Below, in pieces: positions 1-64,000 of a stretch of DNA of 64,000 nucleotides. Both the position numbers and the translations under genes were made by a program. Below the pieces are notes generated by a model. That model was not told the origin of the DNA and did not search any database. It saw only the letters and a program-made list of their open reading frames with translations. Position 1 is the first letter of the stretch. Each line of letters starts with the position of its first letter. The stretch is taken from assembly GCA_036874045.1 (NCBI GenBank), contig CM072335.1, positions 12,110,001 through 12,174,000 on the forward strand, written 5' to 3'. This DNA is from Cymodocea nodosa. Taxonomy: Eukaryota > Streptophyta > Magnoliopsida > Alismatales > Cymodoceaceae.

Positions 1-109
1 TTGATTGTATTATTTGTGCATATGCATAAAGTGAATGTGCTGTTTTAGATTAAGGAAATGAATTTTAATTTGAAATGTCATGCTTTATTTAACAATCATA
101 CAGTCTTAC

Positions 110-461
110 CGGTTACCGCCATCCGGGATAGACCAATAATATCATGAGGCAGTACCATCAGGCGGGTAAACCAGTAGGGCCTGTTGGCAAGACTGTTATC
201 ATTGGCCACTCTAGTCTCTCTGCCAATTGAAACCACCACTTTGGAATAATGCATTGTATCGTTTCCTATAGCATTTGCTCAAGAAAATGTGAACATGAAA
301 TTTTGGTTCTCTTGTCTAACTAGCTTTCTTTTCACCATACGATATAGGGTGCATGGCTGCCTTGGAAGCTGAACATTATCTACAAGAAATCGGCGCTCAG
401 ATAAGCAAGACAGATTGACTACTTGTGGATCCTGAAGTGGACGGGCAGCTGAGGGCTCCAA
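110..461 (-). other. Possible host-gene exon remnant, unrecognised
   Basis: This stretch is richer in G+C and less repetitive than its surroundings. On the minus strand an open frame runs from 461 to a TGA at 281-279, and the same frame then stays open down to 110. A good 5' splice donor (GTAAGACTG) begins at 109. A possible acceptor (CTATAG) lies near 267, so 110-266 could be an exon on its own. A second minus-strand frame through 160-266 reads a plausible peptide ending in a stop at 158-160. I do not recognise the protein in either frame. It may be the edge of a real gene, a pseudogene, or chance. Confidence 0.25.
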
Positions 462-964
462 AGGCTAATCTGTAGTAAGATTTATTATTCTTCTGCTGGC
501 ACCGCTAGAATCAGCTGTTTTCTGCCACTTTTGGATCCATAACGCAATTGGGAAGGCCGAGACATGCCTCTGTTACCATTTTAAAAATGCTTCTACATTT
601 TATTTGGGAATTTCTTTCCTTTCTCTTTTAGTCAAGCAAAATGTTACCTCTTAAGATACACATATTCATGATAAAGTTCTAACATTCATGCTTTCAAGAT
701 TAAATGTAGTTTGTTTTACATTAGGAGATTGACAACTTTTTATCTGTTTTGTTTCTTTGTCTCATTTAGCTCGTGTTTCTTACCTCCATCAAGCATTCTT
801 CTGTCTTCTATTATTTTTAATCATTTGATTGGTTTGAGTGGTTCCAATATTTTTTTAGTTGTAATCTATCCATATATCAATTACTATTATCATATGCGTG
901 ATTCAAGTGGGGTTTGTACACTCAGAATCTGATGAAATTGAAAATTTTTTTTGTTACCTTTCGA
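462..964. other. Unassigned A+T-rich sequence
   Basis: I see no gene, repeat end or RNA gene. The open frame at 711-932 is low-complexity and hydrophobic and looks like chance. Confidence 0.5.
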
Positions 965-2410
965 GTGATGAGTTGTTTGTGCATTTTGGAATTCAAATTC
1001 TTTGAGAAATTGAATTTCAATCAGGTATAAATGTTGGGAAAATGAATTCTCGACTTAAAAGGTCGAAATTCAATTTCTCAAATATTTTATTTTAAAGATT
1101 CGGTTGAACCAAGTGAAAGAGACTTTTTATTATTATTTTAATTTTGATTGAATCAAATAAATATTTCAATTCACCGGTAACACCTTCTCTCTCTATATAT
1201 ATTTTAATATTATTATTATATTTTTTTAACCTATTTTTTTCTTTTTATTTTCATTTGTAAGTTTCACCTAATTTTAATTAAATAAGGAGTTAAATATGCA
1301 TATCTAGTTTTAACAAATGATATATACAAATTGAATTTAATATATTATTTTAAACACTTATTATAAAATTGTTATGATTATCTATGATGAAAATAAATTT
1401 TCATAAAACCAAAAGTGACGACTTAAGATGTAACATTATGATTCTTTAAAGGGTAGAATAATATTTTGGAAATGAATTTGATAGGTTATTTTTAATTAAT
1501 TACTCATATCAAAAGATGTGAATATCTACATTGACATTTTTTTTCAACTATAAAAATACTTAAATTCATTTTTTCGTAGACATTCATGGTATTTTTATTA
1601 TGAATGCTCAAAATAACATATCAAATTTAATTTTGATATATCAATTAACGAGATTAAATATATGATTCATAAAGAAAATAATGTCAAAATCAAAAGTAAA
1701 AAAGTAAAATAAAATAACGTAATTCAAATGGGAGAAAAATGTTATACAAACTCAATATGTCATTTTCAAATATAGGAAAAATTACTATAAGTACTAAAAT
1801 TAACATTTTCTTAAAATACTTTTAGATTTTCAAAATATCTTAAATATAATAGTTATTTTTTGAATTCAACGTGTCATTGTTATAGTCCTATTTGTAAGAT
1901 TTATCTAAGTAACTATTTAATTGAGATGTATTTCAATTTAGATATTCTTAAATTTTTTATCTAAGTTGTAACTTCGTTCAAAAAGTTTTCTTTTAACTTT
2001 GATATTCCTATACATAAAAGTTACAATTCGATTTAATTTTTTCTTTTAACTTAGATATTTTTATGTTTTATCTAAGTTATAATTTCATTTAATTAACTTA
2101 ATCTTATCCTTTTAACTCATTCCTTGGTTAATTACATTTTTACTAATTATTTTAATTCATTACTTCATTAAAAATCAATTCTGTTCAATTCTGTCATGTA
2201 CACAAACAACTAAATTTCAATTTTTATCAAATTTTAAAATATACACAAACACCTGGATTTCAAATTCTTTCTGTTAGATTCTGTAGAATTCAAATTCTAA
2301 GGATACTCTTGGTGTTTACTAGACTATTTAAGTGTCTAAGAAGTACCCTTAAAAAAAAAAAAAAAAAAATTATGCGGAATTCAAATTTTGAGTGCACAAA
2401 CAAACCCTCA
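965..2410. mobile_element. Candidate non-autonomous DNA transposon (A+T-rich, no coding)
   Basis: The left edge (about 972-1000) reads GTTTGTGCA followed by a GGAATTCAAATT word. The right edge (about 2373-2405) carries the same two words in inverse orientation. The interior is very A+T-rich and non-coding. This imperfect inverted layout resembles a MITE or a large non-autonomous element. No target-site duplication was confirmed. The A-run at 2351-2369 could instead mark a retroposed tail. Confidence 0.3.
1001..1082. repeat. 18-bp perfect inverted repeat (fold-back)
   Basis: Bases 1001-1018 (TTTGAGAAATTGAATTTC) have their exact reverse complement at 1065-1082, giving an 18-bp stem with a 46-base loop. 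It lies just inside the left edge of the candidate transposon. Confidence 0.75.
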
Positions 2411-3642
2411 ATGGTCCAAAAATTAGTAGATTTAAATTTACCATTTCTACTTCATTGTGTGGTTGTCAATTGATATTAACAATTAAAATGAAGGATTTAG
2501 ACATGGTGCATATGAGTTTATGATTATTTAGCTCATTGTTTCTAACCTCTAAGCATTCTAACTTTTCAGCATTTATGTATAAATAGTTTTATGATTTGCA
2601 ATATTGTAATGTTTTTTGTATAACCCATGATTTTTTCTTCCAGATTAACTAAATTGGTAAAAAAAACTAGATGATGCTTTTATTATTCTTATCATTTATC
2701 CTATAGTAGTTGGATGTATAAATGTAAATAATATGTTGTGTGCATTATGCATTAATAACTATTTTGCTTTGTTTCTTAAGAATACTTGAGCACTTGAAAT
2801 ATGAAGTATGCAATTTCTTTTACTTATTTTGTTCGAAACATGTTTCTAGATTCACTTGTACTTCATGATTAGTTGCTATCATAATATTTTGAAGGCATTA
2901 TGTGACGACCTGGATCCTTATCTAATGTAATTATTATTGAATTATGATGACAACATTCTGTTGGATGGACGTGTGGAATGCTAATACTAAGTTCATGGTA
3001 GACTAAAGAGTTACACAGGGGGTTAAGCAATCAATGGATTAACTCATTAGATGACACCTTTTGTCTTGTAAGATGTTAGAAGCTTTGTCATCCTACATTT
3101 GTGTTTTGGGTTAGCTTAGAACTCGCTCACAAAAGGTTAAAAAAATAAAGACCAATGTAACAAAGTTTTCTTGTTGGTTTAATATTAAAAATGCAAGATA
3201 AAAAACACCTTTCATACATAATCATTCATTTTTTTTGCATGCATTTTCTTATCTAAGTCTACCTACATTGAAAGTCCATCTTGTCTATACTCATGCTTTG
3301 ATGTCTAATGGCACATTTGTCTAATAATATGTATGAGTCGAAGATGATTAAAATCTTAGACCTTTATTATGAGAAAATTGATACATGTTTTAGATAATTA
3401 TGTTTTATTTTGGAAGGAAAATACTAACTTGGAATCATGTCCAAAGTATGGGAAATTTATGTGAAAAAATAAAAATAGTAACAAGAAAGATGGTAGAAAT
3501 TTGTTTTTTTTAAAAAAAGAAGTCCTATAAAAGGTCTTTATTATTTTTCAATCGTACATTGACTTTAGAGACTATTCATGTCATTTAAGATAGTTGCTTT
3601 AATGAGGTGATATTATTGAAGATCAATGTGATGTTAATGTTT
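2411..3642. other. Unassigned A+T-rich sequence
   Basis: No open frame, RNA gene or repeat end could be recognised. It may be decayed repeat or plain intergenic DNA. Confidence 0.45.
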
Positions 3643-4182
3643 TGTAAGATTGTAGTATTAGAAGAGAGGAGGTGAATTGTGTCTTTAGAAATTAAAAATT
3701 TTCAATAGATAAAATAAGAACACAAAACACTCACAAATATAATTTCTAATCTTTATTGACTTAAAGAAAGAATTTACAATCATTTTTCAGTACAATTCCT
3801 TACTTATTGGTTCTGATATAGTATAGTATGATATACAATTTAAATATGAAATAAAAACCTTATTCTAATCTTGTTTGAATTGTATAATCAAACTTGAGCC
3901 TTTGCACGTAGCTTTTGATTCTTTTGATTTTTTTTTCTTTCGTTCAACTTCTGTATCTTTTCTTCTCCTATTTTCAAATTTCTTAGACTTCCTTCCTTGC
4001 AACTCCTTTTTTGAATTTACTTGGGATTCAAACTTTTTCTAATATTGTAGAATTTTAAGACTTCTTTGTATTTTAGAGAGTGATATGTATGTAGGTATGG
4101 ATATCAGAATTGAGAATGAGATTTTTGGGATGATGGTAGTGTAGCTCGTACCTTTTATTTATGGTAGTAGAGCTATATTTTC
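3643..4182 (-). mobile_element. LTR fragment, family B (Sirevirus-like), minus orientation
   Basis: It aligns by eye with the terminal part of the LTR at 26009-27225: the same TGTA(A/G)GAT start, the purine run before GTGAATTGTGTC, and shared text through the GGGATGAT...GTGTAGCTC words near 4130-4150. The homology stops near 4182. No primer binding site lies beside it, so this is an orphan fragment. Confidence 0.7.
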
Positions 4183-4325
4183 ATAGATTAAAATAAATCA
4201 AACTTTCTACGTTACAAATGTGGAAAAGAACATTACAATCTAACCCTAAGGTTGTTACAAGTTCTGAACAAGTACTTGAAAAATCAATATAGTCTATTAC
4301 TTATTATGGAAAGAAATGAGGACCA

Positions 4326-6490
4326 ATGATAGAAAATGCCAACAGGAAATTAGAATCTTTGTATTCCCAACATTATTTTCCCCCAGCTGTTTTAGACGAT
4401 ATTCAAAAGTTTATTGATGAATATAAAACTACCATTTGGACAATGGGCCTTCGAAGTGAAGGACAAAAAGTTTATCAACTAAAAATGGTAGAGGTTGAGA
4501 GCTTAAAACTCTATATTCTATTATTGCAACCTAGACAATTTGGTGAAGGACTGTCAAGACAACAGGTGCCTTTAATAAGAGAAATTAAGAAAACATTAGA
4601 TCCTCCTAAACAACCTAAAACATTGCAAACATATAGTCGGAAAAAGAAGAAGACATTAGAATATTTTGGACTAACTACAGGTGTACAAGGCATATTGCAG
4701 CAAAGAGAAGAATCGTTGAAAAATGAAAAACTATGTTCTATTGTACAAGCTGGACATGATTTTGTTTCAAGAATCCTAGCAGATGTGACAAATATCAGAT
4801 TACAGGCATACACTTTAAGGTATTGTGCCACATTAGTGCATAATGTCTCTTTTAATACAATGGATAGTTTTTCATATCCTGTTGCAAGCCAAGATTCTTT
4901 TCCTATGGAAAGAGAACATATAGGAAATTTTGATATTCTATATACAGATGATATCAATTTTGATGACATTTTTGATGACATAGACACTACATCTATGAAT
5001 TTTGAAGATATTTCATCTGAAGAGGAATGTATAGATATTTTTCCTCTTATTGTATCTCGGATAGAGATTTTTGGTATAGTTGCTTATACTACATCTTATA
5101 CATGTGATTATGTTTGTTATAGTATATAGTATATTTGTTGATAAATGTATATAATCAGTAAACTATACAGTTACAAATAGAATATGACACTGCTAATGTC
5201 TCAATTCTAGAAATTTCAGAATTACAGAATGTCTCTATTATATAGATAGATATAGAACATTCTTTCATACAGAGACAGTTATATAGACCAATTATAGAAA
5301 TAAATGTTGTTGATAGACAGAGTAGTACAAAGACTATTGATATTGATATGTTTCACGAAGATCATACAAAGGAAATTCAGCAGATTATTGATACAATAAT
5401 AACAAATATTTCAGATATTTATACTAGCTTTGATAGAAATTCCACCAGTTCTGGAAGATCTGAAAATATAGATGCTATTGATAATATTGAAACAAGTCCC
5501 AGGTCAGAAAATCATGACAGGAAATACCTAATCTTGAACAGAATTTAGACGACAATGCATTATTATGGTTCAAAAATAGCTCTTGTTATAAAAAATTTCA
5601 AACATATAAAACTTTTCAAGTATTATATTCAAGACCAGTTAAGTTTGAAGGGATGACACATATACGAGAAATGTTTGAATTTCAAGGCTTGTTGACTTTA
5701 CTTCCACAACAACCAAACCATATTGTTATACTAGAACTTGTAAGTTGTTTCTATTCAAACTTAACAGTAGAAGAAGGTACTTCTGTTTCAAATATACAAG
5801 AATTCAATATATATTTAACTCCAGAATTACTTTATTAAGTACTTGGTCTGAAAAATGAAGGAGTTAAATTATCAGAAAGAAAATATGTTTATCAATTGGG
5901 ATGAGACATTAAAAGTTTAGCCAAAGATCTGACTACCAATAACCAAATGAGATTACTAAATGATTTAAATGGCTAAGCACATTTTATTGCAAAAATACTG
6001 CATGCTTCACTACTTTAGAGGTTTAGTTATGGTATAGAGGTTGGCAAATGTTGTCTTTATGCTACATATACATTGATTAACCATATACAAGTGAACTGGT
6101 ATGATATTTTTGTTTATCATATTTTAAACTTGCAGAGTAAATTATTTTATGGTGATACACTTTTAAGAATTGTGGCAAGTCAAACAAATATTACACCTTG
6201 GCCACAAAAAAGATTAAAGTCAAGATCTTTCTCTGCAAAAGAACTACAAAAATACTAGGAAGTAGATACACCTGTAATTCGATAGCAACAACAACAACAT
6301 GATCGGCTAACTCAGTCACAATAGTAACAACAGTCAACACAGTTTTCAGAACAACAACATATAGATACAAATACAAGTATACATATAGATACAAATACAG
6401 GTATACATACAGATTTACATATAGACATAAGTACAGAATTTTTACAGCAATCATTACAAGTTTCACATTCAGAATTAGATCAAGCACTGA
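4326..6490 (+). mobile_element. Env-like region of the family B element (fossil)
   Basis: The translated pieces match, in order, the env-like region of the larger element at 51098-53173. Both share a YFFP/YFPP motif followed by a helical stretch with a MG(I/L)RS word, then a MFEFQGL motif, a LTPELL/LSPKLI motif, a VLGLKNEGV motif, a CLYATY motif, and a (V/I)NW-SKLFYGD-LQK(Y/F) tail. The segment from MFEFQGL onward resembles the plant transposon or envelope-like proteins often found downstream of pol in Sireviruses and Athila. A short (ATATAGATACAAATACA)-like repeat lies near 6358-6440. Function is not established. The region is broken in several places. Confidence 0.6.
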
Positions 6491-6888
6491 TTGATCAGAT
6501 CAACAAAGTACAGAAATTGCAAAACAAATTTCAGGTACTCTTCTAAATATTTTTCGAAGACAAAGAGGCTTGTGATTATACAAATTATGTATTGCATGAT
6601 TTATTCATTGTAATTTGTTACCGAAAATTAATTATGTAAAGAAATTACATTATGTAAATTGTTTACTGCATTTAATGATCATACACTTGTTTTACAACTC
6701 TTGTTTAAAACAATTTTGTTTAAACAGTTTATTCTTATCCATGACAGTTATGCATGTTTAAAAATTTTCTTTTTGAATGATATATACTTAGCAAGTTTTT
6801 TTCTTCCTTACATTTTATTTACTTTTTTATAATGCCCAAAAGGGGGAGAAGATAGGTTATTTGACTTATTAGGTCTTGACATCATAAA

Positions 6889-6900
6889 AAAGGGGGAGAT
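6889..6900 (+). other. Polypurine tract of the family B element
   Basis: AAAGGGGGAGAT lies immediately before the LTR. A second, similar run is at 6838-6849. Two purine runs fit the multiple-tract habit of Sireviruses. Confidence 0.75.
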
Positions 6901-8107
6901 TATTAAGAATTTTGTTTTGATGATGAATGCATTATTAACGTTTTTAAATAAGTCTAAATAATATTTTCTAAGTATAATAGTCATGTAATTAAATGTTGAC
7001 AAGTTATTAGAAAGTTTCATTTAAAATTTTGGATAGTTAAAGTTTTTAGATAGTTAGATTTTCGGATAGTTAACGTTTCAATTTAGTCGAAGAGTTATGT
7101 TAAAAACTCATATAGTTAAGTTATCTACATGTGTGTTTTTAATGTTTTAAGTTGTCATGTGTTTTTCTTGTGCATTCGGTAATAAAAATCGAATAGTTAG
7201 ATAAATGTTTGAGTTTTTATACCCATGGATAGATAATTGTTCGAGTTTTATAAAATGACTAACAAATAGATAAATTTTCTTTGTGTAGTCGTGTGTTTTG
7301 CAAGTGTAAAAACTCGAAGAGTTACAGATAAGTGTTTGAGTTTTCATAGGATTTAAAGGATAAGTGTTCGACTAAAGTGGTGACTTAGAAGATATTCTAC
7401 AAATCTCTAGGAAGATAAAATTTCAGTGAATCTACAAGTGGAAATTGTGGAAATTTCAAAATGATAGTGGAGAAAGTGGAAATTCAAAAAGATAGTGGAA
7501 ATCGTGGATAATTTGAATTAAAAAATTAGTACGTGGATTATGGATTAAGTGGATGAACATGTTGAACGTGAAGTCAGAGTTCAACTACTAAAAATAGAGG
7601 ATATGAGCTGCATTACGATCATCTTGATTACAATCCCTAATCAAGATCAAGTCTGAATATTCAATCCCAAATCTCAAATATCTAATCTGAATATTCAACT
7701 ACATATCAAATTTAGAAAAATTCTCCAACATCAGAAGAAGTTTAGAATTCCAAGCAGTTTCAGAAAAGGAGCTGTAAATGTAAGAAATTTGGAAATTTGA
7801 CAATTGGAGAAGAGATACAGAAGCTGAGCAAAAAGAAAGAAAAGAAGCTACGTGCATAAAGATCATACAATTCAAAATTAGCTTTGAATAATGACTTCAT
7901 TTTTATTTGAATTGTATATCAGACATTACTATATCAAAATTGTCAAGAAGGGAATTGAGTTGAAAAGATATTGTAAATTCTTTCTTTAAAATTTATAAAG
8001 AATAGAATTTTATTTACAAGTGTTTTTGTGCTCTTGTTTTATTTGCTGATAATTTTAATTACTAAAGACACAATCCACCCCCCCTCTTGTGATACAATGA
8101 TCCTACA
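6901..8107 (+). repeat. 3' LTR, family B
   Basis: It starts TATTAAGAATTTTG, against TGTTAGGAATTTTG in the copy at 26009-27225, and ends in ATGATCCTACA. The CACCCCCCCTCTTG stretch just before the end is shared with other Sirevirus-like LTRs here. GGATAGTTA-type phrases lie near 7030-7070. Confidence 0.85.
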
Positions 8108-9368
8108 ACGTAGGAATTCGCTCATGGAATGAAGAAGAAATCATCATTGTTGATATGAATGAAGGAAATCTAATCGATCATTTAAATAGAAGTAGTTATT
8201 ACTGAAAGAAATATAAAAAAAGAGGAGAAAGATGAATAGGTGTGTGTAGGTGAAGAACCGCGCTAACTACAAAAAACGTTGGAAGTTCTCTAAAGCTCCA
8301 CACCACCACCAAAATCACCAACCATCGGAGGTCTGTGAGGATACTTTCTAGATGTCGGGTCGATTTCGAGCCAAACACGGTGACTGACAATCACTGTGAG
8401 GAGTGATCATGTTGTAGGAAGGGAAACCATTTTCACCAAGCACTAACTCATATCTCAAGAGATCGTAAAGCTTCTAGCCTTGGTTTCGAGTTGATGCTAG
8501 TATGCTGAAGAGGAGATCATCTTACAATTCTTGATTCGCGATTCTATAGGGAGAGGAGGTAAGATTGTAAGTGATTAAGTTTTTAGTGGTGTAATCCCGT
8601 CACATATAGTGACAGAAGTTTTTACTATCGATAGAGATTTTTACATTTCACCTTTCGCTCATCTTTAGGAACATATCAAAACAAAAATATCAAAAACAAC
8701 TCATTATCTGTGTTTACATTTAGTATTAGAGTGTTGTATTATTTGTTTTGTATCGTGATTAATGTTGTCATTGTTAGTATTGTGAATGTTTTATGTTTGT
8801 TTGATTCAAAAATAGAAAATAATGTTATTGTTTACTGAAATTGATTTGTCCCAAATACTTAAAGATTTTAATGGTTACTATTTGAAATATCTGAATGTTA
8901 GTGTTGCTTAATGACAAATCTCAAATTAACTAACATTAAAGAGCTTAATTGATGTTATTTACATTCTGTGGAACTACTCAATGGTTGGCTGAATTCCTTT
9001 GTAAATAATAATATTTAATTGAAAAGATAAGCTCGTAGAGTTAACTTAAGTCCACGAGATTAGTCCGTTAAGTTAACTATAACTCCACGAGCTAAGTACG
9101 TTGAGTTAACTGTAACTCAATGGAGTGCTTAACTGAATACATATAAACTCCAATTTAAAGAGAAATAGTACACAATTCTTATTCAATCTCTGTGCGATCG
9201 ACTTGTACTTACATACAAACACAATATACATTGTGCACTTGCAGTTAAAATATAAATTGGACTTAATATCTAATTTGTGTGAAAGATTGTTTGTTTACTT
9301 CTAAAAGAATTCATTAATATAAGCATAAAAACAAAATCAAAGAAATTTTCACAAACCGTACAAGTTTT
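8108..9368 (+). repeat. LTR fragment, family A (Athila/Tat-like), right part
   Basis: It is collinear with 19690-20983, from the GTAGGAATTC word through the ACCATCGGAGG stretch, the TGTGCACTTGCAGTTAAAAT stretch and the run-up to the primer site. The left part of the LTR is missing because the family B LTR ends at 8107. Near 9031-9145 it holds TAACTCCACGAG/CTCGTAGAGTTA type inverted phrases. Confidence 0.8.
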
Positions 9369-9388
9369 CTAACGCCATTGCCAGGGAA
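9369..9388 (+). other. Degenerate tRNA-Asp type primer binding site, family A
   Basis: CTAACGCCATTGCCAGGGAA closely resembles GGCGCCGTTGCCGGGGA, the tRNA-Asp complement used by Athila/Tat Ty3/gypsy elements. It sits just after the LTR. Confidence 0.75.
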
Positions 9389-9449
9389 ATAATCATGTTT
9401 TCTAACACCGTTGAATGGACTAGTTTTCTGATTTAACTTTTCACACCAA

Positions 9450-11605
9450 ACAGGAAACAAATTGTATTTCACAAATATCTTAAGACAGTTCAACATACTA
9501 AAGATCAGAAGGCAAATAAATAGATACAGGAACTTCAGATAGTTACAACATAGGTTAAAGCTTATGTATCTGAAAGAAGAAGAAAATCGAAAGGTTAAAT
9601 GTTTAAGTTTCTGGAAGACCACTTAAAAGCAACAAAAATATCTTTGAATAGTTAGAAGGATAACTATCTGAAAATAAAAGAGCATTCGAAAAGTTAAAAA
9701 GATGACTACTTTGGAAAATCGGAGAGTTAAGGAGCTAACCATCTGAAAGATCAAGGAAATTGGAAAGTTAGGAGATTTAACCATTCGAGAACTTAAGTCA
9801 GTTAATTTCACAAGTGTAGAAATTCAGTCGGAAGCTTAGAAGACTTTTTGGAAGACAGCAGTTGAAAGCTTTGAAAGAAATCAGAGAGTTACTGTAGCTA
9901 ACTATTCGATAGTTAAAAATATTTCGGTAAGTTATAGCTTCAAGTATTCAAACTTAAGACAGACAAAAGAATTTAAGTGGATTTTCAATGAGTTACGTAT
10001 TTCCTTCGGAGAATTACACAAAGACCATCCAAACGTCAAAGAAAATTAGAAGGTTATCTTAAAACACATTCCCAAACGGTAACTTATCATATTTAGACTT
10101 GTAAGTTCAGTAATTACAACAAAAATCATCCGTTAGAAGGGAATATAATCATTATACCTCTTGGTATAAATATGATAAGTAAAGGGAAGAAAAAGACAGC
10201 GATTTATCAAATATTGTGAGCTACTCAAAAATTCCAGCAATACACTCAGTCTACAAATACAAAAGAGAAATATTCTCAAGCATACTAAAGCACAAAAGTT
10301 CCTTGCGCTCAAACTCTAGTTCAAAGCTTAAAGCTATTGGTTCATGAGATTCTACTTGAAAACTCACTTTTAGTTAAGAACTTTAACCTGAAAGTAAGTG
10401 TTGTAAGTATTTAAATACTTAGTGAAGCCCAAGTGAATCTTGGGGGTGGACTAGCCAAGTTGGTGAACCACCTAAAAATCTCTTTGTGTTTAGTCTTTAT
10501 TATTGTTGTGCATGTTTATTAATTATCCACACTAACTCATTAAGCAAATCAACGAGTTTAGTTTGAAAAGAAGTTAAAATTACACACACACACCATTCAC
10601 CCCCCCTCTGGTGAGCCATACGATCCTAACAATTGGTATCAGAGCCTGGTTAATCCATTTAAAGATTTAATCATGTGGATTATAATGGCACAATTTGTTG
10701 AGGGGCAAAGCATCCATAGACCTCCTCTATTCGATGGTTCCAACTATAATTATTGGAAGAATAGAATGAAGTGTTTCCTTAGGAGTTCTGATGTAAAACT
10801 CTAGAAGATTGTTCTTGGAACTATACTTCCTACCAATAATGTTATGGACTAGACTAAGGAGGATGAGAGAATTATCTAGTTGGATGCTTGAGGACTAAAT
10901 GCTATATACTGTGCACTAACAACTGAATAGTATAATAAAGTTTCTACATATAAATTAGCATAGGAAGCTTGGAAAATCCTTCAAGTTACACATGAAGGTA
11001 CAAGCCAAGTAAAGGACAAAAAAATTAGTATCCTGTTGAGAAAACTAGAATTATTTAAAATGAATGATAATGAAAGCATAACTGAAATGTTTTCAAGATT
11101 TACAGAGATTACTAATAGTCTTAAAGGCTTGGGAAAGGAATTCTCTTCACGTGAATAGGTACAAAAGATTTTGAGAAGTTTAACTATTGAGTGGAAACAA
11201 AAATCCACCTCCATTCAAGACTCTAAGGACCTCAATGACTACATTGTTGAAGAGTGTTGGGCAATCTATTGGCCCACGAGGTTCATATGAAAGACTGGAA
11301 GGAACAGGAGGGAACTATTGAAAAGAAAGTTGAGAAGAAAAAGGAAATTGCATTTCTTTCAACAGAAGAAGCTCTAAGCTTAGATGATGATGAGATTATG
11401 TTGTTGGCAAGGAATTTCAGAAAATTCATGAAGAAAAATAATAAGACCAGCTTCTCTAAAAGAACAATCCCTACATGTTTTAAATGCAAAAGGCAAGGGC
11501 ATATACAGACCTTCTGTCCATTACAAATAGAAGAGGATTAAGCGGATAAGAAGAAAAGATGGAAGAACAAAAAGAAAATGGCTTTTAAAGCTACTTGGGT
11601 TGTTA
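9450..11605 (+). mobile_element. Ty1/copia Sirevirus-like element (family E), LTR plus gag fragment
   Basis: A 5'-truncated LTR (about 9450-10631) is followed by a tRNA-Met type primer site and a gag region (about 10685-11605). The gag pieces show RPPLFDGSNYNYWK, HEGTSQVKD and a CCHC knuckle (CFKCKRQGHIQTFC), matching the gag at 43410. It is broken, with around eight breaks, and stops at the neighbouring A-family LTR. Confidence 0.8.
10633..10645 (+). other. Primer binding site (initiator tRNA-Met type)
   Basis: TTGGTATCAGAGC follows the LTR end CCTAACA at 10631, the standard copia arrangement. Confidence 0.9.
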
Positions 11606-11614
11606 AGTCATGTC

Positions 11615-13035
11615 ACAAACTTGTTTGATTTTTTCTTATGCCTATGTTAATAAATTATCTCAGAAGTAAACAAACAACCTTTCACACAAATTAGATATTA
11701 AGTCCAAGTTGTATTTTAACTGCAAGTGCACAGTATATATTGTATTTGTGTGCAAGTACAGGTCGATCTCATAGAGATTGAGTAAGAATTGTGTACTGTT
11801 TCGATTTTTATATTGGAGTTTATATGTGTTCGGTTAAGCACTCTATTGAGTTACAGTTAACACAATGGACTTAGTTCGTGGAGTTATGGTTAACCCAATC
11901 GACTAACCTCGTGGACTTAAGGTTAACTCCACGAGCCTATCTTTCGAGTTAAATACTGTTATTTATAGAGGAATTCGATCAACCATTGGGTGGTTTTATA
12001 GAATATAAATAACATCAATTAAGCTCTTTAATGTTAGTTAATATTAGATTTGTCATTAAGCAACACTAACATTCAGATATTTCAAACAGTAACCATTAAA
12101 ATATTTAAGTATTTAGGACGATTCAATTTTAGTAAATAATAAAACTATTTCCTATTTTCTGAATCAAATAAACATAAAACATTCACAATACTGACAATGA
12201 TAACATTAATCACGATACAATACAAACAATATAACACTTTAATACTAAATGTAAACACATATAATTTGTTGTTTTTGGTATTTTTGTTTTGATATGTTCT
12301 TGAAGATGAGCGAAAGGTGAAATGTAAAAATCTCTATCAACAGTAAAAACTTCCGTCACTACATGTGACGCGATTACACTACTGAAAACTTAATCACTTA
12401 CAATCTTGCCTCCTCTTCTTATAGAATCACGAATCAAGAATTGTAAGATGATCTCCTCTTTAGCATACTGACATCAACCCGAAACCAAGGCTAAAAGCTT
12501 TACGATCTCCTGAGATATGAGTCAATGCTTGGGGAAAATGACTTCCCTTCCTACGATGCAATCACTTCTTACAGTGGTTGTCAGTCACCATGTTTGGCTT
12601 GGAATCAACCCGATATCCAGAAAGTATCCTCACAGACCTCCGATGGTTGGTGATTTTGGTGGTGGTGTGGAGCTTTAGGGAACTTCTAACGTTTCCTGCA
12701 GTTAGTGTGGTTCACCTACACACACACTTCTTTATATTTCTCCTCTTCTTTTAGTAATAACTACTTTTGCTTAAATGATCGGTTGAATTTCCTTCATTTA
12801 TATCAACGATAGTGATTTCTTCTTTATTCCACAAGTGAATTCCTATGTGATATGTGCAATCGTGGTTTTCCTTTGAATTTCCTATTTCTACAATTGCTAT
12901 AATGGCATATTAGAAAATAAATGATCCATGGAATTAGTGTAACTCAACAGACTTACTTTGTTGATTTAACTATAAAACACGTGTAATAAAGAAATAACTT
13001 ATAAGCTTAAAATACTAACACAACACGTTACCTTA
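11615..13035 (-). repeat. LTR fragment, family A, minus orientation
   Basis: It is the reverse complement of the right half of the A-family LTR and collinear with 62380-63790, including the TGCAAGTGCACA stretch (about 11720), the CTCCGATGGTTGGTGATT stretch (about 12636) and the GGCATATTAGAAAATAAATG stretch (about 12903). Homology to the other A copies ends near GCGTTACCTTA-like text at about 13030. Confidence 0.8.
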
Positions 13036-13145
13036 AAACAGGAACCACGATGCACATTGCAAGACACGTTCTTACAACGAGATTTATTCACTTTATGGAT
13101 GTGCATTATATATATAAAACAGAATGTTATTTACGAGTTACCAGC
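13036..13145. repeat. Shared block with a TATA-like core
   Basis: This stretch recurs nearly unchanged as the reverse complement at about 60640-60755. It contains CATTATATATATAAAACAG, a good TATA-box match, so it is probably an LTR promoter block. The peptide readable through it (13050-13256) is conserved only because the DNA is. Confidence 0.6.
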
Positions 13146-13284
13146 ACTTTTAAAAGAAAGGAGAATGCGTTGGAGGACCTGGAAGGAGAAGCAACTGATT
13201 CAACTTCATCCGACAATAAATATTTATTGAATGGAAAGCTTCAAACTGGTATGTAATTAATCTTCTGCTATTTATTTATGAGCA

Positions 13285-14620
13285 CATGGACCCGTTCTCT
13301 AAGTACTAAGCGATTAGTAAGAACACCTACCCAGGAATTCTCATCGCAGAGGAGTACTAAAAAATTTCTTGAACTGAACTTTAATGAAATTCTTTAGGGT
13401 GTAGCTAATCTTTCTTTAAAAGAGAACACAAAAATGGCTGCTCCAGTAGAAAAACCATTAGGAGAGATTCTGTATCCTGAATTAGTTGATCAACCTTCTT
13501 GTATTTGATTGCCAAACTTTGAGGGAGATAGGTTTGAATTGAAATCTAATTATATTAGTTAATTGCCACATTTTCATGGATTAGAAAGAGAGGATGCCTA
13601 TTATTTCCTTAGAGAATTTAATAAAGTTTGTCAAATGATGAAAATGCCGAACATGAGTATAGATGCTAGTAAACTTAGATATATCCCTTTTTCTTTAAAA
13701 AGACAGTTAAGAGATGGTTATATACTCTATCGCCTGATTCAATTTCTACATGGACTGAATTTTGCTCTGTTTTTCTGGAAAAATATTATCCAACACATTA
13801 AACTATTAAAAAGAAGAAAGAAATATTAATGTGTAGCCAAAAACAGGGTGAATCATTTTGGAAATACTTTGAAAGATTTAAAGATTTATTGACTAAATGT
13901 CCACATCATGCAATGAGTAAGGCACAATTAATAGGTATAATTTATGAAGGCATAGATGTTTCAACAAAATCTTTATTAGAATCTACTTGTCAAAATGGAT
14001 TTTTAAAGTTATGTAGTAAAGAAGCATGGGCATATTTAGAAAACTTTGCAAAAAGAATTGCACAGTGGGAAAATTCGGTTGAAGCTATTGCAGATAAAAA
14101 AATATTGCCAAGAGGAATGCATGAAATAGATTCAAGTACTATGCTTGAGGTGAAATTAAATGAATTAACAAAGAAAATAGAAGAGTTATCATTAAATTAA
14201 AGGCTAGCAGAAAAGAATGCAAACATAAATGATTTAGATATTATTTATGCTAGAAACCAAAGAGATAACTTGGGAAATTCTTATCATCCTAATTGGAGAA
14301 ATCACCCGAATTTATCTTGGAGAAACAACAATTTTCAGGGAGGAGAAAATATAAATGAGAAGAACATAAGTTATGAAGCATTAATTGAACAAGGATCTAG
14401 AATAGAGAAATTAGAAAAGATAATCCAACAATTAAACAATCGTCTAGATTTTATATTTGAAAATACTGCAATTCAAAATCAGAATAGAAATATACCACTT
14501 AGACAGAAGGAACCAATGGAAGTTAGACCTACTAGAGGATTGCCAATACAAGCAATACCTAACCCTGTCAATAGACCTGTTAATGAAATTGATACCTCTT
14601 CTAGGAGGGTAGCTGAATGA
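13285..14620 (+). mobile_element. Athila-type gag region (fossil)
   Basis: Translated pieces show the family hallmarks in order. They are LPHFHGLEREDAYYFLREF near the front, the CSQKQGESFWKYFERFKDLL and CPHHAM stretch in the middle (13829-14200), and a late YHPNWRNHPNLSWRNNNFQ stretch (14270 on) typical of Athila/Tat gag. The tail is a coiled-coil-like RIEKLEKIIQQLNNRLD segment. The region is broken in a few places. Confidence 0.8.
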
Positions 14621-14696
14621 AGCAGTATAACTGAAGCAACTATCTATATGTATATATATATTTATTTTTAGTTAATAGTATCGTAGAGTTAGTCCT

Positions 14697-14729
14697 TAAC
14701 TCAACGGACTAATTTAGTCCGTTGAGTTA
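14697..14729. repeat. 33-bp perfect palindrome (16-bp arms, 1-base centre)
   Basis: TAACTCAACGGACTAA (14697-14712) and its exact reverse complement (14714-14729) flank a single T. It belongs to the TAACTCAACGG/CCGTTGAGTTA phrase family seen in the LTRs, and lies 85 bases before the F-box start codon. Confidence 0.9.
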
Positions 14730-14771
14730 TGCCTTAACTCCACGAGGGTGTGCAGTAGTTATGTTAATTGT

Positions 14772-14805
14772 TTGTCTCTACTAAATTTTTGTTTGTGTTA
14801 TACAG
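14772..14805 (+). promoter_or_regulatory. Splice-acceptor-like site before the F-box ORF
   Basis: A branch-like CTACTAAAT, a T-rich tract and TACAG (AG at 14804-14805) lie 9 bases upstream of the F-box ATG. Athila/Tat relatives are known to splice downstream ORFs, so this could deliver a subgenomic F-box mRNA. The sequence cannot show whether it is used. Confidence 0.45.
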
Positions 14806-14814
14806 AATCGACAA

Positions 14815-15933
14815 ATGGACTTGATGCAATTACCATTGGATGCACTAAGGGAAGTACTGAGTAATTTATCAGCTAAAGATCTGTGCAGGCTGTGTTGTGT
14901 ATCAAAGGAAATTAAAGACTGTATTGAAGAAAAATATTTTCAAGGACTACAAGCTGTAAAAATGACTAAGATTAGAGATGGATTTATATGGAGGTCATTT
15001 AATCGTAGTTCAAATACCCATGAATATCTGGCTATGGAAGAAACTATTGGAATTCCACCCAATACATTAGAAGGTATAGATCATATAATGGGGATAGATG
15101 AAGGATTAATCATATACAGGACGAGACCAAGGTATGCAAGTTTATTATTACCTGATATTTTAATAAGAAATCCTATAACAGGAGAAGAATGGAATATAGG
15201 AAGACCTAATAGATTTGAAGTACCAACTGTAAATTGTGGATCGACTTTGATTTTTTCTGATAAAAATTCTGTAATTCCTGAAAAATTATATTATTGGAGA
15301 CCTACAAGAAATTGGGGTGAAGATTTACACTTAAGTGTGTACAACTTTCTGAATAGATCTTGGAATGAAAATATTATGATATATCTGGGACGGAAATCAT
15401 TAATTAACCAAACAAATGTCATACTTGATGGATATATATATCTAGTCACAGATATATCAATAGCATTTGGATCTGATTTATACATAGTGAGCATAGACAG
15501 TTATGATGAATATATAGAAATTTTACCTATATCGAGAGAAATAGCTAAACCATCATCTAAAGAATTTAATAAAATTCAAATAGGAATGTGGTATAATGAT
15601 GAAGATGATCCTACTTTATGTCTAATAAGATGGTGGGATGAATTGATGAAATTTCAAATATGGATTATGAAAGACATAAATGAATGGAAGTGGGAAGAGG
15701 AATATATTGAAATACATGTAGAAATAGAAACTACTACATTACCCTGGAATCAAAAAGCATCCCTTTCTACATTTCATATCATTAATGGTAATATACTTGT
15801 ATTTGGAATTTATAATATATTACATGTTTACAAATTAACAAGTAACAAGAACTGCATTAAAACAGAATTAATATTAAGAAGAACTATGCCTAAAAAGTTT
15901 GCTTGGACTGATACATTTATTCCTACATTTTAA
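14815..15933 (+). CDS. F-box protein with F-box-associated C-terminal region, inside a retroelement
   Basis: An uninterrupted 372-codon ORF without introns. Residues 5-45 form an F-box (LPLDALREVLSNLSAKDLCR, then CCVSKEI), the domain that docks on Skp1/ASK in SCF ubiquitin ligases. The rest reads like a plant F-box-associated domain: LIRNPITGEEW at 116-126, WIMKDINEWKW at 283-293, and a hydrophobic GNILVFGIYNILHVYKL strand region at 325-341. The ATG has a strong context (ACAAATGG). A palindrome and a splice-acceptor-like site lie just upstream. It sits between an Athila-type gag and the element's 3' noncoding region and LTR, where pol would be expected. It is more A+T-rich than the AHL gene and is intact while the adjacent gag is broken. 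A chance intronless host gene trapped between repeats is the alternative. The substrate is unknown. Confidence 0.85.
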   Translation: MDLMQLPLDALREVLSNLSAKDLCRLCCVSKEIKDCIEEKYFQGLQAVKMTKIRDGFIWRSFNRSSNTHEYLAMEETIGIPPNTLEGIDHIMGIDEGLIIYRTRPRYASLLLPDILIRNPITGEEWNIGRPNRFEVPTVNCGSTLIFSDKNSVIPEKLYYWRPTRNWGEDLHLSVYNFLNRSWNENIMIYLGRKSLINQTNVILDGYIYLVTDISIAFGSDLYIVSIDSYDEYIEILPISREIAKPSSKEFNKIQIGMWYNDEDDPTLCLIRWWDELMKFQIWIMKDINEWKWEEEYIEIHVEIETTTLPWNQKASLSTFHIINGNILVFGIYNILHVYKLTSNKNCIKTELILRRTMPKKFAWTDTFIPTF

Positions 15934-16940
15934 TCATGTTCTTAAACTATGATTTTGTGTGTTTAATGTTGTGTATTCTACGCTATGTTTAGAAAAAAGA
16001 AAAAAAAAAAATTTGAAGTTTTCATGTTTATTTTATAAAAAAAAACAAAACAAAATATCAATCCAATTTGTTAGTATCTGTTCTGGGAAACCAATTGGCT
16101 TGCTTGTGAGCCACCAAAGGCATAGGAGCCTGGGTTCCACACAAGACACTAATTTATTAATATCTGTTAAGTGTTATTTTGTTTTATATTTTGCTTTTAT
16201 TTGTGAGTGAAAAGTTTTTCAGAATCAAAAATCTAAATATGCAGAAGGAGATACAAATGAAACAAGGTATGTAACTAATTACTCATCCTGAATTTAAATC
16301 AATAAAACTGTATTCATGCCTGCTACAATTACTGTACTTATTGTCAAATCTTTTACATTAAGGACAATGCAAAATGTAGGTATAGGGGGGAGGTAATTAA
16401 AGTAACAGCCATGTAAGTTTGTTAATTAAAGGAAATTGAAAAATGGTACTACAAAGTTTTGAGGAAATTGAAAATTTTTATGAACTTGCTGTAACTATCA
16501 GATAATTGAGACTATAAAATTTATAAACTACTGTAAAATTTATAAACTATAACTGCTTGAATGTTATATTTAGAAGGCTATATAAGATGCTATAGAATTT
16601 ACTATTTATGCAAATCTAGATATAGTATCTTATGTTTTTTTTTTCTGAATTTCATGAGTTTAACAATTTCACGATTTTAAAATGAAATCAGAATGCTTAA
16701 TAAAAAAAATTATCTGAACTCCTGAAAGAGCTGAGATGTGAATTCTAGATTAAATGAAGCATATATGATGAAAGATACATTTAATTTGACTGATTGAACT
16801 TGTAGAATGATTTATGTGTAGATCTTATTAAACTACAGAAAAACTATGAGCTTATTGTTATGGATTCATATTTTCATTAAATGATAGAAGCAAGACTATA
16901 TGAGATTGGTGATTACTGCATCTATATTAATGAAATACAT
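15934..16940 (+). other. 3' noncoding region of the F-box element
   Basis: A-rich runs and a GGACAATGCAAAATGTAGGT stretch precede a purine run at 16383-16393 (TATAGGGGGGA), a phrase typical of Athila/Tat elements near a polypurine tract. No coding is seen. Confidence 0.55.
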
Positions 16941-19020
16941 ACATATACAATATGTGATTAATGTTTTGTTTTGTGTTTGTAGTTTGATTGAAAAAAAGAA
17001 AAAGAAAAAAAAAAGGGAAAATTTTGAGAGTTTATTGACTTATTTGATCACGAGCCTTTTGTACTTGAGCAGATAGGTATGTAAGGATTGTTGACCTAAA
17101 AAAGGACTCTTGAAATCTGGCAACCTAAGATCCTGATCAGATCTAGGATTGTTGATTGAAAGTTCATTACATGAGTACATTAGAAAGCTCTTGTATGATT
17201 CAAGCTTATCAAATTAGCTTTTAATGAAAAAAAAAAGAGAAAAAAAAAGGGAAAAAAAAAAACATATACTATTCTGAAAAGATACAAGTGTTTTGTGAAA
17301 TACAGATATCTTATGAATCGAGTATATTTTCTGTTATCTAGAATTGCTGTAATATGAATCTAGAATTGACTTTTGAAGTTGTTTAAGGGAGATACAATTC
17401 TTTATTCTACTTGTCTTAATCATATTGAATTGGATTGTACTTTGATTCGTATGTTGTTGAAATTTCTTCTAGAAATCTTATTGGAAAATTCAGGATAACA
17501 GATGATGAAAAGAAGAACAAACGATAATATAATTAACACCTATGTGATGATGATATACTTTGTATGTAATTTGCATATATTCTAAGTATATTTGTAAGTT
17601 GATTACTAAAACATACAGAATATATTTTTATGCTAAACAGAAGAAAAACAAAGGGGAAGAATTAATTCTAGCACTTTTTGAAAGACTAATTAATTAGATC
17701 TTAGTTTGCTAAGGGACTAGCAAAATTTAGGTATGGGGGAAGTGTTTAGAATGAAAAAGTGCATATTATTAACGGTTAAATGATGGTTAATTACATAATA
17801 TTTAGCTTATCATATGAGAATTAAGCCATTATGTTATAATTGCACTGTTATATGCTTTAATAGAAGAATCTGCTTACTTTTGGGAATTAATGTTAATTTA
17901 GTACATTTCTGAACTATCGATAAGTTGCAAGCTGTGAAATTCTTAAGTATCCAAATTTTCTGATATTTCGGATAGTTATGTTTAATATATCGAACATATA
18001 CAGTATGTGATTAATGTTAAAAAAAAAAAAAAAAAACTTTGAGAGTTTATTGACTTGTTTGATCACGAGCCTTTTATACTTAAGCAGATAGGTATGTAAG
18101 GATTGTTGACCTGAAAAAGGACTCTTGAAATCTGGCAACTTAAGATCCTGATCAGATTTGGGATTGTTGACTAAAAGCTCGTTGCATAGATACATTAGAA
18201 AGCTCTTGTATGATTCAAGCTTATCAAATTAACTTTTAAAGTACAAAAATACATATACTGTTCTGAAAAGATACAAGTGTTTTGTGAAATACAGATATCT
18301 TTTGAATCGAGTATATTTTCTATTATCTAGAATTGCTAAAATATGAATCTAGAATTGACTTTTGAAGTTGTTTAATGGAGATACAATTCTTTATTCTACT
18401 TGTCTTAATCATATTGAATTGGATTGTACTTTGATTCGTATGTTGTTGAAATTTCTTCTAGAAATCTTATTGGAAAATTCAAGATGACAAATGATGAAAA
18501 GAAGAATAAACAATAATATAATTAACACCTATGTGATGATGATATACTTTGTATGTAATTTGCATATATTCTAAGTATATTTGCAGGTTGAAGAGGAGAA
18601 AACAATGTTAAAACAGATTACTGAAATATACAGAATATCTATATAATAATACAAGTTCTTATGTTGAATAGAAGAAAAAAGGAAGAATTAATTCTAGCAC
18701 TTTTAGAAAGACCAATTAATTAGATCTTAGTTTGCTAAGAGACTAACAAAATTTAGGTATGGGAGGAGTGTTTAGAATGAAAAAGTGCATAATATTAACG
18801 GTTAAATGATGGTTAATTGCATAATATTTAGCTTATCATATGAGAATTAAGCTATTTTGTTATAAGTGCACTATTATATGCTTTAATGAAAGAATCTACT
18901 TAATTTTGGGGAATTAATGTTAATTTAGTGCATTTTTGAACTGTCGTTAAATTGCAAGCTGTGAAATTCTTAAGTATCCAAATTTTCTGTTATTTCAGAC
19001 AGTTATGTTTAACGTATCGA
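16941..19020 (+). repeat. Direct duplication, about 1.05 kb x 2, spanning PPT and LTR start
   Basis: Copy 1 (16941-17993) and copy 2 (17994 to about 19020) both begin with an ACATATACA(A/G)TATGTGATT stretch. They share an A-rich run, the TTTGATCACGAGCC word, the CAGATAGGTATGTAAGGATT word and the GGTATGGG(G/A)G(G)A tract. Each then carries the first roughly 250 bases of the A-family LTR (starts at 17743 and 18769). Only copy 2 continues into a full LTR. By eye the copies differ by a few percent plus small indels. Confidence 0.85.
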
Positions 19021-19105
19021 ATAGTTATGCTTAATGTACTGAAGAGTTATGTTTAAATTACCAAACAGTTATGTTTAAAAAAAATATTTTATTATTTCCT
19101 GAAGT

Positions 19106-19565
19106 ACACGTGTCGAAACCATAATGTATGACTTTAGTGGACTTTCGATGAGTTATCTCTAACTATCCGAAATTGTAGTTGGGCATCGGATAGTTATATG
19201 TGTAACTCTCTGAAATCTCCTTTTATTATAAAACTGTTGATGACACGTGTCATGTTCTAGAAGAATGACTTAAGTGGATTTTCGATGAGTTATCTCTAAC
19301 TATCCAAAATGCATCTAGGCATTGGATAGTTAGACTTGTAACTCTCCAAAATATTTCTTTATTATAAAACTACTGAGTACACGTGTCTTGATCTAGAAGA
19401 TTGACTTAAGTTATATATCAGTGAGTTATCTGTAACTATCCGAAATGCATCTGAGCATCGGATAGTTAAGTTTGTAACTATCCGAAATGCATTTGGGCAT
19501 TGGATAGTTAAGTTTGTAAGTATCCGAAATGCACCTGAGCACCGGATAGTTAAATTTATGCACGT
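19106..19565 (+). repeat. Tandem LTR array: G-box, CTTAAG word, GGATAGTTA hairpins
   Basis: Three units begin with ACACGTGTC at 19106, 19253 and 19379 (spacings 147 and 126). Units then carry a GACTTAAGTGGATTTTC-like word, GTGAGTTAT/GATGAGTTAT, and TAACTATCCGAAATGC followed by its inverse GCATCGGATAGTTA. One example is TCGGATAGTTA and TAACTATCCGA separated by 6 bases (about 19456-19483). The second G-box lies in a 14-bp palindrome (ATGACACGTGTCAT, 19250-19263). Confidence 0.85.
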
Positions 19566-20702
19566 GTTTTATAGTTAAATCAACGAAGCAAATCCGTTGA
19601 GTTATCTATAACTCTACGGACCATTTATTTTCTAATATGCCACTGTAGCGGTTGTAGGAACAGAATAGTTGGAAGAAAAAAACCACGATCGCACGTATCA
19701 CGTAGGAATTCACTCGTCGAAGGAAGAAGAAATCATCATCGTTGATATGAATGAAGGAAATCCAACCAATCATTCAAGCAGAAGTAGTTACTATTGAAGA
19801 AATATAAAAGAAAAGAAGAAAAAAAGTAGGGGGGTGGTGGCTGATGGATGTGGCCAATGTGTGCAGAGGAGGATCACCGAGCTTTCTACAGGCAGCGTCA
19901 GCAATTCTCTGAAGTACCACACCAACCAACTCCACCACCACCATAATCACCAACCATCGGAGGTCTGTGAGGATACTTTCCTGATGTTGGGTTGATTCTG
20001 AGCCAAACACAATGCTTGATAATCACTGTGAGGAGTGATCGCGTCGCGGGAAGGGAAGCCATTTTCACCAAGCACCGACTCATATCTTAGGAGATCGTAA
20101 AGCTTCTAGCCTTGGCTTTGGGTTGATGCCTGTATGCTGAAGAGGAGATCATCTTACAATTCTGGACTCGCGATTCTATAAGGAGAGGAGACAGAATTGT
20201 AAGTGGTTTAATTTTCAGTAGTGTAATCGTGTTGTATGTAGTGACGGAAGTATTTACTGTCGACTAAGATTACTTTACATTTCACCTTTCGCCCATTTTC
20301 ATGCTCATATCAAAACAAAAATACCAAAAATAACTTATCTGTGTTTGTATTTAGGTATTGTATTGTTTGTTTGTATCGTGATTAATGCTATCTTTATGAG
20401 TGCTGTAAATGTTTTATGTTTGTTTTAGTTTTATAGTTTACTGAAATTGGTTCGTTCAATAGACTTAAAGATTTTAATAGTTACTGTTTGAATTATCTAA
20501 ATGTTAGTATTGCCTAATGATAAATCTAGTGTTTACTAACATTAAAGAGCTTAATTGATGTTATTTACAATCTATGGAACCGCCCAATGGTTGGCCAAAT
20601 TCCTTTATAAATAGTAGTATTAAATAGGAAAGACAGGCTCATGGAGTTAACTCAAGTCCACAAAGTTAGTTCGTTGAGTTATGGATAACTCAATGAACTT
20701 AG

Positions 20703-20730
20703 TCCGTTGAGTTAACTGTAACTCAACGGA
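20703..20730. repeat. Perfect 12-bp stem hairpin in family A LTR
   Basis: TCCGTTGAGTTA (20703-20714), loop ACTG, then TAACTCAACGGA (20719-20730). A second, nearly perfect hairpin of the same phrase lies just left of it at about 20663-20692. Confidence 0.9.
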
Positions 20731-20983
20731 GAGCTTATTGAATATATAAATTTGATTGTCAAAAATGAAACAGTGCGCAATTCTTAAGCAATTCCCTATG
20801 GGATCGACCTATACTTACACACTAATACAATAGACATTGTGCACTTGCAGTTAAAATACAAATTGGAATTAATATCTTATTTGTGTAAAAGATTGTTTGC
20901 TTACTTCTAAAAAGGAATTTAGTGATATAGGTATAAAGATAAATTAACTAAGTAAAAACAAAAGTTAACAAATCCAAGTTTCT

Positions 20984-21002
20984 CTAGCGCGTTGCTGGGT
21001 AA
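20984..21002 (+). other. Degenerate tRNA-Asp type primer site, family A
   Basis: CTAGCGCGTTGCTGGGTAA matches the Athila/Tat site in layout. A 3' LTR should not be followed by a primer site. Its presence implies that 18769-20982 may also have served as the 5' LTR of a further, lost element, or that elements recombined here. Confidence 0.6.
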
Positions 21003-24000
21003 CCAATCAAGTTTTCTAGTGCCGTGCTGAAGATCCAAATAGGGCACTTCAAGTCACAATGTAAGGCTCCCAAGAAAGACAGCAAAGGAAATGAATTAGA
21101 AGGAGTAGGTGCAAATGTTGTCTCCTACGATTCAAATGATGCCCAAGTATGCTATGTGGACAGTTCCATTGACTCATGTGTACTGGACTTAGGAGCTTCA
21201 TTCCACACTCTCTATAGGAAAGATTTGTTGTACAATTATCATGCAACTCCTATGAAGAAAGTATACCTAGCTAACAACACAAGCTTGAATGTGTTGGGAA
21301 AAGGAGAGGTACACATTAAAACAAAAGAAGGGATATGGAAATTGCAAAAAGTTAGATATGTTTCTGATCTTGCAAAGCAATTAATTTCCATAAGTTTCCT
21401 AAATAATGATGGTTACCATATTGCTTTTGGTGCAAGCAAATGGAAGGTAACCAAAGGTGCAATAATTATTACCTCAGGACAAAGGACTGACACCTTATAT
21501 TTGAAATCGAATCAAGATGACATTATTGCAGCAATTAGTGATACTGAAGACACTGACTTATGGCATAAAAGATTGGGACACCTCAGTGAGAATGGACTGA
21601 AGATTTTAATGACAGAAGGGAAAATCCCTAAGTTGAAGAATGTCAATTTAGGGATATGTGAGGACTGCATTGAGGGAAAGTAGAAGAAAGTCAACTTTGC
21701 CAAGACTCCTCATGATCCAAAGTCACAAAAATTGGAGCTGGTTCACATAGATGTGTGGGGGCCTACCCTTATCAGTTCTTTAGGAGGTGCTCTCTATTAA
21801 GTCACATTCATTGAATCCAAGATGTACAAGCACAGAGAAAGTGTAGATGAACAATAGTTTGAGCTTTAGTCTGAAAGTACTATTGAGATCAGTCTAGATA
21901 ATGATGTTGAACAACTTCAGAAGGAACCTGTAGAAGAAATTCAACTTCCAAAGGCTGAACAACAAGAACATCTAGATGATCAAGAAGATGAAGTTGTCAC
22001 CAGATAACTTAGAAGATCTGGAAGGGTTTTCAAACAACCAGAAAGGTATGTACCATCATTCAATTATCTATTACTGATAGATGATGGTGAACCTAAAACA
22101 TATCAGGAAGCAATCTGTGCAAGTGATGCACATAAATGGGAGTTAGCAATGAAAGAAGAAATGAAGTCCTTGGAGAAGAATAAAACGTGGGAACTAACTT
22201 CATTGCCAGAAGGAAAGAAAATCCTAGGAAACAAGTGGGTGTTTAGGATGAAAGAACAACCAGATGGCAGCAAGAAATATAAAGCCAAACTTGTAGTTAA
22301 GGGTTTTCAACAAATTTAAGACATAGACTATAATGAAGTATTTTCTCTAGTTGTGAAGATGAATACCATAAGAATAGTCTTAAGTATTATTGCTATAGAA
22401 AATTTGTTCTTGGAGCAAATAGATGTAAAGACAGCATTCCTACATGGAGATTTGCAAGAAGAACTCTATATGATGCAGCCAGAAGGATTTGTAGTAACTA
22501 GCAAGAAAAGAAAGATAGTATGTAGATTGCTGAAAAGTATGTATGGTTTGAAGCAAGCACCAAGACAATGATACAAGAAATTTGATACATTTATTTGTAC
22601 CCTAGGCTTCAAAAGATGCGATACAAACTATTACTGCTACATAAAACTGTTTAATGATTGCTTCATTATTCTACTGATTTATGTAGATGATATGTTAATT
22701 GCTTATTCAAGTATGGAACAGATTAAGCAATTAAAGAGACAACTGTCAAAAGGATTTGACATGAAGGATATGGGAGAAGCCAAGCAAATCTTGGGTATGA
22801 GAATCATTTGAGATAGAATGGCAAACACATTGAGATTAAATCAGAAGAAGTACTTAGGAGATTTAATATCTCAAATGAGAGGAAAATTGAACTCCCTCTT
22901 GGACCCTAATTCAAGTTGTCTAAAGATCAGTTAGCTAAGATTGAAGAAGAAAGGACAAAAATGTCTAGAATACCATATGCTTCAGTAGTAGGAAGTTTGA
23001 TATATGCCATGATATACACAAGACCTGATATATCTCATGTAGTGGGAGTGGTTAGTAGATATATGGCAGATTCAAGAGCTGAGCATTGGTCTGCTGTACT
23101 GTGGATACTCAGAAATCTTAGATATTCCCTAGATGTAGATCTAAACTTCAAGAAAGGACCAGTTGAATTGATTAGCTACTGTGATGCTGATTTGGGAAGA
23201 GAGTTGGATAAAAGTAGTACTTTAGGCTATGTTTTCTGCATAGGAAGTACTGTAATAATCTGGAGATCCAAGCTGCAAAGTATTGTTGCACTCTTGACCA
23301 TAGAAGCTGAATATGTTGTAGTTGCAGAGGCAGCTAAAGAAAGAATCTGGCTAGAGAATGTACTAGTCGAATTAAGGCATAAATAGAAAAGAAGCATTCT
23401 ATTCTGTGACAATCAAAGTGCCATTTATTTAGCTGAAAATATGAAGTTTCATTCAAGGTCCAAGCATATGAGAATGATGTTTCATTTCATAAGGGAAGAG
23501 ATAGAGTAGAATAGGTTAGATCTGTAGAAGATTGCTGGTGCTAAATGCTACAGACATGTTAACTAAAGTTCTGAATCTGTAGAAATTAAGGCTTTGTATG
23601 GCCTTAATTGGTCTCCTAAATAATTAAGAAAAAGAAGATGTGGAGTTGATGTTTATTTGAGCTACTATTGCAAATAATCTGTAAGCCAAGAGTAGAGATT
23701 GTTTTTTCTTTGATCATTGTGTTAGACTCCAAGTGGGAGATTGTTAGGGCAAGTAGTACAGGTGTGGAGTATGCCACAAGAAGTCTAAGTTCAATCAGAA
23801 GCTTGCTAGCAGTAAGTCTCCGACAAATTTATGATTTTGGAAGGTTATCAGGTCAAAGTATCCGAAAATAACATTTTAGTCAAAAGGCTTTGAGCTAACT
23901 ATTCGAAAGTCAGGAGATTTTGGAGGGTTACTAGTTGTAACCATCTGGAATGACTTAAAGGACGCTTAAGTGGATGTTCGGATAGTTATGAAGCTAAGTA

Positions 24001-24690
24001 TCCAAAAGTCAGACACTTAAGTAGATGTTCGGATAGTTAAGAAGCCAAGTATTCGAAAGATAGTGACTTAAGTGGATCTTTAAATAGTTAGGTAGTAACT
24101 ATCCGAAATTCATGAGTTTTTCGAAAAGTTACAGCTACAACATTCCGAAGTGACTGAAGAGACACTTAAGTGAGTTTTCGAATAGTTAAGATAGTAACTA
24201 TCCGAAAGGCATATAGTTTTTAGAAAGTTAACGACAGAACCTTCTGAATGGACTGAGAGAGATGTAAGTGGGTTTTCGGATAGTTAAGTCTGTAACTATA
24301 CAAAAGATCGAATCTCTCTAGATAGTTAGCCTGCTACAGTACCGCCCGTTATAATAAATGAAGAAAGAAGAATTTTCTTCGGATAATTAAGTTTTATAAC
24401 TATACAAAGTGTTGTAGTTTTCGAAAAGATAGGAAGATAAGGCTCCGAAATTGAGAGTTCCTTCTATGAAGCATTTTCTCTCTACTGTAATGGCTCAAGT
24501 GTAATTAAAGGTTTATTAACCCTAAGTTGGGTAGTATATAAACCTTTATGATGTTGTAAAACATTGCATAGTTGATTGTGCCGAAGCTCATAGTAGAACC
24601 CTCAACACTCCGTGGACGTAAGCTATTACTGAACCATGTAAATCTTGTGTCTTCAGTGTTCTTTCTTCCTCTTTCTCTTCACTTCCATTT
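21003..24690 (+). mobile_element. Ty1/copia Tork-like element (family C), 5' LTR absent
   Basis: A zinc-knuckle end (GHFKSQCKAPKK) opens at about 21040. Protease-like and GAG-pre-integrase parts follow (21150-21683, with LWHKRLGHLSENGLK), then RT (about 22100-22810, with KTAFLHGDLQEELYM, YGLKQAPRQ and YVDDM), RNase H (about 22950-23400, with SLIYAMIYTRPDIS) and a 3' LTR. The WKLQKVRYVSDL and WKVTKGA motifs favour the Tork branch. It is broken, about ten breaks, and old. It begins abruptly after the A-family primer site, so this is a chimeric junction. Confidence 0.8.
23742..24690 (+). repeat. 3' LTR, family C
   Basis: It follows the purine tract AAGTGGGAGAT (23731-23741) and starts TGTTAGGGC. 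The middle carries several CTTAAGTGG(A/G)T and CGGATAGTTA/TAACTATCCGAAA pairs (23970-24300). A TATATAAACC core (24535-24544) and CCGTGGACGTAAGC (24611 on) mark the promoter and U5. The right end is unclear because family B gag sequence follows. Confidence 0.7.
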
Positions 24691-24699
24691 TCGGTGAGT

Positions 24700-25942
24700 T
24701 TAGAGGTGAGCTTTTCAGAATTGTGCCATAGTGAGTTGATTGAACGATCGGGTTTAGCTATAACATTCTTTCCTTCTAATTTTATTCTTTTATACTTTTT
24801 AGCTAGTTTATTATATTCAACAAGTAATTTATCAAAACTATCATAACTAACATTAGGATCAGAAGATACCTCATTGGAATTTGCCATAAAGCATACGTTT
24901 GCTAAATTCTTTTCTTCTAAATCTAAACTTGATGAGGATTCACTATCTAATGTTGAATCCTTCTTTTCTTCACCTTATAAAGAGGAAGAATCATCCCATG
25001 TCACCTTCACTCTTTTTGAACTTTTTGTCTTTATCCAATCTAAAATTCTTTTTTTTCTTATACATGTTGGGAGGACAATCACTTTGAAAGTGACCTAGCC
25101 TATTGCATTTATAGCATATGATTTTCTCCTTCTAAAATGACGTCTTCTCCATATCTCAGGTTGTCTTTGCTTACCTAAAGTTCTTGCATTTCTTTAATAG
25201 ATTTCTAAATTTTCTGTTCAATAAAAGTAAATCTTCATCAGAATCACTAGTGACTTCTAAGACTGTATCAACCTCAAAAGCTAGATCCCTTCTAGGATTC
25301 TTCCCTTTTAGATATAAATGTTGTACTTCATAGGTTGTAAGATTTCTTATAAGATCATCCAGAGTATATATATTTAAATCTTTGAACTCCTCAATAGATG
25401 TTGTCTTTTGAGCCCAAATATTAATTAAAGATCTTTCTAACTAAGTCTTTTTCCTCTAATTTCTTGCCTAATGATTTTAATGAATTTATAATCTCAAGAA
25501 AACAAGAAAACATATCAAAGATACATTCATTTTTGTGCATTTTAAACAACTCATATTTATGTACTAATATATTGATTTTAGATTCCTTAACCTAGTTAGT
25601 ATCTTCATTGACAACTTCTAATGCATATCATATCTCATGTGTAATTTGATATATAGATACTTTATTAAATTGATCATAAGATAAATCATAGAACAAGATG
25701 TTTAAACCTTTACCATTTAGTGTCATTCGCTCCTTTTCATCAAAAGTTCAAGTATCATATAGAGTCATAACAAACACTATAGGATTGCTAATTATGTGTC
25801 ATAATTTGAAATCTATTGACTGAAAGAATACTTTCATCCTATATTTCTAGTAACCATAATAGGTACCTTCAAACATAGGAGGGCGAGAAGTAGTTTACCC
25901 TTCAATCATTACTAGGATTTCATCATTTGAAATACTAGCCAT
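24700..25942 (-). mobile_element. Sirevirus-like gag (family B), minus strand (fossil)
   Basis: It reads from an ATG at 25942 leftward: an MASISNDEI start, degenerate gag text, a CCHC knuckle (CYKCNRLGHFQSDC near 25080-25125), then an acidic and coiled-coil-like end (24588-24887). Broken, roughly ten breaks. It runs into the family C LTR on the left. Confidence 0.7.
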
Positions 25943-25994
25943 TTTTAATCAATGATCCTAATTTATGAAAGGAAAAACTGATTCCTAAATGAAA

Positions 25995-26007
25995 GCCCTG
26001 ATACTAA
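25995..26007 (-). other. Primer binding site of minus-strand family B element
   Basis: On the minus strand TTAGTATCAGGGC lies next to the LTR end, a slightly diverged form of TTGGTATCAGAGC. Confidence 0.75.
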
Positions 26008-26008
26008 T

Positions 26009-27225
26009 TGTAGGATCATAGTATCACAAGAGAGGGGGGTGAATTGTGTCTTTAGAAATTAAAAATTTCTTGTGGATAAAACAAGAGCACAAAACACTCA
26101 CAAATATAATTCTAATCTTTATTGATAAAAGAAAGAATTTACAGTTGTTTTTAGTACAATTCCCTATTTATCAATTCTGATTCAATGTAACCTGAGATAT
26201 AATTCAAATATGAAATAAAAACCTTATTATAATCTTGTTTGAATTGTATTTTCAAACCTAAGCCTTCGCACGTAGCTTCTAATTCTTTTGAATTTTTGCT
26301 CAACTTCTATATCTCTTTTTTTCCTATCTTTGAATCTTTAAGATTTCCTTCATTGCAACTCTTCTTCTAAATTTGCTTGGGATTCGACCTCTATTTGATG
26401 TTGGAGAATTTTGAGGATTTTTCTCTTGAAATTGGGATTTCAAATATTGATGTAAGGATATAATTTCCTAGGATACAATTTTTGGGATGAATAAAGTGTA
26501 GCTCATACTCTTCATTTATAGTAGTAGAACTATGGCTTCATGTTCAGCATGTTCATTCACTTAATCCATAATTCATGATCTCATGTACTAATTCAAATTT
26601 AAATTATCCATAATCTCCATTGCCTTTTTGAATTTCTACTATATCTTGTCGTAAAACAATCGAAAATCTTCTTCCTGGAGATTTATAGAATGTATTTTCT
26701 AAGTCACCACTTTAGTTGAACACTTATCCTTTAAAACATGTAAAAACTCAAACATTTATCTATAACTATTCGAGTTTTCCACCTACAAAACACATGACTA
26801 AAACAACAAATCTTAACTGTTTGTTAGTCACTTTATAAAACTCGAATAGTTATCCATTTATTCATAAAAAAACTCGAATAGTTATCTAACTTTTCGATTT
26901 TTCTTTACTGAATGCACATGGAAAACATGTGAAAACTTAAAATGTTAAAAAATACACATGTAGATAACTTAACTATATGAGTTTTTAACATAACTCTTTG
27001 ATTAACTAGAAACGATAACTTATAACTATACAACTTTTTAAAATAAGTTAACGCCTAACTATGTGATTGATAAAAAACTGGCTCGTGGAATTAACATAAC
27101 TTAACAGACTATTTCCATTGACTTAACTACTAACTCAACAAACTGGCTCCATTGAGTTACCACATATGCTTAGACTTATTTATAGACTTAATAAAATATT
27201 CATCATCAAAACAAAATTCCTAACA
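26009..27225 (-). repeat. 5' LTR of minus-strand family B element
   Basis: Complete by its ends: on the minus strand TGTTAGGAATTTTG to TGATCCTACA, about 1.2 kb, the same length as 6901-8107. It contains TAACTCAACAAACTGG-type and TAGTTAT phrases near 26870-27170. Its outer edge at 27225 abuts the interior of an A-family LTR. Confidence 0.85.
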
Positions 27226-28250
27226 TCTTCCACCACCACCCACAATTCATCAAAGGTTTGTGAGGATAATTTCCAAAGTCAATTCGATTTTGAGCAAACC
27301 GTGGTGACCAACAACTACTATGAAGGAGTGATCGCATCATAGGAAGGAAATGCTTCTTTACCAAGCATTGAATCATCTCTCAAGAGATAGTTAAAGCTTC
27401 CAACCTTAGTTTCAGGTTGATGCTGATTTGCTGAAGAGGAGATCATCTTACAAAAGTCTAGGTTCACAATCTAATAGGGAGAGGAGCACTTGACAGTAAG
27501 CGGTTAAGTTTTCAGAGGTATAACCACGTCACATGTAGTGTTGGAAGTCTTTTATTTTTAATAAAGAGTTTACCATTCATGAATTGTCCACCTTAAGGAA
27601 CATATATGTTTACATTTACATCATCGTGTTTATTATGTTCTGTGTTTGTGTCATTTATGTTTATATTATGTGTTAGTAATTGATTAATGTTGTGTGTTTA
27701 TTTTATTTCAATCAGTATGAAATCGTATGACTTTATTATGAAACCAGTTAGTTTAAATCTTTGAAATCGTGCTTTGCCTATTTATTACCTTGAATTCATT
27801 TGAATGCTAAAATTACTCGGTGTTAAGTTTGATATAAGTAGTAATCGAAGATAATATAATCATTGTTTGCATTATTTGGTATCACCCAATGGATGGCCGA
27901 ATCTAGATGCAAAACAATTATCAAGAGAGAGAATCACAAAACTATTTGTTGAGTTGAGCTGTAACTCAACATGGGTAGTCCATTGAGTTATTTGTAACTC
28001 AACAAACTTAGTATATTGAGTTAAGTAGTAACTCAACGGAGTGAGAGATTTCACTAGTACACACTACACTTATTCTATAGCAACTTAGTATCTGTCTTCA
28101 ACCAGTCCCTATGGATTCAACCTATTCTTGCACACTTTTTACATTGACATTGTGCACTTGTAGTCAATTAAACGAACAAATTTATTGGATTTAAATTTTG
28201 GTTAAGGAATTACTTGTTTACTAAAAGAAAAATTCATTTAAGCCAACAAG
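27226..28250 (+). repeat. LTR fragment, family A, right part, diverged
   Basis: It picks up the A-family LTR at the TCCACCACCACC word and follows it through TTTGTGAGGATA, AAGAGGAGATCATCTTACAA and TTGTGCACTTG. It is clearly more diverged than the other copies. TAACTCAAC hairpin phrases lie at 27950-28040. Homology fades before any primer site. Confidence 0.75.
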
Positions 28251-28390
28251 TCAAAAATAAATATTTGTAGTTTGAATCAAAATAAATTGTAAAACACTAC
28301 CTAAAATTGTGGAATTGATACATCAATCTGTAATTTGATATTTAAAAAAAAAATAATATTAATGAATTGAAAAAGTACACATGTTCAAAT

Positions 28391-28530
28391 TATTACAACA
28401 TAAATGTAAAAAGAAGTCTAAAGGTACAAAGTATTCAAAGTATTACAACATGAATGTAAAGAATAGTCTAAAGTTACAAAGCATTCTAATTATTACAACA
28501 CCAATATAATAAATAATCCAAAGGTACAAC
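28391..28530. repeat. 50-bp tandem repeat, about 2.8 copies
   Basis: Units start at 28391, 28441 and 28491 with TATTACAACA and contain an AGTCTAAAGGTACAAAG-like core. The third unit is shorter and diverged. Confidence 0.85.
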
Positions 28531-28667
28531 ATAAATGGACTTAAATAGTCCTTCCATCCTACATTGTCATCATCATATCCTCATGCATCTTATCAGCTAC
28601 TTCTTTTCATTATTCTTGACTCGTTCCAACTTGTGAATGTCTATCCATATGTACTTCTTCTATTGGT

Positions 28668-28960
28668 TATATATCATCAGTAATATTTAATTCTTCTAAG
28701 TCATCTTGCAAATCTTCAAGTAAATCTTCTCTATCAACCATTTGAATGAAATTGTGAAGTGAAAAACATACGATCACAATTTTCACTTGTGTTTTATATG
28801 GATAAGGCATTCGACCTCATAAGATTGAAAAACGATGTTTCACAACTCCAAATGTGTGTTCAATGATTATTCTCAGTTGTGAATGTCTATAGTTAAATGT
28901 TTTTATAACATTACTAGGAAGTCTGTCATTAACATAATTAGTAGGTCTACTTACCAACAT
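28668..28960 (-). pseudogene. PIF/Harbinger transposase, C-terminal fragment
   Basis: On the minus strand this reads FNYRHSQLRIIIEHTFGVVK, then HRFSIL, then QVKIVIVCFSLHNFIQM, and ends in an acidic tail with a stop at 28670-28668. The E(R/H)TFGV(L/V)K...RF.IL and LHNF(I) motifs are the conserved C-terminal part of the Harbinger DDE nuclease (HARBI1-like). One in-frame TGA lies at 28819-28817. The N-terminal catalytic part is not recognisable upstream. This is a decayed plain DNA transposon, probably the tail of a once longer element. Confidence 0.8.
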
Positions 28961-31900
28961 AACTTGGAGGCAACCATTATATCAAAATGGAATATATACT
29001 TTTATTTTCTACATAGAGTTGGTGAATCTAAAGTCATAATTGCTAATCCCATCCTTAGCTTTAGTCATACTATACTTCAAATAGAGTTTGAATAAAATCT
29101 ATTCCTATATGAAACATTAGATTTGACAAAACAAAAGAAAAAGAAAAATAAGCAAGATCTTATGATCATGAAACTGTAGATATCCCCCAAAGCCAAGGAT
29201 GAAGGGAAAAAGATGTTGAAAAGTGGAAATATAAACAAACTCACTAAAAAGACTAATCTCGATTACATAGTTAACATATACAATTTCTCCAACTACATTC
29301 ATTCTCAATTAATCTCCCAACCATTGTCTTCAAAATGTCAATATGCAAATAGATAACATTTTAACTATCACAAATCAACAAATAATGTAGATAAAATAAC
29401 AAATGGTGGATTTAACCTAAAATGGTGAGATATCAACAAAATCAACATATAATATCACATAATAATAAATGAACAAATAATATCATAAATCAACAGATAA
29501 TAACTATCGATTTATCCCCAAAATGGTGAGGTGGAATCAACAAAATCGATTAACCTAAAATAATAATCCAAGCATCTAACTCAGATCAGGTTTCTTTGAG
29601 ACATATTAAAAGCATGGCATTCATCCCTAGTTTAAGGCTTAAGCCTAAGAAGTCAATCCATTCACAAAGGAATAATGGTATATGCATTCTACCTAAGATG
29701 AAACAATATTGGAACCACTCAAACCAATCAAATGATTAAATTTTGATTCTATTTAATTAATATTCAAATAAGTATTTAAATATCTAAATCTATATTAGAT
29801 AAATTTTGCTCAAATTTTGGAAAACTCACTCTGAATGTATGAATTCAAAAATCTAAATTGGAATAATATCTATATTAGAAAAATTCAGTCTAAATGTTAG
29901 AAAAATCCAAATTTGAAAATCTAAATTTCAACACAATTGCTTCACATTGGTGTGGTATATTTGAACCATAAAAAGCATAATCAAAATATCTAAATCAAAT
30001 AGAAGAATGCTTAAAATAGAGGATAGAAGAATGTTTGATGGAGCTAAATGAGATCAAATAGATTAGAACAACTAGAACTAGAACAAAAACAAGAATAAGG
30101 GTTTTATACAAGGGTTTTCTCCTAAGGAAATGTACTTTGGATTTTATCAGCACTAACATAAACATTATTCAATGGCATAAACATTATAGAAAGGAAATGG
30201 TATAAACATTATTTAATGGCAGGCAATTGAATGACATTATTCAACAAAACTAATCTAAAGATCTATGAACCCTAAACCTAATACAAACAATAATGGTAGG
30301 TAGTTGAGAATCAAAACAATAGTATAAATAAAAAAATCTTATCGACTTAAAGGAAGAGGGCACAAAGCTATGCCAATGCGAGCTTATAAGGAGCTTTAGG
30401 CAGAGATTGGTTGAAGGGCATGTTATTGATAGTGGAGATTTGTTGAGAGATGTTGCTTGGAACAATAGAGTAACAAAAGTTGGAGGGAGGGACATCACTT
30501 GGAATGATCAAGTAGTGGAAGTCAAGAGGATGTCTCCTAGAATGGTTGAGCAACAGAAGTCTAGAGGATGTTGTCTACAATGAGAACTACCAAGTGCAGG
30601 AGTTGCAAGGTTAGGTCACACAGGTCGGAGGTCAACCAGTAAGGTCAAGGACTACCAATCAAGTGTTGGCAAGCAAGGTTAGAGAGTTGTTATCGGAGTC
30701 ACAAGGTTGGGGAGTCACATGGTGAGGGAGGTCAAACTTGCAAGAGTTGTTAGGTCGAAAAGCATTAGGTGGCATCGAAAATCAAGCCTTTTATATGGAC
30801 AAAAACATCTTAAAATCCTTTCTACCATTTCTCGTCCACACTAATGACCTATAAACAAAAAGTTTCAACTTTCCTTTCCTTTCCTTGAAATCTAATATGC
30901 ACTAACCTCCCCTAAGTCTATCAGGAAATGGAGCCTTAGGAGCTAATGATAAAAGATGTAAATGATAATTTCCTAAATTTAAGACTCAAATAAATAAAAA
31001 GAGAAACATTATCTATATTAAAAACAAAAACAAATTCATAAACACAAACATTACAATAACATATGAGTTCCTTTACTTTACATTCAGATTTACAATATAA
31101 ATGATCACCATTTTGAATTACAAACTTAAGAATGCACAAACTCAAGTGATGCAATCACTAACCAAGTAGTTGACCCAACATTATTTCTACCCCTTTACTT
31201 TGAATCTAGAGAAGTTTTCGTTAGCAAGAGAAGCCTCCAACACCCTTCCTAGTACAACAACTATTTGCGTGATGAATCAGTCTCTATGTGAGATGCTATG
31301 AACCTGACCTTACTTTGTGAAAGACAAAAATGGCTAAATATAGAGAGAAAGTGGCTTGGTGATCTAGTGATTAAAGATGGACTCACAAAGAAAACTATGA
31401 TCGGATGCCTCTTTCTCATTGTTCATCTCTTTTTATAACCTACTTCTAACAATCACTACTCATTCCATGTTCTTTCACTCATGGCTCCCATACTCCACGA
31501 TAGAAAGATAAGAGGTCATTATATGAGTATTATCATCATATGACTATAAATACATGATAAAAGATTTATCAAGTATCAATCTTTGATCTAAAGATATTAA
31601 AATTGACAATGCCTGCTAAAATTATGTCATTAATTTTCATATTAAAAATCATAATAAAAAGATTTCAAATTAGATTCAATTTTTATTATATAATAGACTA
31701 TACTATAGATTAATCATCTATTTTTTATTTTTTAAATATATAATAATTGAAAATAATAGGTGCGTGTAAGAAAAGAATCATACAGATGCATTTTTTATTA
31801 AAACAAATGTATTTTTAAAATTTGTGTAAATGGAAATTGACATTAATGCCAAGGTTGCATTTGTTTTTGGAGTCCAGTTCTACTTTGGAACTATAGAACT
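28961..31900. other. Unassigned low-copy sequence
   Basis: No gene could be supported. 30480-30780 is richer in GGTCA and AGGTTG words and looks like decayed repeat or an old noncoding exon, but no frame is convincing. 29340-29600 is rich in AATCAACAAATAA-like words. Confidence 0.4.
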
Positions 31901-34900
31901 CTATTAGAATGACATTATTAATGAGGAGCTACTCGTAAAATCTGAAGTTGTAGAAGTCCCAACGTTTATTTTCATACACAGGCACTCTTTTATGGCACAT
32001 TTTCTCTTCTACCCTTACGAAGCAGCAGTGTCAAAGGATTTGCATCAATGTTGAGTTGAGATGCAGAGAGTTAAGTACGTGTGGGATCATGCGAGCGCAA
32101 CTGAAGTTGTAAATCTTCTCTTGTGTGATTATTGACGTCTATAGGTTGCGAGGACTCGGACTATCGGGTGCATGAGCCACTTAACGCAAAAAGGGTTGTG
32201 AGAGGATTATTTTCAAGTTTTTACTGATGAGAGTGTGACAGAAATAGAAGAAGAATTGTATACATTACATGAACAAACATCACTACATTTTCGAGTAGTA
32301 CATGATCTCCGTTGAGTTAATTCTATCGTGGGTGTGAAAAATTAGAGCATGGTAAATAGAAGAAGCTAGAGTGACGAATATATCTTTCTCTTAGTAATAT
32401 ATAGCTCTCACATGAAACTAACTATGGAACGACTTCTAGAAATAACGTTGCGAGGGCAGAACTTACATTTATTGAAAAGCACGATACGCTTAAATGCCCT
32501 ATAGTATACAAGGTAGCGTTTGTCAAAACAAAACGTCCTTTCATAGAAAACTTGGATGCCAGCCAGAGACAGGGTGGGCTGTGGGGCACGCAATCAAGCA
32601 CTGCCGTCCAATCAAGTTCGTCTCTTATATATCCTTCTTTTTTATCCTTCTTTTTTGTAAATGGCTGACGATTATTATTTAAAGTAGATGAATACGCGTA
32701 TCCACCGCCAGATAGAACAGACAGGTGGGCTCGATCGCAGAAACCGTGTTCTCGGACATGTTTATCTTCGGTTGTCTCCGTGGGCGTACATGTACATTGG
32801 TAACCGTGTTTCCAAGTCGGATTGTCCGAATCCGTGTTTATCGATAGCTCGTCTATCTTTCGTTTGGTTATACAGTTTATATGATATTGCTTGTCAATGG
32901 ATAGGTCACATGGGCGGTGATAACTAATTTTTATTAAAATTTAAATCTGAGTAAACGTTAAAATATCCAATCACTGGCATTAAAAAAATTTGAATTTGAA
33001 ATATCCGATCACAGACTAAAAATAGATATATTTGCATCGCATGTGGTGTCTTTTAAGATTTAAATTTTAGAAAAAAACTTGATATATTTTATATAACGGC
33101 CGGATTGAGGGAAATTTATTCTTCGTTACTCGGTTTCTTCTTCTCTGACTAGCTGATTCGATTCGATTTCAATAGCACTGGGTTTTACAATCAATAACAG
33201 CGAAAAATATTTCATCCGGGAAAGGTGTAGTTTCATCGACAGCACCGGCTATTTCTCTATAAACCAACAGTACTGCTAATAATAGTGCCCTGCTCACTTT
33301 CTTCAATGTTCTTTCTCATTTTTCTCATGATATGTAGGCTTGACAATAGGTTGAATATGGTCATTAAAGATTAGACCCGAAATCTATAGATTATCTAATA
33401 CCGTTTACGACTTTAAAATACTCAAACTTAAGATTAATGCTTTTATTCTTCATATTTATTCATAATTATAATAGTTTTATGATAATAAATAAGATTTTAC
33501 CAGAGAACCCGTTCAATCAGAGATCCAAAGACATTAATTTATTCGTTGGGTCTAAGTTTTCGTTGAGAATCGTAAGGCTTTAGGCCTTGAAGATACAACT
33601 ATGATTTTTTATTCTTCATGCGTTAGGTTAGTTTGACAAACAATCCACGGTTCCTTTAAACTTCGAACAGGCAGGCACATCCCAAATTTTCGTGCGGCGG
33701 AAATTTAAATATTTTGGTATTTTGCTGGACAAGAAAATTAAAAATGCAAAACGGAATCGAATTGTATTTTTTATTAACTGATTGAATTTTCTCCTTAATA
33801 TAAGTTACATCTTGAAAAGAAAATTAATGATTGCATTTTTTACAAAGAATAATGATTGAATTGTGAAATTCCTTTTTGCTTGCAAATGCCTAACGAAAAG
33901 GAACGGTTCATCTTGGCAATGATGAACGGTGAAGGTACCGTACCGACCCACTTGAAGTATGGGGCCTTAAGCGTAAAAACTTTTTTCTTTTTATTTTGTC
34001 TTCTTCTGTTAATCTTAATTTTTTTCTTCTTGAAATTGGTTTGGTTCTCTCTTATTGTTGCCATGTTTTGGATTCATTTGATTTAATATCTTCTTGATAT
34101 ACATAAAAATACTGGATCTTACCTTCTTTTTATGGATAATTTAGATGCAAGCGTTGCTATATATTGATATAGTTTATGAAGTTTAATCTAAATAAGATTA
34201 ACATAGAATAAACACTTGCAGAAGGCTGCAACTTTGCTGATATCGATTTTGACACCTGGTATTGTTGCAATTACAAAGAAAATGACTAAATTGATCCTGG
34301 CATTATTTCTTTTTAAACCTTCGTTTTATTTCAGTTGGTTACCTTAATCTTGTTATTGAACTTTTAAGCCTGTAACCATGGTTTTTTACCTTTTTAATAT
34401 AACAACTCCTTTCAAAAGGGAAAAAAAAGGAACTGAACCGATCGTCATCTCACGCTATTAAAGAAAATCGGATAAGTTAATTGTTAAAGAAAATGTGATT
34501 AAGAAAGGTTGACTACGTAATATATGAAAAATGTTTCCATTACTTGAAAATTAATAAATATCTTTCCATAGGCTGTGTCAACCCAAATTGTATGTACATG
34601 GACGGTTCTTAACTTTACTTCGTGAATTGATTTCAATTTCCTTTGCACTGTATTCTTGTTGATTTCTTTACTCAATTTTGTTTTCTGTAAAATAGATTAG
34701 TGCTTATTTCTTCTAGCTTTGTTGTGAAACTCGTGGATCAATAGAAATCGTGAGATTTTTGAACTTTTGGTTTAAACTATTCCTTCAATATTCAATAACA
34801 TTGTAAATTCTTCTTGCTTTAGATTACAAAATTTACGGTAAGTGTTAAAGATTAAGAGATAGGCCGATGCTGTAAAAATAAAGGATGTAAAAATTAAGCT

Positions 34901-36619
34901 GGTTTGACTCTGCCTGGTTATCTTTGAAAACTAAACTAACAGAGGTACTCTTCTCCCAGCTACGCTAATTGTCGTAGTATAATTGGTTAAATTTTATCTA
35001 CTTATTTACGAAGAAAACGTCATCTCACACTATTGCGGCAAGGGAGGAAGACGCCATCGTCAGACGTGATGATTGGTAAACGTCCTTTCAATGGTTCACA
35101 TCGCCTATTAATTATTCAGTTAGTTGATATCAGTGATGTCGCCCACTATCTGTACGGTTGGTCTGCTTGCATTTATTGTAAAATTATAAATTATATCTTG
35201 CAAATCTGCTTGAACATTTTACGAAGAAATCAAACCATTCGAATGCTACGAAATAGCCGGAACGTTTAACGACGATCAATTCGAATTTGATCAGTATTTT
35301 AATTATCTTAAAAAATAAATATTATCATCTTCGTAACCATCGATCACTATATTAAATATATGTCATCAATAAAATACAATAATTTGTCTATGATAAATGG
35401 ATTTTTCTTTGTAACTCTGTCATCTATTGATATAGAATCTGTATGTTTAATTGACCAAAAACAAAAACATTTGTAACTAACTTATTTTAAGATTTAAATC
35501 TTAAAAATAAGACTAATTGAAATAGCTTAATTAATCAGAATCAGAACCAATTGGTTGGTTTGGATCTTGATGAATGAAAAATGATACCATTATTACAAAA
35601 ATCTTAAAAATACTGAAAACAATAACAATAATTTAAGCTGTAATTTCATTAGATAGGATTGACTACATGAATCTTTTTCTTTCAAGTATTTCTATTTATT
35701 ATCAAATCCTTAGCTAAATTAAATAAATTTATTTAATTTCTTACAATTCCTAACTAAGTAATTTTAAGTCTACCTCTACTTTTAATTTCTTCTATGCTAA
35801 TTACTCTCCTCTTCAAACTAGTTTTCAAAAAATATGACCTAACCACCTAAGATGATTTTTCTTATCTTTAACCGGTGTAACTCCCACTTTATTCTTTAAT
35901 AAAATGATTTTTTATTTTATCTCTTACAGTGTTATCACTCATCCGCCTAAGCATACATGAAGTCTCTAATTTAAAAACACTATATTCAAGGTTTATAACA
36001 CTTTCCTCTAGCTTGTATTCTTTTCATTATACTTAAGATTTGGCATAGTGTATTACTAAAAAGGTTATGCTTCAAAGAATTATCATCTTTAAAGATTTAT
36101 ATTTATAAGGAGTTGATAAGTTTTTATTTATGTAACACAAACCCTTCTCCTTTATTCAAACAAAAATACTGCTATATATCATCAATTAAACAAATAATTT
36201 TCCTTCTCTTGAGGAAGGACGTCTTCAGTTGCTAAATTACATGTGGTTTGCTTAGAATATCATAATTCACCTAATTTTGGACAACATTATTTCACATGGC
36301 AAAAGACTTCCACAATTCGTCGCCGTCGTAGGCTGTAGCATATGCATCTTCCGACGGCATCTTTCACCTCATCTATCGGCGCTTTTGTCGTACGCCAGGC
36401 CATGCAGAAATGGCTCCCTCATTATTTAATAATCTACCAGCTGGATATTGTGGCAGACACATAAACTTTATGAATACGTAAAAAATAATGTTATCCAATT
36501 TTCTTTTCTACGTCAACAACGTATTCAACGTTAAAGCAAGTATTTTCTCATGGTCTAAACAGATAGGTGTTCTTTTTTGAATGAAAAAACGAGTCCAACG
36601 CCGGCGTGCACGTCATGTG
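31901..36619. other. Unassigned low-copy intergenic sequence
   Basis: Several slightly G+C-richer islands (32030-32200, 32690-32900, 34920-35280, 36310-36420) carry no frame I recognise. 33080-33330 has a TATATTTTATATAA core followed by CT-rich text and could be an old promoter and leader. The short open frames at 32688-32927, 33856-34086 and 35033-35269 show no known motif. Confidence 0.4.
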
Positions 36620-36786
36620 TGAACTGAGTTTAGTTTTGTCGTCGGCCCTCTTCGTTGAACTTTTTGCGTCATTTTTCGTCCATTCACAGTACAATATTCT
36701 GCGTTCAACACCGGCCCTTTCGTCCCTAGTCGGCTCCTCTCCACCCGGTCAAACACCCTACTGACCGAGACCGACAGGCCATTTCT

Positions 36787-36826
<40 letters not shown>

Positions 36827-37152
36827 GATGCTCTGGAGAACACTGTAGTGTCCTTCTTCCTATAGGTGATGCATCGGAGAAGGTATCATCTCTTTTTGCC
36901 GCGTTTCTTTCCATCCCTCGCTGCTGCTGCTGCTCTGCTCCTCCTTCTTGAAGTGCTTTGGGTCTGATTCCTAGCCAAGTTACAGAAACCACAGCTCTAG
37001 CTACTACCCAATCGATTCCTTTTGTTTGTTTCAAGCTGCCACTACCAACAAGTCCAGAAGAAGAAGAAGAACAAGTAATAGCAGCAGTATTAATTAGGTG
37101 AAGAAAGCTGGCGAACAAGTGGTGGGAGAGAGGAGATGAGGCTGCCGCCGCC
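36620..37152 (+). promoter_or_regulatory. Upstream and 5' leader region of the AHL gene
   Basis: G+C rises sharply here. A (CT)n tract of about 16 repeats at 36790-36822, a CTGCTGCTG run (36920-36936) and an AAGAAGAAG run (about 37060) resemble plant 5' leaders and GAGA-type promoter tracts. No TATA box close enough to fix the transcription start was found. Confidence 0.5.
36790..36822. repeat. (CT)n microsatellite
   Basis: About 16 perfect CT units. Long Arg-Glu runs readable on the other strand are only translations of this repeat. Confidence 0.95.
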
Positions 37153-37321
37153 ATGGACGGTATGCACCCCAGCAGCAGCGGTGGCGGTAGCTCCTCCTCT
37201 TCCCGATATCTTCACCACCTCCTACGTCCGCCACAATCACAGCAGCAACCGCCACCACCGTCGGACTCCCCCAAAGCATCTCCTGACAAAAACCCAAAGC
37301 CTGATCAATCTGCCGGAGTAG
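37136..37321 (+). other. Overlapping upstream open frame at the AHL start
   Basis: An ATG at 37136, 17 bases before the AHL ATG and in another frame, opens a 61-codon frame that overlaps the AHL start. Its context (GAGATGA) is weaker than the AHL one. If in the mRNA, it could reduce AHL translation. Confidence 0.4.
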
Positions 37322-38037
37322 GCCAGCAGGAACCCCCATCGACCTCCACGAACCCCAGCCGTCGTCCACGGGGTCGTCCTGCCGGTTCCAAAAACAAACC
37401 AAAGCCACCCATCTTCATCACCCGTGACAGCCCCAACACTCTGCGATCGCATGTCCTAGAGGTCAACAGTGGGTCGGATGTGGTGGAATGCGTCTCCGGG
37501 TACGCTCGCCGGCGGGGGAGAGGTATTTCCATTCTCAGCGGTGGAGGGGTGGTGTCTAATGTTTCTCTCAGGCAGCCAGGGTCGGGGCTGACGGTAGCCA
37601 CGCTGAGAGGAAGGTTCGAGATCCTGTCGCTGACGGGGACGGTTCTTCCTCCTCCGGCGCCTTCCGAAGCTGGTGGTCTGACGGTGTACTTGGCGGGAGG
37701 GCAGGGACAGGTGGTGGGAGGGAGCGTGGTGCCACCACTGGTGGCGGCGGGGCCGGTGGTGCTGATGGCTGCGACGTTTTCTAATGCGGTGTACGAGAGA
37801 CTGCCATTGGAAGCGGAGGAAGAAGAGGGGGCGGTGACGCCAGCAGCGGCAGCGGCAGCGGCAGCGGGGCAAGGACAGCAGCAGCAGGCGACCGCATCGC
37901 AGTCGTCTGGTGTTACAGGCGGAGACGGCGGTGGCAGCGGCGTGTCTGTCTATAACTTGGGCGCAAACATAGGGAATTATCCATTCCCTGGGGATAATTA
38001 CGGATGGGGCGGTGGTGCGCCTAGGCCACCATTTTAA
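37153..38037 (+). CDS. AHL: AT-hook motif nuclear-localized protein, clade A (type I)
   Basis: A 294-codon intronless ORF. After a Ser/Gly/Gln/Pro-rich N-terminus, residues 70-84 hold a type I AT-hook ([15 protein letters not shown]; core R73-G74-R75-P76) that binds the minor groove of A+T-rich DNA. A PPC domain follows at about 96-220, with [16 protein letters not shown], the GRFEIL core (153-158), [19 protein letters not shown] (174-192) and AYERLPLE-like YERLPLE (214-220). PPC domains trimerise and recruit partners, and the family represses growth and flowering genes in the nucleus. The C-terminus has Glu, Ala and Gln runs and ends YGW...RPPF, as in several clade A members. The ATG at 37153 has an ideal context (GCCGCCATGG). 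G+C and codon use are much higher than in the surrounding repeats. The exact paralogue cannot be fixed. Confidence 0.95.
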
Positions 38038-38439
38038 TTAGGACTCAACTCCAGCTTTGTTAATTTTATCAAGTTTCTTTGTATTGGGGTTTTTATTGGT
38101 TGGGTAGAGATTATTGTTGTTCATGATCGTCTTTTTCACAATGGTAATGTTTTCAGTTAAATTTAAATCCCGGCAAAACAAAATAGATGATGAACTCCGC
38201 CGCCGTCTCTTTTGCTTCAGTGCAACAGGGAATGCAATTTACTTCATGGAAGGCGGAAGCAGAAAAGCTCGAGAGGTCAGTACAGTCCAAACAATTTACC
38301 ATGTTGGCTGTTCCTTTTTTTTCTTATTTCCCTTCCTTTCCGCTTGCCCTTTGTTACGTGTGTATCATGGGTACCCGCGACTAGTGTGGGCAATTTGTTC
38401 CAGATTTTGTTCATGGTATATTTAAGCATGTATACCAAT
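38038..38439 (+). other. AHL 3' region, with an exon-like patch
   Basis: 38038-38180 is T-rich and fits a 3' UTR. 38187-38276 is a G+C-richer open patch ending in GAGAG|GTCAGT, which resembles an exon with a splice donor at 38277. The encoded peptide (MMNSAAVSFASVQQG...) is not recognised. It may be chance within the 3' UTR. Confidence 0.3.
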
Positions 38440-39035
38440 CCGCTCTATAAAAATTTTGTTTGTGTCCATTTTTAAAATAGAGGAATTGTGTAATAATTTT
38501 TATTTTTTAATTAACATTTTAAGTAATATTTCTATATTTAAAATTGAATAAAAATGAATTTGAATTTTATTTAATTTCATAATAAAGAATATTTTTGTAC
38601 TTAAAATTTTAATTTTGAAATAAAATAAAATTCTAAGTTACAATGTAAAAAAAATGTGAATTCTCTTACATGAAGATATGAAATTTATTTCCACCTTTAA
38701 AAATTATCATATGTCCTTTGGTTATTGATAAATAACATATGAACATTTAATAATATAATTATATGACATGTCAATTAATTAATATAATGAATTTATTAAT
38801 TAATTATATTTTTATTAACTAAGTAAATTATTTAATTAAAGATAATTATATTACATTATTATTATACACAAATATAAAATTTCAATTCTATGTTATGCAT
38901 AAACACCAAAATTTTAATTTGTATCTAATTTCTAAAAGTATACAAATATCTAAATTTTAAATTTCATTTTCATCTAATTTTGTCAAAATTTTAATTCTAC
39001 AGAATTTCAATTATAGGTGTACAAACACATTCTTA
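38440..39035. mobile_element. Candidate A+T-rich non-autonomous element
   Basis: The left edge has TTTGTTTGTGTCCA. The right edge has GTGTACAAACACA in inverse sense, next to GAATTTCAATT words like those at 965-2410. No coding. The ends are imperfect and the call is weak. Confidence 0.25.
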
Positions 39036-39269
39036 GACAATTTAGGTTTCCTTTGTGTACTACAAAAATAGATGAAAAAGGAAACAAAAAATATGTGAAA
39101 AAGATAGAAAAAATGATGAAAATTAATTTCAATTTGATCATTTTTATAGATGTTTTGTACATTTCTAATGAAAACTAATAAAATTGAAATTTAAATATTT
39201 TTGTACCTAATAGAAAATGATAGAAATGAAAATTTGAGTATTTATATGTGTCAAAAAATGACATATATT

Positions 39270-39820
39270 TAACTTACATGTTAATATAATATAACTATAA
39301 ATTATAACATTTAGTTTTTGTTATAAAATTCAAAAATAAAGATATAATTGGAAAAAATTTAATTATAAGTTTTACAAAAAAGATAAAAATCAAAAATCTC
39401 AATTCTCCCACATAAAAAGAAAAATAATAATACAAAGCAAAAATAAATGCTGGAAAAAACATAACTAACAAAAATAACATGAGTTCTCAAATTTTTATTC
39501 GAACACCCAAAATTAAGGTTAGATGCTTGGACTTAATAAACAAACATCTGCTTTACAAGGTTGGACACCAAGTCCATTTTAACTTGCATATGAACATAAT
39601 ATAATTTTAAATTATAATATCCATATTTTCATTATAAAATTTAAAAATAGTAATACAATTTGATAAAATTTAATTATATGTTTTACAAAAAATATAAAAA
39701 TTACAAATTTTGATTATCCTACACAAAAAGAAGAATAACAATGCAAAGTAAAAATAAACCTAGGAAAACACAACAAAACTAGCAAAAATAGAAGTTATCA
39801 AATTTTTATTAGAATGCATA
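39270..39820. repeat. Diverged direct repeat, about 240 bp x 2, 310-base period
   Basis: 39283-39480 and 39593-39790 share the order AATATAATATAA, AATTATAA, ATAAAATT(C/T)AAAAATA, AATTTAATTATA(A/T)G and TTTTACAAAAAA. Both are A+T-rich and non-coding. The rest of 39036-40435 is A+T-rich with nothing recognised. Confidence 0.6.
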
Positions 39821-40435
39821 AGGTTTGTTTATACTTAAAAATAAATCTATAGAAATACATTCTTAGAATCTGTCGGTAAATTCTTGGAATCTATCAAAAA
39901 TAGAAAAATATGTGTATTTGTGTATCAATAGGAAAATGATAGAATTTACAAGAGAAATCCCTACTATAGACTAGCCTATCAAACATTTCTTAAGAATCCA
40001 TCTTCTCTTTCCACTCACTCAAGTCGCAAATACAACAATAATAGTGGCACAAAAACATAAAATGAAACTCATGAAAATTTACATAATAATTTACTAAAAT
40101 TTTTTTAAAAAATCTTAAACTTACCCTCCCCTCTATACCTGAATATCACATTGTTTTCAATGTGAAATTGTATAAAGTAATGCAAAATAGAATAATAGAT
40201 ATAAGGAGAAAAAGAATACACAAGATTCTTCAGCTATTTTGTGCTATTCTAAATTCTTCAACTTCTTATTCTAACTTTCAACTTCAAACTATTGAGAAGG
40301 AAATAGTAGCAACAACTTTTGCTTCTTCTCATCTAGTCGCCTTCTCTGCCTATCTCCAATGCTTGGACTGGTGTCTATTGGTTTGGGAATCTACAACCTC
40401 CTTTTGCATGAAAAACAATCACTCTCTCAGCTAAT

Positions 40436-40670
40436 GGTGTTTGGAAGAAGAAGAAAGAAAGGAAGGAGAAAAAGAATACACAAGATTTAACGTGGTTCAA
40501 TAACAACCTACATCCATGAGTGCTAAAACTCTTGTAATGCTTGTTACGATGCACATATACTTGTGTATGTACAACCCTATCTATAAGGAAAACTACAAAC
40601 CCTAGTTACAACAATTATAAGTTCTACTCTTGTCTTTTGTCAAACAGCAGCTAGGTTCCAACATGAACTT
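40436..40670 (-). repeat. Copia-type LTR fragment, minus orientation
   Basis: TTTAACGTGGTTCAATAAC, then CCTACATCCATGAG, then GTACAACCCTATCTATA is the reverse complement of a transcribed LTR end widely seen in plant copia elements. No internal region or primer site accompanies it. A GAGAAAAAGAATACACAAGA word recurs at about 40206 and 40465. Confidence 0.45.
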
Positions 40671-40681
40671 TTGGAAGCCCT

Positions 40682-41825
40682 TGTTTGGACCAAATGGCTC
40701 ACCAAAAGGGGGGGTGAATGGTGACCTATATGTTATTTTAACAATTTCTAACTTAATTGATTAATCAATATGCACAAATATTAAACAAGTGTAGAAACAT
40801 GCACAACAAAAATATAAATAAGAAACACAAGGAAATTTTAGGTGGTTTACCAACTCGGTTAGTTTACCCCAAAGGATCACTTGGGCTTCACTAAGTACTT
40901 CAACACTTACACACATTTACTTTCAAGTTGAAGCAAGAACCAACCATTTACTTGAGTTTTTGGTCATAACTTAAACCAACATTTCCTAGAAGTTTTCAAG
41001 TCAAAACTTCAGCAAACCAACCTAGAGCTTTCAGGTCAAAGCTCAACAACCAACCTTGTGCTTTAAGGTATAAACTCACTAACCAACATAATGTGTAGCT
41101 TTCAGGTTGAAGCCGTGAACTAATGATCCTTCTTGGATCAAACTTTTAGCGCAATTGGGGAGCTTTGAGAATCTTATTTTGAATTCTACTTTCAACTTGT
41201 TCTCTCTGTATTGAATTTGAAATATACTTTCTGTAATGGAAGAGGATTTGCAATGTATATTCTATATCTCTCTCTTAAATATATGTTGAATGATCTGGTT
41301 GTATTTATATTTGTGATTCCAATGATTATATTATTTATCAACGATTTTATTCTACTGTACTTTAATCTTGACAGTCCTATAAATAGAAAGTTACCATTTG
41401 ATATACTATTGAATGCTTTTTTGCCAATCTTCTTTCAGGTCGTTAAGTTATTTCTAACTTAACGAGTTGCTCTTTCTTGTATTTTGCAAATACACATTGA
41501 GTTATGCTAACTCAACGAGTTCTATCATGTGAATTTCCTTGCTATGTATGTGATGCCAATCCTTCATTATTTTTTCTCAGATCGTTAAATTGTTGTTAAC
41601 TTAACGAGTTGCTTTTCCCTTTTACTCGTTAACTTAATAAGTTGTTCTTCCTTGTACTCATTAACTCATTGAGTTCTACATGAGTTTTTGCTAACTTAAT
41701 GAGTTTGGCATGTGACTTCTATTTGACTTTTTAAGAATACATTGAGTTGTGCTAACTAAATGAGTTGCATTGCCTTTAAGCTTGTAACTCAATGAGTTGT
41801 TCTTTCTATATTTACATGTTGAGTT
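40682..41825 (-). repeat. LTR fragment related to family E, minus orientation
   Basis: It starts TGTTTGGACCAAATGGCTCACC, the inverse of the family E LTR end, followed by GGGGGGTGAATGGTGA and a series of CAACC...AAGCTTCAGG-like words shared with 42890-43190. From 41440 on it carries repeated AACTTAACGAGTTG and AACTCAATGAGTT phrases. It is interrupted at 41825 by the element starting at 41826. Confidence 0.7.
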
Positions 41826-43356
41826 TATTAGGACCTTAGTATTTTGATAATGCAAAAACTTGTGTGAGGAAACAAATTGTATTTCACAGATAAGATAGTG
41901 CAGTAAAAGAGCAGAAGGTAGATAAGTTGATTCAGATAGTTCAAAATTTGCCGCAAGAGATAAACAAGAAATCAGAAGTTTATCAGGCTTAACTATCCAA
42001 AAGAGATAAATTTTCAATGAGTTACTAGGCTTAAGTATCCAATGAGTTAGCTTTAAGTAGTAGAATCACCATCAGACGGTTAGAAAATTAACTATCTGAA
42101 ATTATAATGCCTTTGGAGGGTTTAAAGATAGTTGGCTGAATGATTAAAGAGTTAAAGCGCTAACTATTCAGAAGCTCAAGGAAAATTGGAAAGTTAAGAA
42201 GGCTAACTATTCGAAACTTAAGTTACTAAATTTCCTACGTGTAGAAATCCAAACAGAAGCTTAAAGAGATTTTTCGAAGAGTTAGAAAGTTAACTATCTT
42301 AAAAATAAGAAGTTTCAGAAGGTTATAGATTTAACTATCCAAAACTTAAGTCATCCTATTATGCACATGTAGAAATAAGAAGACAGTAGTTGGAAGCTTA
42401 AAAGAAGAAAATCAAAGAGTTACTGTAGCTAATTATTCGATAGTCAAGAACATTTCGGTGAGCTACAGTTACAAGTATCCGAATTTAAGACACGTCACGT
42501 GTATGACTTAAATCTCATGTGACAAAAGGACTTAAGTGGATTTTTGGTGAGTTACAAACATCCTTCGGAAAGTTACATACCTAACTATCCAAAAGTCTAA
42601 GAAAATCGGAAGGTTATCTTGAAACACCTTTCCAAACGGTAATTTACCATATTTAGACTTGCAAATCTGTAAGTATAGTAGAATAAATCCATTGAGGAGA
42701 AAATATGATCGTTGGATTTACAAGTATTTATACAAACAAATCATTCAATATTCAGTAGAGCTAACAAGTGAGATTACACAGACAATCACATATAGAGATA
42801 TAGTATACATTGTAGATTAACTACTGTTACAGAAGAATGCTCAATCTAGATTAACTACAATAAGGAATAGATTGAAAGCTGGATCTACAAGAAGATTCTT
42901 AAAGCTCTCTAAGTGTTGAAAGTCTGATCCAAGAAGGATCATTTGGTTCCTAGCTTCAACCTTAAAGCTTCATTCAAGTTGTTGGTTTGAGTTTCGACCT
43001 GAAAACTAAAGAGGTTGGTTTTCTGAAGTTTATACTTAAAAACTTCTAAGTGTTGGTTAGAACTACGACTTGGAAGCTCAAGGGGTTGGTTCTTATTTCA
43101 ACCTGAAAGCAAGTGTTTGTAAGTGTTGAAACACTTAGTGAAGCCCAAGTGATCCTTGGGGGTGGACTAGCCAAGTTGGTGAACTACCTAAAATTCCCTT
43201 GTGTTTTTTGTTTATATTTCCACTATGCATGTTTAATCTTCTATTTAACATCTATGAAAATTGATTAATCAAATTAGTTAGTAAAGTTGGTAAAAAGTTT
43301 TAAAGTACTCTTAGATCACCATTCACCCCTCTCTAGTAAGTCATTAGGTCCTAACA
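41826..43356 (+). repeat. 5' LTR, family E
   Basis: TATTAGGACC start (TGTTAGTACT in the 3' copy) and CCTAACA end. It contains GTGAGTTAC and CTATCCGAA-type phrases (about 42000-42600), CACGTCACGTG (about 42492) and the Sirevirus-like ACCATTCACCCC stretch near the end. Confidence 0.9.
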
Positions 43357-43357
43357 A

Positions 43358-43370
43358 TTGGTATCAGAGC
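43358..43370 (+). other. Primer binding site (initiator tRNA-Met type)
   Basis: TTGGTATCAGAGC one base after the LTR end. Confidence 0.9.
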
Positions 43371-43409
43371 AGGTTGATCTCTTTTTTATAGATTTAACTA
43401 TCTGAAATC

Positions 43410-44925
43410 ATGGTATCTTTTCATAGAGAGGGTCAAAACATCCTTCGTCCTCCCCTGTTTGATGATATTAACTATAATTACTGGAAAAATAGGATGGGAT
43501 GTTTCCTTAGAAGCTCAGATGTGAGTCTATGGAAAATGGTGGTTCTAGGAACACCTATTCCACCTAGTCATGAGGATGACTGGATTGAGGAGGATGAGAG
43601 AATCATCCAAATGGATGCTTGAGGGCTGAATATTATTTACTGAACAATATAATAAAGTTTCAGCTTGTAAATTTGCTCACGAGGCTTGGAACACTCTTCA
43701 AATAACCTTTGAAGAAACTAGCTAAGTGAAAGACACAAAAATCAGTATTTTACTTAGAAAGCTTGAATTATTTAAAATGCTTGATAATGAAACAATTACT
43801 GATATGTTTTCTAGATTCACTAAAATTATTAATGGCTTAAGAGGTTTGGAAAAGGAATTTTCTATCTATGAACAGGTGTAGAAAATCCTTAGAAGCTTAA
43901 TTGTAGAATGGAAGCAAAAGTCTACATCAATACAAGATTCCAAAGACCTCAACAAATACTCAGTAGAGGATTTGATGGGCAATTTACTAGCCCATGAAGT
44001 TCAAATGAGAGAATGGAGAGATGAGGAAGGAAGTGCTAAAAAGAAAATAGAAACGAAGAAATAACTAGCCTTTCCATCAACTCAAGAACTTCAAAGCTCG
44101 GATGATGATGAAGTTGTGCTATTAGCTAGAAAATTCAGAAAATGGATGAAGAAAATGAACCAAGCCAACACATCAAAAAGAATTGCTCCAATATGCTTTA
44201 AATGCAAGAAGCAAGGACATATACAACCTGATTGTCCACTACAACTAGAAGAAGAAAAAGAAATGAAGAAGAAAAAGAAGAGCTACAAAAAGAAAATAGG
44301 ATTGAAGGCTGCTTGGGATGACAGTAGTTCTTCTAATAGCTCATCCAATTTAGATGAAGAGGTACTAGTAAATGTGTGCTATATAGCACAAGAGTTATGT
44401 TCTACTTCATCTCAAAGTGATTCTGATGTAGACAATGATAATCTAGATGTAAATATTCTTTTGTCTACTACTGACAATTTATATGTTAAATGCAAAAATT
44501 ATAAAAAGTAAATTAAACATTTAACTACATGTTTAGAAGAAGCATATACTAAACTTGAAAATTTGCATGTTGAAAATAGAAAATGCAATAATGATGAATT
44601 GATAAATGAAAATGAAAATCTAAAATTTGAAATTATTGATCTGAAAAATATTGTGCATAAGTTTATAATGGACAAAATGGATTGAACAAAATCATTAGTT
44701 CACAAAGACATAGTTTAAATAGGTTTGGCCTAGGGTATGCTACTCCACAGGAAATACCCTACTATGGTGGTGTTATCCGATCTTATAGAGATGATACAAT
44801 AGTGTTTACCATCAAAAGAAGATCTAGATTAATGTGACTGCCAAAAGGCAATAAATTAAATGTTGTCAAGACTAACACTTATGGACCCAAGAAAGTATGG
44901 GTACCAAAATCTATATCTGTTTGAA
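43410..44925 (+). mobile_element. Sirevirus-type gag region, family E (fossil)
   Basis: Motifs in order: RPPLFDDINYNYWKNRM, a UBN2-like middle, KKKSYKKK-like basic stretches, a CCHC knuckle (CFKCKKQGHIQPDC, near 44190-44235), an acidic Ser-rich stretch, and a GPKKVWVPKS end at about 44880-44920. That end corresponds to the GPQQHWVPRKS end of gag in the element at 49601-60505. Broken in a few places. Confidence 0.85.
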
Positions 44926-45389
44926 TTGCAAAATTGTATTATTTAAGTGGGAGCAGTTAGTTTATAGTTTCAAATTATTATCTGCAAATGACCAAAATCT
45001 GAAGATCAATGGAATGATCAATTAGAAAAGGTTGAAAATTTGAAAATCAGTCATGGGAGTAACTATTTGGTATTACAGGAGGCACCATAAATTGGTAGGA
45101 AGTGCTACACATAGATTGAGTGGAAAACATGCCTAAAATCATGATATTCAAAGAGAGCAAAATCTGCAACAGCTAGAAACAAGTATATAGAAAAGAGAGC
45201 AACAGCTAGACTACAGTTACAAATTGCTTTCTGCATATGTTTTGAAGGAATCTCTTGAAGAGAAATTAGAAGCTAAATGATTGAGAATTATTTATGATGT
45301 TTTTGATTAACAATTGATACCTAATTTAGTAGGTATCATAAATGTCATTTTGCAAAACAGGTGCAACAAATCTATCTACAAGGAAAAAC

Positions 45390-46280
45390 ATATAAGTAAG
45401 GGGAGAACCTACTATATGAAGGGAATTCAGAATGTTGCTTCAGTGCAAAAAGAAAGTATATAAAGAGGGCATGCTTATAGGGGGAGAGCCTATAGCTTGC
45501 TATTAAAAATCAGAAAACCTCCATACAGATAAGGGGAGAGCATGTGGCAACAACTACAAATATTAATTGCATATTTATAAATTGCTACATTAATAATTAG
45601 CATTTCACTATTTTTTTTTCAGTTTTTACAAATGATGTAGTAAATAAACGAGACAAAGGAAGAAATACCAAAAACCAAGAAAGCAATTACTGACTTCTTA
45701 GAAATTGATATGTCAACAAATGGCATCAGACAAGGATTGAGGAAATTGACACTTCAATTGATATTGGGCTTGAATAAGAAAGAAGAAAAGTAGTACAACA
45801 TCAAAGGGAAAGAATAAAATATACTGCAATGATGGAAATATCTCAACAATTGATATTAGCTCACCAACAGTTAACATTTGATGCACAATCAAAATTGGTA
45901 TTCGAAGATATTGATGTAATTAATTCTTTCAACATTTGATATTAAATAGGATTATGGAAATTAGAAAATTGTTATGACATCAGATATTACATCTTGGTAA
46001 AAAGAAGAGAAATATGGCAGCTATTTTAGCAAAAGAAAGTTATGGAACTCCTTTTATCTAATGACAAAAAGGGAGAGAAGAATAAAGAAAATTACATAGA
46101 AGGCAAGGGGAGTATTCCCAACACACAGTCAAGGGGAGAAATTAACTCTAGTGTATTGTATTCACTGTAAATCTTTGCTTTACTTAGTTTCTGTGTGACT
46201 AAATGTATAGAAACAATCTAGGGAGTGAAATACATGTAATTTAATGTAAAGGATTTTGTCATTATCAAAAAGGGGGAGAT
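45390..46280 (+). other. Series of polypurine tracts before the family E 3' LTR
   Basis: AAGGGGAGAA, AGGGGGAGAG, AAGGGGAGAG, AAAGGGAGAGAA, AAGGGGAGT, AAGGGGAGAA and finally AAAGGGGGAGAT occur in sequence (about 45397 to 46280). Only the last touches the LTR. Multiple purine tracts are a known Sirevirus trait. Confidence 0.75.
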
Positions 46281-47808
46281 TGTTAGTACTTTAGCATTTT
46301 GATAATGCAAAAACCTGTGTGAGTAAATAAATTGTATTTCACAAATAAGACAATGTAGTAAAAGAGTAGAAGGCAGATAAGTTGATTTAGATAGTTCAAA
46401 ATTTGTTACAAGAGATAAACAAGAAATCGGAAGGTTACCAGGCTTAACTATCTAAAGGAGATAAATTTTCGGTGAGTTACTAGGCTTAAGTATCCGATGA
46501 GTCAGCTTTAAGCAGTAGAATCACCATCGGATGGTTAGAAAATTAACTATCTGAAATTACAAAGCCTTCGAAGGGTTTAAAGATAGTTGGCTGAATGATT
46601 GAAGAGTTAAAGCACTAACTATTCGGAAACTCAAGGAAAATCGGAAAGTTAGGAAGGCTAACTATCCGAAACTTAAGTCATTAAATTTCCCATGTGTAAA
46701 AATCTAGATAGAAGCTTAAAGGGATTTTCAGAGAGTTAGAAAGTTAACTATTTGAAAAACAAGAAGTTTTGAAAGGTTACAAATTTAACTATCTGAAACT
46801 TAAGTCATCCTATTATGCATATGTAGAAATAAGAAGACAACAATTGGAAGTTTAAAAGAAGAAAATTGGAGAGTTACTGTAGCTAACTATCCGATAGTCA
46901 AGAACATTTCAATGAGTTACAATTACAAGTATCCGAACTTAAGACACGTCATGTGTATAACTTAAATCTCACGTGACAAAAGGACTTAAGTGGATTTTCA
47001 ATGAGTTACAAACATCCTTTGGAAAGTTACACAACGAACTATTCGAAAGTCTAAGAAAATTGAAAGGTTATCTTGAAACACCTTTTCAAACGGTAACTTA
47101 CCATATTTAGACCTGCAAATCTGTAAGTACAACAAAATAAATCTGTTGAGGAGAAAATATGATTGTTGGATTTACAAGTATTTATACAAACAAATCATTC
47201 AATATTTAGTAGAGTTAACAAGTGAGATTACACAGACAATCACATATAGAGATACAATATATATTGTAGATCAACTACTGTTACAGAAGAATGCTTAATT
47301 CAAATTAACTACAAGGAATAGATTGAAAGCTGGATCTACAAGAAGATTCTTAAAGCTCTCTAAGTGCTGAAAGTTTGATCCAAGAAGGATCATTTGGTTC
47401 ATAGCTTCAACCTTAAAGCTTCATTCAAGTTGTTGGTTTGAGTTTCAACTTGAAAACTCAAGAGGTTGGTTTTCTGAAGTTTATACTTGAAAACTTCTAA
47501 GTGTTGGTTAGAGCTACGACTTGAAAGCTTAAGGGGTTGGTTCTTACTTCGACTTGAAAGCAAGTGTTTGTAAGTGTTGAAACACTTAGTAAAGCCCAAG
47601 TGATCCTTGGGGGTGGACTAGCCAAGTTGGTGAACCACCTAAAATCCCCTTGTGCTTTTTGTTTATATTTCTGCTGTACATGTTTAATCTTCTATTTAAC
47701 ACCTGTGAAAACTGATTAATCAAATTAGTTAGTAAAGTTAGTAAAAAGTTTTAAAGTACTCTTAGATCACCATTCACCCCCACTCTGGTAAGCCATTAGG
47801 TCCTAACA
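46281..47808 (+). repeat. 3' LTR, family E
   Basis: TGTTAGTACT...GGTCCTAACA, collinear over its full length with 41826-43356. Confidence 0.9.
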
Positions 47809-47986
47809 ATTGGTATCAAAGCAGGTTGATCTCTTTTTTATAGATTTAACCATCTAAGATCATGACATCTTTCATAGAGAGCGTTAGAACATCTATCGTC
47901 CTCCCCTATTTGACGGTATTAACTATAATTACTGGAAAAATAGGATGGAATGTTTCCTTAGAAACTTAGATGTGAGTCTATGGAAG
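47809..47986 (+). mobile_element. Second family E internal start after the 3' LTR
   Basis: A primer site (TTGGTATCAAAGC, 47810-47822) and a gag start like 43410-43545 follow the 3' LTR directly, then stop where an inverted A-family LTR begins. The locus is therefore LTR-internal-LTR-internal(partial), i.e. a tandem or recombined arrangement. Confidence 0.8.
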
Positions 47987-49600
47987 ATGTGAGTAAACAT
48001 TGGATTTATCATTAAGCATACTAACATTCAGATAATTCAAACAATAACCATTAAAATCTTTAAGTATTTTGAACGAACCAATTTTAGTAAACTATAAAAC
48101 TAAAACAAACATAAAACAATCACAATACTGACAAAGATAACATTAATCACGATACAACACAAACAATACAACACTCAAATACAAAATACAAACACAAAAA
48201 TAGTTTTTGGTATTTTTGTTTTAATATGAACATGGAAATGGGTGAAAGGTGAAATGTAAAGTAATCTCAATCAATAGTAAATACTTTTGTCACTACATGT
48301 GATGCAATTACACCACTGAAAATTAAACCACTTACAATTCTGTCTCCTTTCCCTGTAGAATTGCGAGTCCAGAATTGCAAGATGATCTTCTCTTCAACAT
48401 ATAGGCATCAACCTGAAGCCAATGCTAGAAGCTTTACGATCTCTTGAAATATGAGTCGGCACTTGGTGAAAATGGCTTCCCTTCTCGCGATGCGATCACT
48501 CCTCAAAATGGTTGTCAGGCATTGTGTTTGGCTCGGAATCGACCCGACATCACGAAAGTATCCTCACAGACCTTCGATGGTTGGTGATTATGGTGGTTAT
48601 GGTGGTGGTAATGATGGTTGGTGTGGTACTTTGGAGAATTGTCGATACTGTTTGTAGAAAGCTCAGTGCTCCTCCTCTATACACACTGGCCGTACCCATC
48701 GATCACACACACTTTACTTCTTTTTCATCTTTTCTTTTATATTTCTTTAGTGGTAACTACTTCTGCTTGAATGGTCGGTTGGATTTCCTTCATTCATATC
48801 AACGACGATGATTTCTTCTTCCTTCGACGAGTGAATTCCTGTGTGATACGTGCGATCGTGGTTTTTTTCTTCTAACTATCTGTTCCTGCAATCGCTATAG
48901 TGGCATATTAGAAAATAAATAGTCCGTGGAGTTACAGATAACTCAATAGACTTTCTTCGCTGATTTAACTATAAAACACATGCATAAATTTAACTATCCG
49001 ATGCTTAGAAGTATTTCAGATACTTACAACTTAATTATCTGATGCCTAGATGCATTTCGGATACTTACAAACTTAACTATCTGATACTCAGATGCATTTC
49101 GGATAGTTATAGATAACTCACCAAAAATCCACTTAAGTCACTTCCTAGAACATGACACGTGTCCACAACTATTTTATAAATAAAAAGAGATTTCGGAGAG
49201 TTACACATATAACTATCCGATGCTCAGCTACAATTTCGGATAGTTATAGATAACTCACCGAAAGTTCACTTAAGTCATGCGTTATGGTTTCGACACGTGT
49301 ACTTCAGAAAATAATAAAATATTCTTTTAAAACATAACTGCTCGGCAATTTAAACATAACTATCCGATACATGTTCGGTTTGTTAAACATAACTGTCCGA
49401 AATATAAGAAAATTCGGATACTTAAGAATTTCACAGCCTGCAACTTACCGACAATTCAGAAATATACTAAATTAACATTACTTCCCCCAATTTAAGTAGA
49501 TTCTTTAATTAAAGCTTTAATAGTGCAATTATAACATAATGGCTTAATTCTCATATGATAAGCTAAATATTATGCAATTAACCATCATTTAACTGTTACT
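47987..49600 (-). repeat. LTR fragment, family A, minus orientation
   Basis: It runs collinear with the inverse of 18790-20540. It includes ATTAATCACGATACAA, CCTCACAGACCTTCGATGG, GGCATATTAGAAAATAAAT, the G-box/GGATAGTTA array (about 48990-49420) and the CATATGATAAGCTAAATATTA end. It is cut at 49600 by the next element, a few tens of bases short of the LTR terminus. Confidence 0.85.
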
Positions 49601-50883
49601 TGTATGATCGTATGGCTATACAAGAGGGGGGTGAATTGTGTATTTTTAATATTTTCTGAAATATAATTGAAACTTTAAAACTCAAAAACAAGTTGAGACA
49701 TTGTTTTCATAAAATCATTTTTATTCAAGGTTTCAATTACAATATATAATTCAATTCTCCTTAGAAATTGTAGATGCAATTATATTTCGATACCATGTTT
49801 CATCTATACAATTTCATAACTACAAACAGAGAAAACTAATTTACGGAATTTAAAACATTTCTCCCTATTTGAGATCTTTCTTCTTCTTCTTCTTCTTTCT
49901 TCTTCAGCAATTCTTCAATGATGAATATCTTGTCTTTTCATGCTTCACCGAATTTGCTTTCTTCTGATACTTCAAATCTTCAGTGACAAAAATCTTACCT
50001 TTTTATGCTTCACTGAATCTTCTTCCACTTGAGAGATTTTTCCCGAAGAGGTGTTTTTGATCCCTGAAAAAGATTTTTCTTTTGGTGTGCAGGGATGGTT
50101 TGATCCTTGAAAAGATTTTTCGTTTTGTGTGCAAGGATAAATTGATCAACGAGAACTCTATGCCTTTTATACTGTATCTTCATTTCATGCATATCCTTCA
50201 CGTTTAACCACTACCAGTTTTCCACTTCTCCACGTCTTTCCTTTTTCCTTCATCGAAACACACACATTCTAACCCATGTTTATATTTCAAATTTTCTTTA
50301 ATTATCAGTCTTGGATCTCAGAAAAATTTCCTGCAAAATAACCTTTCTCGTCCAAAAATTTTTCATCACTGTAATAAGAAGTCGTTACTTTATTGTTAAC
50401 TAAACAAGTAACACAAGTATATATATATAACTTAACGTTTCTAACTTAACGAGTTCACCATGTGCCATTTCACGTGACAAGTACTGTAGCTAACTCAACG
50501 AACTAAGTTCGTGATGTTATGCTAACTGTAAGAACTAGCTTAACCTTTCTTTCGGAAGGTTAAACGATAACTCACCGAAAACAGTTTAAGTTTCGGATAG
50601 TTACAGATGTAAGTCACCGAAAAACTCTTTATATTATAAAACCAGTGAGACACGTGTCAAGACCTGAAAACATGACTTAAGTTACCGTTCAGATAGTTAT
50701 GACTGTAAGTCTCCAAAAAAACTTTAACTCACCGATTCAGTAATAAACAAATGTTTTTATAATAAGAATTTTACCACGTGCAAAAATAACAACTTAAGTT
50801 TATAACGCTAACCTAACGCGTTGCCTTAGTGTTCAATATAGCAACTCAACGCGTTTCGTTATGTTAACTTAAGGAGTTAAACA
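49601..50883 (-). repeat. 3' LTR, family D
   Basis: Minus-strand ends TGTTTAAC...CATACA. It contains a TATATATATA core near 50420, CTCAACGAACTAAG and CGGATAGTTACAG phrases, and ACACGTGTC (about 50650) next to GACTTAAGTT. The outer end at about 50883 is placed only by loss of homology with the 5' LTR. No polypurine tract is directly adjacent, the nearest being at 50915-50925. Confidence 0.75.
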
Positions 50884-51097
50884 TTTTGTATTCAAAAACA
50901 AACAAAAACAGTTATCGACCCCTCCTAAGTATATCACTTAAGGCAGTACATATTTTATCTCCTAGATGCCTAATATCATTTCTGATGTCGTTAAGCACTA
51001 CATCTAAGTTAGGAGGTAACTGGGTTTGCTGTTCTACTTGAACTGAATAACTATATTGTTGTTGTTGTATATGGTTTGTATTAGGTTGTTGTTGTCG

Positions 51098-53173
51098 TTA
51101 AGGTTTATGCATGGCCTGGAATTTTTGCAAATCTTTGACACTAAATGCTCTCATGCCTTTAGTTTCAGAGGGACAGTTGGATAAAGTCAATTGGCTTGCA
51201 AGGATTCTACATACAGCATCACCATAAAATAACTTTGAACTCATATGCTGTAGTTGAGATATAAAAACATCAAACCAATTGATTTGAATTCTATTCAGCA
51301 GGCCATAAGTTGCATATAAACAGCTTCTGCTGACTTCCAAATTGTGTCCAACTCTTTGAAATAAATTTGCAATAAATCTTGCCTCTGCATTCAGATTTTC
51401 CATTAATCTCATTTCAGAATATATATCTGGAATTTTTGATAAAGACTGAATGTTCCATTCCAGTTGTCTTATAATGTCAAATCTGTTGGTAACAACAACA
51501 CCTTCATTCTTTAATCCTAAAACTTCAAAAATTAACTTAGGAGACAATATAAACTCCTGTTCATTTATTTGAGTTTTCAGAAAATTTCCATTTTTGTCCA
51601 GATTGCTACAAAAAGCTGCAATAAGCTCTGTGTATTGCTTCCATTTCATTCCTATTGGCAAGAATTTAATGAGTCCTTGAAACTCAAACATATCTATTAT
51701 TTCCATCAAATTTCTGAATTTTATTGGACGAGCATGTAGAATCTAACATGTAATCAGATTATTGTATTTTTGCAATGCTTCTTCAGATCTAAAATGAATT
51801 GCATTACCTTGAATGTTTAATATTGTACACGAAGAAGGTGATACCTGAAGCCGTGATTCAGAGTTTAATTCATCTTTAGGAACCTCTTCTTCAAAATGAA
51901 TGTCATGGTGTTCCTCTTCTAAAATATTATCTTGAAGCTGCTCAGGTAAGCTTGATTCTACAGCTTCAACAGTGTTAGGAACATTGTCAGTATGCTCAAC
52001 ATTCATCTGTTCAGTCTCTATAGAATGTTCAGAGTTCAATTTTTTCACAAATTCTACAGCCGATGTATCTGTCTGTAATTGTTCATTTTGTTCAACAGAT
52101 AATTCTATTGATTCATGCTGTGAATTCTCAGACTCTGTTTCTATAGATTCCGTAGAAGGTTGGTTAACTTTTAGCTCTTCTAGAGTCTTAACATTTTCAA
52201 TATCTGCTACTCCAAACAATTCAGCCTTTGAACTAGTTACTGCTTCAACATTGTCAATTATATCTGCAATAACTTGTTCAATGTTAGGTGCCTGATGCTC
52301 TGATTTGTCAATTTCTACTTCATCAGGACTTGTACTAATAGAAAAACTTGAGCTCATATTTGACTTCGATTTCTTCTCAAGCTTTCTAGCTAGGGAAAAT
52401 AAAGTCTCATTATCTTCATCAGTTTCAGTATGCTCAGAACTGATGAGTTTATCAGATGCACAATAAGGTACAATGTCTAGACATACATTGTCCTTTGGAA
52501 ATAAATTTTCATCTGATTTTCCTTTTTCAATAGACTTTGTTTCCTTAGACATAATTTTTCTGACTTTCCTTCTTCTATAACATTTTTGTTTCTCCTTTTC
52601 AAGTATTGCTATTTTCTTTTCAAATTGCTCCATAAAAGTTTTCTGCTTTAATTCTTTTAAGGCACTTTCTATTGCAATGGCCTTCCGAAGACTGTCAAGT
52701 TTTGTTTTGTCTACAGCAATATCTGATTCTACTTGTTTTGAATATAAAGGAGTAGGGATAGCTGATTCATGCTCTTCCCCAAATGCATGTAGTCTAGTAT
52801 CGTTTATAGGAGTTCTATTTGATGAACCTACACCTTTTTCCAAATATTTTGCATATTGTTCCAAAAATGCAATCTCAGCGCATTTCATTCTATAATCTCT
52901 ATCAAATTTACTACGAATACCCATGTATGTAATATTTGCATCAGTATGTTGAAGTTCTTGTCTAACTTCATCTAATATACCTTGAGGAAAGAAGTAACCT
53001 CTACAAATTTCTGCTAAACTTTTGTCTACTCGAAATATTTTCTTGAACCAAGTACGTGGAATTTCATCATTCTCTATTTTTTTTCCTTTTGCATCTCTTC
53101 TGCTTTTGCCTTTTCCTCTGCCACGACCTTTGTAGAACTTGGAGAACATCGTCGTAGGTTGTAACAGCAACAA
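51098..53173 (-). mobile_element. Env-like region, family D element (fossil)
   Basis: Two long open stretches lie here. 53173-51743 (476 codons) begins after a possible leader with a very basic GRGRGKGKSRRDAKGKK patch. It has a YFFPQGILDEVRQEL motif, a Lys/Glu-rich coiled-coil-like segment with RRRKVRK, then a long acidic Ser/Glu tail. 51709-51098 (203 codons) has MFEFQGLIKFLP, SPKLIFEVLGLKNEGV, CLYATYGLLNRIQINWFDVF, SKLFYGD and DLQKF. No clear signal peptide or strong transmembrane segment is visible, so a true envelope role is doubtful. The second part resembles plant transposon-associated proteins of unknown function. Treated as a fossil of the retroelement. Confidence 0.6.
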
Positions 53174-53179
53174 GTAGGA

Positions 53180-54310
53180 AAGATTTTCTTAACAAAGTTT
53201 ACAAATAACCTAAGTGTCCGTGTAATAAGTGTTTAAATAGGGTTTTTAGGCATATAACTCAATGTGAAGAGAAGTTGGGTTTAGAAATTAAATAAATATT
53301 GAATAAAGTTTATTCAATCAAGGTACCCAAAATATTCAAGTATAACTCGTTGAGTTAACTAACCTAACGAGTAAAACGCTGTCTAGATGCAGTTTTACAT
53401 GTTACCTTATCTAACATAACGTCTAGTTAGTACACTTAAAACAATTTTCAGATGCTTCCAACTGAAACTTTCCGAAAACAACACACATGCTAAACTTAAC
53501 ATTATCTTGAGAACATTGTAAACTATTTGAACTTTTTGTCCTTTGAATCTAAAATAGTTTATTTGTTTATTTGAATTATTTCATCAAGATTTTAAGAGTA
53601 CAGTAATTCAGATTAACTAAGATTTATATTCTAAATTATATTAATCTGTTTTAAACATTGTTAATCCTCCCCCTACAAATATACTTCAAATATATTCAAT
53701 GAAAATACAAAATATACTTGTAGTGAAAATAGATGTTAAATATAACTATACTTTTAAATTTTCTTTTCAGAGACGTCCGTTATCTTGACATCATCAAGAA
53801 AAATGATCTCCAGAATCAATTCCTACTGTATATGAATCAAAACACAACTTTGAACACAATGTGATTAATTCAAGGAGAATAAAAGAATGTATATCAAATA
53901 AACGTTTTCAAAAGTACTAATGTTGATTCAATAAATCAGTAACCATATTGGTAGAAACTATATGCGATTCAAGATATCTGTAATTAATGAAACAACTTCT
54001 TCTTTTCAAGACAGTAAATATTGATAATTTTCTTTAAAAGTTAGTTTGAAAAGCTTGAATCATACAAGAGCTTTCTAATGTACCCGTGTAATGAGCTTTC
54101 AGTCAACAATCCCAGATCTGATCAGGACTTTAGGTTGCCAGATTTAAAGAATCATTTTTCAGGACAACAATCCTTACATACCTATCTGCTCAAGTACAAA
54201 AGGCTCGTGATCAAACTGATCAATAAACTCTCAAAGATTATCACTTTTTGAGCACTTTTCATTTTAAGCACAATATATATGTATTCCATTAATATAGATG
54301 CAATAAAACA
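53180..54310 (-). repeat. A-family-type 3' noncoding module inside the copia element
   Basis: Read on the minus strand, it matches 17020-17690 and 18030-18700: the GATCACGAGCCTTTTGTACT word, AGATAGGTATGTAAGGATTG, CTGATCAGATC(T) and GGATTGTTGACTGAAAG, then ACAGATATCTTGAATCG and GTATATTTGTAGG. In the A family this precedes the LTR; here it lies between pol and the env-like region. Confidence 0.75.
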
Positions 54311-54316
54311 CAAATC

Positions 54317-56793
54317 TCATACAATTTTTACTTCTATGATTGTACTGAGAATATGAATCAGTTTCAATAAGCTTATACTTTGATCTATAGATTTTCCTAT
54401 GTCATCAATATCTAACTTTAAAGTAGTACTTATAGGAGTTCCTCGAATCCTTGTATCATTAAAATTAAATTTCTTAAGCATTTCATCTGCATATTTTTCT
54501 GGATTTAAAAATATACCTTTATCCATTTGTTTAATTTGAAGTCCTAGAAAATATGAAAGTTCTCCTATCATACTCATTTCAAACTGATTAGTCATCTCTT
54601 CAGAGAATATTTCTATCAAATTATCAGAGGTTGCTCCAAAGATTATATCATCCACGTATATTTGAACAACAATCTGATCTTTACCATCTTTCTTAATAAA
54701 TAGAGTATGATCCACTTTTCCCATGATATAGCCTTTTTCTATTAAAAAAGTAGACAATCTTTCCTACCATGATCTAGGTGCTTGCTTCAAACCATATAAG
54801 GCTTTCTTCAATTTATACACAATGTCAAGATTTTTAATATCTTCAAATCCAAGTGGTTGTTTTACATAGACTTCTTCATTAATCAAACCATTTAGAAATG
54901 CACTCTTTACATCCATTTGATATAATTTAAAATCCATATAACAAGCATAGGCCAATAATATTCTAATACTTTCCAACCTATCCACAGGAGCAAATGTTTC
55001 ATCATAATCTAATCCTTCTTCCTATGTATACCCTTGTGCAACTAATCTAGCTTTATTCCTTATAACTTGACCAGTTTCATTAGTTTTGTTTCTAAATATC
55101 CACTTTGTACCTATTATGGACTGATTTTCTGGTGGAGAGACTAATTCCCATACATCATTTCTGATGAATTGATTTAGTTCTTCTTGCATTGCCACTATCC
55201 AATTTTCATCAGATAATGCTTCTTGTATATTCCATATTATTTAAATTTACTGAAGCTCTAGTTTTAACTCCCTCCTTAATATAACCAATGACTTGAGTAA
55301 TGGGATGTGATGAAGAATAACGCCAATTTCTCTGATTTTCCTTAATATTCTCATCAACATCTAAAAGTCCATCACTTTCATCATTAGTTTGATCATTTAA
55401 GTTCATATTTTTTATTTTCTCAAATAAATCATCAATCTCTTTATTGATCTCTAATTCTTTTGGGAGATTGATCAAATCATCATTATTAGCTTTAGATTGA
55501 GATTCTCTAAGAGAATTTTCATTGAAGCTTACATAGAGAGTTTCTTCAATAGTCTTAGAAGTTTTGTTATATACTCTATAGGCTTTACTTTTAGTAGAGT
55601 AACTTACAAAAATTCCTTCATCCGATTTGGCTTGAAATTTATCCCTTTTATCCTTAGTATTAAGAATAAAACACTTGCAGCCAAATGGTTTCATATAGGA
55701 AATTTTTGGAACCCTATTAAACATAATTTCAAAAGGAGTTTTATTAACATGAGGTCTTAAATGACTTCTGTTAATAACATAACAAGCTGTATTTACTGCT
55801 TCAGCCTAATGATTTTGAGGTAACTTATGTTCATTCAACATAGTTCTGGCCATTTCTTGAAGTGATCTATTCTTTCTCTCAACAACACCATTTTGACACG
55901 ATGCTCTTGGAAAAGAAAATCTATGATCAATGCCATGCTCATTACAATAGTTATCCATTTGATCATTATCAAATTTAGTTCTAGGATCACTCCTATGTTT
56001 TTGAATAGACACTCTGCTCATTTTGAACAAAATTGCAAAACATTTTAAATTTTTCAAAAACTTCTATCTTAGATGCTAGAAAATATACCCAAGTGTATCT
56101 AGAGAAGTCATCTACTAAAACAAATACATACCGTTTACCACCAAGACTCATGATTCTTGTTGGTCCAAATAGATCCATATGTATAAGTTCTAAGACTCTC
56201 TTGCTTGAAATATCAGTTTTGGATTTAATAGAGATTTTATGAAGTTTACCTAACTCACATGCATCACACATAAAGTCCTTTGAGTATTTAATCTTTGGTA
56301 AACCTCTCATTAAATGTTTTCTAGATAGTTTATGTAAGAGTTTCATATTTATTTGCCCAATCCTTCTATGCCATAGATATGCATCACTAGTTTCAACTAG
56401 CAAACATGAATTTAAATCAACTACACCCGAAGGTAAAGATAAAATACATACAGAACCTTTTCTTTTAGCAATAAACTTAATTTTATCTGTATTTTTATCA
56501 ATTATTTTGCATACAATATCTTCAAACACTACATAATATACATTTTCAGTTAGTTTTATGACACTCAGCAAATTAAATCCTAGGTTTTCTACATATAGTA
56601 CATTCGAAATAACACAAATAGGAGTTATTTGAACATTGCCCATACCTATGATTTTATCTTTGCTTTTGTTTCCAAATGTTACACTTCCTTTCATGGTATT
56701 TGTAAAATTTTGTAATATACTTTTTTGTCCAGTCATGTGACTTGACGCTCCACTGTCTAAGATCCATTTTGATGTTGTTTCCTCCTGCAACAC
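54317..56793 (-). mobile_element. Pol region (protease, integrase, RT), family D (fossil)
   Basis: Motifs in element order: WILDSGASSHMTG (protease), LWHRRIGQINMKLLHKLSR and CDACELGK (GAG-pre-integrase and zinc motif), HMDLFGPTRIMSLGGKRYVF (integrase core), RNSRASCQNGVVERKNRSLQ-like integrase text, KSAFLNGLINEEVYVKQP and YGLKQAPRSW (RT), YVDDIIFGATSDNLI (RT active site). Placement in the Sirevirus branch rests on the gag end and env-like context. Broken. Confidence 0.85.
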
Positions 56794-56796
56794 AAA

Positions 56797-59032
56797 TTAA
56801 GAAAAACTTTTTCTTGGTACCCAATGTTGTTGAGGACCAAGTTCATTAAACGCATATTTCTTCTTTTTGTTTAAAAACAATTTAACATTATCATTTATAT
56901 TCTTATTAGTTGTAAGTACTATTGATTTATCATTAGCTTCATACTCACATATAGCATTATTACTTTTACAATCATTCTTTTTGTTTTCAGATATAGTATA
57001 ATCAAGACCAAACAGATTTTTATTAGATGATAATTTATTTTGGTCATGCTCATACATTTCAGTAAGTTCATACTAAGGTTTTGTACTTGTATTAACATTT
57101 TCTGTACATACAAAATCTTTTTCTACACAAGAATTTTTTGTTTTATCTCATGTAGAATGAGTAATTGGTCTAATACCAGTGTATTGAATTACATGCTCAG
57201 GTTTCTGAATTTTCAGTTTACTACAATTGTCTGAAATTTTAGAAACATTAGAAACTGAATTTTCAAAACAAGAAACAAGATTTTTAGAAACATTTATAGT
57301 CATGTTAGAAGTACAATTTGACAAATCACATTGATTTATATTATTACTGCATGATTCATCCCTTGAAGTACCTACTTCTACATATTTATTACCTTGTTTC
57401 ATAATAAAAGGAATTTTAGTCTTAGATTTACTTGAACTGCAACTAATAAATCCTTTATTGGCTTGAGATTCAGGATAATGAAATCCTAAGCCAAATTTAT
57501 AAGACATCGTAGGGGTACTAGTTAGTTTGACTTAAATTCCATTTCTCAATGGTAATATTTAAATCTTGCTCTCTCACTTTTAATTTATCTATTTCTAATT
57601 CAAGTTCATTTATATTGTTTCTCAACATTTCATTTTTAGATTCTATCTTTAATTTTTTAGCATTTATATTCTGTATTTGTTCATGCAAGATACATTCATT
57701 AAATCTAAATTTTTGCAAATCTCTAGCATGATTTTCATTATCACATTTAAACTTTTCTAAAGTAGTAGACAGGAAACAATTTTCTTCTTCCATAATGGAT
57801 GAAGATTTTCTAATATTCTTATTTTCCAGTTTACATACTTTAAGTTTTTGTAATAATGCATGATAAGCACATAATAATTCATCAAAGTTGAAATCTAAAT
57901 GACTTTCAAGATCAGATATTACCTCAAACTCATTTTCCATGAAGCACAAATGAGCAACGTCTTCTAACTCTTGTTCTCCTTCTGAATGTGAAGATTTTGA
58001 TGTTGATTCCTCAGATTCAGACTCTTCAGACGTGTCATCCCAAGTGACCTTCAAAGCCTTTTTCTTGTAAAACTTTTTCTGAGTTTTCTGAGCTGTCTTC
58101 TTTTGATTTGTCCTACTTTGCTTTTCATTTTTCCTCATAGGACAATCTGGAGAAAGATGTCTAGGTTTCTTACAGTTGTAACATACATACTTTCTAGATG
58201 AAGAATTCTTGTCATTCAGTGATTTTGACGTTGAGGGTTTATCATTTTTGTTCCTTTGATATTTCCTAGCTTTCCATGCTTTCTTGAATTTCCGAGTCAG
58301 CAAAAAGAAATCCTCGTCAGAATCAGTAAATATATCAGAATCTGAATTAATTTCGAAGGCTATTTCTTTCTTCATTTTTAGTTTTTTGTTACTCAATGAT
58401 TCATTTAATTGAACTTCATAAGCTGTTAAATTTCCTATAAGTTCATTCATAGTATAAACATTTAAATCTCGTGATTCCTCAATTGATGTTACTTTCTGAG
58501 ACCATTCAGAACTTAGGGATCTGAGAATTTTCCTCACCAAATCCTTCTATTCAAAATTCTTTCCTAAATATTTTAAAGAGTTTATGATATCAAGAAATCT
58601 GGAAAACATCTTAGAAATATTTTCATCTTCATGCATCTTAAAGAGTTCATACTTATGAATCAACATGTTTATTTTTGTCTCTTTAACTTGAGAAGTACCT
58701 TCATGTGAAACTTCTAATGCATGCCACACCTCATAAGCAGATTTATATGCCGACACTTTACTGAACTGTTCATAACTCAATGTACAAAATAAAATATTTA
58801 AGCCCTTAGCATTCAGAGTTTCATTTTCTTTTTCAGTAATTATCCAAGTATTATAAGGAGTAGTTAACATAGTATATGGTTTAGAAATCATGAACCACAA
58901 TTTATGATCTATACTTTGAAGAAAAATAGTCATCCTATATTTCCAATATTCAAAATGTATTCCATCAAATAAAGGAGGACGATTAAGATTTTGGCCTTCA
59001 TATAAAGAAAAATTACCATTTCCAGTAGCCAT
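56797..59032 (-). mobile_element. Gag region, family D (fossil)
   Basis: It begins MATGNGNFSLYEGQNLNRPP at 59032. Then come a UBN2-like segment (YWKYRM, HEGTSQVKETK), a Lys-rich stretch with a CCHC knuckle (CYNCKKPRHLSPDC), a Ser/Glu-rich patch, a long coiled coil (KLKIESKNEMLRNNINELEL), and the GPQQHWVPRKS end. Very long gag with coiled coils is typical of Sireviruses. Broken in a few places. Confidence 0.85.
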
Positions 59033-59217
59033 TTTACCTTAGATTTTTCAACCAATTTGATTTTAAACAGTCTAAAAACTTTAAAACAACTTGAGCCTTA
59101 AATCAAAAAGTTAAACGTATGCTCAGATATTAATTTATGTTTAAAAACAAAGAAGGTAGAATAACCAATGATATTAAATAAGTTGGTATAGATTTTATAT
59201 CAAAGACTATTAACAAA

Positions 59218-59231
59218 GCTCTGATACCACT
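59218..59231 (-). other. Primer binding site, family D
   Basis: On the minus strand GTGGTATCAGAGC directly follows the LTR end. Confidence 0.9.
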
Positions 59232-60505
59232 TGTAGGATCGTATGGCTACACAAGAGGGGGGTGAATTGTGTATTTTTAATATTTTCTAAAATATAATTG
59301 AAACTTTAAAACTCAAAAACAAGTCGAGACATTGTTTTCATAAAATCATTTTTATTCAAGGTTTCAATTACAATATACAATTCAATTCTCCTAAGAAATT
59401 GTAGATGCAATTATATTTCGATACCATGTCTCATCTATACAATTTCATAACTACAAACAGAGAAAACTAATTTACAGAATTTAAAACATTTCTCCCTGTT
59501 TGAGATCTTTCTTCTTCTTTCTTCTTCAGCAATTCTTTAGTGATGAAAATCTTGTCTTTTCATGCTTCACCGAATTTGCTTTCTTCTGATACTTCAAATC
59601 TTCAGTGACGAAAATCTTACCTTTTTATGCTTCACTGAATCTTCTTCCACTTGAGAGATTTTTCCCGAAGAGGTGTTTTTGATCCCTGAAAAAGATTTTT
59701 CTTTTGGTGTGTAGGGATGGTTTGATCCTTGAAAAGATTTTTTGTTTTGTGTGCAAGGATAAATTGATCAACGAGAACTCTATGCCTTTTATACTATATC
59801 TTCATTTCATGCATATCCTTCACGTTTAACCACTACCAGTTTTCCACTTCTCCACGTCTTTCCTTTTTCCTTCATCGAAACACACATGTTCTAATGCATG
59901 TTTATATTTCAAATTTTCTTTAATCATCAGTCTTAGATCTCTGAAAAATTTCCTACATAATAACCTTTCTCGTCCAAAAATTTTTCATCACTGTAATAAG
60001 AAGTCGTTACTTTAATGTTAACTAAACGAGTAACACAAGTATATATATATAACTTAACATCTCTAACTTAACGAGTTCACCATGTGCCATTTCACGTGAC
60101 AAGTACTGTAGCTAACTCAACTAACTAAGTCCGTGGTGTTATGCTAATTGTTGGAACCAGCTTAACCTTTCTTTCGGAAGGTTAAACGATAACTCATCGA
60201 GAATAGTTTAAGTTTTGGATAGTTACAAATGTAAGTCACCAAAAAACTCTTTATATTATAAAACCAGTGAGACACGAGTCAAGACCTGAAAACGTGACTT
60301 AAGTTACCTTTCGAATAGTTATGACTGTAAGTCTCTGAAAAGACTTTAACTCACCGATTTAGTAATAAACAAATGTTTTTATAATAAGAATTTTACCACG
60401 TGCAAAAATAACAACTTAAGTTTATAACGCTAACCTAATGCGTTGCCTTAGTGTTCAATATAGCAACTCAACGTGTTTAGTTATGTTAACTTAACGAGTT
60501 AAACA
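59232..60505 (-). repeat. 5' LTR, family D
   Basis: Collinear with 49601-50883. The inner end (TGTAGGATCGTATGG on the plus strand) is firm. The outer end is uncertain because the flank continues in text that also occurs in an A-family LTR (63760-63910). Confidence 0.8.
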
Positions 60506-61440
60506 TGTGCACCTCACGTGATACAATACAACATTCGTAACTTATAATTTCACCACGTGTATAACACTAACTTAATGAGTTCGTCTCTTCTTTTACTCAC
60601 TAACTTAACGAGTTATCACGTGACCTATTTTAACCTTTAAGCCTCTAATGTAACTCGTAAATAACATTCTGTTTTATATATATAATGCACATCTATAAAG
60701 TGAATAAATCTCGTTGCAAGAACGTGTCTTGCAACGTGCATCGTGGTTCTTGTTTTTATGGGTACATGTACCACTACTAATTTCAAATTTTGGTAACCGC
60801 TAAACCGACAAAGTTTCATTCGTAGTTAAAAGAATAACCGTTCTGCTTAATCCACGAACTAACCTTGTTGAGTTACAGATAACCCAATAGAATACAGTCG
60901 GTTACTGTTGCTAACTCCACAGACTAACTTCGTTGAGTTACAGATAACTCAACGGAGTGACCTTATATTATATTACTGACTTCGTGGAGTTACGTTTAAC
61001 TCAACGAACTTACTTCGTTGAGTTAACACTTAGCAACTTCTAAGTTTTCTCCCTGTAAATACCTTTCTGCTTTTTTTTTTTCATTCTGTTAACTGAAATA
61101 AAGTTAAATCTATGTCATTAATGCATCATTCTAACCAAAATTTGTTTAAATCTGAACATTATATAAATATTTAACTTGCAGGTCATTTTATGTTATGCAG
61201 AATTTACATTTTCCCTTGCAACATGTAGAAATTTTCAAGCATCTATCTTGTCATTCAACAAATTATAAATCTGTTAAACATTCATTCATAAAGTTTCACA
61301 AAATATATATAACATTCAATAAATTCCCTTCATTTCACATTTAAAACACGTATGAAAAGTACATTTGAAAAATTTATATTCATTAATATGAATCAATTTA
61401 CATTACAAATACATCATACAATTTTCATACAATTCTATAC
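60506..61440 (-). repeat. LTR-like fragment with hairpin cluster and TATA core
   Basis: It contains the 60640-60755 TATA-bearing block shared with 13036-13145 and a cluster of perfect hairpins. CGTTGAGTTA-CAGA-TAACTCAACG is at 60931-60954. TTAACTCAACGAA and its inverse (60996-61008 and 61014-61026) lie around a 5-base loop. On the minus strand an ACAGGGAGAAAAC purine run (about 61055) precedes it. It may be the start of an otherwise lost LTR. Confidence 0.5.
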
Positions 61441-61769
61441 AAGTAGACAAACAATATAATTTAGTCTCTATTCCTAAGTTCATCTACTTCCTTCTGGAGT
61501 TTTTCTAATTAAAGCTCTAATTGATTAATTCTTTCTACAGCGCCTGTAATTCCTCTAGAAGGTACAACAATCTTTGCAGCTACAAAATTTCTATATTCTT
61601 TCACTGAAATGGTTCTTGATCTCATCCTTTTTGATGCCCATTTCGTGAAATCAATATAATCCACCATTAGTAGTGGAATCAAATCTACATAAAACAATTT
61701 CTTCTTTATTGTTTTCAGCTTGGAGATAAAAACTATAGTCCAATTTATTTGAATTCTATTTACGAAATT
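61441..61769 (-). mobile_element. Env-like fragment, third copy (fossil)
   Basis: Minus-strand text with KLFYVDLIPLL, FTKWASKRMRSRTISVKEYR and VERINQLEL matches the SKLFYGD...KR(L/M)(K/R)SRSFSAKELQK end of the env-like regions at 6120-6258 and 51110-51260. Only the C-terminal part is present. Confidence 0.65.
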
Positions 61770-61907
61770 TAAGCAGATTCTTTAATTAAAGCTTATAACA
61801 GTGCAATTATAACATAATGGCTTAATTCTCATATGATAAGCTAAATATTATACAATTAACCATCATTTAACCGTTAATAATATGCACTTTTTCATTCTAA
61901 ACAAAGT
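61770..61907 (-). repeat. Family A LTR, 5'-terminal 140 bases, minus orientation
   Basis: The inverse of TGTTTAGAATGAAAAAGTGC...GTGCAATTATAACATAATGG as at 18769. Its terminus is joined to family E internal sequence at 61908. Confidence 0.8.
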
Positions 61908-62292
61908 GCTACACATAAATTGAGTGGAAAACGTGCCTAAAATCATGATATTCAAAGAGAGCAAAATCTGCAGCAGCTAGAAACAAGTTTACAGAAAAGA
62001 GAGCAACAGCCAAACTACAATCACAAATTGCTTTCTGCATATGTTTTGAAGGAATATCTTGAAGAGAAATCAGAAGCTAAATGATTGAGAATTATTTATG
62101 ATGTTTTTGATTAACAATTGATACTTAGTTCAATAAGTATCATAAATGTCATTTTGCAAAACAGGTGCAACAAATCTATCTACATGGAAAAGTATATAAG
62201 TAGGGGGAGAACCTACCATATGAAGGGAATTCAATATGCTGATTTAGTGCAAAAAGAAAGTATATAAAGAGGGCACACTTATAGGGGGAGAG
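61908..62292 (+). mobile_element. Family E internal 3' fragment
   Basis: Nearly identical to about 45110-45490, from AGTGCTACACATA(A/G)ATTGAG to the TATAGGGGGAGAGC purine tract. Noncoding. It is broken off on both sides by family A sequence. Confidence 0.85.
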
Positions 62293-64000
62293 CTGTATTG
62301 ATGTGAAAGGTTAGATCAGACAACTGGTCCCTGACAACAGTGCTAGAAAACTTGTTGTTGTTGGCTTTGTTAACTTCTATTTTTACTAGTTTAATTTGTC
62401 TTTATGCTTATATCCATAATTACTTTTAGAAGTAAATTAACAACCTTTCACACAAATTAGATATTAATTCCAATTTGTATTTTAACTGCAAGTGCATAGT
62501 GTATATTGTATTTATGTGCAAGTACAGGTCGATCCCATAGAGAGATGGAGTAAGAATTATGTACTGTTCCGATTTTTATATTGGAGTTTACGTGTATTTA
62601 GTTAAGCACTCCATTGAATTACAGTTAACACAACAGACCTAGTTCGTGGAGTTATGGCTAACTCAACGGACTAACCTCGTGGACTTAACTCCACGAGCAT
62701 ATCTTTTCAATTAAATACTGCTATTTACAAAGGAATTCAACCAACCATTGGGCGGTTCTATAGATTGTAAATAACATCAATTAAGCTCTTTAATGTTAAT
62801 TAAGATTAGATTTATCATTAAGCAATACTAACATTTAGATATTTCAAATAGTAACTATAAAAATCTTTAAGTACCTGGAACGAATCAATTTCAGTAAACT
62901 ATAAAACTATTATCTATTTTCTGAATCAAACAAACATAAAACATTCACAATACTGATAATGATAACATTAATCACGATACAAAGCAAACAATACAACACT
63001 TAAATACTAAATGTAAACACAGATAAGTTGTTTTTGGTATTTTTGTTTTTGATATGTTCTTGAAGATGAATGAAAGGTGAAATGTAAAAATCTCTATCGA
63101 CAGTAAAAACTTCTGTCACTACATGCGACGCGATTACACCATTGAAAACTTAATCACTTACAATCCTGTCTCCTCTCCCTATAGAATCACGAGTCCAAAA
63201 TTGCAAGATGATCTCCTCTTCAGCATACTGGCATCAACTCGAAACCAAGGCTAGAAGCTTTACAATCTCCTGTGATATGAGTCGGTGCTTTGTGAAAATG
63301 GCTTCCCTTCCCGCGACGCGATCACTCACAATGGTTGTTGGGCACCATGCTTGGCTCGAAATTGACCCAACATCAGGAAAGTATTCTCATGGACCTCCGA
63401 TGGTTGGTGATTATGGTGGTGGTGTGGAGCTTTAGGGAACTTCTGATGCTGCCTGCAGTTAGCGCGGTTCTCCAACACACCTACACACACTTTTTCATCA
63501 TCTTTTATATTTCTTACAATAGTAACTACTCCTGCTTAAATAATCGATTGGATTTCCTTCATTCATATCAACGATGGTGATTTCTTCTTCCTTCCACGAG
63601 TGAATTCCTACGTGATATGTGTAATTGTGGTTTTCCTTCAAATGTCCTGTTTCTGTAACCGCTATAGTGGCATATTAGTAAATAAATGGTCCGTGGAGTT
63701 ATAGATAACTCAACGGACTTACTTTGTTGATTTAACTATAAAACACGTGCAATAAAGAAATAAGTTGCTAACATAATGCGTTACCTTAGTGTATATTCAT
63801 GTAACTCAATGCGTACAGTTATGCTAACTTAACGAGTTAAACATGTGCATCTCACGTGATCTACTAAAGCATTTAAATTCAACATGTGCATAATTCTAAC
63901 TTAACGAGTTCAAATATTTTAGATACTTACAAACCTAACTATCTGATGTCTAGATGCATTTCAGATAGTTAACATATAACTTACCGAAAATCCACTTAAG
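62293..64000 (-). repeat. Family A LTR with primer site, minus orientation, runs off the window
   Basis: Primer site 62327-62346 (minus strand CTAGCACTGTTGTCAGGGAC, tRNA-Asp type). The LTR runs rightward from about 62350, collinear with the inverse of 20980-19560. Near 63755-63910 it carries a block otherwise seen at the outer end of the family D LTR, then AACTATCTGATG phrases to the window edge. Confidence 0.8.

What the first reader, a model, noticed from the sequence alone, without database searches (positions are those of the whole stretch)
13280..20982. Athila-like retroelement carrying an intact F-box gene in place of pol
Seen: Athila-type gag motifs, then an unbroken 372-codon F-box ORF, then Athila-type 3' noncoding text, purine tracts and a family A LTR, all in one orientation. 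Known: Athila/Tat elements normally have gag-pol and sometimes an env-like ORF, and gag-only relatives exist. I know of no described family with an F-box cargo. Inference: the element captured a host F-box gene, or a host gene is trapped by nested insertions. The ORF is intact while the adjacent gag is broken, which hints at selection or recent capture.
Basis: partly seen in the sequence, partly recalled or inferred. Interest (0 to 1): 0.88.

Follow-up and report, generated by a model that had tools for sequence, protein, structure and literature searches.

The report
Retrotransposon family carrying an F-box gene
In this plant genome a large family of retrovirus-like jumping elements carries, in hundreds of copies or more, a plant-type F-box gene (a part that tells the cell which proteins to destroy), apparently made from spliced RNA, which suggests that the element steers its host's protein-disposal machinery.

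Summary
The window copy (about 13035-21029) is a 5'-truncated member of a Ty3/gypsy, Athila-like family. A complete copy elsewhere (17.3 kb, two 2.2-kb LTRs, PBS, PPT, target-site duplication) reads LTR, zinc-knuckle ORF, protease, RT, RNase H, integrase, Transposase_32-type ORF, gag capsid, F-box, LTR. So the F-box does not replace pol: it is 3' cargo, and the capsid gene lies downstream of pol. All 30 fetched loci of the F-box search (window included) have the same gag before and noncoding text after it. The capsid lies in a GT-AG intron before the F-box exon: 206 genomic sites have exactly the spliced junction, 2,886 the unspliced donor (reversed-pattern controls 0), so spliced RNA was made, copied back and spread. 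Amino-acid changes shared by several copies look constrained, private ones neutral; the signal is moderate. Most likely the F-box is an element-encoded SCF adaptor made from spliced RNA; its target is unknown, a silencing factor being an attractive guess. Single LTR-flanked F-box genes are in print (Thlaspi); an F-box as standing gene of a multi-copy element I did not find in my searches.

The parts
13035..21029 (+). 5'-truncated copy of the F-box-carrying Athila-like retroelement
   Evidence: Homology to parts of the C21 copy and to L039-L044
13231..13248 (+). Short coding exon (ATG with an in-frame TGA just before it) that splicing joins to the F-box exon
   Evidence: Spliced copies L027 and L029; sequence; 206 spliced junctions genome-wide
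13249..14805 (+). Intron (GTATGT...TATACAG) holding the gag capsid region; absent in spliced copies
13434..14620 (+). Broken gag capsid coding region (Retrotrans_gag), no zinc knuckle seen by eye
14806..15933 (+). F-box exon; ORF 14815-15933 is 372 codons; with 13231-13248 the spliced reading frame would be 381 codons (by count of bases)
15934..17742 (+). 3' noncoding region ending in a polypurine tract (17729-17742)
17743..17999 (+). First, partial LTR start (TGTTTAG...), part of a tandem duplication
18026..18763 (+). Duplicated 3' noncoding segment, with a second polypurine tract at its end (18755-18768)
18769..21029 (+). 3' LTR, its last bases lost or diverged at the junction with Copia-type sequence

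Best explanation
The window holds a truncated copy of a large Ty3/gypsy, Athila-like LTR retrotransposon family whose own genes include a plant-type F-box gene. Shown: full copies read LTR, PBS, zinc-knuckle ORF (no capsid), protease, RT, RNase H, integrase, Transposase_32-type ORF, gag capsid, F-box, 3' noncoding, PPT, LTR. Shown: the capsid lies in a GT-AG intron whose removal joins a short ATG exon to the F-box exon, and copies with exactly this removal are spread through the genome, which means that RNA so spliced was reverse-transcribed. Inferred: unspliced RNA serves capsid and genome, spliced RNA makes the F-box protein, as retroviruses use splicing for env and accessory genes. Inferred: the protein binds host SKP1 through its N-terminal F-box, and its C-terminal part brings a target to the SCF ubiquitin ligase; the element keeps the gene because destroying that target helps it move or stay expressed. 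The target is unknown.
For: Own-genome search: 110 scored F-box matches, the window at 100% and 109 others at 87-93% identity (6,931 first-look candidates); 35 of the 110, window included, have no stop. 30 of 30 loci fetched from it (L009-L038; L009 is the window) have the gag region before and the 3' noncoding region after, on the same strand; L024 also holds an inverted gag piece. C21 copy: LTRs with 127 mismatches in 2,202 aligned columns, 5-bp target duplication GAATG, PBS TGGCGCCGTTGTCGGGGAA, PPT, the genes between. C12 copy: LTRs 94% identical, flanks 4 of 5 bases alike. Integrase (109 scored places) to the cassette, all same strand: F-box places at 5,236 (the query's own copy), 5,242, 5,287 and 1,017 bp; 12 spliced junctions, 10 of them at 3,549-3,886 bp, and 6 donors at 3,520-3,919 bp, none on the opposite strand within 8 kb. 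Splicing: junctions in L027 and L029; genome counts 206 spliced and 2,886 donor, controls 0; acceptor AG kept in 23 of 27 copies. Constraint: F-box-blind set of 16, N/S 2.81 for singletons (neutral expectation about 2.95) against 1.19 for changes shared by 3 or more, Fisher p 0.016.
Against: No expression data. Constraint is moderate: pairwise omega-like ratio 0.67 in the F-box-blind set with wrong frames at 0.86 and 1.25; changes shared by exactly two copies have N/S 2.82, like singletons; pooled 46 copies Fisher p only 0.034-0.038; a wrong frame of the gag tail also reached 0.68 while its own frame gave 0.87, so single values near 0.7 are weak. The 0.52 of the top set is biased, its copies having been chosen by protein similarity. 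Most F-box-blind copies have stops (13 of 16). The 2,886 donor sites were not each checked for an F-box behind them. None of the 150 scored capsid places lies within 3 kb of the 100 listed donor or 100 listed spliced places (11 of the 150 are on C1 or C2, where all listed donors lie). SKP1 binding, target and splicing in a living cell are untested. How the downstream capsid is translated is unclear.
Confidence: 0.75

Rival explanations
1. Passenger: the F-box was captured by an ancestor and simply multiplied with it, without doing anything for the element.
For: Most copies are broken (13 of 16 F-box-blind copies have a stop); LTR elements can carry transduced genes, usually in one or a few copies (PMC7264820, part 1 of 3 read); constraint is moderate.
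Against: Changes shared by three or more copies have N/S 1.19 against 2.81 for private ones; in the tests with the divergent loci L001, L003 and L006 the omega-like ratio is 0.51-0.57 and stops are 0.25-0.44 of expectation; splice acceptor kept in 23 of 27; F-box kept in context up to mean dS about 0.5.
Confidence: 0.18
2. Host F-box gene trapped between nested retroelements at this one place.
For: The window is full of nested elements; the copy here is truncated on its 5' side.
Against: 30 of 30 loci have the same gag before and 3' noncoding text after it; complete copy with LTRs and target duplication around it; 16 of 18 places found by the noncoding text alone carry the F-box.
Confidence: 0.01
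3. The F-box protein acts on the element itself, for example by turning over capsid or limiting copy number, rather than on a host defence factor.
For: Capsid and F-box share one splice unit, so they are alternative products; the spliced, capsid-less form has itself spread (206 junctions).
Against: No direct evidence; no interaction data.
Confidence: 0.2

Closest known systems
Athila / Calypso lineage of plant Ty3/gypsy elements (3' additional ORFs; Transposase_32 in a sunflower Athila, PMC11728184, passages read)
   Same: tRNA-Asp-type PBS (recalled), protease-RT-RNase H-integrase order, Transposase_32-type ORF between integrase and 3' LTR (E 6.2e-7 in L039, below Pfam's cut-off), long LTRs
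   Different: Capsid lies downstream of pol inside an intron, and an F-box gene follows it; lineage not tested by an RT tree
Orchid Ty3/gypsy elements with an m6A demethylase (2-ODD) ORF (PMC9289625, passages and section 12 read)
   Same: Large gypsy element that took up a host-like gene as an extra ORF and kept it through many copies
   Different: Other domain. That screen of 121 genomes took 5 kb either side of RT; in the C21 copy the F-box starts about 7 kb after RT. The word F-box does not occur in its main text
LTR-flanked F-box gene in Thlaspi arvense (PMC8764390, passages read)
   Same: An F-box family gene lying between LTRs, in a plant with a 1,630-copy athila family
   Different: There a single annotated host gene (LTR-gene) that was tandemly duplicated; not described as a gene of the element or as linked to that athila family
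Bagy-2 / env-like elements with spliced subgenomic RNA (cited in PMC7264820, part 1 of 3 and passages read)
   Same: 3' ORF reached by splicing of the element's RNA
   Different: There env-like; here the intron contains the capsid gene, the product is an F-box protein, and spliced copies have multiplied
Polerovirus P0 and similar F-box-like silencing suppressors (PMC6593998, PMC7582759, PMC6784205: search listing only)
   Same: A parasite-encoded F-box-type adaptor
   Different: Those are RNA viruses with F-box-like motifs; here a plant-type F-box protein in a retrotransposon, target unknown

Membership tests
LTR retrotransposon | Two LTRs (TG...CA), PBS, PPT, target-site duplication | tested here: met
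   C21 copy: LTR pair, TSD GAATG, PBS, PPT; L042 nested solo LTR with 5-bp duplication ATCAT
Ty3/gypsy (Metaviridae) | Order protease, RT, RNase H, integrase | tested here: met
   (RVT_1, RT_RNaseH, rve, Integrase_H2C2); protease named from recalled motif and homology between copies, no Pfam match to it
Athila lineage | Transposase_32 / ATHILA-type ORF between integrase and 3' LTR | tested here: inconclusive
   L039: PF20167 E 6.2e-7, 29.9 bits, below the cut-off of 45; the L049 frame that overlaps it gave no Pfam match, though it is 87% like L039
Athila lineage | RT phylogeny within Athila | not tested
   No named plant RT set at hand
Athila lineage | Complete gag (capsid and zinc knuckle) between 5' LTR and protease | tested here: not met
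   In 3 of 3 copies with a complete 5' end (L048, L050, L051) no match to this family's capsid lies upstream of protease, and the first 256-codon frame of L051 has no Pfam gag; Retrotrans_gag lies just before the F-box
Plant F-box proteins of the FBA type | N-terminal F-box domain | tested here: met
   PF00646 in 13 of 13 copies scanned, best E 1.3e-10
Plant F-box proteins of the FBA type | C-terminal F-box-associated domain | tested here: inconclusive
   FBA_1 in 10 of 13, best E 0.0077; FBA_3 in 6 of 13, best E 0.72; single-sequence model too poor, pLDDT 33.5
SCF adaptor | Binds SKP1 and recruits a substrate | not testable with these tools
   No interaction data

The most novel reading that the evidence does not exclude
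A plant retrotransposon lineage evolved an SCF-type counter-defence: its F-box protein, made from spliced RNA only, marks a host silencing factor for destruction, the retrotransposon counterpart of polerovirus P0, and splicing is the switch between capsid and counter-defence.
Probability: 0.3. Interest if true: 0.95.

Novelty: new variant of a known kind. Interest (0 to 1): 0.86.

Why it matters
Extra genes in plant LTR retrotransposons are known, mostly without known function. Here the domain has a clear biochemical class, the gene shows signs of constraint, its splice signals leave a genomic record (spliced copies), and the family is large. That makes two open questions testable: what extra ORFs do for plant retroelements, and whether transposons, like viruses, turn the host's ubiquitin system against host control. 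It also warns gene annotators: many apparent F-box genes of this genome belong to a transposon.

Tried and rejected
Protein search of 5.8 billion sequences with the F-box ORF and with 13 copies: no match. That collection may hold few plants, so this is not evidence of uniqueness. PDB sequence searches: none. AlphaFold on the single sequence: pLDDT 33.5, not used for fold comparison. Rfam on the window: nothing. Host progenitor of the F-box: not found. FBA_1 gave no match in this genome or in the control genomes, so it says nothing. L005, the one of the 8 fetched F-box-domain loci without similarity to the element, encodes an ordinary host F-box protein (HAWAIIAN SKIRT-like by recall).

A second splice event removing the Transposase_32 ORF in L027 was considered and rejected: that junction has no GT-AG ends. 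A PBS after the window LTR was considered and rejected: the PBS-like text lies inside the LTR end. First-look candidate numbers (4,219, 6,931, 11,917, 4,990, 6,013) were not taken as copy numbers.

Rows dropped before counts: L054 (no F-box) and L060 (67 bases of it only) were left out of the F-box-blind selection test, after a first run that included them and gave 0.89. The 18 blind loci are 18 of 40 places: the window itself, two already in the list, one partial match and the lower-ranked rest were not fetched. Of the divergent loci, only L001, L003 and L006 were used; L002, L004, L007 and L008 hold partial F-boxes. Wrong-frame controls of the top set used 400 of 870 ordered pairs. Capsid and noncoding controls used 23 and 15-19 of 29 loci. 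Spliced-junction distances use 100 of 206 places, donor distances 100 of 2,886 (all on C1 and C2). Of the 8 capsid-to-F-box pairs at 986-1,021 bp, one is the query's own copy and three (C3, C26, C28) look like one locus duplicated in the assembly; one opposite-strand pair also occurred, and one same-strand pair with the F-box 6.9 kb on the other side. Integrase to capsid: one same-strand pair at 3,924 bp, one opposite-strand pair.
Full report
What was checked. The 372-codon ORF at 14815-15933 is there, without a stop, and is an F-box protein. The gag fragment before it, the noncoding text, purine tracts and LTR after it are on the same strand.

Copies. A protein search of that genome gave 110 scored matches: the window at 100% and 109 others at 87-93% identity, of 6,931 first-look candidates; 35 of the 110 (window included) have no stop. 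All 30 loci fetched from it, one of which is the window itself, have the gag region before the F-box and the 3' noncoding region after it, same strand; one of them (L024) also holds an inverted gag piece. Turned round: of 18 places found with the noncoding text alone, 16 carry the F-box over nearly its whole length at 91-95% DNA identity, one has its last 67 bases only and one has none. Of the 8 top-ranked loci (of 150 scored) found with the Pfam F-box model, 7 are relatives of this ORF (59-82% identical over the matched stretches, some partial or rearranged), one is an unrelated host gene.

Anatomy. A copy on contig C21 is complete: 5-bp target duplication GAATG on both sides, LTRs of 2.2 kb (TGTTTAG...CAAACA) with 127 mismatches in 2,202 aligned columns, a PBS of the tRNA-Asp kind (by recall), PPT AGGTATGGGGGAAG, total 17.3 kb. 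Inside, in order: an ORF with a zinc-knuckle motif CX2CX4HX4C, protease, RT, RNase H, integrase, an acidic ORF, a Transposase_32-like ORF, gag capsid, F-box, 3' noncoding. Pfam matches for RT, RNase H and integrase come from L051 and L045; the rest of C21 is assigned by homology to other copies. The zinc knuckle (seen in L051) and protease are named from recalled motifs; Pfam scored neither. A copy on C12 shows the same frame with LTRs 94% identical and flanks alike at 4 of 5 bases; its pol is partly deleted. Three copies with a complete 5' end (L048, L050, L051) have no capsid match between LTR and protease; for L051 the F-box side was not read. Distances confirm the linkage. From 109 scored integrase places: F-box places on the same strand at 5,236 (the query's own copy), 5,242, 5,287 and 1,017 bp; 12 spliced junctions, ten at 3.5-3.9 kb; 6 unspliced donors at 3.5-3.9 kb, 16 of the integrase places being on the two contigs that the donor list covers; none on the opposite strand within 8 kb. 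From 150 scored capsid places: 8 F-box places at 986-1,021 bp on the same strand, one of them the query's own copy and three perhaps one locus, and 1 place on the opposite strand. So the F-box is cargo of a pol-bearing element, not a substitute for pol.

Splicing. In L027 and L029, 2 of the 29 other loci fetched, everything between the exon end ...CTTCARACTG (one base different in L029) and AATCGACAAATGG is missing; the unspliced copies have GTATGT... there on the left and ...TATACAG on the right, so exactly a GT-AG intron is gone. The spliced junction occurs at 206 places, the unspliced donor at 2,886, with up to 3 mismatches and reversed-pattern controls of 0. L027 and L029 sit in different parts of a tree of F-box plus 3' noncoding DNA, L027 in a clade with support 1.000 that includes L031, which keeps the capsid text; this suggests more than one origin of spliced copies (recombination could mimic it). 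The acceptor AG is kept in 23 of 27 unspliced copies, the other four being G to A. In the window both sites are intact; splicing would join the ATG at 13231 (in-frame TGA just before it) to the F-box exon and give 381 codons (counted by hand).

Selection. With substitution spectra as control, the omega-like N/S ratio is 0.52 among the top copies (chosen by protein similarity, so biased), with wrong frames at 1.02 and 1.14; 0.51-0.57 in the tests that involve the divergent loci L001, L003 and L006 (0.54-0.56 against the blind set). In the F-box-blind set (16 copies) it is 0.67, wrong frames 0.86 and 1.25; there private changes have N/S 2.81, changes in two copies 2.82, changes in three or more 1.19; Fisher p 0.016 for private against three or more, 0.008 with doubles added. 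Pooled over 46 copies the contrast is 2.83 against 1.64, p 0.038 and 0.034. The capsid region gives 0.65 (wrong frames 0.84 and 1.05), 3' noncoding pseudo-frames 0.89-1.07, but the gag tail gives 0.87 in frame and 0.68 in a wrong frame, which shows the noise. I read this as constraint on the source lineages and free decay after insertion, about as strong for the F-box as for capsid. F-box copies in the same context differ by mean dS up to about 0.5 (L001 against the family; its context, with a nested LTR between capsid and F-box), so the capture is old relative to the LTR pairs seen.

Function, inferred. F-box proteins link a target to SKP1 and the SCF ubiquitin ligase (established knowledge). 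The C-terminal part resembles FBA domains weakly (FBA_1 in 10 of 13 copies, best E 0.0077). Retroviruses and some plant elements make their 3' genes from spliced RNA (PMC7264820, part 1 of 3 and passages). The simplest model: unspliced RNA for capsid and genome, spliced RNA for F-box. Plant viruses carry F-box-like silencing suppressors (search listing) and plant transposons encode anti-silencing proteins (VANC, search listing), so a silencing factor as target is reasonable but unproven.

Literature. Searches looked for an F-box in LTR retrotransposons. Of the papers listed I opened seven, by passages or single sections. PMC8764390 names one LTR-flanked gene of the F-box family in Thlaspi arvense, which also has an athila family of 1,630 copies; it does not, in the passages seen, connect the two or call the F-box a gene of the element. 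PMC7602945 and PMC6035169 mention F-box genes outside this sense. The term F-box has 0 occurrences in the main texts of PMC9289625, PMC11963269, PMC11728184 and PMC7264820. The other listed papers were seen as titles and abstract openings only. Subscription journals are mostly not held, one directly relevant paper (Steinbauerova, recalled) was not held, supplements were not open, and names of extra domains shown only in figures were not visible.

Verdict. A new variant of a known kind: an LTR retrotransposon with an extra 3' gene, but with an F-box gene, a capsid gene that lies in its intron downstream of pol, and spliced copies that multiplied.

Noticed in passing
window 49598-60535 (-): Copia-type element with LTRs about 97-98% alike, holding inside it a fragment matching the F-box element's 3' noncoding text (53672-54381) and two ORFs (51098-53173) that look Transposase_32-like by eye, though Pfam gave no match.
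   Followed up: partly
window 37153-38037 (+): G+C-rich island with an intact ORF that looks like an AT-hook (AHL) host gene, by recall only.
   Followed up: no
window 60650-61903 (-): A second, minus-strand piece of the same element family: LTR start joined directly to the Transposase_32-to-capsid region, with pol missing.
   Followed up: partly
window 14689-14740 and 20640-20740: Recurrent palindrome-like motif (AACTCAACGGACT...AGTCCGTTGAGTT) in LTR and spacer of the family, with similar text in fetched copies; meaning unknown.
   Followed up: no
L027 (C15:13157965 region) and L029 (C12:8230643 region): Spliced, capsid-less copies; 206 such junctions genome-wide form a derived class that has integrase upstream in at least 12 cases.
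   Followed up: yes
window 41821-47607: Direct repeat pair spaced about 4,455 bp, 89-95% alike, probably LTRs of another short element.
   Followed up: no
C26, C28 and C3 near 20.89 Mb: Capsid and F-box hits with identical scores and spacing on two small contigs and on C3; possible duplicated assembly.
   Followed up: no
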